A DNA stretch of 64,000 bases from Auriscalpium vulgare. Lineage: Eukaryota > Basidiomycota > Agaricomycetes > Russulales > Auriscalpiaceae. The notes beneath the pieces were generated by a model, which saw only the letters and a list, made by a program, of their open reading frames with translations, was not told the origin of the DNA and did no database searches. The translations under genes were made by a program, and so were the position numbers. Of this stretch, positions 1-64,000 are shown piece after piece (position 1 is the stretch's first letter; each line of letters starts with the position of its first letter). Location: the NCBI GenBank assembly GCA_019915015.1, contig JAHBBC010000018.1, forward strand, positions 248,001-312,000, written 5' to 3'.

Positions 1-869
1 ATCACGACTGGGGTTGGTCCGGACGGTCACCGCACAGTGCACTATCAGCCTCCCGACGACGCGCCACCTGTGCGGCAACCGCGCGAAGAGGACATAGACC
101 CCGTCCTACGCGTTCACGATGGCCCGGCGCCTCTCGCGCAAGACTCTTCTGCGACCGCACCCGGCCCGGGATCGCCACCGCAGACGCCACACACTCCCAA
201 AGAGAACCGCGTGCCGCCCTCGTCGCAAGCAAGTGCGAAGAAGACTCCCGCACACCTGTCGGAAGAGAAGCTGGAGAGCTTGAAGGGTCGCTTCAAGCCC
301 ACGTCACGCACCGGCATTCAAGACATACTGAAGGAGTCCATCGAGTAAGTAATACTAGTTGTTGGTAATGCACGTGGACTAATTCATGTGGCAGGCGTAG
401 CTTTGCGGTGTCAAAGGAAGAGAACATCCGCAAAGCTGTCGACAGGCTGCGCGATGACATGAATAGTCTTCGCCAAGACGCTCGCGATCGCCACGACCGC
501 CTCTTTCGTGAGCTGCAGATTGGCTTGTGGACGAACGATGAGTATCGCCGCAAGTCGGAAGCACTTGACGATGACCTTCAGCTGCAGCTTCAAGATCTCC
601 GTGAAAATATATCGCGCCTTCAGAATCCTCCTCTGGTTGTCGCCGCCGCTACGCCCGCTCGTTCCATCTCACGCACGGGCTCTATGTCAACCGCTGCATC
701 GACGCCTTCATCTCTGCCGCGCGCATCGACACCTCCGGATGATGAGCCCGAGAGCGAGATGACAAGCCAGAGAGAAAATAGTCCTCCCTGGGATGAGAGC
801 CAGTTGGACAGAGATCTTGGACGAGGATCATCTGTGGTTCCAGACGAGTTGGAGCGAGGCTTAGTCTGA
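1..869 (+). CDS. Coiled-coil protein of the Harbinger element, 5' partial
   Basis: The reading frame is open from the first base, so the gene starts before the window. The first exon ends at 344, a 50-nt intron (345-394, GTAAGT to CAG) follows, and the second exon runs to the stop at 869. The visible part begins with a proline-rich low-complexity stretch, then a charged region that looks coiled-coil forming (about 395-620), then an acidic Ser/Pro-rich tail. It faces the transposase tail to tail. Harbinger elements usually carry a Myb/SANT DNA-binding partner protein. This may be its C-terminal half, with the Myb part upstream, but no Myb motif is visible here. Outside that context it would be a protein of unknown function. 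Confidence 0.6.
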
Positions 870-984
870 TCATTTTGCTTTTGTCCTTTCTAACTGCAGC
901 CTCTCATTTAATGCTACACAGTCCTTTCTTCTTTCTGATTATATCTCTCTTACTCTTTACAATCTCAGATTTAATCTTGTTCAT

Positions 985-2308
985 TTATACAAGTCCTGCT
1001 CGTTGAGCGGCTACTATTTCTGCCACAAGGCCACGTCTCCTAGCCTCGCAATCATCATCCTCTGTGATATCATCATCTATAGGATCATCTGGCTCCCCCC
1101 TATCGTCCTCTTCCTGAGCACGTGAGTGCCAAGTCGCAAAGCTTGTCCCACTCGCCCATCCTTCGATGTCGAGCACTGCGTTGTGCAAGATGATGCAACA
1201 TGAAATCCACCGACACGCTCGTATATGGTCCCGATTGTAACGGATATTGAGCCGTAAGCCACGAAGGGATTGCCATCGGCCCTTGAGTGCACCCATGGTG
1301 TGTTCAGAGCGAACGCGTAGGCGAGCTACGTGTTTGTCGAATAAGGCATTTGAGCGGTCTAACGACGCTGGTTTCTTGTGAACTGGGATGGTCCGCGAGC
1401 TGACAGGGTACGCAGAGTCACCCCATGCAAACTCGTCACCTCTGAAGAACCAGTCGGTATGCTTGACAGCTGCAGTATGCTCAAATGCAGATGCATCATG
1501 AGCAGAACCGGTCATGCCAAGCGAATAGTCAACGATTCGTAGATTCGACGGTGTATTGCCAATCTGTGTACAGATATGTCAGTCAGGAGCTATTAGAAGA
1601 TATCCAGCATACCTGGACGTTGAACCCATAGTTGCACTTCCTTGTGTAGTACGCGTCACCGTCGAGGCCGGGGCGACTGTACAGGACAACAATTGTCCCG
1701 TCGTACATCACCCATCCCTCCCTCCAGGTGGATCCCGTGAAACCAAGCTGCTCATCAATCCACCTTTTCTCGACCTCTTTCTCCTCCTCTGTTAGCGGCC
1801 GTACAAACATCCCATGCAAGGACATCAGCGCCTCCTGACATCTCTCCGTGTATAGCTCCACAGCGCCCTCTGAACAGCCCGCTGCACGGCTGATATCCTC
1901 GAGAGATGCGCCATTGCCATAGCGACCCATACGGTACAGGGTCACCGCTAATTGCGTTCGGATATCCTCCTGCGGGGTGTTCGAGTTGTTCTGGAATACG
2001 GGATGACCCTCGATGAGGCCAAGGATAGTGTCGAAGACGTGGGGAGAGACACGGAGCATGTTGATAAAGCGGTGGTGATGGGCAGGATCCTGTGCATACT
2101 CCCATGCAAGCTGGAGATTGCCGGCTTTAACGACGGGAGGACGGGGGTTGATGTAGCGGGAGGATAGGATGGTGTGAAGGATTGAGCTATCGCGTTGGAG
2201 CTGCTCCATCATAGCTGTGGCTGAAGATGGAGGCATGAGTGCCATCTGGATAGCCATATATGTGATGTATGCGTCGATAATCTCATCGTGGTAGGTAGCA
2301 CGGGCCAT
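985..2308 (-). CDS. PIF/Harbinger DDE transposase
   Basis: Two exons (2308-1613 and 1563-985) are joined across a 49-nt intron (1564-1612, GTATGC to CAG). They give about 424 residues, a normal size for this family. The catalytic triad can be read: first Asp in MYDGT, second in GDSAYP, and Glu in RSEHTMGALKGR. GSAHDASAF is also typical of HARBI1-like nucleases. An N-terminal helical region with a helix-turn-helix-like stretch (LEDISRAAGCSEGAV) precedes the nuclease core. The frame is intact, so the copy may be functional or only recently inactive. The role would be cutting and joining at the terminal repeats with insertion at TTA/TAA. Confidence 0.9.
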
Positions 2309-2440
2309 GGCTGGTGGAAGAGCTCGAAAGCAATGGCGGCGGTGTCGCGCAGCGGCGTAGATTGAGTGACATTATGTAATATCACGCCGGGGCGCCGAAT
2401 CGAAAACGAAAGGCGTTTGAAAACGAAACGGAAACGAAAA

Positions 2441-2460
2441 CGGTCTACTCTGAGCTCCCC
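2441..2460 (-). repeat. Right terminal inverted repeat of the Harbinger element
   Basis: On the minus strand the end starts GGGGAGCTCAGAGTAGACCG and is flanked outside by TTA (2461-2463, TAA on plus). A run of GGG after a TWA target is the usual form of Harbinger ends. The partner repeat would be left of the window and was not seen. Confidence 0.55.
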
Positions 2461-2770
2461 TAATCATGAGCGCTTCGCAAAAGCAGTAGCAAGTTCCGAT
2501 GCCTACATTGCGAAGCTCCAAATCGAGCTCCTGAAGTGCAGCGAGCAGCCCGTCCTTCCCGACCTTGACGACGAACGGGTGCTGCTCAGCGAAGTAGTCC
2601 TCGATCTTCGTGAGCACGCCCGCCTCGATGTGCGGCACCTCGAACGACGCCGACACAATCTTGTGGTGGTCGTCGCTGCCCTTCTCGTACGTGGGGTGCT
2701 TCGGGTGCGCGGAGCTCCGACCACCCACGACCGTTGACGCGTCGCCGAAGTCAGATACTGGGCCGGTCAT
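2461..2770 (-). pseudogene. 5' end of a host gene cut by the Harbinger insertion
   Basis: An ATG at 2770 opens about 90 well-formed codons (start MTGPVSDFGDAS, later EVPHIEAGVLTKIEDYF). Reading then runs into the transposon end at 2460. A TATA-like TTTAAATA lies about 70 bp upstream. A GTAGGC after ELRN could be an intron donor, in which case the element sits in an intron and the gene might survive. Otherwise the gene is broken. The rest of the gene would lie left of position 1. I do not recognise the product. Confidence 0.5.
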
Positions 2771-2839
2771 GCTGGGGATTTGAGTGCGGATGAAGGTGTG
2801 GGGGTGATGTGAAAGTGATTGTTAGGACTGAGGAGGGGC

Positions 2840-2847
2840 TTTAAATA
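2840..2847 (-). promoter_or_regulatory. TATA-like element upstream of the interrupted gene
   Basis: Minus strand reads TATTTAAA about 70 bp before the ATG at 2770. Position and composition fit a core promoter, but this is sequence resemblance only. Confidence 0.35.
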
Positions 2848-2850
2848 GAC

Positions 2851-3678
2851 GGCAGGATCACAGCCCGTCGCGAGCAAGCGGCCGAAACTCTACTACCCCG
2901 TGGGCTTTGACCTCACATGTTGTCGTGCGGCCTTGCAGTTTCCCCAGGCGCGTCCGCAGTTCCGCTAAACACGTTGCGGGCTGTGCTGGAGGGGTCAGGG
3001 TCATTTGCGAACCGCATGACTAGCATTGGCCAGGTCGCAGAGGCTCGTGCGTCAACGGATCATGAACGCGGGATTTCTTGTAGTTGGGAAATGACAGAGC
3101 AGTGCACAAAGGAGATTCGTACCTCACAGCAGCCCCTCTGTAGGCGGTGCAAAGATACGCCTAACTCAGTGCGATGACATGTGGCCCGCACGTAAGTCCT
3201 TGGCTGCACGAACGCACGTCAGTCCTGATGGTCGCGATATGTCATACTTCAGACGGTCACGCACTGTCGAGTTGCCAGCGATTTTGACATTAACAGCCTG
3301 GGGACGAGCGTCGTAAAGTAAAGAGCTGAAAGTGAAAACTCGGAAAGGTCTGCTGTCGGCGGCGGCCGATGGCCCGATGATCGATCTAGATCCTGGCAGT
3401 GGCTATCTCGCAGCATGCAGTCCAATACATCCAACCAGCATTGAAAGCTGTAGCTTCGATTCGCATATCACGCAATATTCAATGCTGCGGTCGCCTCAAG
3501 GACTCCTCGAGGCTTTGATACAGGTATAGTACAACAATATAAATAACACGCCGACACCGCACAAAGCGCTAGCGTACAAGGGGGTCGTAAGCTGTCATGA
3601 TGCTGTACCGTCGTTGTCACCGACAAACCGATGCTATCGAGGCATTGTCCTTGTCCAATATATACTCCCGCGTGCACC
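2851..3678. other. Intergenic, no gene seen
   Basis: No frame of convincing length or composition is present on either strand. Apart from short ORFs of mixed composition I see nothing here. Confidence 0.5.
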
Positions 3679-4600
3679 CTACAGCGCCCCTCGCAGTCTG
3701 GCCCAAAATCCGCCCGGCTGATTCTTGGTATTCGAACTGGAACTTTCGCGGCCAGATCGGAAGAAGAGGCATCCCAGTCTCCTCCCCTGATACTTCGGGG
3801 GCGGCGGTACGTCCTCCACGACGACATGCACGACCTCGTACCGGCGCACGTCCTGCATCACCGTCTGCCACGACATCTTCGGGATGCGCACGATCTGGTC
3901 CACGCCCGTGACGTGGAATGAGATCCGATCGTTCGGGACGAGCTTCAGGTCAGGGAAGACGTCCTGCGCACAGCCGAGCGCGTCCTGGACGCAGCGAAGT
4001 ATCGATTAGTGCACTGTTAGCTATTGCGTTGGTAGGCACAACGCACCTCGTACGTCTGCCCGGCCGGAGCATACGCCATTTGATTCTTGTAGCAGTACGT
4101 CAGGATGTCGACCATAGGTCTTGGAGGGATGAAAGGCAGGCTTGGTTGGCATATGAAAGGGCTCCTGTAAGGACTCGCACTGCGACTGCGGGGGCTAGGG
4201 CACCGAATGATGGTCGGGCGCCCAAAATATTGCATGGGAGAGTGTGACCGCGAGCGGCCCCGCTCCTCGACCTCCTGTGTTCCATTGACCTGCGGAGGGG
4301 GGAAATGGGGAGCTTGGACGATGATGGGCGGGTACCGCATGGGAGACCGTGACCGCGAGCGGCCCTCTCCTCGACCTCCTGCGTTCCATTGACCTGCGGA
4401 GGCGGCATATCCGAGGGAGCTTGAATGATGATGCGCGTGTACCGCATGGGAGATCGTGACCGCGAGTGGCCCCGCTCCTCGGCCCTCTGTGTGTCTGGGA
4501 ACACCACGATGGGATGACTATCGCGGCTCGGGGAGCGCGAGGGAACGACGACAGTGACAGGCGTCGGCGTCTCGGTAGGAGGGCAGTGGTACAGCGCCAT
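3679..4600 (-). CDS. Orphan protein with RS-rich repeats, apparent frameshift
   Basis: The N-terminal part (from ATG at 4600) carries units of about 35 residues with the pattern RSRSPMRY...IIxQAP...PPPQVNGTQEVEE. The C-terminal part follows after a 62-nt intron (3985-4046, GTGCGT to CAG) and ends at 3679. It is a compact domain running from YCYKNQMAYAPAG to VRRYEVVHVVVED. The frame of 4600 does not join directly to the frame of the C-terminal part, because one repeat unit is 107 bp instead of a multiple of three. The gene is therefore frameshifted, misassembled at that base, or spliced in a way I could not find. Similar Ser/Arg/Pro-repeat proteins of unknown function occur in mushrooms; no role can be given. 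Confidence 0.5.
4233..4480 (-). repeat. About 105-bp tandem coding repeats, three units
   Basis: The sequence CATGGGAGA..GTGACCGCGAG restarts at 4233, 4338 and 4445. That gives periods of 105 and 107 bp. The first keeps the frame (35 residues); the second does not. Confidence 0.75.
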
Positions 4601-6120
4601 GATAGCTGTGGATAGCTCAACAGGGGTATTTGGAAGGATAGACGAAGCAGCGTCTGGAAGAGAAAGGATACGAGAGAGCGATGCCCGGGTACTTATACTC
4701 GTAATCAGGGCGAATCAAACGCATCCGAAGATAGACGGCGCCTGCACATCCAGCGTCTAGACCAAGTCTCATGAGTACATGTGGCAACAGAGCGCTGATG
4801 AGCGAATAGGTTGCACCAAAGGATAATCGCAAAGAACACCACCTGGGAGCTGTCGGTGCTGTTCGACGGCATCTCATATAACCATACCAGACACGAATCC
4901 AAGGTGTGTTTGGCGGGTCGGACACATAAATCACATACTTGAAACAAAAGATCGTAAGTACAGCAAGTACACAGAGCGCCTGATAACATAACAAAATGGA
5001 AGTTCTCGAGACTCGTATTCGCGCAGCGTTGAATGCTCATACCGTCACGGTGTCCTCGGAACATCGGCGGCTAGATCATCCCGCGGCCAGAGTGACGCTG
5101 AACTGTCAAGGACAGCTGTCCTAGGGTGCGCGAAGCTATTGATTCGTACCTTGTCACCATGCCGCCGGGACCAAGTTCCCTTAAACTGACGACTAATTTG
5201 TGGACGCCGTGGCAGAGATATCAGCTGTTGTCGTCCATAAGCGCAGGCTAGGAGAGACCAGGCGTACTTCTAGGATTCCGGCTGTCCATTTTCGAGCAAT
5301 CAGAGGCACAGGCCGGAACATATCGACGTCGAAGAGGAACTCGTGGGCAAAATTGCTGCTCCAGAAAGAGCCGGAACTGCGCCGCGTCCAAATGCCTATG
5401 TGGAATAGAGATCAATGCTGCATGGTCGAGAGCACGAGGGCTACACCAGTGCCGCCACAATCCATGGACACCTCCAGCTCGTAGCCCACATCTACGCAGA
5501 CAGCCGACCTCTCGCGGTATTGGGATTGACCCTGCATTATACTGTAATGAGCCGAGGATACAATCACTAAAAGGCCTGACAGCGATACTTGGTGGCACGC
5601 AAAAGCGCATGGTTGCGTACAAGAGCGCGCAGGCATGGACGCACGTTCGTTGAAGGCTTGTCAATTGCACGGTTGACGGCGCTATTCGTAACTGCGCAAG
5701 CGGGCTGTTCGGAGCCAAGACGAGGATATCAGTCGGCGATGTATAGGCAATAGGCGACATGGGTACTGTCTGTCCATGGCAACTTTCAACCCCAAATACT
5801 GATGTGGGTCAGTCGTGAGAGCGATAAAGCACTGACCAGTCTTCGACCGATTTCAGGTTTTGTCGCTCTGGCAGCTACTAGTCTCCGACTCTCCGCTTGT
5901 GGTTGGCCGCCTATGTGAAGGTCTTGCATGTTGATACCAGCTTGCATCTGAGGTGTGCGAGTGGTAGTTGAGGATGCGACATCGAGACGAAGGTAACAGT
6001 TGGACTCATGAAGCAGATCAGAGTCACTGCGAGCGACAAAGTGAGACACGCCTCGTTCGGCTACTTGCGCGCACACTCGGAACCCCCTATGTATCTCCTT
6101 GCTCTTCATCTACCACAACC
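4601..6120. other. Intergenic, no defensible gene
   Basis: Minus-strand ORFs of 119-170 codons occur here (4617-5064, 5248-5760) but have mixed, Cys/Arg-rich translations and no splice pattern. A degenerate gene cannot be excluded. I see no recognisable motif. Confidence 0.4.
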
Positions 6121-8042
6121 ATGTTCCGCAAAGCCAACGAAAAGGAAGTGCTCATACATCGTGGGCCGTATATCGTCTCGACGACAGACACTATACGGCA
6201 CTTGGGCCTCCAAGGACGCCCACTTCCGAATCTGGACACAAGCCGCTATGTTTTGATGCCATGCATCTGCCTTCGTTGTCAGTGGTATGATGGTGGGCTC
6301 GACGGTGTCCCCAGCGACGAGCGAGAGGAGGCTGGCATGCGTGATTTGCTCAAGCAAGTGAAGGACGATGTGATACCGCTACGCGCGCTGCCGCCTGGCG
6401 CGAAGGTCGTCTCGTTGAAGGAGCTGCAAGCGTCCATGAATCCGGAAGCTGAGCCCCCCACGGAGCCGGTGCCAGTTTCAACCAAGCGCTGTGCGCAGTG
6501 TGGGGTTACAGATCAGGAAAGGAAGCTCAGTAATTGTTCTGTGTGCCGGGAGGTACGTCTGCAGCATTGGTCTCCTGTGTGACACCCCCGCTGACAGTGC
6601 AATAGGTCAAGTACTGTGGCCGAGAATGCCAGCTCAAACACTGGAAGAAACATAAGCCTGACTGCCGTGAGTGCTTTGGTTCTATCTCTCGTATTCGCTA
6701 CACGAATATTGTAGGCAAGAAAGAGCCCAACGTTGTTACCGCGCGATCGGTCGCACTACCGGCGGAAGAACTCGACACCTGTGCAAATTGCGCCTCACAC
6801 AAACCCAAAGGACGCAAATACTGCAAGTGTGGAGAGGCCATGTATTGTTCTGACGAGTGCGCGAAAGGGTATTGGAAGTCGCACAAGGCTACCTGCAGTG
6901 CGTCCTCTTCTTATCTCAACCAGCACCCGAACTGAGAGCATGTTGTCTCCGCAGAGCCCGTCACACGACTCGACATCCACTCTTTCTACCCGCTCTTAGC
7001 ATGCCTGGTTGAGAACTCGCATAAGCTGAAGCCGCCGCACAAAGCCTTCCAGAAAAGTATTCTGGGCACACCTGTGCCCGGCTTCCCTCCTGGGCCCACG
7101 GAGTTCTATGACGGTTGGAAGTCCCTCCCTGTTATCCTCCAGAAGAAGCCCTCTCGCCCTCTCTCCCGTCCTTTCCGCCCTGACGCGAATTGGTGGCCCG
7201 AGGGCGTTATGCCGGACTCGCGTACGAACCTTTACGACCGAATTCGGCGTGAGGGGTACGTCCTCCCTGTCCTCACCGCTGTATGTCTCGCGTTGCTTGC
7301 AGAGATGTACACCGAGCCTGCACCGGCGCCACGCCTGCGCTTAGGTTATCTCACTGCGCCAGTCGCGGACTTCGGCATCTGCGCGGGCTCTGTGAGGGTC
7401 ACGTCAGAGGACAAGCTGGGATACCATGATCTAGACGACGATACGTCGCAGCACGGCCAAGACCCCGAAGACCACTACTGGATATACTTCCGCACGGTGC
7501 GCGGCGAGGATCTGATCCTGGAGTGCAGCATGTACACGTTCAACATGAACGTGTTAGTCCAAACGGGGCCGTACGTCCCGAAGGCGTACGGCGCAGGGAT
7601 CGACAAGGTGGTGCCCGCCTTTTTCCAAGAGCGTGAAGTACGCCATAACGCCCCTGCGTTGCACTCTGAACGCAGAAGACGCAGCGTGTTGCGCGACGCT
7701 GGCTTACAGGAAGCCGTGCTTCGGAATCAATCTGAGTATGCATTCACCGATGCAGACGAGGACGTGCTCGCGAGCTTCATGCAAGCGATCGCGGGCCGCG
7801 ACATGAACGCTACCGAGCGCCAGCTGGTTGTCGCGCTCACGAAGGAGCACATGTCGACGCTGCGCGGCGTGTTCGAGAACAAGGAGTGGGAGCGCTATCC
7901 CGACAGGCCAGATACGGCACTGCAAGGCCCGGCGAACTTTATAAACTTCGACGAGCGCGCTGATGCGCTGATGAAGAAGGTAGAGAAGCAGAAGAAGAAG
8001 GAGAGGAAGAAAACAGGGAAGGGTCGACCGAAGCACTCGTGA
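6121..8042 (+). CDS. Protein with two MYND-type zinc fingers
   Basis: Four exons (6121-6552, 6606-6666, 6715-6897, 6955-8042) join in phase across introns of 48-57 nt and give about 587 residues. A classical MYND finger lies near residues 123-163 (CAQCG, CSVC, YCGRECQLKHWKKHKPDC). A second Cys/His cluster follows near residues 185-224 (CANC, KYCKCGEAMYCSDECAKGYWKSHKATC). The large last exon holds a conserved-looking soluble domain and ends in a Lys-rich tail (KKVEKQKKKERKK) that may act as a nuclear signal. MYND fingers bind proline-rich partner peptides, so a regulatory or scaffold role is likely; no SET or other catalytic motif is visible. The start at 6121 was chosen because upstream in-frame codons look non-coding. 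Confidence 0.85.
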
Positions 8043-8860
8043 GGTTGAAGTCTTGTATTTTCTTGTGTGTTTGTGTGTTTCTTGCTTGTTGCTTGTATAT
8101 CACATGTATGCATCACCGTTCCGCATCACATCAGTGAAGCACATGGTGCGCAGAGTCTGCCAATGCAAAGCAGAGCCAGTGAGGCTGGTGCATCAGCCGC
8201 CGCAGACCATTGCGAGCGAGCACAACAGATTTCAGAGAAAAACTGCCAGCGACTACGAGAGCGAAGTACAAGTGCATACGAAGTGGTAGTGGACCGTGCT
8301 GTGGAAACCGAAAAGACGTACGGGATGGAAAATTGAGCATGCGGCAGGATAGTATAAAGACTCAGCAGTGAGCGAAGTTGACAGATATTGTGAAGTACTG
8401 GCGGATGGCAATCGTTGCCGGTGCGATCCGGTCATCCAGGTTGATACCCCCTGAAAAGAGTGCGTGCAAGCGCGAAAGGCGGCCGGTGGCTACAATGAAA
8501 CTTGAATACTCGAGCGCGCTGCGCGGGAAGGTTGCTGAGTTGTTGCTGAGCTGGCTACGAGTCGCCTGGACTTATCCGGAGCTATTGAGTCTGCGAGGCA
8601 CATAGGCTATAGCACTGACCTTGGCTCAGCACTTCCCTAGAGGTGTGTTATTTGTACAAGTGGTCGTCTGTTCTTCAGTGTACGCCCGGGCCGTCTATAG
8701 TACGTACTTACGCGGCTCGACTGGGAGTATTCGTAAGCTCTCCATCTGGTCAAGATACTGCTACAGCGGGCCAAGGCGCTAGTATTTGGCAGATCGCCGT
8801 CGAGAAGCGCAGAGTCGCAGACGTCTTTTATCTCCCTCTCCCAACTACCCATATCGTTCG
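8043..8860. other. Intergenic, no gene seen
   Basis: 3' flank of the MYND gene and 5' flank of the next small gene. No frame of coding character was found. Confidence 0.5.
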
Positions 8861-9388
8861 ATGAAGTCCAAGAGCACCCCCCAGCGACCGGACGAAGCGT
8901 CTTATCGCGACCAGTGTCAGGACAGCTTTCGGGCTCTTGAGAAGATGCGGGGAGAAGCAGCTCTCCTTCGCGCCGAAAAGCGGCGGTTGATAGAGAAGGA
9001 TCTGCAAGAGGCTCGCGATGCTCGCAACGCTAGCGACAAACGCGTGGACGAGTTGACGGCAGACGTCGACTGGCTGCGTGATCAGCTCAGGACACGCCCC
9101 CCGCACGGCGATGCAAACGAGAAGCCTGATGGAAAGGGCAAAAATAATCGTCAACAAGACAATAAAACTGCTCACATCAGGGCACAGAAAGTGAGTGTTA
9201 GTCCTTGACTGCCTCGTAGGTTCTTTGGTAACATAGGCGGCCGCCGTCTGTTTACAACAAGGCCGTGAATCAGAGATACAACCAGCGTGGGCAAGCGCGT
9301 CGACCCAATGGAAAGCACAACGAGGCGGAGCCTGACGCCCAAGTCAAGAAATCAAAGAAGAACAAGAAAAAGGCGGCCAAGGGTCAGT
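8861..9388 (+). CDS. Small charged coiled-coil protein, model uncertain
   Basis: From ATG 8861 an exon of 110 codons encodes a charged helix (RALEKMRGEAALLRAEKRRL and on), then a Lys/Asn/Gln-rich stretch ending at a good donor (GTGAGT at 9191). After an acceptor at 9236 one frame gives a tail ending KKSKKNKKKAAKGQ with a stop at 9388, which looks genuine. The phases do not match: exon 1 ends in phase 0, while that tail needs two bases carried over. In the in-phase frame the protein stops about 31 codons into exon 2. Either a frameshift or a missed splice site is involved. The basic tail suggests nucleic-acid or nuclear association; no family is recognised. Confidence 0.35.
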
Positions 9389-10906
9389 GACGCGGTCACG
9401 GTGACGGACGAACTTGGTTGGCATTGGAGTCATACTGGGTATGACATTTAGTGGAAGCGCTATAGCATGTAAGCTTGGCCTTGAAGCTCGACGACCGTCT
9501 CCCGCTGATATCGACGTCTGTGACTGTCTTTCAAGGATACCATTGTCCCCGTATTCCGAGTCACGTATGTCGACCAAGCTGTACATGGTCAATGCAAGGA
9601 AAGCGACGAGTCTAAATTGCATTACCTGAGCTTTTGCTGCAGCCAGCAGCTGTGATGACCCTTATTATCGCCACTTTCCAGTGTAGTTATACCCAAGGCA
9701 CGGCCAGCGATCCACCATGAACTCGGCAGGATAGGACTTCCGTGGCCTGGATGGAAGGTATGAACAGCAACAAGGTGAAGCAGGATGAAGGTACACTCGC
9801 TGTCGCTCGCATCAAGGCCGCGCAACGCATGTGCTACCTTCCCCTCCTACTTCACATGCCAACTGATCACAACGCTCGCAGATGAGACCGAGACCGACTC
9901 CGAAGGGTACTTTGTCATCGAGGCGAAAGCTGACCGAGCGCATTCACCTCGCCGCGATGGCTCAGGCGCACGAAGCTCGAGAGTCCGTCGAAATCGATGA
10001 GAATGCAGCGTCGCTGGAGATGGGCGCGCTCGCGAGTCGCAGACGGTGATTTTTATTCAGGCGGGGCCGCGGCACCGGGCCGGGCAATGCGGCCCGGCCG
10101 GCCCGAAGACGGGACGGCCTGCTCTGGGCCAAACTTCCCATCCTGTTCGCAACATCTCATCTAACGCCGACACATCAATGCCCACCGCAGATATCTACTC
10201 AATAGTGATGGGATTCACGCCTTGGTATAGTTTTCCGTTCTCGCCTTATGACTCTCCAGCCTTAATGAGCCGCCAGAGCACTGATGTTCCCGCCGACCCC
10301 TTCCGCCAACCCTCTCGGCAGCCAGTGACACGGCTTTAAATGCCCCCACGGCACCCGCCATTAACTCTCCCGCTCCCGCCCCCTTCTCCACCTCCGCCTC
10401 TCCCACCACCCCTCTCAATGTACTCAATGACCTTGCCAGCGGCTACAGCGGGTCCCCCAAGTTCGTCAAATTTTTCACCGTCGTCCTCGCTCACGTAATG
10501 TCGACGTGTGCATCCATGCTGGAGCTGGAACGGGTCTATCATCTCCTCGCAGGCGTTCATGGCACTTTTGGCTGCAACGGGGTCCACAAGGAAGGCGATG
10601 GTGCGAGCTGGCTGCTGGCACCCCGAGCACCGTCGGCGTGGATGTCATGTTCAATCATTATGTCCTTGCGTTCATTGCATGTCTGTTGACCCCGGATTTC
10701 TACAATGAGTCAGCCAGGTTCCTATATTGTCATGCTTCACTGTTTAACAATACTGCCTGAGGTGTCACTTTCATAGCATTCGTGGCCCATGCCATCGCCA
10801 CTCACGTTCAATTGCCCCGATTCGTAAATCATTTTTCACATGCAGTTACACTAAGTATTTGCTCTAGAAGGCGCCATGCAGGCCGATCACCCGCAGTGGT
10901 ATCGCG
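9389..10906. other. Low-coding region
   Basis: Short overlapping frames occur (9880-10050 and 10264-10690), some preceded by acceptor-like CTCGCAG, but none extends into a convincing gene. They may be decayed exons. I recognise no family. Confidence 0.35.
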
Positions 10907-11515
10907 CTAACCTTGCACCCTGAAGTCCCTCAGTTGCACCATAGTACTAACGTTAACCAAGCCTGCCAGTGGTTCTGTCACCCCATCGCCGCAACATCTC
11001 CGGCCAGCCTGCTTGCGCATCGGTCCCCTTTGCGCTGGATCACAGTCACTGTCCTCAATCCACGCCGGCGCGCAGCTCTCGCGGAGAACAACGAAGTCGG
11101 CCTCTGGTGCCAACGCTACCTTGTCCTCTGGGAGGACGAGCGGCTTCTCCAGCACCAGCGTCGTCAGCGAGTCAGCGCCGGGAACTGATATCAGTGCGCC
11201 AGTATCGCGCACCCATGGCTCCGCGGAGGGTAGCGGCTCGTGCAGCGCGGCACACGTCCCGACGACGGCGCGGCCCGAGACCGTCAGCGTGCGCAGCGCG
11301 GGCGCCGGTTACGCTGCACCATTTTTTGGCGGTCCACATCCCCTGGCTGTCGTCCACGCGCAGCTCCTCAAGGGCCGGCGACGCCAGCGCTTGCCATGCG
11401 CCTGAAATCAACGCGTCGATGCGCACCGCTTCCGTTGCTTTCAAGGTGCGCGGTGGCGCTGACAATATCGGGGGGGGGGGATCTGGCTTGGACTGGGTCG
11501 CACATCTAGCTTGAT
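10907..11515 (-). pseudogene. Possible F-box/LRR-type gene remnant
   Basis: Two minus-strand frames contain pieces in the style of mushroom F-box proteins (ALEELRVDD near 11350; ADSLTTLVLEKPLVLPEDK near 11150). They lie in different frames with no intron to join them. No F-box start is seen. If real, this is a decayed copy. Confidence 0.25.
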
Positions 11516-11939
11516 CTTGATGTCTGCTGGGAGGACGAGGGGCGCGAGGAAGAGGGAAAGCAGCGTGAGGTAGGCAAAGCTGACAGACAACCGAACGAGA
11601 CGCGGGAGCGCGCGGTATGTACATCCACTGTTGGGGGCCACGTGAAGGGGAGGACGCCGGAGAGGGCCCGCGACGTAGCAAACTTACAATCATCGCATAC
11701 GAGAGGGAAGACTAGTGGTTAACATAAATGTGGCTTGGAATACAGAATACATGAGACCGAGAGGCTTGCGAACTGATATCCCTCTGATGGCGACGCATTT
11801 GACGATACGGTCGAGCGCTGCAAATACAAGAAAGTTGTCTCAAACAGTTATCGCGGTACAAGTCTTACACCTCCGACGGAATGCGCCCATCTCTGGAGCC
11901 AAATGGAGGCCGCGTGACAACAGTGCCTATGCGATGGGT

Positions 11940-12310
11940 GAGTGTGCAATATGAGGTGGCGAGTCTGGTTTACTTACCGTGGCGAGACTGGATTACTTAC
12001 CCAAGACGTTGTCGACCAGCCGACCGGAAGCTGCACTCATCGCAGGAGAGTTGGCAGTCGCGGGTGCTTGGCGCGACGTGCCACGCTTTGCACAGAGACA
12101 TTTGACCTTCCGGACGGAGGCCGCGTCGATTCAGCACCTATACGATGAGTGAGCGATGCCGTGCGGCGATACTGTAATGATTAAGGTTACTTACCAAGGC
12201 GTTTGTTGCAAAAATGACCAGCCAACCCGAAGCTGCATCCATTGCATGGAAATTGGCAGATATCGGATAGTTGACGCGACGTGCCACGCGTTGCACAAAG
12301 ACGTTTGAGG
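11940..12310 (-). repeat. Tandem duplication of the phosphotransferase 3' exon
   Basis: Two copies of a roughly 190-bp block share the stretch with GACGTGCCACGC.TTGCACA.AGAC, the end of exon 2 and the donor GTAAGTAA. The next stretch, CTCAC.CATCG.ATAGG with CACGCGGCCTCC, is also repeated just below 11940. Copies differ by scattered substitutions, so the event is not recent. Confidence 0.65.
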
Positions 12311-13063
12311 AAATCATCAACGCGTAGGACACGAAGGAGGACGGCAGGAAGCAGGTGCGGCCAAAGTCGATGGCCCAGAGTGTTCCCTCGCGATCGATAA
12401 TGAAATTGGAATCGCTGAGGTCGGATGGACAAAGGACCAGACCGTCCGCAGTCTCGGCTTGGAAATCAACGCAAAGACCATTGCCTATACGGCGCAGCAC
12501 CTTGTGTTCCACCAGTGTCAATGCAAGGTACCAAACGCGAGCGGAAAGCGTACCTCGTTCAACTGTGCCTCGAGATGCCCGACCGTGGGGTACTCGAGCG
12601 ATGACATGCCCTCGAGAAAGAGACCGTGGCCGATGACGCCGCCGCCGACAGGGCCAGGGGCGGTCCCCGCGGGCATTTTGATCTCGATGAGCTGCCGAAC
12701 GGCGGCTGCAACGGCTTCAACGTCGTCCTTGCTGTGGCGTCCTTTAGGCGACTTGCGTTGGGAAAAGGTCGTCCCTTGTACGAAGTCCATGACGAGATAG
12801 CTGCATTGCCTGCGCGAGAAGCCAAGGTAAACCTCGGGGACGCGGACGACGCTCGCAGGGTTGGTGTTCACGAGCTTTGCAACGTGAGCCTGCGTACGGC
12901 CTTCATCTCGGAGGGAGCTATACCCGTATTTGACCCAATATCGAGGCTTGCCTGCGACACGGATGCAGACGCTGTTTCCAGCTTCAGCGCACAAAAGGGC
13001 GATGCTGTCGCGGGTCGGGAAGTCTGCTGGGACGTTCGCGGAGTACCAGACCGTGTCTGCCAT
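11997..13063 (-). CDS. APH-like phosphotransferase (aminoglycoside/choline kinase fold)
   Basis: Three exons (13063-12554, 12500-12195, 12137-11997) with introns of 53 and 57 nt give about 318 residues. The N-terminal lobe has a kinase-like Lys/Glu pattern (RYWVKYGYSSLRDEG, then CSYLVMDFVQGTTF, like the hinge of APH kinases). The catalytic region reads VLCPSDLSDSNFIID followed by LWAIDFGRTCFLP. This matches the APH loop (HxD...N) and the DFG-like metal site, except that the expected His is Pro-Ser before the Asp. The acceptor substrate is unknown. Fungal genomes hold many such genes, often of unknown role. The terminal exon is a duplicate of the preceding exon's end (see repeat), so the natural stop may differ. 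Confidence 0.65.
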
Positions 13064-13384
13064 AGCTAGAATGCATGTAAGTCGAGGCACAGGAGTGATG
13101 GGACTGGAAGGTGGCCTCACTTCAAAGTGCAGACAGAGTAGGACACGAATGTGCGGAACAAGAAATGATGCCTGGCCCCTAGGGCGCGTTTCGAGTTCCG
13201 AGTTCCTTCATATATCAATCCCAAGCTCGTACCGTTTGTCAGCGTTCGACGCGCCTTGCTACCGTCAACCACTTTCGCGGCTAGGGTGCGCACACCGGAC
13301 GGTTTGTATCATGCTGATCTTCCAAGCAAAATGCCTATGTTTCTGTTGTAAGCTCCTTTGGGCGGGCTTGCGTGTCTTCCCCTG

Positions 13385-13600
13385 TTCGGAGTCCATGACG
13401 ATATTGCTTGCACAGGTAAACCTCGGGGACACGGACGACGCTCGCAGGGTTGACGTTTACGATCCTTGCTACGTGAGCCTGCGTACACCCGTCGCCTCGG
13501 AGGGGGATAACCCATTATTTGACCCAGTATCGCTGAGGCTTGCCTGCGACATGGATGCAGACGCCGTTTCGGTTGAAACCAGCTTCAGCGCAGGCTAGAA
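13385..13600 (-). pseudogene. Partial second copy of the phosphotransferase gene
   Basis: About 200 bp match 12785-13020 closely in order and sequence (for example GTAAACCTCGGGGAC.CGGACGACGCTCGCAGGGTTG), with substitutions and small indels. The copy covers only the N-terminal kinase region and is not open. It is a broken paralog or a segmental copy. Confidence 0.6.
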
Positions 13601-15299
13601 CTATGGTCGCAAGAGAGTTGCCCGTGACGCGAGTCGTACACTGGCATACTAGGCTCCCTTGATGCTGGCAACTCCCCGATCCCACCTCTACAGCCTTGCT
13701 CAGCCACTACTGCTGTTGGTTTCCATGCGCTGCGTATACGGGCCCAATGCGACATGAATTGCCAGAACTTTGCCCTGGCCTGGATATCGTAGCCTAGATG
13801 GAAGGTCATGACGGTATGTGTGAATCCGAGTCACCTGGGCGGCCGCTTCCTCACCAAGGCCCTTGTCTAGCATGTCTTCTGTGCCAATGCAATACCAGCG
13901 GCGAAGAAGTCGGATTGGAGTGTCTTGACATTTAAGTACACAGACCTGAGACACATCTTTCTGCGAAACGTTCCACGTCTGCGGATTGGTACCGATGATC
14001 TCCCTCGCGGCCACGAGCGCCCACGCCACGGCTTCATCTCATGGCAGTCATCCTAAACATTCGGGCTTCATGGCCACCTCCCTAGAAAGTCCTACAGAAG
14101 GTTGGGTACACTATCTACCCAACGCGCTCTATCGCAACCTTCTCTTGCGAGTCCTCAGCGTTTGGCCTCGTGCGTCCCCAGCGCCATTCATCTTGATTCT
14201 CCGCAGAACTTGCCTCATAATCTCCCGCCTCGTTGCGTGCTTCTCGCCTTCTGCGCAAAACCTAGCAATCATCACCTCCTGCCCCTCGGGACACGCTTGC
14301 CTTTCGGAGCACCCAGCTATATCTTTTCGACCCCGCACGACAGCCCAGGCGCCAGATGTCGTTACGCTGTGCTTTTGCTTCTCGTTCTCTTGCGCTTGGG
14401 TGCTCAGCCACAGGTACGCCTAGCACCAGCACACGCATGGCCCCGTGCCCTCGCTGGGCCTCGCGCGCGCGCTCGCAACCCCCTCGCGTCCGATACGCGG
14501 TGCGTGGCCGAGATACGAATCGCGCAGGAGAGTCTGGAAAGTTCGGCGAGCCCTCCCATGGATCTGACATTCCCATAAGCTGCCCCTGTGCGCTCGATCC
14601 CCCGCCGCGAATGAAGGAAGCGTTGGAGCCCGATGCGAGAGTTGCGGATTGCCTTTGCGCCGGGACGTTGCGCGATGGGATCGGCGACGGCCGCGAGGCG
14701 CCTGCTCCGCGAGCGTGGCGAAGCGAGCTGAACGACGGCGACTCGTGCTGCTGTCTCATCTCAGAGGCGTGCTCTACTCGCGCTGCAGCACAAAGGCAGA
14801 GGTCAGGGCTATCCCGCCTGTAAACACGCCATCCGGAAGAACGTCCCAATCACTCTTCACCTTCGTCCTCGCCACCGGCCACCGGCAGCTGCCTCATGCA
14901 CGAATCATGTATCACCAAGCGCAAAAATAACCCGGTGGCGGACCGTCGTCTGATGTTGAACGCACCACGCACCATCGATTTGTTCTCGTGGTCGCCGGAT
15001 CCCTACGGAGCATACCTTCAAGAAAGTGGGTGCAATGCGCGTTGATGGCTCTGCGATTGTGATCTTCGTGGGTTACGCCTGCGTGCTCCACGGGGCCCGG
15101 CAGGAGCCTGCCTCATGTCCTCTTGTACGCGCGCCAGGCTAGTTTCTTGTGGCCGTAAGCCCAAGGGTCCAGTCGCGTGTTCACTCGGAGCCTGTAATTC
15201 TGGCACGGGTATCCGTTCCCGCGCGCCCATCGCCGAGATGAGCACACACCATCCAGGTGAAGGGGGAATAGCGAATTACTTGATCCTTGGACTATAGGT
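13601..15299. other. Region without a recognised gene
   Basis: Overlapping frames of 90-195 codons exist on both strands (14102-14930) but are mutually antisense, Arg/Pro/Ser-rich and lack splice logic. A short minus stretch near 13930-14020 (AWALVAAREIIGTNPQTW) before a possible donor could be an exon of an unknown gene. Confidence 0.35.
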
Positions 15300-15554
15300 T
15301 TAGAACAACATACATGATGACCTGGGCGTAGGAGACGGATTCCTACGTCCAGCTAGGCTACAATTGCGGGACCGGCGCGCGATGAAGAAAAGGAAGAGCA
15401 CAGCGATGAAAGCGACAGCGAGGAAGGGGAGGGGCAAGGGTGCAATGTAAAAGTACAACGTCTCCGCAAACGTTGCAAGTGAAGAGACGGCGCGATGATC
15501 CCGCAACAGGCCGGTGCGACCGGCGACGAATACAGTACGTAGGTAAGTGGGCAC
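15300..15554 (-). CDS. Possible small single-pass membrane protein
   Basis: An 84-codon frame has one strongly hydrophobic segment near residues 33-60 (LPLPFLAVAFIAVLFLFFIA) followed by Arg and Ser/Pro-rich residues, the layout of a small type II or tail-region membrane protein. No relative is recognised and no promoter is obvious, so it may be chance. Confidence 0.2.
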   Translation of the reverse strand: MPTYLRTVFVAGRTGLLRDHRAVSSLATFAETLYFYIAPLPLPFLAVAFIAVLFLFFIARRSRNCSLAGRRNPSPTPRSSCMLF

Positions 15555-15811
15555 AGCGAGCAGTGAGGTGTGGAAGCGATGTAGTGATGTGATGTGTGGG
15601 TATTGATAATGCGTGAGTTATAAGGGATAGTGGTCATGGCAGGCATCAGAAAGAGCGTTGCAGGGCATAAGGGTGAGGGGGAGGGACATAGCGCGTAAAG
15701 AGACGGCGACGACAGGCCAGCGCTACCAGGAGGGTCAACGCCACCATCGGTTATAGAAAGCGCAGATCGCGCTCACCGTACGCCGCTCGTCATCTAGCGG
15801 CGGCCGGCACC

Positions 15812-16891
15812 TCAGAAATACGCATGCGCGAGCTTCAGTGCCCAATACCCGTCCGGGTGCTTCTCGTCCGGCGGCACCCAGTCGAGCCCGACAAACACCG
15901 TCTTCGTCTGGAGCAGGTCGACGCGGCGCAGGCCCTTCGGGCACGGCTCGTACCCGGGCGTGCGCCGTACGCGGGCGTTGAGCGCCTCCTCGCACTCGCG
16001 CAGGCGCGCGCGGTGCGTTTCACGGTCGTTGCGTGTCAGGACGACGTCGAACGTCTCCTGGATCCTCTGGAACACGTCGACGCAGCGCACGCCGCCCGGG
16101 CACTCGATGTGCACGGGCCAGAGCGGGAGGTCCGCGCAGTGGATCACCATACGCGTCAGCTGTGGGACCGACGCGGGCTTGTTGCGCTCGAGCGTTGAGA
16201 GCGGCCGCGGGCCGGCGGTGGCGCGCGCGTTCGCGGGGCCAAGGCGGATGTCCTCGACGTTCTGTGTGAGGTCGAAGTGGAGCCGGCCCTTGGAGAAGCG
16301 CGCGTTGTATGGCAGCAGCTTCCAGTGTAGCGTGGCTGGCGGGGTGATCGAACCTGTACGTGTCGTGAGCAGAGAGGCGCCTCATTAATTCGGCGATCGT
16401 ACCAGTTGTATGTGCGCGGGGTCTCGGCGCGTCGCCGTTGAATGAGGAGAACCTCGCCGGCTTCTGGATCTCTGGAGAGGACGCATATCCGTCCTGGGGG
16501 ATGAGGGTCGTCCTCACTATCACCGGAGTAGTTGCTGCGGGGTGATAAATTGCGTCAGTACAGAGGGGATGCGCTTGCAGCCGCAGCACTCACAGGGCTT
16601 GAGGATGCCTTTCGTCGGTACGGCATTTGACGAGGTGCGTGTTCGCCGCCGCACCGTAGGCACTTCAGGGGACGTGGAGTAGCCCGAGTCTTGGCTCGAA
16701 GAGGGAGTCCGGCTGTGCGGGACCTTTACGGGTTTGGGAGTCGTCATCGTCGTGGGCGCGGCCCTTGGGGACATTAATCCGATAGCAGGTGTCGGTGGCG
16801 GGGCGGGGCTGCCTATCTCCGGCAAGGGTCGGGTATTCAAGCGCGGGGCTGTGGGTGTCGACGTGAACGATTCCCGCATTCTCTTGAACAT
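15812..16891 (-). CDS. DUF6699-type fungal protein
   Basis: Three exons (16891-16594, 16534-16403, 16353-15812) joined across introns of 59 and 49 nt give about 323 residues in consistent phase. The first half is Pro/Ser/Thr-rich and probably disordered. The second half begins TPPATLHWKLLPYNARF and continues with LPLWPVHIE, a GVRCVDVFQRIQ segment and a Trp-containing C-terminus. This is the arrangement of DUF6699 proteins, which are numerous in Agaricomycetes and have no known function. The ATG at 16891 was chosen because the longer frame upstream starts at a TTG. The family assignment is from recalled motif order and not from a search. Confidence 0.75.
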
Positions 16892-18132
16892 GACGCGGTC
16901 GTAATGGCGGGCGATAAGCGATCGGCGCGGAGGGGGGAGAACCTTGCGGGGCAGGTGCAAAACTTGAGCGAGGAGCGCGGTGTATATGTGAGGCTGGCGT
17001 ACCTGAGAGCCCGGCTTAGAAGACAGATGAAGGGATGTCTTCAGATGGGCGGGGCCCCTGCATGAACGCAGGACCAGCTATAAGGGATCGCGGACGATGG
17101 CCAGGAGCAAGGGGCGTGGGGGGCCAAAGAGCGAGGACGTGCCGCAACATATAGCCACCTCGAGCTCTCCACGAGGCGCCGGCCAGGGCGCAAACCGCTT
17201 TCCCATACAGTTTCCGGGCCGCCAATCTCATCCTCTTCTTCCCCGACTGTCACTTGATTATTCCGCCGCCTGCGACTGCGCCATCGCTGCGCGCCACGGG
17301 CACTGCTGGCCAGTGATCATAGGATCGCACCGAGGCATCAGGAAATCTGCCCAACAGAGTCCTGCCGTAGCGCCGCAGCATGTCGCCCTCGATCGTTGAG
17401 AGTGGTCGGGCACGAGGCAAATCGGAATCTTCCAACTGAGCTGTCGCCGCACTCTGTGGGCGCCTCGTCCCCTCCGTATGTATTGCAATCTAGACCATGG
17501 GAGCAAACGACACACAGCCGCGGCTCAGGCGCCTCGTCGATGCTGATTTCATGACTGCTGTGCGCTCTTGCGGGGTGCTGTGAGTTGTGGGGTATCCGCT
17601 GCGGGCGCGGCTATCGGCGTGTCAGTCAGTCAGTCAATCAGTTTGCCACGCATATCTGTAAGACACAATCAGAAAACTGGATGACGTGGCCGCAGGCGGA
17701 ACCTCATGGAACAGCAGTTAAGCAGCGGCCCAGCGGACGCACAGCCTGCGGGAGAAGACGATGAATTACGAAAGGCTGATGTGGTTCAACGGTGGCCCAT
17801 GCCCTAGGACACGGCCCCTCCGAGTCGGTATGCGCGCACACACAGAGGATTTTGTTCCTTGATTGGGGGCTATTCTGGGCCCGCCGAGTAGAGCAGCTGG
17901 TAGGGCGGCACCGGTGTGGGCTAGCCTCGTCGTCGGGGGAACCCAAATGTTGCCGCTGCGGGCGTGGAACGTGGGGTTGATATATTCTCACGCCTGTACA
18001 CAGGCGTAGTGGCCGAAAAGGGATATGTCTGCCTTATGTAACGAACGAAGCCTTCGGCAACTGCCGACCCGAAAGTTTCGTGAAGGGGCGGGCTGCTCGT
18101 TGTCGTCTGCAACGGCGAGCGCGCTGCCCACC
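16892..18132. other. Intergenic, no gene seen
   Basis: Divergent promoter space between the DUF6699 gene and NOP56. It contains a short run of GTCA repeats near 17620 and nothing that reads as a gene. Confidence 0.5.
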
Positions 18133-20020
18133 ATGGCGACCCACATTCTCTTCGAATCCGCCTCTGGATATGCCATCTTCGAGGTCAAGCTCAAGGAGGA
18201 GGTCGCTGCGATGACGCCAGCGGTGCAGGCGTCCATCCAGGACCTCGCGAAGTTTGGGAAAATGGTGAACTTGATCAGCTTCAAGCCGTTCAAGAGCGCG
18301 GCGGAAGCCTTGGAGAATGCCAACGATGTATCGGAAGGTGTGCACCGTCTGTTCTAGCTTTTCATTCGAATACAAAGCATGGACGTGCAGGAACCATTAG
18401 CGAGGACCTCAAGTCGCTCCTCGAGCTTAACCTCTCCAAGGCGTCGAAAGCCTCCAGCATTGTGCTCGGCGTGTCAGAGCCCATCCTCGGCAGCTCCATC
18501 AGGTCCACCGTCGGCATCAAATGCGACACCTCAGCCTCGACCGCGGACCTCATACGCGGCATCCGCACGCACGCGACCAAGCTGCTCACAGGGCTGCAGT
18601 CCGACGACCTCACCAAGGCGCAGCTCGGCCTCGGCCACTCGTACTCGCGCTCCAAGCTCAAGTTCAACGTGAACCGCGTCGACAACATGATCATCCAGGC
18701 GATTGCCCTGCTCGACCAGCTCGACAAGGACGTGAACCTCTTCGCCATGCGCATCCGCGAGTGGTACGGGTACCACTTCCCGGAGCTCGTGCGCATCGTG
18801 CCGGACAACTACCAGTACGCCCGCGCCGCGCAGCTCATCGGGCCCAAGGAGACGCTCGCGGAGGACAAGCTGCCCGCGCTCGCCGCGCTGCTCGACGACG
18901 ACACGACCCGCGCGCAGAACGTCCTCGACGCCGCCGGCGGGTCCATGGGCGCGGAGCTCTCCGACATCGACATGCTCAACATCTCCGCGTTCGCCGCCCG
19001 CGTCGTGTCCATCGCCGAGTACCGCAAGTCGCTCGCCGCGTACCTCACCGAGAAGATGAACCTCGTCGCGCCCAGCCTCACCGCGCTGCTCGGCGAGCGC
19101 ATCGGCGCGCGCCTCATCAGCCACGCGGGCAGCCTGACGAATCTCAGCAAGTACCCCGCGAGCACGGTGCAGATCCTCGGCGCAGAAAAGGCCCTCTTCC
19201 GCGCGCTCAAGACAAAGGGCAACACGCCCAAGGTGCGTGGGCTGTATTTCCGCTGCGCGTGTTCGCTTTGCTGATTGGAATCAAATCATATGCTTTCACC
19301 GTGTGCAGTACGGCTTGATCTACCACTCGTCGTTCATTTCCCGCGCAGGACCGAAACACAAGGGCCGCATCTCCCGCTTCCTCGCGAACAAATGCTCGAT
19401 TGCCTCGCGGATAGACTGCTTCTCAGGTATCACTTTCCCCTCTCCCCTGCCCGCACGACGCCGTGTATCTAACGCCGTATCTCCCCTCTACGCAGACGTG
19501 CCGACGCCCAAGTTCGGCGAGGCTCTCCGCCAGCAGGTCGAGGAGCGCCTCGATTTCTTCGAGACAGGCACCGCGCCGAAGAAGAACGCCGATGCGATCC
19601 GCAAGGTGCTCGATGAGCTCGCGCTCGACCTCGAAGCCGACGACGACGACGCGGACGTGGCCGACGCGGACGGCGAGCCTGCGCTCCCGCTCATCGAGGC
19701 CGAGCCGGTGAAGTCGAAGAAAGACAAAAAGGAGAAAAAGGACAAGAAGCGGAAGCGGGACGACGATGAGATGGATGTCTACGAGGACGAGGAGCCGGTG
19801 AAGAAGGTGAAGCTCTCGAAGGAGGAGAAGAAGGCGCTCAAGAAGGAGAAAAAGAAGGAGCACAAGGAGAAGGAGAAGGAGGCAGCTGCCAATGTGAGTC
19901 TGCGCGTTGCTATACCCTTCGTGCGTTCTCACTCTATTCCTCTAGGGCGACTCGCCGAAAAAGGAGAAGAAGGACAAAAAAGAGAATAAAGAAAAGAAGG
20001 AGAAGAAGAGTAAGGCATGA
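18133..20020 (+). CDS. NOP56: Nop56, core protein of box C/D snoRNPs
   Basis: Five exons (18133-18337, 18391-19232, 19309-19426, 19496-19893, 19946-20020) keep phase and encode about 545 residues. The start [18 protein letters not shown] is the NOP5-type N-terminal domain. A NOSIC/Nop region follows ([11 protein letters not shown], then [12 protein letters not shown], then [10 protein letters not shown] and [21 protein letters not shown], the Nop56 and not Nop58 form). The tail is a long Lys/Glu/Asp-rich KKE/D region, as in yeast Nop56 (Sik1). It acts in the nucleolus with Nop58, fibrillarin and Snu13 in 2'-O-methylation of rRNA. Introns of animal NOP56 host snoRNAs; I looked for C and D boxes in these short introns and saw none. 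Confidence 0.95.
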
Positions 20021-20509
20021 GGCGCTCTTTTACCTCTTTCATGTCACATCTCCCCGCCGCCCCATCGCCCCGCACCTCCTCTCCACCATCCCCGCACGCC
20101 TATATCATTATATTGCCCATGTAATCTCCCCGCTCTCATGTGCTATGCTGTCGATCTATCGTCCCTTTCTTGCTGTCCCTTCGCGTGTACTTGACGAGTC
20201 ATCCGACTGCGTGCGTGTGCCCAAAGGTGTTATTACAGATCGACGCGCGCATACATGCTGCTTAAATTATACAAGCGCGAGGCGCGGGTTGGGCTAAGGG
20301 TAGGTTTACAGGGTATGTGGACATGCTGAATGCTGCTAACGGGGTTATACGGTATGTGCAAAAGGAATCACGAAAAACATTGAACGCAAAACAGGATGAC
20401 GTGGTGAGAAGAAAAGGTCGTAACTGTAGCCGTCGTGGTGCAGGGTCATAACAAACAACAAAAGAACACACGAAAAACTCATGGCCTACAAGGCGACAGC
20501 CCTCAGCCT
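20021..20509. other. Convergent 3' flanks of NOP56 and KHA1
   Basis: Contains the two 3' untranslated regions. T-rich and CATGTAA-type stretches near 20100-20130 could be polyadenylation signals for NOP56. Nothing else is seen. Confidence 0.4.
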
Positions 20510-23500
20510 TCAATCCATCGCAACATGCGCGGCCTGCATCACGACGAGACCCGCGTTCACGCCCGACAGGATGAACGCAGTCGCGACGTCCCCGACGGTC
20601 TTCTTGACCTCCGAGCCGACGCCGCCGTGCTCGTCGGTGAGCTCCTTCAGCTCTTGGTGGTGGCTCTCCACCGCGAGGCGGCGCGAGCGCCCCATCACGA
20701 CCAGCACGCGGCTGCGCTCCGCCGCTACACCGCGCGCCTGCTGCACGGCGGCGTGCAGTGGCACGGGCGTCGCGAGCTCCTGGAAGTCGATGCGCGCGAG
20801 CGCAGGGGCGAGTGCGGGGTCGCTGCTTGCGTCGCTTGTGGGCGAGGCGTATTTCGCCCAGAGGATGCTGTCGGCGGTTTCAGACTGCAGGCGCGTCTGG
20901 GTGCTCGCGTGGCCGTAAACAGTGTCCGGGAACCCAGTGACCTGTACAAACCGTACGCGTAAGCCCTTGCCAGCTCCCGTAGGATGTGGCGTGGAAGACG
21001 TACCGACGCGATGGTCATCGCGTTCGCCTGCGCGTTCTCATCAGCTTGACGCTCGTCCACCTGCACACCATCCTTCTTCTCGGCCGCGTCGCGCTTCACA
21101 ATGCGCACGACCGTCGCCCTAATGCGCGGGTTCGCGCACAGCTGCACGACGAAGTCCAGCGCGAGGCGGTCGTCCGGGCCGCCGAAGAACGGGAGGTACA
21201 AGTGCTGGCGCGCCCCGGGCACTGCGCGCGCGGCCTGCCCGCGGTCGACGAACAGCGCGACGTCCGTGCCCGCCTGCCCGAACACGCCGCGGATGAAGTG
21301 CGAGTGTATTGCGGAGGCAGAGCGCTCGGCGGGCCCGCTGCGGAAGAGAGAGTCGAACGGGCCCCATTGGCCGCCCGTCGGGGGCTGCACAGGGTCGCTC
21401 ACGGGTGCGGTGGATACCGGGGCGTGCGGCGGCAGCCAGGGTACGAAGACGAGGTGCGAACCGGAGACGCGTGCGTGCTCGCCGACGCTGGAAGCGAGCT
21501 GGTCGTAGGGCACAATGGAGAGCGAGGACGTCATTGGCAGATTGTTGAGCTCGCCGAACATGCGGAAGATACCGAGCAGGGGGTCTGTGTGGATGAGGGA
21601 GTCCGAGACGGAGGACTTCATCACGTCCGACGGCCGGTCCGCGAGCTCGATCAAGCGAAGCGCCCCGACATGCACGTCACCCCCGCCAAGATGGCGGGCA
21701 GGAGCCTCACCACGCGGGGTACCCTTTCCATTCTCGGAGTCATCGAGCGGCGTCTGGATGAGCTGCGTGAGCGCCATCATGCTCGGAAGGTGTTCTATCT
21801 TGTCCAGTACGACCGTGAAGCGGCGCCTCCACACGCCTGACTCGCTCTGCAGACTCTTCCGGGAGCCACTGCCTGACCTTTCGGTGTCAGGGTCTTCGCC
21901 CTTGACGTTGCTAAAAGGCGAGCCTGAAGCGGATACACGGATGCGACGCTCAGGGGGGTAGAGGTAGCTGACAGTCGGGGTCGTCATGAACGTCAGAAGC
22001 AGCGCTTCCAATACGAACATGGAGAAGACGCGCTATGAGATGGTGAACACGATTGCCACGGAATATAGTCATGTATGCGCACCGGTGTCAGAATTCCTGC
22101 GGACAAACCCACATTCAGCACGATCAACTCGATGAGTCTAAGAAACAGGTCAGTAGGCTCATGGGGGGATGGTGGAGGCGGCCCACCCCTTGCAACTCAT
22201 CAAAGAGCCGATGGTACTGGCCTCTCGCCAGCTGAAGCCAGCAAAGCGCGCAGCAAGGGTGCACCCGCCGAACTTCCCGGTGAAGGCCAACGTGCATATA
22301 GCCACCGTATAACCCCAAATAAGACCTGGAGTCGATGTCAGACAACCGTGAGGGTGCGAGCGGGGTGTACCAACCTGTATCCAACAGCCCGAGATTCGTG
22401 GAAAGTCCAGAAATTGTGAAATACTAGATAGGTTTGAGCGAGACGACGAGAACGCGGGATATATGCGCTTACAAGAGGCAGGAAGATGATGGACACCATG
22501 TCCTCTAGTTTCTCTGTGAGCGCAATGGCGAGACCGCCCTCGCGCGGCACCACCAGCCCAGCAAGAAATGCGCCTGTATACAGAATCAGTGTCGATCCAC
22601 TATTCACACCCAATAACATACACTCACCGAAGATCGCGTGCACGCCGATAACGTCGGTGAAGAAGGCCGAGCCGAAAAGAACCAGAATGGTCATGGTCAT
22701 GAAGAAGATCGTTGGCCCATTTTCTATTGAACCTGTCTGATGCGCAAGCCAACGGAAGGCGATACGAATGGGGAACAGCAAGAACAGTGTCCAGCCGATG
22801 CAGACCAGCAGGATGTAAACCGCAGTGACACCACTCCCGGCGTTTACGAGCGCAACAGACAGCGCCAGGAGGACCCAGCCAATGATATCGTTACCGACTC
22901 CCGCGGAGAGCACTACGATGCCCACTGTCGTATCCAGAAGCTTCAGCTCAGTCAAGATACGGCATAGTACCGGGAACGCCGTGATGGAGTACGCGACGCC
23001 AGTGAAGAGCATGAAGTGCGCATACTTGACGGCACTCGCGTCGATGAACTGGTTGTACAGCGGGACGGCCAGAGCGGCCCCGAGTCCGAAGGGAATTGCA
23101 ATACCTGCGCAGGCGACGGTCGCAGACAGCCGGGCATTACGCTTGATGACTTCGGTGTCGATCTCGAGGCCCACAAGGAAGAGAAAAAGACACAGGCCGA
23201 TATTAGCGACGAGGGAGAGGTATGGTTTCGATGGTTCTGGGAATATGTGCTCCGAGAAACCGGGTATGCGGCCGAATGCAGTAGGCCCTGGGTAAGGGTT
23301 GGCTCAGCGGACACAGACTGACGATAAAGGGTGGTGCATACCGAGTAAGATGCCGCCGAGCACTTCAGCGATAACTCTAGGCTGTCGAATCTTGCGCAGG
23401 CCGAGACTAAGAATCTGTGTCGTGATTATGATGATGCCTGTCAAAAGGTCAGAGTCACGCGATGGAAAGTAATTCGAGGCGTATCCGAGTCATCGCTGGC

Positions 23501-23891
23501 CGCTCTCTCATCTTCAACATCAGCGACGCGGCCCTGGCATCAGCGACCGCGCTAGTGAAGTGCGATAGCCTGCAAGGCCACCTGGGAGACGAAACACGAG
23601 GCAAACGCCACGGACGCCCCCAGCTTCTGCCATTCAAACTCTCTATGGTTCGATTCCCTCGCCGCCTATCGCAAGACCTGGACACTCACCAACTTGGATA
23701 ATCCACAACCGCAACGGATCCGCGGGATTGAACTGCGTGGGATCCTTCCCAGTCAACAAACCACCCTGCAAAGGAGATCGTTGGCACTTGAGAACAGCTA
23801 GTCAGATTTGGAGACGCACCTGATCCGGCGCGGCGCGCGACTGGAGGATTGAACGAGAGAGGCTGACAACTTGAGTGGCGAACTCCGGCAT
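20510..23891 (-). CDS. KHA1: KHA1-type K+/H+ antiporter (CPA2 family)
   Basis: Ten exons reconstruct in phase: 23891-23820, 23765-23690, 23437-23342, 23287-22628, 22573-22473, 22423-22375, 22325-22187, 22137-22083, 22032-21004, 20941-20510. They give about 878 residues, the size of yeast Kha1. Residues about 45-430 form the cation/proton exchanger with many membrane segments: SITAFPVLCRILTEL, the ion-binding GNDIIGW, and FLAGLVVPR. The C-terminal 400 residues are a soluble regulatory region. Family members exchange K+ (or Na+) for protons in Golgi or related membranes and support pH and cation tolerance. The second intron (23438-23689) is about 250 nt, long for this genome; the splice sites are good, but a missed small exon is possible. 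Confidence 0.9.
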
Positions 23892-24611
23892 GACTGGTGG
23901 CCACGGAGAGAGACGACGATGGCCCGAGGAGGAGGTGGGGAGGGTGGAGGGCAGAGAAAGGGCAGAGCGCTAACCCGGCGAGATATTACGTATCTCGGGT
24001 ATCGTTTGTGGGGAAATAGAGTTCACTACGGATATATCGGGCCCGGAAAAGCGCAGTTTGCGCCGAGTTCTACACACAAACTCATATCTACAGTTGTCTA
24101 CAGAAGAGGCCATAATCTATCAGGCTTGATGCAATAGCAGTAAGTAACGGTGGTAAAAAGATCGCTTCTGAAAAAATCCGAGCGAGGAGCCCGTCTCAAT
24201 CGGCGTCACCGTTTCGCAAGGCCACATATGTTGGGACTTTCATGCACAGCCTGAGAGGACATATCTACAGAACGACTGTCCTCTGTGGGTATGGTTAGCC
24301 ACGGAGACTAGGGCATATCCCCGCAACTAGGACATATCCCGCATACGACCGTAGGGGTCTGGCCAAGACCCATTGGACGGGGGACTCTGAGCATTGCATT
24401 CTAGTACCCAACGGCGGCCAACTCCAAGTCGATATATCCGCGGGCTCTTAAGCGCCAAGGCGTGCGCAAGAGCTGGAAACTCTCACCTTAGACCCGCAAT
24501 GACGTTCCAAAAGCGAGATTGATGGACAGTCTGGACGCTAGGCTCGTGCATTCTGTCTGCATTTCTCGCTCCCAAGAACAACAAATCGGCCCGCAACCGC
24601 AACCGCAACCA
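23892..24611. other. Intergenic, no gene seen
   Basis: Promoter side of KHA1 and 3' flank of the next gene. Short repeats of GACATATCC-like sequence occur near 24260-24345. No coding frame is supported. Confidence 0.45.
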
Positions 24612-25843
24612 TCACCGAACCTCGCCAACCACTGCAGGAGCAGGCTTGACACACAGTCTTTTGTGCTCCTCCCAGTCCTTCCTCTGGTGCTCCGCCGAGC
24701 AATACTTCACGATCTTGCACTTGCTACATACCTGCCCGCGCACCACCGGGCGGATCGCCGAGTCTGAGCTCGAGCGTGAGCTCTCGCTGCCGTCACCCGC
24801 CTCGTCCGCGAAGGCAATATCGCAGTCAATCCAGTTGCACATCTCGCGCGCTCGCACGCGGCGGAAGACTGCGCGGCGGCGCGCGCCGCGCTTGAGCGGG
24901 AGTACCGCGGCGCTCTCGAGCCCGCGGCGCGGGAAGCGCACCATTTCGCAGTCGTCCGTGCAGCACGGGTTGGGGCAGCCCGAGGGGAAGTCAAAGAAGA
25001 TGTCCGCAGCGGGCACGAAGAGTGGGTGTGTGAAGAAGATCTGCGAGTAGGATGTGGTCTGGTGCGAGAAGAGGATGATGAAGGGTGGGCGGTGCTCGTG
25101 CAGGATGGCGCGGAAGGCGAGGTCGATCTGCGGGAAGCACGGCGTGCGCCGCTGGTGCTCAAGCGTGTGTTTGAGCCGCATGTCTGTGGTCGCGTGAGCT
25201 GAGGCGCCGAAGAAGACGAGGTAGGGGTGCGTACGCTGATAGTGAATTTCGCGCTCGGCGCTGTATTTGAGCGTCGAGCCGAACGTATGCTCGCAGACGA
25301 GCTTAAAGTACTCTGTCGCCGCATCCATCTCGGCGCGTTTCATGTCGGTGACAATGATGAAAACGTCGTCGCAACCGTGATCATGCATGCCTCGCAGCAA
25401 CATTAACTCCGGAAGCTACAGTGCGCGATGAGTACGCGATCAGACATGCGACGCGGGCCACGCACCATAGTAAATACTACAGGCATCATGGAGAGCTTCC
25501 TGTCTTGCATCGAGCGGTGGTGGTATACATGTGTGGTCCATGTGCGATCGAGGGGAATGAGGCGCGCGGTGTCGACGGTGCGCACGAAGATGTTTTCTGG
25601 GACAAAGTCGCCCTTGCTCCATGCGAGTAGTTGCTCGCCGCGGTGAAGTTGGGACTGCATCGCTGTATGTCGACGCTCGCGGACGCGCATGAACCAGTCC
25701 CAGTACGCGTCGTTGCGGTGCTCGAGCCATTTGTCGATCAGCACGTCGGTTGCGTCGTGGTCGAGCGTCTTGCAGACGAGCTCGCACATGTCAAGGCTCG
25801 GAGGCAGTGTCGGGGAGTAAACGCGCGATTTACGTGTAGACAT
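24612..25843 (-). CDS. MYND-type zinc-finger protein
   Basis: Two exons (25843-25466, 25415-24612) joined over a 49-nt intron (GTGCGT to TAG) give about 393 residues. The N-terminal 300 residues form an unrecognised domain with a pattern such as WLEHRNDAYWDWFMRV and VFIIVTDMKRAEMD. Near the C-terminus CNWIDCD is followed after a Ser-rich loop by the MYND finger (CSKCKIVKYCSAEHQRKDW, EEHKRLC). The role is probably protein interaction; no enzyme motif is visible. An in-frame ATG at 25915 would add 24 residues, but that stretch looks like leader sequence. It is not obviously a duplicate of the MYND gene at 6121. Confidence 0.8.
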
Positions 25844-26107
25844 TAGGGCGCGAGGAGGACGTACGGAGGGAGGCGGGACTAGGCGGGTCACGCCCACATG
25901 CAGTAAAATGAGCAATTAGACTCGTGAGATAAGATTAGATAAGATGCCCTACAAAGAGTTGCAGACTCGGCGACATAGGCTGGAACCAAACCTCTTCGAC
26001 ACCCCGACGTGTACACACTAAGCAAACAAAACCTCAACGCGCTTGTGCATACGATCTGTTTCCAAAGATTTTGTCGGCACTGGTCGAGGGCAAAGAGCGC
26101 GCGGTCG
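25844..26107. other. Divergent promoter region between the MYND and F-box-like genes
   Basis: About 260 bp between two head-to-head genes. No clear TATA element was seen. Confidence 0.4.
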
Positions 26108-27931
26108 ATGTCGCTGCAGAACGAGGATACAGGGTCGATGGCCAGCAGGTGCGCTTTCAGACCCGAATGCATGTCGTCACCGTTATATATCCTTCTTTTC
26201 AGAGCAGATAATGACACTAGGACGGCCCTACACTGCGAGATCGACGCGACACGTCGCCACCTCAGCAAACTTTGCTCCCAACTGAACGCCCTCTCCCCAG
26301 TCGGCACCCTTCCGACAGAAGTCTTGGCCCGTATATTCGAGTACCATCGCGCTCAGCAACCCTTCGCGCCTGTGCAGAGTCCCAGTAACAAGAAAGTCAA
26401 GACGGTCATCGGCCCAGGGCGCGCGTTGAGATTCCTGGGCTGGATTGCAGCGACGCACGTGTCACGACGTTGGCGCGAGGTCGCACTGGGTCATCATCAC
26501 TTGTGGTCGTTGGTGCGGCTCGACAAAGGGCCGTTCTGGATGGACTTGATGCTCGAGCGCGCACACTCGGCCCCATTGGAAATCGCGAAGGGGCTGGACA
26601 CTCCTATGCACCACCTGACCAAGTTGTCATCTATCTTCACGCATCATCTGCACCATATACGCACTCTTGACCTGCAAGGCCTTCAAACCGAGCGAAACCA
26701 GTTGAAAATGGAGGCCGCGCTGTCTTCCCCGTTGTTCACGAAGTGCGCTGCTCCGTGTCTGGAAACGTTTTCCCTTCGCGCGGACAATGCTGATATGGTA
26801 ACATGTCTACCCCCCACTATATTTGCGAACACAATGCCGAACCTCAAGACCGTTGTTCTTGTTAACTTTCATTTGCCTTGGACGTCACTACCCCGTGGCC
26901 AATTGACCAAGCTTCATATCGAAGTCTCCGAGTACTCTTCGTACTCAAACATGGCCATTCACGGTCCCACAATGGAACAAATCATCGATGTGTTGGAGCA
27001 TTCCCCGGCTCTACAACATCTTCATCTCGAGAGATGCCTCTCTGAACCGCTCGACAAGCAACGCGACCTTCTCACACACTTGCACTACCTGGAGTCTCTG
27101 ACCATTGTGGAGGAAATCTGGTCTATCATCGATTTCATGGATCGCATCGTCGCCCCTTCCTCGGCGAAGCTGAACATTAGATGCGTACTAGCTGACAAGC
27201 CCACAAGGATGCAAGACTTGACCGACCTCATAACCCTCATCGCTTCCCACTTCGATCGTGATTCGGATGCTATCCTTCAGAGCGTCGCGCTACAGTACAG
27301 GATAGAAAATCTGCCCTTTAAAGTATGCGCATGGAGAAGCCTGAGCGCTATTCCCATGCCAGAGAAGGGAAGCGAGGGGCCGGATCTCTTACTGGCGATA
27401 GAGCCTGCGGAAGAAATAATTCCGGCGATGGCAACGAATATAATCCTCCACGGTCTTCCCCTGTCTGGCATGCAGCGGCTTGAACTGTGCGTGTGCGACG
27501 GAATCTCCAAGACAGAGGACTGGCTGGACCTGCTCGGAAGATACGAAGCGCTGCGCTATCTCCGCCTGCGGCACATGGACGTCGTATCCCGGAATTTCGC
27601 CCCGGCACTGACCCCGCCGCAGTTCCGACCGAAACCCAGGAGGCGACGCGGAAAGGACATCCTGCGGCAGGACCCAGTTTCGCAAGACGTACTCTTGTTT
27701 CCCCGTCTTGAACATCTGTCCTTGTATGGCGTCAACCTAGGTCGACACTACCTGATCGACAGTTTCCGGTTACGACAAAGAGATGGCGGAGAGCGGCTGA
27801 CGCTAGTGGACATTACAACGCGACTAGTGGTGAATCATCAGCAAAAGAGGACGAACCGGCTAATCCCAGGTGGTCCATCCATCATGTGGTCAGCCTGGTG
27901 CGCGTATGGACGGCTATCCAGGGGATTGTGA
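26108..27931 (+). CDS. F-box-like protein with leucine-rich C-terminus
   Basis: A single exon of about 607 codons. Near residues 55-75 the sequence LPTEVLARIFEYHR is the core of a fungal F-box, preceded by a helix of the type usual in mushroom F-box proteins (RTALHCEIDATRRHLSKL). VSRRWREVALGHHHLW follows near residue 120. The rest has spaced LxxLxL segments (LETFSLRADN, LQHLHLERC, LRYLRLRHMD, LEHLSLYGVNL), as in LRR-like substrate domains. Such proteins are predicted to recruit substrates to an SCF ubiquitin ligase through Skp1. The family is hugely expanded in Agaricomycetes, so the target is unknown. The first ATG of the frame (26108) was taken as the start; 26141 is an alternative. Confidence 0.8.
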   Translation: MSLQNEDTGSMASRCAFRPECMSSPLYILLFRADNDTRTALHCEIDATRRHLSKLCSQLNALSPVGTLPTEVLARIFEYHRAQQPFAPVQSPSNKKVKTVIGPGRALRFLGWIAATHVSRRWREVALGHHHLWSLVRLDKGPFWMDLMLERAHSAPLEIAKGLDTPMHHLTKLSSIFTHHLHHIRTLDLQGLQTERNQLKMEAALSSPLFTKCAAPCLETFSLRADNADMVTCLPPTIFANTMPNLKTVVLVNFHLPWTSLPRGQLTKLHIEVSEYSSYSNMAIHGPTMEQIIDVLEHSPALQHLHLERCLSEPLDKQRDLLTHLHYLESLTIVEEIWSIIDFMDRIVAPSSAKLNIRCVLADKPTRMQDLTDLITLIASHFDRDSDAILQSVALQYRIENLPFKVCAWRSLSAIPMPEKGSEGPDLLLAIEPAEEIIPAMATNIILHGLPLSGMQRLELCVCDGISKTEDWLDLLGRYEALRYLRLRHMDVVSRNFAPALTPPQFRPKPRRRRGKDILRQDPVSQDVLLFPRLEHLSLYGVNLGRHYLIDSFRLRQRDGGERLTLVDITTRLVVNHQQKRTNRLIPGGPSIMWSAWCAYGRLSRGL

Positions 27932-28251
27932 GCTGTATGGATAGCCATGGAAGGGCTGATACCAGGCTTGCGAGCCATTGGGAAGCTGACAGCGGCAAGC
28001 AGAGCCCGCCCAAGGGGTTGAAAGCACGTCAAGGATGTCTAATGTAGTCCAATCTTGTATCCACCAATGTACTCACCTGGCATTCGCATGCCAACGACAC
28101 AGACGGTCTCCGGCGCACTAGTAAGTTGCACAAGAGCCATGGACATCGTAATAAGGCCTCATGAGGCCAGACCATGTTGTGCAAAACTGTGAAAACTTCG
28201 AGATTATGCGGATGGGCACAATGCCCCGCTATGCCGCTGCGCGTACAACTA
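27932..28251. other. Flank between the F-box gene and the Plavaka-like element
   Basis: Convergent 3' flanks. One end of the DNA transposon should lie here or further left, but I could not identify a terminal repeat. Confidence 0.35.
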
Positions 28252-29377
28252 CTACAGCTCGTCGTAACCTTCTGCTTCGACATCTTCGGCATCCCCCTCG
28301 CCGTCCTCGGGCCCTAAGTCATCCGCGTCGTCCTGCTCGCTGCCGGCTTCTGACTCGCTATCGTCTGAGCCCTCTGCATTCGTGTCGGCCGGCGCTTCGA
28401 GACTTCCAGCGGGCTCCTCGGAATCGACACCTTCGGCATCGAGCTGACGTTCATCTGGAGTATCAGAAGGCGGGCGGTAGCTGTGACCAACGCCGAGTCC
28501 CTGATACCGCATGAACATGTCACGATCGACAAAACTGGGGCGTACTCGTCAGCATCTGAAGCCAACAGAAGGCCATGAGCACTCACAAATTCACGTAGTA
28601 GGCCTTCCAATCATCTTCAACGAGCCCATGGGCGAACGCCGGAATAATGTGTGCACCACGGATGACGTCGTCCGGGTCTAGAAACCCAAAAGCGTGTGGG
28701 TCTTCATCCGGGAGGAAGTGGACGCGATGCAGGCGACGCTTGTGAAACCCCGATGCCCAGCGCACATCGTGGCGAAGCCAACGTACCCAGAGGAACTCCA
28801 TCGATTTCGGGACTGCGGGATATCCAGGGATCTTGTGCAGAAAGTCCGCGTGGAAGACACCGAGAATGCGCGCGTACGAGAACGGGTGCGGATAGCGAGT
28901 GGAGTCAGAGTCATCGTCTCGCAGGAGTGTCATGACATCTGCGTGGGTTCGAGAGTTCATGGAATCTTGTCCGCGTCGGACATCGTACGTAGTGTAGTTG
29001 ACTCGAAGAACCTTGTGACGAAAGATACGATTGTTTTGTAAGATGACCTGGGCGCGATCTTCATCAGAATAAACGCGCCCTTCGGACGCCATGTCGGGAT
29101 GACGCAGTCGCTCGAGGATATGATCCTGGAGCTTTGGAAGAAAATTCTGTGCCAATGATATCAGTTTACTTGGCTGGAAACACGGACAGCCTTCTTCAAA
29201 AACTCACTGTGAAAGCAGAATCTTCTCCAGCTTCAAAGAGCCAATTGCTGACAAGCAAGGGGAACTTCCGAGAGTGCGACATGTGGTGATGGCATTCGGG
29301 AGAAGTGAAGGGCAGCGGCTCCGAATCCTCAAAGCCAACTGTTGCAGCTTTGCGCGAGGATGAACTGGGCTTCACGG
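28252..29377 (-). pseudogene. Plavaka-like transposase, C-terminal part, separated by retrotransposon
   Basis: Exons 29377-29208, 29146-28587 and 28534-28252 encode the C-terminal third of a Plavaka-type protein. It includes ECHHHMSHSRKFPLL and WVRWLRHDVRWASGF. It also has the characteristic ending RGAHIIPAFAHG before VDRDMFMRYQGLGVGH, with an acidic tail. The N-terminal part lies at 47710-49526 on the same strand, and the reading frame continues exactly across the 4-bp target duplication if the 18.3-kb insert is removed. The gene was therefore intact at this point before the LTR element entered. Plavaka is a DNA transposon group described from Agaricomycetes; its KDZ/CACTA relationship is known family context. 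Confidence 0.8.
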
Positions 29378-29462
29378 TGTCGCGCCGCAACATGGTTTGA
29401 AGATATTCTCTTCAAAACCAAGCGAGATCTCATCGAGATCGTATTTGACGATTGCCGACTGA

Positions 29463-30668
29463 ATGATACAACTTTGCCATGAAGTCGAGCGCCCACTCCT
29501 TTCAACTCTTTCCCCCACACTCCTTCGCTTCCAACAAATCCTTGTTCTTTCACTTTCATTCTCTATCCAGTCCCCATCATGCATTTCTCCCTTATGCCGA
29601 GTATCTGGCATGCCGTCGATCGACTCCGGGCCGCAACAACTCGCCTGGCCCAATCTACGACTGCCACCAGTATGTGCGCTTATGCGCAGATTCCCTAACG
29701 ACACTGACCGTACCATCACCACGCATCTCTCAGACTATGTGGCATTGCCTGACGAAGAGTTGTTCCGTCCGAGCCAGGATATTGAGAAGGAAGAGCAGAC
29801 GAATCGGCTGTATTCGCTGGCGGAATTCGTCTCTCTGGAATCATCACCGTCTCGCCCTGCCCACCTCGTCGCACCTATCTGGAACAACGCACTTCTAGGT
29901 CGGCTCAGTCCTTTGCCGGAGTTCAAGGCTACTGGCACATTCACGTTCGCATCCCATCCGTTCCCCACTTCCTCCAGCACCTGCGTTGAGTCCCGTTCGG
30001 AGATGTTCCTTCGCCCCGAGCTCGATATTGCGCCGCCTCGCCGACGTCTATGGTGCGGAGAAGTTAGCGGTCAGGAGCAGCTCGATGAAGAACACCTTCA
30101 TGTGCGGTTCTCCTACGACGGATACACGGAGTTTGGGCGCATCATGCATTACTTCGGTCGAGATGAGCAACATGCCGTATTCGCCGCATTACTGGTACGC
30201 GCACCTCATCGTTCCCAGTACTCTCGCCCGCGCTTTGTCTTCCTCGAGGTTCCCCTGGAGCATTGCGCACCCTCGACTCTGCCCACCGATATTGTCTTCG
30301 CCCCCATCATCGAGCTCTCCGAAACCGACACCATCGAGTCCCGTCATATCATCATCGAACGTCCAGAACTCCCTGACTCGTCTAGCCCCGGTTCACTATC
30401 CAAGCCAACGCCACTCGTTGTTGACGCTCTCGTGGATCTTTTCCGCGGCCTGGAAGATCCTTACGGCGAGTTCGACAGTCCAGTCGCACGCAATGCTGCG
30501 GCGTTTGGCCTCTCGAACATGCCGGGCGGTCTCAACCTGGACAGCGAGCTGAAGGACCACCGCATCGAGAGGACGCAGACGGAGATCGACGAGAACGGGT
30601 ATGTGCTGAGTTACGACCATCAATGGCTGAAGGTGGAGAGAGGAAAGAGGGTTGAACGACGACTCTGA
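29463..30668 (+). CDS. 401-residue ORF inside the 5' LTR (U3), unknown function
   Basis: An uninterrupted ATG frame fills half of U3. The first 45 residues are hydrophobic/Ser-rich and could be leader or untranslated sequence, with a second ATG before PSIDSGPQQ. The body looks like real protein, with varied composition and no repeats (for example VRFSYDGYTEFGRIMHYF, FVFLEVPLEH, LVVDALVDLFRGLEDPYGEF) and acidic patches. No known domain is recognised. It lies upstream of the LTR TATA box, so this copy is not on the main element transcript; the copy in the 3' LTR is. Overlapping shorter frames on both strands are taken as shadows. Confidence 0.65.
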   Translation: MIQLCHEVERPLLSTLSPTLLRFQQILVLSLSFSIQSPSCISPLCRVSGMPSIDSGPQQLAWPNLRLPPVCALMRRFPNDTDRTITTHLSDYVALPDEELFRPSQDIEKEEQTNRLYSLAEFVSLESSPSRPAHLVAPIWNNALLGRLSPLPEFKATGTFTFASHPFPTSSSTCVESRSEMFLRPELDIAPPRRRLWCGEVSGQEQLDEEHLHVRFSYDGYTEFGRIMHYFGRDEQHAVFAALLVRAPHRSQYSRPRFVFLEVPLEHCAPSTLPTDIVFAPIIELSETDTIESRHIIIERPELPDSSSPGSLSKPTPLVVDALVDLFRGLEDPYGEFDSPVARNAAAFGLSNMPGGLNLDSELKDHRIERTQTEIDENGYVLSYDHQWLKVERGKRVERRL

Positions 30669-30963
30669 TCAGATGGATGGTGGGTCACATGACTTGCTTC
30701 TCACTTACCCTTTTCATCCATGCTTCACAGTTTCTTACCAGCCAAGGTCACTTGCTGGTCTGTATTACTCATGCATTCCTTTTAACATGTGCTTTCTAGA
30801 GGCTGTACACCAAGTTCCTGGTGCCTGGTCATATGTGACTCCTTTTGACTCTTTGGACTTCTCTTATTCTGGCTCATTCTATTCCCCTTATTTCATGACT
30901 CCCTTATGACTCCTTCATATACTAGTACCCTAGTTAGGTAGAATATTCCCACAAGAGAAAAGG

Positions 30964-30970
30964 TATAAAT
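30964..30970 (+). promoter_or_regulatory. TATA box of the 5' LTR
   Basis: GGTATAAATACC lies about 890 bp before the LTR end and is the best core promoter in the repeat. It would start the gag-pol transcript. Confidence 0.7.
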
Positions 30971-31181
30971 ACCTGGCCTCTGGAGAAATTCTAGTGTCTC
31001 TTTTCCCCCCTACAAAGCTTCTTATTCTATAAGTTGCTTTTTCCTTGACTTGATTGTTGAAGGAGTGCTGCTTGCCTCCTTGACTATATCAGTCACTTGC
31101 AGACCCTTGTTGTTCCCTCCGTTCAACTCGTATTCTTGTGTTCCAATCGACGCTATTCTCACCAACGCTAGTTCTCATCGA

Positions 31182-31323
31182 CGTCACTGTTACGGAATTG
31201 GTCGTTGACTGCTCTGCTTTACGTGTCCCCTCGTGCTTATCTGTGTTATTGTCGTCACTGTTACGGAATTGGTTGTTGACTGCTCTGCTTTACGTGTCCC
31301 CTCGTGCTTATCTGTGTTATTGT
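31182..31323 (+). repeat. 71-bp tandem repeat, two units, in the 5' LTR
   Basis: Units start CGTCACTGTTACGGAATTGGT at 31182 and 31253 and differ at one or two bases. They lie downstream of the TATA box, in the transcribed leader. Confidence 0.9.
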
Positions 31324-31854
31324 CGTATCCGTCCGTTGCGTGTGTTGACCCCGTACTCTGCGTGTGTCGAATCTGTGTTGGGAGTTCCACCGAAGTCTAC
31401 TTGAAGTCCGCGTACGTTCGCATCTGTTATCCACTCCGCATATCCCCCCATCCCTGCTCGACTTCACCGTCTAGTGTTTTCCCCCATCGGTTCATTCTCG
31501 TTCTTCGGTCGTACTCCGTTGAACGTCCCCGTCTAGAGTATCGTCACCCGTACTCTGTATTCTTGCATCTCCGGACAATATCAATCTACGTGCACATCCG
31601 TACACACCCTCCGCACGTCCCCGTGCATTTCGTCTTTTGGATCTCTTCACCAGATTCCAGAACTCGACTCTTCGATCCTTCCCAGGTACTTCTTACGACA
31701 TAAGTGCGGACCACCGAAGAACCATCGCACAACGAACAACTAGGTAACTCCGGGAGTTTAGAGAACCCGAGGAGCCTAGGGCAGAAGTCTTCATCGTCAC
31801 TCGTGCTGCGTTCCGCACCGCGATACTTCGAACCTCTTCCCGCCGCGACAACAC

Positions 31855-31872
31855 TGGAGCCCACCGCGAGGG
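31855..31872 (+). other. Candidate primer binding site
   Basis: Starts TGG four bases after the 5' LTR (TGGAGCCCACCGCGAGGG), as expected for pairing with a tRNA 3' end ending CCA. The matching tRNA was not identified. Confidence 0.5.
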
Positions 31873-31973
31873 GTTCTTCTTTCTTGGCCAGTCGTGTACC
31901 TCTGGACCTTCCACAGAATCGTCCCGACAGATCGTATCCTACGAACGAATTCTACAATCCAGGCTACACTCCC

Positions 31974-34900
31974 ATGGCCAATTTCTCAGAACAAGAGGAA
32001 GGGTCATCATCTCAGGGACCCGGAACGTACGGTTATGCCAACCCACACCCGGACGTTCCACCTCACATACCAGATCCCGCGTACCCTGCCTACAATGCTA
32101 CGGGTGGAGGCGCTCCGCCACCACCACCGCCACCGCCGCCGGGCAACGCATATGTTCCGCCTGTACAGCCACCGCCACCAGGACCCCCACCAGTTCCCAG
32201 GCAAGCGGCGGGCACTTACAGACTATCAGTATTATCCCTACCCCTCCCAGGAACGAAGCACGCACCGCCGAAATTCCGCGGAGACTATTCCGAAGTCGCT
32301 CGCTTTATCTGGCTCTACGAACGTCTGTGTGTTGAACACAACGTAGTCCTGGACGAGGAGCGATGCCGGGGTATCATCCAGTACTGTTCCCGCAGCGTAC
32401 GGGAATTTATCGAGGCTCTCCGCAGCTACACCACACCCAGCTGGCTATTGCTCAGGCGCGATCTCGAAAACTACTATGATGCGGCACGATACGACGAACG
32501 TTACCAGAAGAAGGACTTGGTAGCGCTCGTCAAGAAGACTCGTGGCAAACGCATGGGCGATTTACGTGCATGGAAGCGCTACGCACGCGAGTTTATCAAG
32601 ATTGCCGGCTGGTTGCGTCATGAGGGACGTCTCACCGAGCGCGAGCTCAACATTCACTTCTGGACCGGAATCGGGCGACGATTACGCAGACGCGTAGAGG
32701 ATCGCCTGGTTGCTTCAGATCCACTCTATGATCGACGAGAGCCATTTACCATGGAAAACGTCAACGTAATGGCAGAAGGAATTCTCCAGCGCGGAAAGTT
32801 CGACGAGGAGATGGAGGATTCAGAGGATTCGTACGACTCCGACTGGTCCGGCCAGTCAGACTCCGAGTCTGAGTCAAGCTCGGACGAGGATGAACGACAC
32901 TCTCGCAAGTCCAGTACCAAGAAGAAGTCCAAGCCAAAAGCCAAAGGCAAGACCGTTCGTTTCGAAGTCGACGAGAGCAAGACAACGCGCAAGACGCGCG
33001 CGGGCTCGAAAGCGGCCAAAACGGACGGCGAAGCAGTTACCGGTATGATCCAACAGATGCGTTCGATGAGTCTACGGGACGACCGCTACCCACTGTTGTA
33101 TTTCCAGGCCCTCAAGCTCGACAGTGACATTGCATCTATCGTCGCAGCCCCAGATTTGTCGCACCCACCTGCACAAGTCTTTGTTAGCCCACCTACGAAT
33201 TCATACAGTCAGCCAGCCCGCTACACCTCATCCCCAGTTCAATATCCCCAGCAGTATAGTCCACCGCCCGTTCAATATCAGCAGTCATATAGTCCGCCAC
33301 CGATGCAATATAGTTCGCCAGCACAACAACAGCAGCCGTATGCGCCAATACAGACCTATGCAGCTCAAGGACCGGTGACTGGGACGAACGCCGTTCCCAT
33401 TGGTCAGCGTGACGCGCCACCACACATGCAGTCGCCAGGATCACAGCAACCGAACGCACCACCATATACGTCACAGAATCGAGGATGCTTTGGCTGCGGT
33501 GGTACTGGACATTCGGTCGGCAATTGCGGCATTCTTCGCGGAATGGTGGATAGCGGTGTTATTCGTCGTGGCTACAAAGGCCAGTACATGCGTATGGACG
33601 GGTCCTACCTCGAGCGACTAGGAAACGAAACGATCGTTCAGGCTATTGAGCGTGAACGCATGTTTCAGACTGCCTCGAAGCCTCCTCCTGTTCCTGCTGC
33701 ACGGTCGAATCTGGTCACTTTCCAAGAGTCAGATAGCGAATCGGACGAAGACAGTGAGTACGACTCACCTGTCGACTGGGTCAACTGGATGCAAGGCGAG
33801 GAGCCGGACTCGGACGATGAGAGTGACAGCGAGGACGAGCTTGACGTATATCCCGTCACTCGCAGCTCGAATGGCAACCGTTCTACGCGCAAAGAGGTGT
33901 TTGACGGCGTACACATGCCACCCAGAACGCCGACAAAGTCGGCAGGATCGCACCGGCCAACCGAGAAGAAGGGGTCAACGCACCTGCGACCCAGTCAGCG
34001 AGACAACGTAGAGCGCGCGTCTACAGCACCAAGAATCCCGGGTGAACAATCTGTGCATCCACGCAAAAAGGGAGGGAACACCGCGCGGCAGACATCAGCT
34101 GTGAAAGAGGCACTTGAATATGCTGAGCGCGTACCTGCACAGCCCACGCGTGTCGTACTGCCCGAATCCGCGCCCGTCACCACACCGCAGGAACCCGTGG
34201 AACGTGAGGACGAACCTTCCCCACTTCCGCAGGAACCAGATGAGTCGTTTGAACCGTTGGAAACCCACGAGAAGACCGAGCGGACACGTATCGTACCAAT
34301 GGATACGCAGCCGACGTTTTTGCCTCAGCATGAAAACGAGTTCCTAGAAGATAACGAGCCTGCGAGTCAGCCCAGCACGCGGACAACGGACAATCAGAAG
34401 CGAAAAGAACGTACCACAGCAGGTGCCGCGCCAAACGCAAGCCCACCCGTGGAATCTTCGACGCGCAAGGCAGCGGTCACAAAAGCAACGCCGCGTACCT
34501 CCGTGATTTCGCGCATCGTAGATCCTAAAACCGTCTTGGGCCAGGTCTTGAGCACGCCAGTGCAACTAGCGTTTGGGGATATCTTGGGAGTTTCACGCGA
34601 CCTGTCGAATCTATTAGCTGATAGCATCAAAATGAAGAACACGAAGACTGGACTCACTGTAGCACGCGCTGCACTCCCTGGTACTCCACGATCCGTCGCT
34701 CGCGCGCCCGAATCGCGCCCTGTATGCGCCAGGTCATCTTTAATCGAGATCCGCGTACAGATCGAGGGCCAAGATGTTGACGCTATTGTGGATACCGGCT
34801 CGCAGCTTAATATTGTCCGGCGCGATGTGTGGGAGGATCTGGTCAAGAAGCCCGTGGATATTCGTCGTGCTACTCGAATGAATGACGTTAACGGTGGCGA

Positions 34901-37900
34901 TGGAGCGCTTCTGGGGCTTGTTACGGACGTACACTTACGGTTTGGCGCTGTCATTGCGCCCGCCGACATGTATGTGGCCGAGCACGTCCCATTCATGCTG
35001 CTCCTGGGCCGGCCATGGCAGCTACAGAACTACGTGAGCATAGACGAACGCACGCGCGGGACATACCTCGTTTTCAAGGATCCGAACGATACCCGGCGGG
35101 TGCGGTACGAGGTGCGTGTAGCCAAGCGCAATGACGACGATCTAGCGGAAGGAATAGCGTCAGCCTGGATCAGCAGGAGCGGGAAGCACGACGCACCTGT
35201 GCTGAACTCTGTTTACACAACAGGGACTTTGTCTTCCGCCCCAATCGACCCAGCGCGTGGAGCAGCCAACTTGACGACGATACAAGATCTCGATCTCGAT
35301 GAGATAGTGCTGCCGAGCGCCTGGTTGCACGCGGGTCATGCGGAACACTCGGGCAAACGAGCACGGAACATGCACCTGGCAATCATGAACATGAAAGCCT
35401 CGGCAAGTAGCCCCCGCTATGCACGGCAGACACGGCGTATAATCCAGGACAATATCACTGGGTCAGTGGAGTCGACAACATCAGTCCGAGACGATAGGCA
35501 ATATCAATACGACGCACCGGTTCTGGAGGCTGCCCTGGAAGGAGGAATAAAGTCCATTTTTCGGGACAGATACGCACACTTGATATCAAACACTTCAATT
35601 TGGTGGAATTTTCCGGAAGAATCGACCAGCGACAGTGATTGGGAGGATCAAATGGACTACCGGGAGGCTATCAGCGATTACGAAGATCAGTACCGGCTCT
35701 GGGGAAAAGCTGGATACACGCTAGAGCGCCGTCCGGACCTGGTCAAATTAGCGGAGTCCATTTCTTTAGACCTAGCCAAAGGCCGACGAACTAACGACAT
35801 ACCTTTACTGGACGCCGTTCAGAATGCGACGATATCCGCTGACTCGCGGACTGAAATCTCGCAATCAGAAGCCGACTTGTCAATAAAGCCACGATGGGAT
35901 CCAGACAATGACGTACCGTTGAATCTTCACAAAGTGCCCGCCGAGGTCGTCCGCAAAATAGGACCGTACCCCAGTCTCGAAGACGCGATGTTAATGGGTC
36001 CCTATCCATGCCTGGATCATCTGGAGATGTCAGATAAACGAACGCACAACACGCACCTAGCGGTTATGAATCTCAAGGAGGCCTTGTACAACCCCGAATG
36101 GGTGCCCCACGAATTACGTCTAGCTGAGTACAAGAACAATCCATCAGCAAACGCAATAACATCAGCACCAATCAATATGTACAACAAGCACGACGTACCG
36201 TTCCTCGAACTCGCCCTGACCGTGGCCGGGACGAATACCACCGTCCTGAACCACTGCACAAGCCTTCAATCCGAACTCGCGTTGGCGCGGATTTTGAACA
36301 TGAAACCGCCGATGAAACGAATAACGACCGAAGAGGAATGGGAGGCCGAGATGTTTGCTCTCGAGGAGCTGGATGGAATCAAAGACGAAGACTTGTACCT
36401 GGATTGGGGACTGGGTTATGACCATACAGACCCGATCACACTAGCGGAGGAGATTGAATCAGAACTGGCCAGAATCCACCGAGCAGAACACGCACCTGCG
36501 CTGAACTCTGTCCTGAAGGCAGGAACGATAGCGACTACCTCAATGGGCTCAACACTTCGGCGGCCGGTTACTACCACCGCGCGGCGACCCGATCTCGACA
36601 ATTTGGGGTCGTCAAGATCTCAGGAAGGCACGGCGCAGCAGGGAGGGACAAGTGTGTACACGCGGGACACGAAGCTGGACATCACGAACCTAAACGGCAC
36701 TGAGAATAAATCAAGACGCGAGCCCGCCGAACTGCGCAGAGCCGAGTGCGATAACGACGAAATGACGGAGACGATGACATCAGTACGGTTCAGTGGACTC
36801 GAAATGTATGACTCACCCGTCCTGAAGGCTGCCCTGAGCAACTCACTCGTCCCCAACAATTCCGTACACTCGCTCTTGGACGAGGCCGATCGGGGCCGCA
36901 ATTTGGATAACTTGATGATGCACAGGTCGTGCGAGAAGACGGAGCGCTGGGGGGAAGATACGAGAAGCATGGAAACGACCCTTGAAGACACAGAGGGCAT
37001 CGGCCATGGTGATTTGGTCGTAGGTAACCGCAGCGGTACGAATCCGCGCGCGCACGATGAACTAGCGGAGACCGACGTCTCAGCACTGGCCAGTATGCAA
37101 CCAACACCTGACGCACCTGAGCTAGACGACGCTCTGCCCCCAGGAACATTGCTCGCAAACCCATACGGCATTTCAAACTCGCTAACCGACTTTTCGATGC
37201 CACGCCGCTATCTTGACGACTTTGTCCTGTCAGGGCCTTGCGAGCTGGTGGAACGACTGGAGGGAGTAATTGCTGAGTGGAACAAGCTGGAAGTCGCTGG
37301 AACAAAGCAGGGGAAGGTACAAAAGGACGAGGAGAAGGTGGGAGACGAGCACGACTCAACTATGCCTGACTTAGCGCAGGCAGATAACGTGCGGTCCGAC
37401 CGGCCCGTTTTCGCGCCTCCGAGCTGGCCAACGCCGGACCTCATACTCGCTACTTCCTTCGACGACGACGCTCGTTACCATCTCACTCACGCAATCAACG
37501 CCTCCGTCGATCATGTCATCCACCACCAACCCTCTTTCCGTCGCGTCAAGATCGAAGGACCCGTGGTGGAACTAGGGTACTCAGAAGATGCTGAAGGTCG
37601 CGTGGTGCGCGACATAGTAGTTGCGGGTGCGTACGACAGTGCCTACCCTCAAAACGACGACGCTGAACATCGCGGTCCCCGCGAGGATGGTCTCGTGGCG
37701 GACGTCTTCGCCAGAATTGTATACCGGACTCCTCTCGAAGATTGGAATACCGGCGCTGTATCACCCACCGCGTCCGAAGATGGACAATCTAGCTACTACA
37801 CGCCCCCACCGGCCCTTCTCCCGCTTCCCAATGGAAACTCGGGTGGCAGCCATTCCCCTACGCCGCCCATTTCGAACGGACGCAACTCTTCTGCGCAATA

Positions 37901-40900
37901 TGTCGAACGTGGCATGGGTACGCTTACGCCTCGAGCATCGGGCGAGGGCACTTCATCCCCGGATCCCATCGTATCTGCGCTTCCTTCTTCCCCCCAGCTC
38001 GCCGCCGATCCACTTCTCCCTGACGCACCCATCATATCCCAGTCGTTGCTGGTACTTCCCATTCTCAACGAGCCGCAGTACACCGCCGTTGTCGCCCGCG
38101 TTGCCGAACGCCTGGAACAGCTGAACGAGGTCTACGACGAGAACGCCCGGTTCGCTAGCATTTCGGTGGGCTGCGCAGACGTCAAGGCGATTCTAGCTGC
38201 CGCCAAAACCGTCCAAGACGAGGCCGATCGACTCATTCGGTGCGCCAAGTCTATGCACAATTTTCTGTGCCTGGCACTCGACCGTGAATTTCGTCACACA
38301 AAGAAACGACTCGACGACGAACGCGTCGCCGCCGTGGCACTAATGACTGACCGGTACGTGAACGAGCAAGCAGCCGTTGTTTCGGACGAGGCTATGGACA
38401 AATCATTGGCGGTCGAGATCGCCGGGCTGCCCGATACCATCTATCCACGCCAACACCATCCCTCTGTTGTCCACGCTATTGCGCAGCAGCTCCTACCCCA
38501 TCGACCATCGCTCCGTGCAATCCAAGGTTATCTACAGAGTATTCTAGAGCCGCAAACGTCGCCCGCACCGAGCGACGAGGCGGCCGCACACGAACTCGAG
38601 GCCTATTATGCGTATCTCGACTATTTGATGCAACGCCGTCGACTTCTCTCAGCACCAGACGCGCCAGCGGCCATCGCGCAGCTCGACAAGCACGCAGCCG
38701 CTCAGGGCATCGACACCTCTCGCTACTCACCCGTCCCGGACCCCGAAGACGTGCCTGTCGGGATAGGCGGAGTACGTGGCGCTAGCAACCAGTTATTATT
38801 GGACAAGACTGATCCATTCATTCAGACATCCGCCAATCGAGAGCCGTCTCCAAGCGTGCTCGACAAGCCGGCCCCAGCGCCCATCTTCGTGGGAATCAGT
38901 CACGCACCCTCTCCAACAACCTTCGACCTCCCCGTCTCCAGTACTGGTACCGATACCAGCCCGTCAAAGGACGACACGGGGGTCGTGAAGTTCGTTGCGA
39001 CCACTCCGTCAAGCCCGCTCTTGTCTCCAGCCATGAAGCAGCTTGGCGACGCGGTCGAGAGCGACGGCTGGGCGCGGACTGACACCGAACTCGTGTACCC
39101 CGCGTCTTTGTCTCCTGGTACCCGGGCGTTCGTCGACAGCCCTCCGGAGCTTTTCCTTCCCAGTCCCCTCGCTCGGGTTGCGCAAAATATCGAGTACCTT
39201 GACGAAGAACATCATCTCGACAGCGGACCCTACAGCGAACGGTCTTACTCTGATTACAGCGGCCTGAACGGGTACCCGCCTGATACGGACTCAGATTTGG
39301 CTGCGCTCTCGGCTGCGTGGAGGCCGAATCCGGCGCAAGAGGCTGCAGGACTCAATGATACCCAACTTGACGTGCGTATCCTCGCACGAAATCAAGCAGA
39401 CGGACGACTCAAATTTATTCAGCGACACATTGAGTGTGAGAACCCAGACTGCGATGCTCTAGACGCGTCACGTCCTGCCTCACCGCCGCCTCCCCCTCGT
39501 CCCACGTCACCGCCTCCTGTTTCGGTATGGAGCCAGTACGAGTACATCCGGCGTCACGACCATGGTATTGATTTCACACCCACGAGCCAGTATGGACGCC
39601 CAGTTGAGACCCCACTAGTCCCTGACCGTCTCGCGCGCGCACGACACATCTCTCCCATCGCTGACTCTGCCGACCTGTCGGTCAAGCCTGAGACAGACGA
39701 CGGACCACCCCCACTGGAAACAGACGACGAAGACAGCGGCGAGGACGAAGAGCAGGAGGACGAGGCGGATGCAAACGAGACGGATGATGAAGACGACATG
39801 GACTTGGACCAGGAGGAGGCCGATGAAGACGGTAGCGGGGAGGATGACCCAGAGCACCAGGAGGACGACGAGGACGACGGCCCAAACGAAGATGGCGGAC
39901 TCGACGGCGACACCGCTATGAGCGACGACGACGAGTCTGCCGACAACCAGGATCCCGCTACGGTCGTCGCCGACCAAGATTTGATCGACAACGCGCGCAA
40001 AGCCCGTGAGCAAATCACCGGTCGCAGTTCCAAGCGCATTCGTTCACGTTCGACATCCCGCTCTCGCTCGCCACCCGCTTTCGTAGGATTCGCCGGCTCC
40101 AAGCGCTATATCATCGAACCCAGCGCACCAGTTGTGTCCCGTACGCTTGCACCCCTCCTTAACGGCGATCACCATCACGAACCACGACCCCGTCGGTCAT
40201 ACGCAACTCGCACTGGGGGCAAACCTAACAAACGCTCCTCTCGACAAGCTCGTCAGTTGCAGTCACGCCAGTCGCCGCCGTCTGCGGGAAACAGCTTGCC
40301 ACGAAAGTCACGTCGTCCAACCGTAAAGGATGAGTCCGAATCCGAGAGTGAGAAGACAGGTCCATCGTCAACTAGACATCCGTCGGCGCCACTAGAGCCT
40401 GAGGTCCACCGCTCGCACTACACACCGACGCCCTTCGGTCTTGAGCGACCACGCGTGCATACCACGGTTTTTCAATCTATGAATGCTGATGGACCTAGCC
40501 AGTCGGGCAACCAGCCTGCGCGGCCAGCGCAAATGCCGGCGATGTCCACCCTCAACCCCTTGGCGACTCGTTTTGTCTCTGGAGGTACGCTTCACGTATC
40601 GGCAACAGACTTCGCGGCTTACATGGAGGCAAACTATCCGCTAGAACGTACCCCGCTCGATCCAATTCCCCCACCGACTCTTCCTGCGATGTTTGGTTCC
40701 ATGGGTATTCAGCTTCCTCAGCGCACCGACGCCACGATGCTTGTCCAAGTCATCAGCTGCGTGTACGAGCATTTTCGGGGCCAAGTCCGAATGCTGGTGC
40801 TGCATGTGCGACAGGCAATCTATGAGATCTATTACATACGACGCGCCAAGAATCTCCCCGAGAGCCGTTATGCCATGGAACGTCTTGATGGGATCCTCTC

Positions 40901-41273
40901 GCGCATCGAGGCAGTTCTTCGCGGCCTTACCAGCGTCCCGGTTCAAGCTGCGCCCATGCCCGTTCCATTCATTGCTCACATGTATCGAAATGCATTGTGT
41001 CGTCCATCCGAAGCAGCTCTCATTGAGACAGCGATCACTCTATTCCGAGCCCGCGACGATCTCGAGGTCTCCACCCTCCTCCATCAGTTTCTTCGTATGC
41101 GATACGGAGATGACGTCCTCATCTCGACGATTGTCGGGTACGGTTGCCTCGATGGACCGTCGTTCGCTTATACCGTCCGCGACTACGACAACGGAGTGCA
41201 CGACTCGGACGAGCTCGCTCGTCGCCTCAACTACGATATTTGGCAAGAGCGTCCCACCGGGGCTACGGCTTGA
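31974..41273 (+). CDS. Giant Gag-protease polyprotein with long extra region
   Basis: From the first ATG inside the element the frame runs about 3099 codons. Residues 1-90 are Pro-rich. Residues about 90-290 are a Gag capsid-like region (DLRAWKRYAREFIKIAGWL, then ELNIHFWTGIGRRLRRRVED). An acidic/Ser stretch follows. A CCHC zinc knuckle lies near residue 505 (CFGCGGTGHSVGNC). The aspartic protease lies at residues about 920-1020, with active-site DTGS at 34791 and the LLLGRPW flap-side motif. Then come about 2000 residues without known domain: seven loose repeats (35187-37150), helical and Pro/Ser-rich parts, an Asp/Glu-rich tract near 39720-39930, and a helical C-terminal domain. Pol is in another frame, so RT needs frameshift, splicing or a separate start. 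Confidence 0.85.
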   Translation: MANFSEQEEGSSSQGPGTYGYANPHPDVPPHIPDPAYPAYNATGGGAPPPPPPPPPGNAYVPPVQPPPPGPPPVPRQAAGTYRLSVLSLPLPGTKHAPPKFRGDYSEVARFIWLYERLCVEHNVVLDEERCRGIIQYCSRSVREFIEALRSYTTPSWLLLRRDLENYYDAARYDERYQKKDLVALVKKTRGKRMGDLRAWKRYAREFIKIAGWLRHEGRLTERELNIHFWTGIGRRLRRRVEDRLVASDPLYDRREPFTMENVNVMAEGILQRGKFDEEMEDSEDSYDSDWSGQSDSESESSSDEDERHSRKSSTKKKSKPKAKGKTVRFEVDESKTTRKTRAGSKAAKTDGEAVTGMIQQMRSMSLRDDRYPLLYFQALKLDSDIASIVAAPDLSHPPAQVFVSPPTNSYSQPARYTSSPVQYPQQYSPPPVQYQQSYSPPPMQYSSPAQQQQPYAPIQTYAAQGPVTGTNAVPIGQRDAPPHMQSPGSQQPNAPPYTSQNRGCFGCGGTGHSVGNCGILRGMVDSGVIRRGYKGQYMRMDGSYLERLGNETIVQAIERERMFQTASKPPPVPAARSNLVTFQESDSESDEDSEYDSPVDWVNWMQGEEPDSDDESDSEDELDVYPVTRSSNGNRSTRKEVFDGVHMPPRTPTKSAGSHRPTEKKGSTHLRPSQRDNVERASTAPRIPGEQSVHPRKKGGNTARQTSAVKEALEYAERVPAQPTRVVLPESAPVTTPQEPVEREDEPSPLPQEPDESFEPLETHEKTERTRIVPMDTQPTFLPQHENEFLEDNEPASQPSTRTTDNQKRKERTTAGAAPNASPPVESSTRKAAVTKATPRTSVISRIVDPKTVLGQVLSTPVQLAFGDILGVSRDLSNLLADSIKMKNTKTGLTVARAALPGTPRSVARAPESRPVCARSSLIEIRVQIEGQDVDAIVDTGSQLNIVRRDVWEDLVKKPVDIRRATRMNDVNGGDGALLGLVTDVHLRFGAVIAPADMYVAEHVPFMLLLGRPWQLQNYVSIDERTRGTYLVFKDPNDTRRVRYEVRVAKRNDDDLAEGIASAWISRSGKHDAPVLNSVYTTGTLSSAPIDPARGAANLTTIQDLDLDEIVLPSAWLHAGHAEHSGKRARNMHLAIMNMKASASSPRYARQTRRIIQDNITGSVESTTSVRDDRQYQYDAPVLEAALEGGIKSIFRDRYAHLISNTSIWWNFPEESTSDSDWEDQMDYREAISDYEDQYRLWGKAGYTLERRPDLVKLAESISLDLAKGRRTNDIPLLDAVQNATISADSRTEISQSEADLSIKPRWDPDNDVPLNLHKVPAEVVRKIGPYPSLEDAMLMGPYPCLDHLEMSDKRTHNTHLAVMNLKEALYNPEWVPHELRLAEYKNNPSANAITSAPINMYNKHDVPFLELALTVAGTNTTVLNHCTSLQSELALARILNMKPPMKRITTEEEWEAEMFALEELDGIKDEDLYLDWGLGYDHTDPITLAEEIESELARIHRAEHAPALNSVLKAGTIATTSMGSTLRRPVTTTARRPDLDNLGSSRSQEGTAQQGGTSVYTRDTKLDITNLNGTENKSRREPAELRRAECDNDEMTETMTSVRFSGLEMYDSPVLKAALSNSLVPNNSVHSLLDEADRGRNLDNLMMHRSCEKTERWGEDTRSMETTLEDTEGIGHGDLVVGNRSGTNPRAHDELAETDVSALASMQPTPDAPELDDALPPGTLLANPYGISNSLTDFSMPRRYLDDFVLSGPCELVERLEGVIAEWNKLEVAGTKQGKVQKDEEKVGDEHDSTMPDLAQADNVRSDRPVFAPPSWPTPDLILATSFDDDARYHLTHAINASVDHVIHHQPSFRRVKIEGPVVELGYSEDAEGRVVRDIVVAGAYDSAYPQNDDAEHRGPREDGLVADVFARIVYRTPLEDWNTGAVSPTASEDGQSSYYTPPPALLPLPNGNSGGSHSPTPPISNGRNSSAQYVERGMGTLTPRASGEGTSSPDPIVSALPSSPQLAADPLLPDAPIISQSLLVLPILNEPQYTAVVARVAERLEQLNEVYDENARFASISVGCADVKAILAAAKTVQDEADRLIRCAKSMHNFLCLALDREFRHTKKRLDDERVAAVALMTDRYVNEQAAVVSDEAMDKSLAVEIAGLPDTIYPRQHHPSVVHAIAQQLLPHRPSLRAIQGYLQSILEPQTSPAPSDEAAAHELEAYYAYLDYLMQRRRLLSAPDAPAAIAQLDKHAAAQGIDTSRYSPVPDPEDVPVGIGGVRGASNQLLLDKTDPFIQTSANREPSPSVLDKPAPAPIFVGISHAPSPTTFDLPVSSTGTDTSPSKDDTGVVKFVATTPSSPLLSPAMKQLGDAVESDGWARTDTELVYPASLSPGTRAFVDSPPELFLPSPLARVAQNIEYLDEEHHLDSGPYSERSYSDYSGLNGYPPDTDSDLAALSAAWRPNPAQEAAGLNDTQLDVRILARNQADGRLKFIQRHIECENPDCDALDASRPASPPPPPRPTSPPPVSVWSQYEYIRRHDHGIDFTPTSQYGRPVETPLVPDRLARARHISPIADSADLSVKPETDDGPPPLETDDEDSGEDEEQEDEADANETDDEDDMDLDQEEADEDGSGEDDPEHQEDDEDDGPNEDGGLDGDTAMSDDDESADNQDPATVVADQDLIDNARKAREQITGRSSKRIRSRSTSRSRSPPAFVGFAGSKRYIIEPSAPVVSRTLAPLLNGDHHHEPRPRRSYATRTGGKPNKRSSRQARQLQSRQSPPSAGNSLPRKSRRPTVKDESESESEKTGPSSTRHPSAPLEPEVHRSHYTPTPFGLERPRVHTTVFQSMNADGPSQSGNQPARPAQMPAMSTLNPLATRFVSGGTLHVSATDFAAYMEANYPLERTPLDPIPPPTLPAMFGSMGIQLPQRTDATMLVQVISCVYEHFRGQVRMLVLHVRQAIYEIYYIRRAKNLPESRYAMERLDGILSRIEAVLRGLTSVPVQAAPMPVPFIAHMYRNALCRPSEAALIETAITLFRARDDLEVSTLLHQFLRMRYGDDVLISTIVGYGCLDGPSFAYTVRDYDNGVHDSDELARRLNYDIWQERPTGATA
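35187..37150 (+). repeat. Seven divergent ~100-residue modules after the protease
   Basis: The motif D-x-P-x-L-(N/E/D/K)-x-(A/V) recurs as HDAPVLNSV, YDAPVLEAA, NDIPLLDAV, HDVPFLELA, HAPALNSV, YDSPVLKAA and DAPELDDA. These lie near 35187, 35509, 35793, 36190, 36489, 36808 and 37110, spaced 280-400 bp. Two copies also share a second motif (MHLAIMNMKAS and THLAVMNLKEA). Identity is low, so the duplications are old. Confidence 0.6.
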
Positions 41274-41946
41274 AGTCTCGGCTCATATCTATCTATTCAC
41301 CGCTAACTCTTCTCATTGTCAGTTCATTTCTGCTGCGTATCTTTCTCTCCATGCTCGTGCTCTGCCTGTTTTCCCTATGCACGCTCACTCGTTATCCAAG
41401 TTCCCCGCGTCTGGCTCGTCATCCAAGTTCCCCGCGGATGGCCAAGTAATCGTGTGCGTATCTCGCGCTTGTGCAATCACTCCAGTTCTAATCCAATCCT
41501 GGCTCGCAGATGATCTACTGGCTGTTCCTCATCCATCTCTTCCCCTCTCGACTCATTCTCTCGACGTTCCGCTGAGCCGTCGCTCGTCTCTGTACACATG
41601 CATTCCACACTTACTATCGTCATCTCTTCTCGCGTTATGTGATATGGTACCCTCGCCGCGTTCGCTCTGGCACGATGTCGTAGATCTCGCCGTTTGTTTA
41701 CCATCCACTTGGGCTGCCAGCCAAGAACAGTCTTCGGTTATGCGTTCTGCTTGTAACTCTCGCATTCACGTTTCGAATAACGATGTTTCGATTCATGCTC
41801 CATCCCGCTGTGACCGTCTCGCTCGCAACACTCTCAATGCAGCTGGTCGACTTCCAGTCTGCCTATTCATGACCCGCACTCCATCCTCATCTTCCCAGCC
41901 CGCTCTCACCGCTGCTCCGATTTTGTTACCCAACGAAGATACAAGC
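41274..41946 (+). other. Region between Gag-protease stop and first pol ATG
   Basis: The pol frame is open through this stretch, but its translation is Ser/Leu-rich and unlike a conserved domain. It holds two direct copies of ATCCAAGTTCCCCGCG (41394 and 41421). A near-identical copy lies at the edge of the 3' LTR (45219-45238). It may be a spacer, an intron or a relic junction. Confidence 0.5.
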
Positions 41947-44900
41947 ATGGATGCAAATTGGTCAGACCCTGGAATCACTGAAGTATATTTTGCGTTGCCT
42001 TCGGGTGACGTATGCACGGCATACAAACGAGTCGATCAGAAGGTGCGACCAATACCGGGCGTGTTTCCGCAGGACGCGCGCGTGGAACGTCGTATACCCG
42101 AGGACCCACTCTTCTCGCTGCCACCACTGTCGCCGCATCCCCCAGAATTCGCACCAACCGAACGTATTTCAGAAGACGGCATGGCACGGCTACAGATAAA
42201 CTCTGAAGGATTCTTGCTACCGGAGGAAGTGAAGCTATTCAAACACATCATGGTGTTGAATGAGCAGGCGCTAGCCTTCGCCGATGATCAACGCGGGACC
42301 ATCAAAGACTCCTACATGACTCCATACATCATTCCTACCGTTCCGCACGAGCCATGGGTGCATCGCAATATTCCTATCCCGCCTGGGATTAAAATGAAGG
42401 TCCTCGACTTGCTACGCGAAAAGATGCACGCGGGCGTATACGAACCAAGCCAGTCTAGTTATCGTTCTCGCTGGTTTTGCGTCGTCAAGAAGAACGGGAA
42501 ACTGCGCATCGTCCATGATTTACAGCCATTGAACAAGGTTACCATCAAAGACGCTGGGTTGCCACCTGTGCTCGATGATTTCGTGGAACCTTTTGGTGGA
42601 CGCCAATGCAGTACCGTATTTGATCTATTCTGGGGCTTTGACGCTAGGAAGATACATCCCAAATCCCGTGATCTCACTGCATTTCAGACACCCCTAGGAC
42701 AGCTGCGAATCACATCGATTCCAATGGGATTCACCAACTCTCCTGCAGAGTTCCAGAACTGCATGGCGTTTATTCTCCAAGATGAGATCCCAGAATCGGC
42801 AAATATCTTCATTGACGACGTTGCTATCCGGGGTCCCGCATCACAATATCTAGACGCCACAGGGCAGCCGGAGATCCTAGTGGAGAATCCAGGGATCAGG
42901 AGATTCATCTGGGAACACGCGCTAGACGTTCATAGAATCATGCACCGCATCAAATGCGCCGGAGGAACTTTCAACCCGTCCAAGGCTCAGGTCTGTGCAC
43001 CCAAGGTGTCTATTCTAGGTCAGACGTGCTCAGCCGAGGGACGGACTCCGGACGATAAGAAGGTGGACAAGATTCTCACGTGGCCAGACCTCACGAACCC
43101 AACGGAAGTACGCGGATTCCTTGGTCTGTGTGGCACTGTGCGAATCTGGATCCCCAACTATTCAATGGAAGCGCGACCCCTAACGGAGTTGACCCGCAAG
43201 GACGAGGAGTTTGTATGGGACGCGCGGCGCAAAGAAGCTTTCGAGCGCTTGAAAAAGCTTATCACGTCATCACCCGCCCTGCGAGCCATCGATTACACAT
43301 CTCCCAATCCTGTCATCCTCTCGGTTGATACCAGTTATATTGCTACGGGTTTCATCTTGTCTCAGCTAGACGAAGAAGGTCGTCGGCGTCCTGCACGATA
43401 TGGGTCGTTACCCATGGGCGACGTCGAGAGCCGATATTCGCAGCCGAAACTAGAACTCTATGGTCTCTACCGAGCGTTGCGCCACTACGCCTTACACATC
43501 ATCGGTGTTACCAGTTTCTATGTGGAAGTCGACGCCCAGTACATCAAAGGAATGCTCAAGGCGCCCGATCTGCAGCCTAGCGCGTCCATTAATCGGTGGA
43601 TCCAGGGCATTCTCATGTATGACTTTACCTTGGTGCATGTGCCAGGCGTTCGTTTCAAGGGGCCCGACGGACTCTCCCGCAAGGCACTTGCTCCGAACGA
43701 AGCGGTAGTTCCCGACGATGATTCCTGGTTGGACGATATTGCCTTATACGCAATAGACGGTGACCGTAACTTCCCACCGCGCTCGTCGAACTTGGTTCAT
43801 GTGTTTCCTGCTATCGCCAGCAACACTATTGCGGTCTCGTCACAGGACACGGCTCTGCTCGAGATTGGCACTTTCCTAGCCAAATCGAAGTTCCCTTCAC
43901 ACGTAGAGACGCCCAAAGATATCCAACGGTTTCTCGCACAAGCAGCACAGTACATGCTCAGAGACGATGCTCTCTTCCGTCGGAATGGAGAATTGATTCC
44001 CCTGAAGGTTATCTTTGACGTCGGGCAGCGTCGCGCCATCTTGATCAACGCTCACGAAGATCTAGGCCACCGAGGCGAGCGCGCAGTATTCGAAATGGTT
44101 AGACTGCGCTTCTTCTGGCCACACATGGGCGCCGATGTCCGTCACCACGTGGCGTCTTGTCATGAATGCCAACTTCGCAAAACACTGAAGGGACGCATAC
44201 CCATCACGGTATCCACTCCGGCAACACTCTGGACCAAGATTTATGTTGATGTCATGTACATGCCCAAGGTTCGCGGGTACCGCTACATCGTGGCGGCACG
44301 CGACGATTTGTCCCGTGTTTCAGAAGGACGGGCGTTGCGCCATGCCGATGCCAAGTCACTGGCTAGCTTCTTCTGGGAACAGATATATTGCCGCTACGGC
44401 GTTGTCGGCCGAGTCGTCACGGACAATGGGCCTGAGGTTCAAGGAGCTTTCACTTTGCTTCTAGAAAGGATGGGTATTCCACATGTTCGTGTCTCGCCAT
44501 ACAATGCCCAGGCCAACGGAGTGGTGGAAAGAGGTCACTTCATCATCCGGGAAGCAATCGTCAAAGCATGCCAGGGCAAGATTGGTTTATGGCCGAGCAA
44601 GGTCCCCGTCGCGTTCTTTGCCGACAAAATTACGATCAGCCGCTCAACGGGCTTCTCCCCATACTATCTTCTCCACGGCGTTCATCCTGTCCTTCCATTC
44701 GATTTAACCGAGGCCACTTTTATGGTTGACGGTTTCCGTGCAAATCTCTCGTCGGACGATCTGCTAGCCTTGCGGATTCGACAACTCGAGAAGCGCCCGG
44801 AGGATGTAGCCCGTGCGGCCAGAATGCTTGCCAAGTATCGCTTCACGTCCAAGGACAAATTTGAACGACGCTTTCACTCCAGGATTCGTACCGAAGCGTT

Positions 44901-45177
44901 TGCTCCAGGAGATTTGGTGCTCTTGCGGAATTCGGAGATAGAGAAGTCGCTTAACAAAAAGGCAAAACCGCGCTATCTAGGTCCATACATGGTGCATCGT
45001 CGGACGCAGGCAGGCACGTATATTCTCCAGGAACTGGATGGCGCATTCTCTCGCATCAAGGCAGGAGCTGCTCGTGTAATCCCTTACATTGCCCGAGACG
45101 TCAAAAGACTTCGACGCATGGTTGAAGCCACTCTGGAGGATTCATCTAGTTCTTCATCTAGTGATTCTAGTGACTAG
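41947..45177 (+). CDS. pol: Ty3/gypsy Pol: reverse transcriptase, RNase H, integrase
   Basis: About 1076 codons from ATG 41947; the frame is also open upstream. RT: PWVHRNIPIPPG, WFCVVKKNGKLRIVHDLQ, PMGFTNSPAEFQNCM and the catalytic FIDDV at 42808 (F in place of the usual Y). RNase H: VILSVDTSY, QPKLELYGLYRAL, VEVDAQYIKGML. Integrase: zinc-binding HEDLGH...CHECQ (44055-44170), then the DDE core with YVDVMYMP, VVTDNGPE and NGVVERGHF. A C-terminal region with KPRYLGPYMV and a Ser-rich end follows; no chromodomain is seen. It copies and integrates the element. The frame is intact, and with matching LTRs the element may be active. Confidence 0.93.
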   Translation: MDANWSDPGITEVYFALPSGDVCTAYKRVDQKVRPIPGVFPQDARVERRIPEDPLFSLPPLSPHPPEFAPTERISEDGMARLQINSEGFLLPEEVKLFKHIMVLNEQALAFADDQRGTIKDSYMTPYIIPTVPHEPWVHRNIPIPPGIKMKVLDLLREKMHAGVYEPSQSSYRSRWFCVVKKNGKLRIVHDLQPLNKVTIKDAGLPPVLDDFVEPFGGRQCSTVFDLFWGFDARKIHPKSRDLTAFQTPLGQLRITSIPMGFTNSPAEFQNCMAFILQDEIPESANIFIDDVAIRGPASQYLDATGQPEILVENPGIRRFIWEHALDVHRIMHRIKCAGGTFNPSKAQVCAPKVSILGQTCSAEGRTPDDKKVDKILTWPDLTNPTEVRGFLGLCGTVRIWIPNYSMEARPLTELTRKDEEFVWDARRKEAFERLKKLITSSPALRAIDYTSPNPVILSVDTSYIATGFILSQLDEEGRRRPARYGSLPMGDVESRYSQPKLELYGLYRALRHYALHIIGVTSFYVEVDAQYIKGMLKAPDLQPSASINRWIQGILMYDFTLVHVPGVRFKGPDGLSRKALAPNEAVVPDDDSWLDDIALYAIDGDRNFPPRSSNLVHVFPAIASNTIAVSSQDTALLEIGTFLAKSKFPSHVETPKDIQRFLAQAAQYMLRDDALFRRNGELIPLKVIFDVGQRRAILINAHEDLGHRGERAVFEMVRLRFFWPHMGADVRHHVASCHECQLRKTLKGRIPITVSTPATLWTKIYVDVMYMPKVRGYRYIVAARDDLSRVSEGRALRHADAKSLASFFWEQIYCRYGVVGRVVTDNGPEVQGAFTLLLERMGIPHVRVSPYNAQANGVVERGHFIIREAIVKACQGKIGLWPSKVPVAFFADKITISRSTGFSPYYLLHGVHPVLPFDLTEATFMVDGFRANLSSDDLLALRIRQLEKRPEDVARAARMLAKYRFTSKDKFERRFHSRIRTEAFAPGDLVLLRNSEIEKSLNKKAKPRYLGPYMVHRRTQAGTYILQELDGAFSRIKAGAARVIPYIARDVKRLRRMVEATLEDSSSSSSSDSSD

Positions 45178-45321
45178 ATGCTTGGGCACCAGCGTACCCA
45201 TCAAACGGGGACGTTTGCATTCAAGTTCCCCGCGGATGTCGCGCCGCAACATGGTTTGAAGATATTCTCTTCAAAACCAAGCGAGATCTCATCGAGATCG
45301 TATTTGACGATTGCCGACTGA

Positions 45322-46527
45322 ATGATACAACTTTGCCATGAAGTCGAGCGCCCACTCCTTTCAACTCTTTCCCCCACACTCCTTCGCTTCCAACAAATCC
45401 TTGTTCTTTCACTTTCATTCTCTATCCAGTCCCCATCATGCATTTCTCCCTTATGCCGAGTATCTGGCATGCCGTCGATCGACTCCGGGCCGCAACAACT
45501 CGCCTGGCCCAATCTACGACTGCCACCAGTATGTGCGCTTATGCGCAGATTCCCTAACGACACTGACCGTACCATCACCACGCATCTCTCAGACTATGTG
45601 GCATTGCCTGACGAAGAGTTGTTCCGTCCGAGCCAGGATATTGAGAAGGAAGAGCAGACGAATCGGCTGTATTCGCTGGCGGAATTCGTCTCTCTGGAAT
45701 CATCACCGTCTCGCCCTGCCCACCTCGTCGCACCTATCTGGAACAACGCACTTCTAGGTCGGCTCAGTCCTTTGCCGGAGTTCAAGGCTACTGGCACATT
45801 CACGTTCGCATCCCATCCGTTCCCCACTTCCTCCAGCACCTGCGTTGAGTCCCGTTCGGAGATGTTCCTTCGCCCCGAGCTCGATATTGCGCCGCCTCGC
45901 CGACGTCTATGGTGCGGAGAAGTTAGCGGTCAGGAGCAGCTCGATGAAGAACACCTTCATGTGCGGTTCTCCTACGACGGATACACGGAGTTTGGGCGCA
46001 TCATGCATTACTTCGGTCGAGATGAGCAACATGCCGTATTCGCCGCATTACTGGTACGCGCACCTCATCGTTCCCAGTACTCTCGCCCGCGCTTTGTCTT
46101 CCTCGAGGTTCCCCTGGAGCATTGCGCACCCTCGACTCTGCCCACCGATATTGTCTTCGCCCCCATCATCGAGCTCTCCGAAACCGACACCATCGAGTCC
46201 CGTCATATCATCATCGAACGTCCAGAACTCCCTGACTCGTCTAGCCCCGGTTCACTATCCAAGCCAACGCCACTCGTTGTTGACGCTCTCGTGGATCTTT
46301 TCCGCGGCCTGGAAGATCCTTACGGCGAGTTCGACAGTCCAGTCGCACGCAATGCTGCGGCGTTTGGCCTCTCGAACATGCCGGGCGGTCTCAACCTGGA
46401 CAGCGAGCTGAAGGACCACCGCATCGAGAGGACGCAGACGGAGATCGACGAGAACGGGTATGTGCTGAGTTACGACCATCAATGGCTGAAGGTGGAGAGA
46501 GGAAAGAGGGTTGAACGACGACTCTGA
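45322..46527 (+). CDS. 401-residue ORF inside the 3' LTR (U3), unknown function
   Basis: Translates identically to 29463-30668. This copy starts 145 bp after the pol stop and lies upstream of the 3' LTR TATA. It is therefore in the sense orientation at the 3' end of the full-length element RNA, the position of an accessory gene. It could be made from a spliced or internally started RNA. Function is unknown; a few retroviruses place accessory genes partly in U3, which is an analogy only. Confidence 0.65.
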   Translation: MIQLCHEVERPLLSTLSPTLLRFQQILVLSLSFSIQSPSCISPLCRVSGMPSIDSGPQQLAWPNLRLPPVCALMRRFPNDTDRTITTHLSDYVALPDEELFRPSQDIEKEEQTNRLYSLAEFVSLESSPSRPAHLVAPIWNNALLGRLSPLPEFKATGTFTFASHPFPTSSSTCVESRSEMFLRPELDIAPPRRRLWCGEVSGQEQLDEEHLHVRFSYDGYTEFGRIMHYFGRDEQHAVFAALLVRAPHRSQYSRPRFVFLEVPLEHCAPSTLPTDIVFAPIIELSETDTIESRHIIIERPELPDSSSPGSLSKPTPLVVDALVDLFRGLEDPYGEFDSPVARNAAAFGLSNMPGGLNLDSELKDHRIERTQTEIDENGYVLSYDHQWLKVERGKRVERRL

Positions 46528-46822
46528 TCAGATGGATGGTGGGTCACATGACTTGCTTCTCACTTACCCTTTTCATCCATGCTTCACAGTTTCTTACCAG
46601 CCAAGGTCACTTGCTGGTCTGTATTACTCATGCATTCCTTTTAACATGTGCTTTCTAGAGGCTGTACACCAAGTTCCTGGTGCCTGGTCATATGTGACTC
46701 CTTTTGACTCTTTGGACTTCTCTTATTCTGGCTCATTCTATTCCCCTTATTTCATGACTCCCTTATGACTCCTTCATATACTAGTACCCTAGTTAGGTAG
46801 AATATTCCCACAAGAGAAAAGG

Positions 46823-46829
46823 TATAAAT
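46823..46829 (+). promoter_or_regulatory. TATA box of the 3' LTR
   Basis: Same GGTATAAATACC as in the 5' LTR. From this copy, transcription would read out into the flanking Plavaka fragment, antisense to it. Confidence 0.6.
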
Positions 46830-47040
46830 ACCTGGCCTCTGGAGAAATTCTAGTGTCTCTTTTCCCCCCTACAAAGCTTCTTATTCTATAAGTTGCTTTT
46901 TCCTTGACTTGATTGTTGAAGGAGTGCTGCTTGCCTCCTTGACTATATCAGTCACTTGCAGACCCTTGTTGTTCCCTCCGTTCAACTCGTATTCTTGTGT
47001 TCCAATCGACGCTATTCTCACCAACGCTAGTTCTCATCGA

Positions 47041-47182
47041 CGTCACTGTTACGGAATTGGTCGTTGACTGCTCTGCTTTACGTGTCCCCTCGTGCTTATC
47101 TGTGTTATTGTCGTCACTGTTACGGAATTGGTTGTTGACTGCTCTGCTTTACGTGTCCCCTCGTGCTTATCTGTGTTATTGT
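47041..47182 (+). repeat. 71-bp tandem repeat in the 3' LTR
   Basis: Copy of the two-unit repeat at 31182-31323. Confidence 0.9.
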
Positions 47183-47709
47183 CGTATCCGTCCGTTGCGT
47201 GTGTTGACCCCGTACTCTGCGTGTGTCGAATCTGTGTTGGGAGTTCCACCGAAGTCTACTTGAAGTCCGCGTACGTTCGCATCTGTTATCCACTCCGCAT
47301 ATCCCCCCATCCCTGCTCGACTTCACCGTCTAGTGTTTTCCCCCATCGGTTCATTCTCGTTCTTCGGTCGTACTCCGTTGAACGTCCCCGTCTAGAGTAT
47401 CGTCACCCGTACTCTGTATTCTTGCATCTCCGGACAATATCAATCTACGTGCACATCCGTACACACCCTCCGCACGTCCCCGTGCATTTCGTCTTTTGGA
47501 TCTCTTCACCAGATTCCAGAACTCGACTCTTCGATCCTTCCCAGGTACTTCTTACGACATAAGTGCGGACCACCGAAGAACCATCGCACAACGAACAACT
47601 AGGTAACTCCGGGAGTTTAGAGAACCCGAGGAGCCTAGGGCAGAAGTCTTCATCGTCACTCGTGCTGCGTTCCGCACCGCGATACTTCGAACCTCTTCCC
47701 GCCGCGACA

Positions 47710-49526
47710 ACGGCAGCCGACCCGACCGTGTTCTTCTGCATCATGCGACGAAGGCCTTCCTCCCGTCGTTGAAGGCGCGTGATCTGGCGGACTGCTCGGT
47801 TCTTGTTTGTCCGCGCATAGTAGCGCTTGACCCGTCGATGCTCCAGTTCACCCTACAATTGTGTGAGCTGAACAGAACGCAATGGCGAGACATACGCATA
47901 CTTACCGGCTGCGTTGAGTACGAGTCTGAAGTCCCAAACCACATGATCTGCCGGACATAGTCGCCGAGCGCGTATAACTTGTACGTGAACAGGTTGAAGA
48001 CCTTCTTCCGAGAACTTGTTGTGTCCGAGGAGGGAAGAGATAAGGTCGATGGGCCTGCGGAGCCCTGAGCTTTCCGCTTTCGGCGGCCCCTGGCGGCTGT
48101 TTCTCGAGGCAGCTCTCGTGTGTCGAATACAGAGCAGGTAGATCGCGCAAACCGGCGTAGTTGACTGCCCAGAAAAATCGTTGACCTCCGTAGGAGCACG
48201 AGGGAGGAGTCCGTGTGCATGCGAAGCTTCGCCTCGGCATGCCATTCTGCAAGGCCGAACAAGAGATCGAGCACGACAGTGTTGTGTGGCTCGTCGAGCA
48301 AGCCTTCGAAGACCGGTATGGCACACTGTCGAATGACAAGGTCAACGTCAAAACATGCGCAAAGAGTGAGCAACGTACCTGCAAAAGATCTTCAAAATTT
48401 CGTGCTGCCAACTTCTTCATTGCTGACGCATTGTCTGAAAAACGGCGAATCGTAGCGCGACCGAATGTGGGAACCTGGCGGTACCTGATACAGCAGTAAT
48501 GAGATGGGTTTATGGATCGAGTGCATTCATAAACGCACCGCTTGTTGAGTTTTTGCACGGCGTCCCCTCCGACGGCAACGAGAATTCGAATGAGATGTGT
48601 GAAGACGGCCTTCCACACGCCAAGCTCAAACTCGTGCATAAGGTCAACGACAAGCATGAGGAAAAGGTCAAAGCCGAAGGGTGATAGTCGCTCCGAAAAG
48701 GCATTCTGCGGACAAAGGACAATTACATCAGAAGGAAGCGGAGAGACCACGGCACGGACTGTACTGACTGTTGTGGGCACATATGATTCCTCTGCTAGCA
48801 AGCGTTCCACCGGCGCGCTTTTGACGCCTTTGCCAAGCCTGTACACGGCGTCGGAAGCAGCTGTGATCTTATGTCGAAGACCTTCGTCGTCCGTGCGCGG
48901 ATGCTTCACTCGGTAGGCGTCGTCTCGAAGCATGCCTAGGTTCGGGATGTCGGCCTTCCCCATCTTACACCTGGGACATGGACAAGACCCCAGGTTCCGT
49001 ATCGTGGCAAGTAAGACTCTGTATAAGATAAGTCAATGCTAATTGCTAGATGGCGTGTGATACTCACTTCTCGGGGTAGTCGGCAGAGTAAGTAAACAGT
49101 CGAGGATAGACGCGCCGCGTGACGCCATCGGGGCATTTAATAACAATTCCATGTTGATAAGCCTCGAGGAATGCATCATCCAACATGAGTTTGAGGACGG
49201 CATGCATGAGTTCGCGGCGGCAGTGAGTGATGATGTCGTCAGGGGGAGGAAGTCCGGTCAGTGACTGGAAGAAGTCGAAGAACGAGTCCGGCAGCTGCGG
49301 CAATGTGTGAACTCGATATCAAGGTATCAAGACATGCGCCTCGTACCTTTGGAATGTAAGCAACATGGTGACAAGCACCGGATCGTGGCTGCGCCCGCGT
49401 GTACTTGGACTGGTTGCCGAAGAACAGGTACATTGGCCAGAGCGCGGCCGTCCCGAAGCTTGCCAAGTGTGTAGAGTCCGACCAGAGCATCATCGCACAC
49501 ACAGTGCGCTCGAGGGTGCAGCCCGG
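47710..49526 (-). pseudogene. Plavaka-like transposase, middle part, cut on both sides
   Basis: Seven exons can be read (49526-49347, 49294-49068, 49018-48769, 48705-48539, 48484-48379, 48325-47906, 47852-47710) with 46-63-nt introns. Characteristic pieces are MMLWSDSTHLASFG then PMYLFFGNQSKYTR, a CPCPRC zinc pair, FDLFLMLVVDLMHEFELG, and the basic RRKRKAQG region. The lower end is cut by the 18.3-kb element and resumes at 29377. The upper end is cut at 49527 by the second LTR element, and the N-terminus should lie beyond 64000. Coding exons show no stops, so the transposase was probably young when hit. Confidence 0.82.
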
Positions 49527-50183
49527 TGATACGCTATCACCCGGGACGGACCCTAGCGGGGCGTGCGGCGAGTGCCTCACAGGACAACAACCACCAACAC
49601 TGCCTCCTATACGTCGCGATCCAGTCCGGGTGACTAGTCTTGCCGAGGGGGGAAGGTGTTCGTGTCGCTGTCGCGCTTCGTGCCCTCCCCGCGGTCGTGC
49701 GGGGCCACCTCCTACCGCCTAAACACCAAACTAAACACTCACCTGCCTGGGGATGCCCTCTACGGGATCCTCCTCCGAGTGCTTCGCACCCGTGTGCGAA
49801 GCGTCCGCCTATGGGCCGTCGCACCCCCTCTTGCCTGTCCGCCTGCCTACCTGTTCCCACATCGGTGGGGTCCTTCCTTCCTAAGTCTGGTAGCGCCTCA
49901 GGCTACAGTTTCTGTGAGGTAAAGGGTGTGGGTGGCTTGCGCCGCCCACAGGTTGATTGGGTTGCTACGTCTCGCGCAGCTCCCTAAGTAGTGGCTCTAC
50001 CTACGTCGCTAAGCCCTCCCGATCTAGCCCGTTCCGGTGATCCGTTCCGTCGCCAGTCCCGGTTGCTCCTGGGTCGCCGGACCACGTTCCCATCACCCCC
50101 GCTCCCGCGACCCTGCGCCTCGCATGCTGCTTCCCCGTCTCGCGACGTCTCGCTACACGCTTGCCCGCGGCCTGAACCTATCA
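49527..50183 (-). repeat. 3' LTR of the second element (single copy visible)
   Basis: Defined by TGATAGG at the polypurine side and GCGTATCA at the outer end. Length is 657 bp. It includes a GGGTGG/CCGCCC hairpin near 49935. Boundaries are inferred from end sequence alone. Confidence 0.6.
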
Positions 50184-50197
50184 TTTCTCCCCCCAAC
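50184..50197 (-). other. Polypurine tract next to the 3' LTR
   Basis: Minus strand reads TTGGGGGGAGAAA directly before the LTR start TGATAGG, the standard position for plus-strand priming. Confidence 0.65.
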
Positions 50198-50244
50198 TGA
50201 AACTGCAACTGTCCCCAGTTGCCAGGAACCGTGCGGAAGCGGCA

Positions 50245-50249
50245 TATAA
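50245..50249 (+). promoter_or_regulatory. TATA box of the first cassette gene
   Basis: GGCATATAAGGG lies 66 bp before the ATG at 50311 and about 50 bp inside the polypurine tract, pointing away from the LTR. Confidence 0.55.
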
Positions 50250-50310
50250 GGGCTCGCGACCTTTCGCGATACGTCGCTTGTAGCATCCCTTTGCCGATTT
50301 CTGTCCCGCG

Positions 50311-51559
50311 ATGTCCCTCCCCGCAGCGTCTGCCACCGCCGACAACCTCGACCTCCTCCGCCTGCTGACGCAGGCCCCCTTCGCTGGTTTTGACCTTGGG
50401 GATGCCGAACGGGAGGTTGCGCTACGTCTAGGGTGGGCCGACAAAGTCAACCAGCTCGTGGTGCGTGCTGGTCCCCGACCGCGTCTTTTCCCGGCTTGGC
50501 TGATGATGAACTCAATTCCAGACCCTTTCTTCAATCCGCGCGTCCCGCAGCCTGCGCGATCTTGCCTTCCACTTCACCTCGCCGATCCTCGAGTTCATGG
50601 TGAAGCTCGTTCCAGCGTCCGCCCCTCTCGCCCAGCGCTTCGAGGGCACCCTCATGCGTACCCTCCCCGACTCAGCGCGCGCCAGCCCGCGGTGGTCCCA
50701 GATGTTCTCCCCTTTCCCTGCCGACGCTACCGACGCGGAACTCCACGTCTTGATCACCATCGTGGAGGCTGGGCTCTGGACCGTGTACTACTTCGGAGAC
50801 GGTTCTGTCGAATCCTACCTCCATGAAATCACGGAGTTGCATGGCGCCTTCCCCACCCTGCGTCCTCAGGGGATGCAGAGCTGGCTCCTACGTGATTTCG
50901 ACGCCCGGGCCGTCCATGGGATGTTTGTTATTACCCGCGAAGACGCCGTGTGCCGCGCCCTGGCCTACCACGTCCGTGGTGCCTCCAGCTCCCCCCACTC
51001 TCGTGCCTACGCGGGCCGCCTCACCACGGGCGTGGTGTACTACCTATTGGGGGGCCTCGCGGAGGACTCGGTGGATATGTTACGGGACTTTACCACCATT
51101 TCCGAGGCCTTCGACACGTTTCGCGATATTTGGGCGGACTGGCCACTGGTGTTGGATCGCCTCGACATGCGCTGGGCCGCGATGGCAACCTGTATGGGCG
51201 GGATGCTGGACGAATGGGGATTAGGGTCCCGTCTCCTGGCCAACCTCCAGCCCGCAGACTTCCTGGTCCAGGATATCAGCGTGGCCTCGATTCGCGCCAT
51301 CGAGCAGATCAGTTCTGCGCGCCTCTCGCACATCTCCTCCTCCCAAGCCATAGCTGAGATACCCCTAGGCTTCGATGCCATAGTCCATCCCTCGGACCAG
51401 CCGGGCCCTCTTCCCTTCCCCGCGCACCCCACGGTACCAGCGCCGACGGCCCCCTCCGCGTCTCCTACCTACGCCGGGGAGATACCGCCGCCCATCGCCA
51501 GCTCGGAAGAAGTCGAGGAGGGGGAGGTGATCGAGCTTCTGATGGAGCGCGAGGAATAG
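50311..51559 (+). CDS. Antisense cassette gene A, unknown function
   Basis: Two exons (50311-50460 and 50522-51559) join in phase 0 over a 61-nt intron (GTGCGT to CAG) and give about 395 residues. The protein is mostly helical and soluble (LLRLLTQAPFAGFDL, then SPILEFMVKLVPASAPLAQRF, GVVYYLLGGLAEDSVDMLRDF), with a Pro-rich then acidic C-terminus (EEVEEGEVIELLMEREE). No domain is recognised. It lies antisense to the element's own genes, has its own TATA box, and shares a layout with gene B: a first exon of about 50 codons, a phase-0 intron and a helical body. That hints at common origin or matched roles. Confidence 0.7.
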
Positions 51560-51832
51560 GTATATTCCCGGGCCAATGTCTGTAGAATGTTCCATAGCTA
51601 TTGAAATGGAACCAGGAGCCATGTGCGGCTTCCCCCTGTCCCTGTGCCACGTTTCGCGATGCCTTGCGATAAGCTCCTGGGCCCATGCCGGAGGCTCCGT
51701 CTGGGTCGCGATCTGTCGCGATAACCCACGTTGGCCGAAACTCCGGCGAGACCCTCGTGTTTTGGTCTTCGCGCTGTATCGCGACGCCGCGATGGTGTGC
51801 CTCTTTCCCTACTCGCGCCGCCTATATGAGGG

Positions 51833-51838
51833 GGCTGC
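51833..51838 (+). promoter_or_regulatory. TATA-like box of cassette gene B
   Basis: CCTATATGAG about 65 bp before the ATG at 51899, the same spacing as for gene A. The 51560-51832 stretch before it shows several TCGCGA-type motifs and no ORF. Confidence 0.45.
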
Positions 51839-51898
51839 GACGATGGCCTTTTCCAAAAACACCCTCAACGCCCCAGTCCGTCCGACTACCTCCTCCAC

Positions 51899-53080
51899 AT
51901 GCAGGCCGTCCTACTCCGCGCGTTTTCGCGTTTCCGGCTGTACCAGCTGTTGATACATCCGGTTGAGGTGCCCTTGCCTGGTGCCGACGCTTCCTCATTT
52001 CCCGCGGCCGCCGTTGCCTGGCTTCAGGAGATCTCCGACCTATTGGTGCGTCGTCCCGCGGCCCTCTTTTCCCTCATCCCGGCCTCGTACTGACGTTGTC
52101 TTCGCTTCTTCCCCCCTTTTCAGCAGGACCATCGCGAGACGTCGCATTTTACCCTACCGGCCCTCGCGTCCATGACCGTCGTCTCGACGCTCTCCTACCT
52201 AGCGGAGCGCTTTCCCGAAACGTTCGAACAAACCGCCCCCATTCGCGCGAATATCGTAGGAAATATTCCGTTCGGAGGGGACAACGCCCCGGGGCAGCCA
52301 CCCAGCGTCGCTCTGCTTCCTCACGTGGTCCATGTGGACTCCTTGGCCCACCTGGTGGAGCGCTCCGTTTGGTTGCTGTACCGTCACCAACTTCACGGCC
52401 GGGCAACTTTCGAGGTCAACTTGGCAGCGCTGTTCGGCCCCGAGTTTGCCCCCCGTCCCGACGGCCTTGCCACCCGTGTTGCCGAGTTATTCCTTCGCGA
52501 CCTCGATCGTTTGAGTGACGACCTCGACCACGCCGACGGGCTGGTTGGGGCCCTCATGCTCCCCTTGAACCGCGCCGTGATCGGAATGACCCACCCCCGC
52601 GACATTGGCGTCCTCGACTTCCTTGCGGCCGCGAGTCCCTCGTTGCAGGCTGCCCATCGTGCGAACGTCCGTGAAGCCGCCGACTATCTCGTTCCCGGCC
52701 TCAAGTTGGTCGCGGAGCTTCGCGACTTCGTTTGGGCGGACCAATTGAACGCCAGCCACCTGCGCCACGCCGTCACTCGCCTCGAAGGCACCGCGGGAAA
52801 GCTGCTGTACGATGCCTGCGAAGTTGCCGCGGTCCTCGACCACCTCGCCGGTGCCGGTCCTATGCGCCGTATGCTTACCGCCCTTCCCTTCCCGCCGCTT
52901 ACTCACCGAGTCATCCGCCGCGGCTCTATCGCGTTCTCGTGGGGGGTCCCCAACCTTGTTGAGGTCGTGGGCCCGAGGCCTCCTGATGCCCTGAGTCGAC
53001 GGGCTGGTCGTAGGAATGGGGGTAACCGCGCCCGGACTCCCGCGCCCAATGGTGCGTCCGGGTCCGGTGCGCCCGCGTAG
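51899..53080 (+). CDS. Antisense cassette gene B, unknown function
   Basis: Exon 1 (51899-52045, 49 codons) and exon 2 (52124-53080) join in phase 0 over a 78-nt intron (GTGCGT to CAG; the acceptor could shift three bases). About 367 residues: a helical N-terminus (VLLRAFSRFRLYQLLIHPV), then ALASMTVVSTLSYLAERFPETF, a long helical body, and a basic Arg/Gly/Pro C-terminus (RRAGRRNGGNRARTPAPNG) that could bind nucleic acid. No family is recognised. The intron length, first-exon size and TATA spacing parallel gene A. It is not broken by stops, although the host element's pol is. Confidence 0.7.
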
Positions 53081-53359
53081 CGAGCGATTCCTGTAATTTG
53101 CCCAAGGCGCCCTTAGGGCCCAGTAATGCCATTCCGTTCCCTATCCCTTCTTCTTGACTCGCGCGCGAACGCTCGCTAAGCCGTGTGAAGGTAAGCGCCG
53201 CACCTGTCGCGGCCCGGCGGGCCCGCTCTGCTTCCACGTCGGAAGCAAAAACCCACACGCTGGCGCGGCGCCCCGTCTTAACGCGACGCGTTGCGCCTCG
53301 ACCTCTCCGTCTCTCTCTTTCCTCCCCTCACCTCTCCCTATCTCCCCCCTTCCCTGGCC

Positions 53360-55060
53360 ATGTCTGCGTTCTCCCGCCCCATCAACCTCAGGAAACGGCT
53401 GTCCGCCGTAGAAGCGCTCGTCGCCTCCCTCCCCACAGTCGACTCCGCCCACTACGGCGAGTTCGCCGCGAACTGGGAGTCGGCCACGGTGAGTGCCCAC
53501 GGCCTCTCGCTCCCGACGCTCTGCTGACCCTCCCTTGTGTCCAGTCCGCTTATGCTGAGGTGTTGGGGGAGGACCCCCCGCCGTCCGAGGTGCTGGACAG
53601 GATCGGGGCCGTGTCCGCCGTTGTCGACGCCTGGCCGTCCTCCGGCCCCTCCCCCACGCCGTCCTCACCCGCCATCCCCTACTCCACTCCCGTCGCCGCT
53701 CCCCTCTCCCGTCAGGCTGGCAAGCGGGCCCGCGCCGACAGTGCCCTCCCCGCGCCTTCTGTCCGCCCCCCGGTCTCCTCCACGCCTCACCGCGCCGCCG
53801 CCCGCGCTTCCCCGCCGCCCACCAAGCGCAACCGCGAGTCCGCCCCCTCCGAGGCTGACGCCGAGGCCGAGGTCGACGAGCTAGATGAGGCGGGGGACCC
53901 GCAGGAGCCCGTCGCGCAGCGCACCCGCGGCGCCACCAAACTCCCCGCCCCCCGATCAGTCCCCGCCGCCGCCAAGTCGAAGGGCAAGGGCAAAGCCGTC
54001 CGCAGTTCCAAGCGCCCTGCCAACGTCCCCTCCGGCTCCCTCGTGCCTCCGCCCGCCGCCACTGTCCCCTCTTCCGAGGCCGGCTCCCCCGCGCCCGCCG
54101 CCGACCCTTCCACCTCCGTCAAGGGCGCCAAGATCCCCGTCGCTGACACCTTCCCGGGCCGCCGCCTTCGGGTACGTCGCCCTTTTCTTGTCCGTCGTGT
54201 TGCGCCGCTCACACTCCGACCCTCAGGCTTCCGCCCCCTGCTACCGCTGCGCCACGATGGACTCCCACCCCACGTGCTTCTTCACGGACGTCAGCGGCCG
54301 CCAGTGCCATCGCTGCTTCGTGGGCCACCACAAGTGCGACGACGGTGTCCGCGGGACGCACTTCTACGTGGTGGGCAGCAACGGAGTCTCGCAGGATGTC
54401 GACCCTGCCGGCATCCATGTCCGTCCCCGGTCCTCCGCCTTCGACTGGGCCGACCACCCCGACCCTGCCGGCGCCGTCCCCATCCTCCGCTACGACTCCC
54501 CGCCGCAGCTTTTCCGGACCTACAACGCGCTCACGGAGGAGCTCAACAGCATCAGCGTCAACTACGCGACGCTCGACGCCCGGGCCCGCGGCATCGTCGC
54601 TGAGCGGAACTGGGTCTGGCGGACCCTGCAGCAGCTCGGCGACCCCGCGTTCCCTGCGCCTGCCGGGGGCCACATCTCGCCGCAGGTTGGCCCCTTCGAT
54701 CCGCCGCGCCGCCTCCCTCTCCCTGCTCCCCCCGCGTCGCGCGCCGCTTCTCCCGCGCCGGCCAGGCCTGCCTCGCGCCTCCTCCTTGCGCCACCCTCGT
54801 CGGCTCTCATCGCCTCTTCCCTCCCGCTGCCCGGCGCCGCCGTCGTGCCTCTCGTCGGTCGCGCCTCTCGCCTTCCTTCCCCCGCGCCTCCGGTTGCTCC
54901 CGCTGCGCCCTTCTCGCCGCTCGCCGCTGCCGCTCCTCCCGCGTCGGACCCTGCCCCCGGCCCTACCATGCCTACCGCCGCCGCTCCCTCCTTCGAGGAT
55001 GTCGGCACGCCGCCCTCCGCCGCGGCTGATGGTCCCGCTGACCCCGCGCCCGCCGCTTAG
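53360..55060 (+). CDS. Antisense cassette gene C, Cys-rich (Zn2Cys6-like spacing)
   Basis: Three exons (53360-53488, 53545-54171, 54227-55060) joined in phase 0 over 56- and 55-nt introns give about 529 residues. Exon 1 is helical (RKRLSAVEALVASLP). Exon 2 is Pro/Ser/Ala-rich with basic stretches (KSKGKGKAVRSSKRP) that look like nuclear signals. Exon 3 starts with six cysteines spaced C-x2-C-x8-C-x9-C-x2-C-x6-C, close to the fungal Zn2Cys6 binuclear cluster, though without the usual basic residues between. HFYVVGSNGVSQDVDPAG and a helical stretch (YNALTEELNSISVNYATL) follow, then a long Pro/Ala tail. A DNA- or RNA-binding regulator is possible. Long antisense frames over the GC-rich tail are shadows. 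Confidence 0.65.
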
Positions 55061-55534
55061 CCGCTTGCGAGCCTTCTTCAAAAGGAGTCGCCCCTGCTTC
55101 AACAGCAGAGGGCCTTGGTGCTTCGATGCGGGGGGCGTTCCTCGTGTCCTAGGTGGGGGTTTCGGCGTCTCGCTGTCGTGTTGTCCGCTCGTTATCGGTC
55201 TGTTCATAGTTGTTCGCTATCCGTCGCTACCTCTTTGCTGTGTACATAGAATTCGCTATCCTGCTATGTTGTGAATAGAGTCCATTGCTTGTGTCACAGT
55301 GTGAGCGTGTCCTATCGCGTTTCCGGCGCGACCTCAGCCTTGTTCCAGACCCTTGAAGCCTTAGTCGGTGCCTGCCCAGTCCGAGCTTCGCTAGCGCTCG
55401 CGACCTCGACTTATCGTCCTGACTCGTCTCCATCCGTACTTCCAGCTGTTCAGTCCTAAATACCACCGTCTAATCCTCCCCCCAACTGAAATATCGACTG
55501 TCCTCAGTCGCCGTAGTGCTGGGCGGTACTCTTT
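55061..55534. other. Spacer between cassette gene C and pol stop
   Basis: Convergent 3' flanks of gene C and pol. It contains the second polypurine-like tract (55474-55487) and a TTGTGAATAGAG stretch. No gene is seen. Confidence 0.5.
55474..55487 (-). other. Second polypurine-like tract, just after pol
   Basis: Minus strand reads CAGTTGGGGGGAGGA 50 bp past the pol stop. About 35 bp here align with the tract at the LTR (CCCCCCAACTGAAA...ACTGTCC.CAGT.GCC on plus) at roughly 80 percent by eye. It is not followed by a TG LTR start. Confidence 0.5.
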
Positions 55535-58500
55535 TTAGACGGTGATCTCGTCGTCCTGGTCATCGTCTTCCCTGGTGGGGTCGTCTGCCTCCTCTTCATG
55601 AATGGCATCGTGATCCTGCCTATCTTCATGAAGTAGCTCGTCCACCCTGGACTGTGGGACGTCCAGAAATTCGGGCAACTCTGGCAGCGCAATGTTCGTT
55701 CGCGCGAAGTAAGGCAGGACGCGAAACTCCGCGACCGGTCGGTCGAAGAGCGCACCGTGGAGGTCCGCAAGCACGTAAGGTCCTCCTTTTCGTCGGCCAA
55801 TTACCACGAACGGTCCATCGTAGCGCGGAAGCATTTTTCGATCTAATGACTTCTCGTACCGCGTGAACCGTAGGAGGACCAAGTCGCCTCTCTTGAAATT
55901 GTAGTCGCGAATCGTCGCTTCGTGGTCACGTTCAAATTTTACCGCCGCGATACGTCGCGCTTCAAAGACTTTGTCGTGGATGGTCCTTAACTGGGCTTTT
56001 CTCTTTTGTAGGGCCATTGCCCTGCGCGCTATGAGGTCTGTGGAAGACAGTAGAGACTCGGGCGGAGGCATCAAGTATGAAGCCTCGATGATATCCAGCG
56101 GCATTAGCGGCTGCGTTCCTGTTACCGCGAAGTATGGCGAGCAGCCCATCCTCCGCCTGATCGTTATCCTGTCCGACCAGAATACCGAGTACGCAACCGA
56201 TGACCATTTTGCAGCATTTCCATCGGCTGCCTTGTAGAGCGCTTGACGTACGTCGAAGTGAGACCGCTCGACTATTCCGTTGGCTCGCGAATTATATCCC
56301 GATATTCGAATGTGCCGGACTCCATACTTATGCGACAGGGATTCCAAGGCCGACACGAACGGTGCGCCGTTGTCCGTGACCACTTCTCGCAGGGCGCCCC
56401 ACCGGCACAAGACGTCTTCGAAAATCCATTTCGCGATGGCGTCCGCCGTCTCCGCCCTTAGCATTCTCCACTCTGGATAGTGGGTTACGGAGCAGCGTCC
56501 TTGGACGATGTATTTGAATCCGCCGCTTGCTGGCATATGCATGGTGTCTGCATACATCTTTGCGAAAAGGTTCGCCGGCGTTGCCACCGTTGGCGGTATC
56601 AGGCTGTGGCGAACTAGTCGGGTTTCGCAAATATGGCACGTTCTCACCCACCAGGCCACGTCTGCGTCCACGTATGGCCACCAGAAACGCTCCAACAGCA
56701 TCATCCGCGTCGCGTAGACGCCTTTGTGTCCGACATCGTCATGAGCTGCTTTGAGGACCGCGATACGTCGGTCTCCTCCCAGCACGAGTTGGTGCCTGCC
56801 TTGGTGGTGCCTTTTGAAAAGGCGGTCCCCATCCTTGAAGAACTGGAGCGCGTATCGAGCGAAACGAGCGAACTGTTCGTCGGTCAAGTCCGCCGGCCGC
56901 GCCAGGGTCCCTAACCAGTCCCTGACTAGTTCCAGCCGCTTGTCAGCTTCATGAGCCTTGTCTGATCTGGGAACATCGCGATACGTCGCGTCCTGTACTG
57001 GTGCGGGTTGCATTTGGACCGTAGTTGCCCAGACGTCGGCCGGTTCATCGTGGGAGCGCCGGGCCTCCTCGCGACGTATCGCGTCCTGGCTTGAACCAGC
57101 CCCATGTTCGTCTGGTATGCTTCCTGGCCCCGTCCATCCATCTTGCCGTCGCGAGGCTCTCTCTTGCGCTGTCTTCGGGACTACCATGTTTACGATATGT
57201 GCGAAACCATACACCGCATCAACCCAGTCGTCGAAGTCGTCTTCCTGTTCCAGAGCGTCTCCTGGTTGCCTACGCCTCCTGGATAGGCCGTCGGGCCCGT
57301 GGAAGAGTCCCGGCACGTGCACTAGCTCAAAATGGAACATCAGGATGCCTATAATCCACCTGTTCATACTGGCCGATGGCTCGAGGTCAGGATTTTCCAG
57401 CATGCCTTTGATATACCTGGCGTCGACCTCAATGGTCAGGTTCCTCACCCCTATCAGGTAGACTTTAAGGGCCCGCAGGGCTCGAAAAAGACCATAGAGC
57501 TCCAGCTTGGGCTGCGAGAACCGCGCTTCGCGATCGTTTAGCGCGATGCTACCAAATCGAGAATATCGGCGTCTCTTCCTGTCTTGGGGAACGTTGGGGT
57601 CCGCCTGACTCAATAGGAAACCCACCGCGATGTACGAGGTGTCTACCGCTAGGATCACGGGGGCCTCCGACGTGTAATCAATCGGTAGGAGCGCTGGTGA
57701 TGCGAGGACTGCCTCCTTGAGGTCCTCCATAGCTCGCGACTGTTCGGGTCCCCATTCGAACGGGACGTCCTTCCTCGTCAGGTGTGTCAAGGCATGGGCT
57801 CGGTGCGCAAAGTTACGGATAAAGATGCGCAGGACTCCGACAGTCCCCAAGAAAGCCCGTACGTCTGAGAGATCCGTGCACGGCCCCCAATTGCGAATCT
57901 TCGCGACCTTTTCTTCGTCTGCCATCCTTCCTTGCGGTGTGCAGCGGTGCCCTACCACGTAGAATTCTGGTACGCACAGCTGTGATTTCCATCCTGAGAA
58001 CGTGCCATGACAGTAGCGCATTCGTTGGACTACCCTGTTAACGTTGTTAAAGTGTTCCCATACGAACCGCCTTATGCCGTTGTTGCCGGGGATCGTTTCG
58101 TATCCTCCGCCTTCCGTCCTGTAGTCCGAGTCCGGCCCCTTCAGGGGGACGTCGTCTATAAAAGGCACCGTAATATGCGGGATTTCCGGTTGGAGAATAA
58201 AGGTCACGTCGTCGTGGAAGATCGGGACGGAATTCGTCCACCCCATAGGCAGGGTCACCAGCCGTTTTGCGCCGTACGGCGTCTGGAAAGTCGTGAGGTC
58301 CCTTGAGGCTTCATCTAGTCTCCTTTCGTCATAGCCCACGTAGAGGTCCAGAATTCCCCCGCACGGCCGCCCCGCAAACTGCTCCGCCAAATGATCTGGG
58401 AAGGGGGGTACTCCTGAGTGCGCGATGGTCACCGCATTCAGGGGTTCCAGACTATGGACTATACGGAGGCTGGTCCCGTCCTTCTTAACCACACAGAACC

Positions 58501-58667
58501 ACCTAGAGCGGTACGACGAGTTTGAGTCCTCGTAGACTCCCGCGGCGATCTTGGTCTTGATGAGCGCCATGACCTTGTCGTATATCCCTGGCGGAATCGG
58601 AATATTTCGCTGAACCCACGGCCGATGCGGAACTACTGGTATTGTGACGGGGGGGAAGAAGTCTTTA
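55535..58667 (-). pseudogene. pol: Pol of the second element, main part, 5' end cut off
   Basis: About 1040 codons without a stop, from KDFFPPVTIP at 58667 to the end at 55535. RT motifs: PWVQRNIPIPPG, WFCVVKKDG, PMGWTNSVPIF and FIDDV (58151-58162). RNase H: VILAVDTSY, QPKLELYGLFRAL, IEVDARYIKGML. Integrase: HDDVGHKG...CHICETR, MYADTMHMP, VVTDNGAPF and NGIVERSHF, then a C-terminal KMLPRYDGPF region. It is close in motif detail to the pol at 41947-45177. The remaining 5' part lies at 61777-62425, separated by a 3.1-kb insertion, so full-length Pol cannot be made from this copy. Confidence 0.9.
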
Positions 58668-58670
58668 CGA

Positions 58671-61600
58671 TTACTCTTAATCGTTTTTTTCTCCAACCAG
58701 TCAGGCCAAAAAGTGCCCGTCAGGAAAGTCGCTTTAGGAAATGGTCTCACACGGTCAAGTCGCGTCGTTCCACCTGCCAAATTCAGTAATTCTTAGCTAA
58801 GCAGCTTCTGCCCAATGCTTTTCCACATCCTCGCTCCAAAAGACACTCGTGTCTGCGAGTATTTTGCGTTTTGCAAGCTAACTAACACTGATATGCTCAT
58901 GATTCAAATTGTTCTGTGATCAGAAAAAGAGGCCTTAGAGTTTCCATTTTTGGTAGAAAGTTCCCACGGTTGATGCAGAGAAAGATGACGTAGTTTTAGA
59001 GGGCATTCCACCAATTGATCCGGTTTGCTACGTCATTTTTCTCTACTCCGGCTATTACAATACCCGGGCCTAATATTTTTACTATTAAAAATGCGCACAT
59101 AGAGGGAATTGAACCCACAGCATGCAGTTTATGAGTTACGTAACATAGTCTAAGAGCAGTAACCACTAGACTAGAAGGCTATAGTCATTGAACAGCTGTG
59201 GATAGTCTGTATCAACGTTCTATCCCCTCTTACCCTACAATACACTTTGCTCTTTTTATCAAATTCTTGCCTTTTCCCTGATACAATATACACATATTAT
59301 ATATTGTCAGAAAGCTACAATAAATGCACACACAATGGTTAGGGTACTGGAGTCTGCAGGACTTGTGATGTATTAGCCAGTGCATATTTCCCTGTGTGTA
59401 GACCAAGATCTACCAAGTGCATTCACGCTGATGATATTCCTCGTTCCGCTGATGGACACCACCAGGTAGGGCAGTAAACAGCAGAGTCGACCAGATCCCT
59501 AGAGCGCTACCGAGGTGTTGATGTGTGTGCGAGCGAGCGTCAGGAGTCCCGGAGTAAGCAACGACCATCTCCGATCAAACCTATGGTGTTCCGATTGAGG
59601 GCGCGACAGTGACAAGACGAGCGACGCCGGAAGACTGCAACGCGACTGCAATCGATGACTCGGGCAAAGGCAACAAGGATGGAACAAGATGGGAGCGATG
59701 AGACAGGAAGTGAGAACAAAGGCTAAGACGATGGCTGAGGCTAAGGCGCCAGAGCAGTCAACCGGTGTTGACCGCTATATGATACGAAGGCGACAAGAGT
59801 GCACAAATGAAATGTGCTGGGAGCGATGAGGGGGGAACGTAACTTGCATTGCACAGAGTATCCGACAACTATTTATATATTGTGACAAATACAGTGCGTG
59901 TCCAATCAAGTAAGTACAGAGACATCAGAAAGACAAAGGGAAAGATAGCAGCATCATATCAAATGGTACGGACAATGCGGGGGAGTCATGCGACAGTCAG
60001 ACAACGAGGAACGAGGCAGGGGACGATGTCGAGCGAGTGATCTGCACTGTCAAAGGACAAAGGAAACAGCACGGGAAATGATCCGCTCTGTTGTTGACTG
60101 TGGGAAACAGCCTCGGGGAGCATGGGAACAGACAAGGCATGCCATATTGAGCATGATAGCGGTGGTCCGATAATGGTGACACAAGGCTGCGTCTTCCGAT
60201 CGTGAATGTTCGGGAGGCAATGCTTCCAACATGTGGAGTGGCTGGGTTGCGAGTCAATCGCAAGGCGCTCATGAATATGAGATGGTAGCATGTGTCGATA
60301 GATGCTAGGATGTGTTGGAGGGGAGCGGGCATGTCGGGAGCGCTGAGTCAGAGGGTGTTGGAGCGGTCGGGACAGTGGTGCGGACAATGGGCAACTGGGG
60401 CAGTACTCGGATGGTGTGGGAGCACCAGCACTGTGTAGCGCCGGGCGTGGCTGTTGTGCGACCAGGCTGTGCAAGTCTAATGCAAATCTGATGCGCCGTG
60501 ACAGGCATGGGAAATGTTGTGCTGGCTAGCGTATGGCGACTGGGCATGCGGTCGGGTGCTTAGTGCGAGTAGCATGGGAGTCGGCAGAGTGTTCTAATTG
60601 TGGCACGGGAAGGCCTAGGTAATGTGACCAAGGACTTGGTTGAAACTGCAAAAAGATAGTTAAGAATTCCTCTCAGCGCGCGGGACGAGGCTTGTCACCT
60701 CGCTGCGAGGCAATCATTTTCCAATGTTCACACTTTTGACAAGCCGACAGTCACGCAATTCCGGAGGTCAGAAAGTTGCGCAGACAAGCTCCAACCACCC
60801 AATTAGTCTCTCAACGCTCGCAAGATTGGAGCCAGAGTTGTGACCGTTGGAGTCTCGCAGGGCATTCACGCAATAGGAATCATACCTTGGACACCACACT
60901 CAGACCATCGACTCAGTTGCATGCCCCACACACAGTCATCCAACCACTCGCACATTGTTTTGACTGCGACCACATGACCTTGAGCACAGACTGCTGTCAC
61001 ATCTTGGCAGGATTTCATATGACATTTTGATCATCGAGATTGTTGTTAGAACATGTGCGCCACACTACTCCGATAACTCTGTGACTGCCAAGTACCTCCA
61101 CAGTCACGCCTATCCTCCAACCATAGTACAACTCAGCTCTCGAGCTCATGCTGCATTTCTCTGATCCCAATTGTTCTGTGATTGTGCCAGTGCTCTAATT
61201 ATTGCTCCACCACTCCAACCATTGCACACACCATTCCAGTGCATTCCTCTGAAAAATTGCAGTGTCACAACATCGCAGCAGTTGCCTACAACTCCCTCCT
61301 ATATCAGAGTGCATTCTATTGCTCGCCACATCTCCATTGTCTTCTATTCCGTTCATATTGTCTTGTTCCACATTGTAGGACACCTCTTCCACACTTCTTG
61401 ACAGCACTGACCATTCCCCATGCGCTTGCACTGCCCCTCACTTGTCTCTTTCACTTGCTCACACACATTACAATATCCCCTTTAGTGCTGTACTAGGGAT
61501 CTGGTTTTGGACACATGTGACATTACCACCCTACTACATGTGGGTGCCCATCACCACAACTTTGCCCTGACATCTCAATACAGTCACAGAGTCACTTTCC

Positions 61601-61773
61601 TGCATGCGGAGCCAGAGCCATTAACCCCAAGTATTATATCTCCAACATATTCAAAAAGGACATAACTACACCAGGCAGTCAGTTGTATGTTGGATGGCCA
61701 AGCCCCCCTCCCCCCTAAATGATTAAGAGTAATTGTACTGCCATGCGTGCATTGGCCCATTAACCCCAAGTCT
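58671..61773. mobile_element. 3.1-kb non-coding insertion inside pol, class unknown
   Basis: The pol frame breaks after a CGA (61774-61776) and resumes next to another CGA (58668-58670). Removing one CGA plus the insert restores a normal pol sequence, so CGA is a likely 3-bp target duplication. A 13-bp inverted repeat (ATTACTCTTAATC) sits at 58670-58682 and 61721-61733, but the outermost 40 bp on the right do not pair. CATTAACCCCAAG occurs twice near the right end. The interior has no ORF above about 100 codons, is less GC-rich than its surroundings, and contains a tRNA-like sequence. It could be a non-autonomous DNA element or a composite. Confidence 0.6.
59095..59187 (-). repeat. tRNA-like sequence (SINE head or tRNA pseudogene)
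   Basis: On the minus strand a polymerase III A-box-like TAGTCTAGTGGTTA is followed about 55 nt later by a B-box GGTTCAATTCC. A CTCATAA stretch could be an anticodon loop reading CAT. T-stem pairing is nearly complete, but the acceptor stem is poor. No CCA-ready end was seen. Confidence 0.4.
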
Positions 61774-61776
61774 CGA

Positions 61777-62425
61777 AAGCGCCCCCGCTCCGAGTCGTCC
61801 CAGGCAAATGCCTCGTTTTGTGCGCACATAAACGCATGCATGAGCTTCCTTTCTTCCGGCCATAGGAAATCTCCGTCGTGGACTCGGTCAAATTGTTCGC
61901 GACGTTCCGCGGTGTACCTTCCCGTGGGTACGAAGTCCGGTGGCTTCTCTGGGAGCGGCGGCATATCCGCCAGGGGGTCCCCTCTGATCTCTCTGAGGAT
62001 CCGGAAGTGCTCCGGCAGGTCCGTACGAATGGGCTTTACCTTGAGGTGTGCTGGCTTGTAACGCTTCTTCGTGGCCGCAAAGACTTCGCGCTGCATCGCG
62101 GTCGGCTGTAGCTCACCTCTGTCCGTTTCCTCCTCTCTTTCTCTCCCACTCTCGCCGTCTCCCCAGTCTGCCGCCGTCCAAATAAACGTCCCTGCTCTTG
62201 CTCGTTCCTCCTCTTCCTCTCCTTCTTCCGCTCGCTTCGCGAACACTCCCGCGTATTCCTCCGGTAGGTCGCACACTGACAAATAAGCTGACTGCACATC
62301 TTCGATTGTAGGCGAGGATTCGAGGTACACCAGGGATTCCATTCTAAGAGTATCAGGCTTATCGGGCTCGAACCCCACGACCAGCCCTACCTCCTCCTGG
62401 TCCTCCAACAAATCCTCTAGTCGCG
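61777..62425 (-). pseudogene. Pol 5' fragment of the second element
   Basis: Frame entered by -1 shift from Gag-protease (first residues FSRLEDLLEDQEE). It encodes the linker before RT: LVVGFEPDKPDTLRMESL, an acidic stretch, then FLWPEERKLMHAFM and NEAFAWDDSERGRF, where the 3.1-kb insert starts. The equivalent part of the 18.3-kb element has LLPEEVKLFKHIMV and EQALAFADDQRG at the same place, which supports the join. Confidence 0.8.
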
Positions 62426-64000
62426 AAAACCCTCCACCCCCTGCTTCTGGGTTCGCGAGATGCGCTTGCGGCCGCGTGGAATAGTGGGGATTGACGCCAT
62501 GACTCCCGTGTTTGGGTCCGTGATCGTGATTGTCTGCCTCTCGTCTGCAAAGTTTTGCACGGTACTTCCCGTGAGAACGTCAAAGGGCCTCCCCAGGAGC
62601 ATGTCGTACGCCGGGTTGCGGATGATATGCACCTGTACGTATAGCGTTATACCCCCAATCTTCATCGGGACGTTTCTAGCCAGGCCTAGCGACCTATCGC
62701 GACTTTTGTTGGCCGATATCATATCCAGGCGAACGTTCGGATCGTAATGCAGCCCGAGGTAATGGCATACGTCCTCGGACATGGAAATAATCTGCGACCC
62801 GGGATCCACGACTGCCTCGATGTGCGCTTGGTTGTCGACTAGTGGCAAGATCGAACGGAGGGCCAGCGATTCCTTGGCGACTTCCAACGGCTCAGGGTCT
62901 GGTTCCCCTTCTCCTGCTTCTCCTAGATCTCCCATCAGAACCTCCACAATGACTTCTCCTACACGCGTCCCCTCGGGCAACTCCGTTGGCTGGTGTCCCA
63001 GGGCTTGCAGAAAGGTTTCGGGCATATGGTCCGCGAATCCCCTCACCACCTTCTCGTCCTCTCCTTCCCCTTCGTCCTGGTCAAAGTCGAACGGAAAGAG
63101 CTCTGGTTCGCTTTCCACCATCGCCTGGACTACTGGTACTCTTGCCTCGTTTGGGACCCGCTTAGGGGTCACCACGTTGCGAACTTGAGCGCGTACTTCC
63201 GGGGCAATGGACATGAGCTCCCTCTGTGTCAAGGTGACCTCCGCATTCATGGCCCTCTCATAAACCTTACTTGCTATTACGGGGTCGCGGACCGGGGCGA
63301 CCTTATTGTATGCTGGGTCCGCCTTGCGCTGCCCCGCGCTTCGTTGGTAACTTGCCGGCCCTATGTACGTCGCGTCGGGCACCTTCGCGAAAGGGTGGAT
63401 CGGAGGTGTTAACGGCTCCTCACCCGCTGTGGTGTCTTCGTCGGCCTGCCTTGGTTTGTCTGCGCTATCCCCAGTCTCCCCTGGTCGGTCGACGGCCTCC
63501 GGCTCGAAGGAAACCTGCTTCTTGGCTTGCGTAAACGGCTTCCTCTTCGGAATGACCACCTCTGGAACTCGTCGCGATCTTTCGCGCTCGCCAGGCAGCA
63601 GCCCTATTGCCTGGGGAAACTCGCCCGCGTCCAGTGCGGCCTGCCGGCGTTCCTTCTGAGCTTGCCTTTCCGCTCGGGCCGTCAGGAGCACTGCCATCTC
63701 CTGCTGGAGCTCCGTCATTCTGTCTTCGTCGGTCAATTGCGGCGTCAGTTGGATTAGGCCGGCGACCGTCTGCACTTTGGCCGGCACTGGCTCGTAGTCC
63801 ATCGTCGTCAGCATCATGGCTTCTGACTGTCCGTGTTGATTCCCGGCGTAGTACGCATCCACACGCTGCTTCAGCGGGCCTTCTCCTAGCGGGATAAGCC
63901 CTCCACCCTTCAGAACGACCCGGTTGTTGTGGTCCCTAGATACGCGACCCGTCGCGATGTAGTCCTGGACCACCATACATTCCCTGACGAAGTGCCCCGT
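62417..64000 (-). CDS. Gag-protease of the second element, N-terminus outside window
   Basis: At the window edge the translation reads TGHFVREC, the last His and Cys of a CCHC zinc knuckle, so the Gag capsid lies beyond 64000. About 380 residues of charged linker follow. Then comes a retropepsin-like domain (AVVDPGSQIISM near 62800, DPGS in place of DTGS, and MLLGRPF near 62600). The frame ends at TAG 62417-62419, a few codons after a slippery heptamer that leads into pol. DPGS-type active sites are unusual; activity is uncertain. Confidence 0.85.
   Translation of the reverse strand, partial: TGHFVRECMVVQDYIATGRVSRDHNNRVVLKGGGLIPLGEGPLKQRVDAYYAGNQHGQSEAMMLTTMDYEPVPAKVQTVAGLIQLTPQLTDEDRMTELQQEMAVLLTARAERQAQKERRQAALDAGEFPQAIGLLPGERERSRRVPEVVIPKRKPFTQAKKQVSFEPEAVDRPGETGDSADKPRQADEDTTAGEEPLTPPIHPFAKVPDATYIGPASYQRSAGQRKADPAYNKVAPVRDPVIASKVYERAMNAEVTLTQRELMSIAPEVRAQVRNVVTPKRVPNEARVPVVQAMVESEPELFPFDFDQDEGEGEDEKVVRGFADHMPETFLQALGHQPTELPEGTRVGEVIVEVLMGDLGEAGEGEPDPEPLEVAKESLALRSILPLVDNQAHIEAVVDPGSQIISMSEDVCHYLGLHYDPNVRLDMISANKSRDRSLGLARNVPMKIGGITLYVQVHIIRNPAYDMLLGRPFDVLTGSTVQNFADERQTITITDPNTGVMASIPTIPRGRKRISRTQKQGVEGFRD
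62426..62432 (-). promoter_or_regulatory. -1 ribosomal frameshift site between Gag-protease and Pol
   Basis: Minus strand reads G GGT TTT in the Gag-protease frame, the canonical X XXY YYZ pattern. Slippage by -1 enters TCG CGA CTA GAG and continues in the pol frame. The zero-frame stop is two codons downstream. Confidence 0.7.

Follow-up and report, generated by a model that had tools for sequence, protein, structure and literature searches.

Structure of the element and its locus

The window is the whole stretch of 64,000 nucleotides analysed here (C18:248001-312000), and its contents were searched against the 51.6 Mb Auriscalpium vulgare genome. Positions 49527-55535 of the window make up the 3' portion of a Ty3/gypsy element on the minus strand, comprising an LTR, a polypurine tract (PPT), three plus-strand genes (A, B and C) and pol. 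The features, in window coordinates, are as follows.

49527..50183, minus strand: 3' LTR, 657 bp, with TG...CA ends; copies about 99.5% identical lie at C18:313531 and C18:326429
50184..50194, minus strand: PPT adjoining the LTR; a conserved motif with a 6-bp dyad begins here and extends to about 50221
50311..51559, plus strand: gene A, 395 aa, exons 50311-50460 and 50522-51559; its first junction is the same in the annotated protein P0001
51899..53080, plus strand: gene B, 367 aa, a paralogue of A by profile comparison, exons 51899-52045 and 52124-53080
53360..55060, plus strand: gene C, 529 aa, exons 53360-53488, 53545-54171 and 54227-55060, with a six-cysteine cluster from 54239 and basic runs
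55476..55510, minus strand: the PPT/dyad motif for the second time, in the gap between C and pol
55535..58665, minus strand: C-terminal part of pol, with domains taken from copy 2
58666..61770, no strand assigned: multi-copy 3.1-kb repeat inserted in the pol of the window copy
61771..64000, minus strand: N-terminal portion of pol with some of gag/protease, running on to the 5' LTR at window-equivalent 65531

The LTR and PPT were found where the original prediction had placed them, and the 5' LTR that it expected beyond position 64000 lies just past the window end, at C18:313531-314187 (window-equivalent 65531-66187). Near-identical LTRs with TG...CA ends thus flank the element on both sides, and the 3' LTR has 99-100% identity in the 40 scored matches (of 160 candidates) in the genome. 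Contig C18 carries two elements in tandem with one LTR in common (LTRs at 297527-298183, 313531-314187 and 326429-327085). No target-site duplication was found at the outer flanks of this tandem pair, which differ as in a recombined array. The tandem arrangement with its common LTR ruled out a reading in which A, B and C lie within a 6-kb LTR.

Copy 1 (the window copy) and copy 2 (its uninterrupted neighbour of 13,555 bp) are at least 99.5% identical over the compared stretches, the 3.1-kb pol repeat aside. The element encodes a gag that includes protease, followed by pol, in which RNase H precedes integrase. The gag-protease ORF of copy 1 has 1026 aa, and its frame is overlapped by pol, which is open over 1312 aa in copy 2. 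Matches to Asp_protease_2, RNase H (574-708) and Integrase_H2C2 (903-952) scored over the Pfam cut-off, and those to zf-CCHC (17.9 of 20.8 bits), rve (18.2 of 32.6) and the reverse transcriptase model RVT_1 (14.5 bits versus 29.6) under it. The pol of the window copy, which ends at 55535, is broken as predicted, by the later insertion of the 3.1-kb repeat. This repeat has 13 full-length matches at 98-100% in the genome, its own place counted, and relatives at 76-79% elsewhere. The window also holds another very young Ty3/gypsy element at 29375-47711, with LTRs of 2.48 kb that are 99.96% identical, one ORF of 3189 aa with a protease match and a pol ORF of 1510 aa.

Genes A, B and C

With hand-picked splice sites, the GT-AG introns are 50461-50521 in A, 52046-52123 in B, and 53489-53544 and 54172-54226 in C; once they are removed, all three frames are open throughout, in agreement with the prediction of three intron-bearing plus-strand genes. 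TATA boxes had been proposed for two genes, and TATA-like hexamers do stand 66 bp (A) and 76 bp (B) ahead of the ATG, with none ahead of the ATG of C; the hexamer list was drawn up after the sequence had been viewed, and among the pieces scanned, 0.8% of 513 from the cassette and 1.7% of 1726 from the window carry a hexamer at 45-90 bp. The gene structures, together with two annotated proteins of unstated basis, suggest that A, B and C are transcribed and spliced.

A and B are paralogues on the strength of their profile alignment (hhalign probability 98.7%, E 1.6e-16, 278 columns, three sequences per profile), and the best pairwise E value is 4e-12. Database searches that used A or a portion of C as query yielded only A. 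vulgare proteins, or nothing. The relatives of A were two annotated proteins of this member of the Russulales: P0001, 88% identical over 43% of A, and P0002, which resembles A of a sister family (fam3, below). Both share the first junction of A and B and diverge from our hand models further on. A search with C residues 236-400 retained 0 of 1501 candidates. At E values up to 1, Pfam had nothing matching A, B or C, NCBIfam gave no match for their main exons, and profile searches of solved structures gave one weak match each for A and B (E 0.12 and 0.64). Two A proteins were modelled, poorly (pLDDT about 52), as all-helical with a disordered tail, which suggests, with low confidence, that A and B are related helical proteins.

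The original prediction saw Zn2Cys6-like cysteine spacing in one of the genes. The cluster in C is real and shared, C-x2-C-x8-10-C-x-F-x7-C-x2-C-x6-C being kept in three element families, and a looser six-cysteine pattern occurs once in the six frames of the window. The consensus of the Zn2Cys6 fungal regulators is CX2CX6CX5-12CX2CX6-8C, however, and the spacing in C, CX2CX8-10CX9CX2CX6C, departs from it; the Zn_clus model gave no match. The cysteines and basic runs suggest a nuclear, DNA-binding role for C.

Linkage of the genes to the element

We scored window-family matches across the genome for their order and spacing, using 50 of 116 rows for A, 47 of 50 for B, 49 of 77 for C and all 35 scored for pol; this count leaves aside fragments, remote relatives and a deletion subfamily. 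A was followed by B in 46 of 50 rows and B by C in 42 of 47. C was found on the same side of pol, 477-699 bp off, in 28 of the 35 scored pol copies (667 candidates), as expected if the genes travel with this pol. Distances between exon matches were narrowly distributed: mostly 563-568 bp from A to B, 806-808 bp from B to C (38/42) and 477-480 bp from C to pol (23/28). No ordinary host version of A, B or C turned up among the hit places that were read individually. These results support the original assignment of A, B and C to the interval between pol and the 3' LTR of a Ty3/gypsy element.

Seven pol copies fell outside this count. Four of them are without the cassette-facing end of pol, one has a damaged C match (43%), one lies on C88 and one is at C18:977612. 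In the latter copy (L060) nothing separates the LTR from pol, the two meeting at the PPT motif, and pol is open. This is the arrangement, pol running straight to PPT and LTR, that would speak against the original prediction; it was seen in this one copy, whereas most copies carry C. It fits a deletion between two copies of the motif. Because its pol is open, the cassette may be dispensable in cis.

A different internal deletion was seen in L061 (C38:148901-150800), in which an A stretch (97% identical) runs straight into the tail of C (81%), which is not in frame with it. Similar rows of A with a C tail occur at several other places in the genome. A candidate A-C fusion ORF was rejected, since in the single copy examined, L061, it is this deletion with C out of frame.

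Sister families with diverged cassettes

Through weak relatives of A (rows at 25-32%) we reached two further families, fam2 and fam3, beside the window family (fam1). In both, A, B and C keep their order and run antisense to gag-pol. The gag and pol of fam3 gave matches to models of protease, RNase H and integrase. The pol of fam2 is 78% identical to that of fam3, and both are 68-69% identical to the window family; gag of fam1 and fam3 shares 47% over 893 aa. Identity between families is only 21-27% for A and 17-20% for B, and thus the cassette evolves much faster than pol.

Linkage was assessed with 48 A rows (9 fam2, 39 fam3; a weak match at C19:162604 omitted), all 51 B rows and all 37 scored pol rows (35 fam3, 2 fam2; 631 candidates). 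A was followed by B in 9/9 fam2 and 32/39 fam3 rows; convergent B lay within 5 kb of 32 of the 37 pol rows, and A within 8 kb of 28. The PPT motif and a fam2 repeat edge about 0.9 kb before A place the fam2 and fam3 cassettes, probably, beside the 3' LTR. Two fam3 copies are damaged: in L059 the front of C and most of B are missing, and in L054 B is altered. C of fam3 was taken from another copy, L062. Beside the fam3 cassette in L054 (1-574), upstream of the altered B, lie tandem repeats of about 100-120 bp.

All six A and B genes of the three families have a first exon of 49-50 codons followed by a phase-0 intron of 51-78 bp (hand-picked splice sites), and the A/B duplication probably took place before the families split. 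Outside the cysteine cluster, C of fam1 and C of fam2 are not significantly alike (best BLAST E 0.006, in a basic stretch), and their homology therefore rests on position and the cluster. Given a strongly diverged trio in two sister families, the three genes appear to be an inherited set of accessory genes, not cargo picked up by chance.

Helicase-like ORFs, read by eye from the translation, stand beside a fam2 insertion (L053:3160-4908). We considered a helicase element as a second carrier of the genes and rejected it: the genes there are borne by a further gypsy family, and the repeated stretch does not include the helicase.

A motif at the PPT and ahead of antisense genes

The motif CTCCCCCCAACTGA occurs at 225 exact places in the genome, and its reversed control at 0. 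Of the 100 places listed among the 225, 89 have an A match no more than 6.5 kb away and 11 have none near; the A matches compared came from C1-C11 (a C14 row had no effect). In the window family, one copy of the motif is the PPT beside the LTR and the second lies between C and pol; in fam2 and fam3 the second copy stands ahead of B. The 41 same-strand pairs among the places listed are spaced 5281-5292 bp (14), 1646-1679 bp (15), 1792 bp (8) or otherwise (4). For the seven genes checked, the motif stands 122-160 bp before the ATG in five and a TATA-like hexamer stands within 170 bp in four.

In six sequences, the 6-bp dyad after the motif has 97.2% of cells paired, which 7/500 shuffles reach. 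Two pairs are changed on both sides (26/500 shuffles), and further pair types are not unusual (178/500). The motif may act as a second plus-strand start or as an antisense promoter element.

Selection among copies

We counted variants in two sets of best-scoring copies, a choice that favours intact ones; the counts are of variant alleles, not independent events. Because choosing copies by identity to A biases A itself, B was judged in the 19 copies chosen by A (set 1), and A and C in 15 copies chosen by B (set 2, after 4 of 19, L034, L041, L049 and L050, were dropped for broken collinearity). B has 3 nonsynonymous versus 10 synonymous variants, where a ratio of 2.28 is expected (p 8e-4), and is clearly under purifying selection. 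A (7:7, ratio 0.40, p 0.08) and C (13:10, ratio 0.56, p 0.12) show a non-significant trend in these less biased sets, and selection on them is not proven; their frames persist across families. The biased counts are 2:12 for A in set 1 and 0:12 for B in set 2.

Discussion

We consider it probable that this Ty3/gypsy element owns an inherited cassette of three intron-bearing antisense accessory genes between pol and the 3' LTR, whose products are nuclear regulators or counter-silencing factors. A, B and C would have antisense promoters of their own, and their transcripts would be spliced. Their introns would outlast retrotransposition, as the genomic RNA comes from the opposite strand, on which the splice signals would be silent; introns of antisense genes would not be removed from the genomic RNA, so intron-bearing genes could be stably carried in this orientation. 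Retrotransposition reporters with an antisense intron rely on this principle. By analogy with retroviral accessory proteins, and from the composition of C, the two related helical proteins and the basic cysteine-cluster protein may act in the nucleus to regulate the element or counter its silencing. It is possible, if rather doubtful, that the cassette is a full antisense regulatory unit, with a duplicated helical pair and a DNA-binding six-cysteine protein, all spliced, a PPT motif that doubles as upstream element of the antisense promoter and plus-strand primer, and fast evolution against host silencing.

Antisense transcription itself might matter instead of the proteins, convergent RNAs forming double-stranded RNA that limits the element. 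The cassette is indeed convergent with pol, and antisense promoters and double-stranded RNA have been raised for plant elements (PMC7264820), but the synonymous excess in B, and frames and an intron position kept across families in which A and B are only 17-27% identical, make this unlikely. Host genes picked up once and hitch-hiking without a role for the element would account for the fungal-looking introns, the TATA-like boxes, the copy lacking the cassette and the non-significant selection on A and C. Such cargo is hard to reconcile with the occurrence of diverged cassettes in all three families, the purifying selection seen in B and the lack of a host-gene version among the hit places read, and we regard it as quite improbable. 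The all-helical A models with their disordered tail could also suit structural or envelope-like proteins that are antisense by chance, an explanation to which we give very little weight. The structural neighbours of a poor A model are generic helical bundles, and neither a capsid-like nor any other particular family was prominent among them.

Antisense ORFs between pol and the 3' LTR are known from plants. In the Ty3/gypsy lineage Retand this region spans 2,933-6,566 bp and carries antisense ORFs in all clusters (PMC11963269), a likeness to the present elements; with 104 antisense ORFs counted, some Retand elements have more than one (PMC11963269). Retand differs in its plant hosts and in its typical TRP28 domain (PF04195), as A, B and C have no Pfam match, and the word intron is absent from the main text of PMC11963269, whereas A, B and C have introns. 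Grande of maize (gene23), RIRE2 and PvRetro13 also carry such an ORF, which in Grande has its own promoter and a nuclear product (PMC7264820). These too are plant elements, for which the available part of that source mentions no A/B-like gene pair or six-cysteine protein. A fungal precedent is Boty of Botrytis and Sclerotinia, an LTR element with an extra antisense ORF in the same position as the cassette (PMC7264820); it is an ascomycete element, and no multi-gene, intron-bearing cassette is mentioned in the description available there.

The original prediction could not place such a cassette in a fungal element. Boty shows that a fungal antisense ORF has precedent, but no cassette of this form is described in a fungal element among the matches listed in the open-access literature, from which subscription papers are mostly absent, and the available parts of PMC3411680 and PMC3185511 add nothing further. 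The antisense ORF is therefore a known kind of feature of LTR elements, and its three-gene, intron-bearing fungal form appears, within that literature, to be new. The origin and function of such genes are described as unknown (PMC7264820). Both questions can be tested in this multi-copy fungal system, with its young copies, three diverged families, open frames and natural cassette-free copy, which also suggests how intron-bearing genes persist in an element that replicates through RNA. A single A-like match (29%) in a 423-aa open frame at G000:C19:162604-163224 possibly represents a fourth family.
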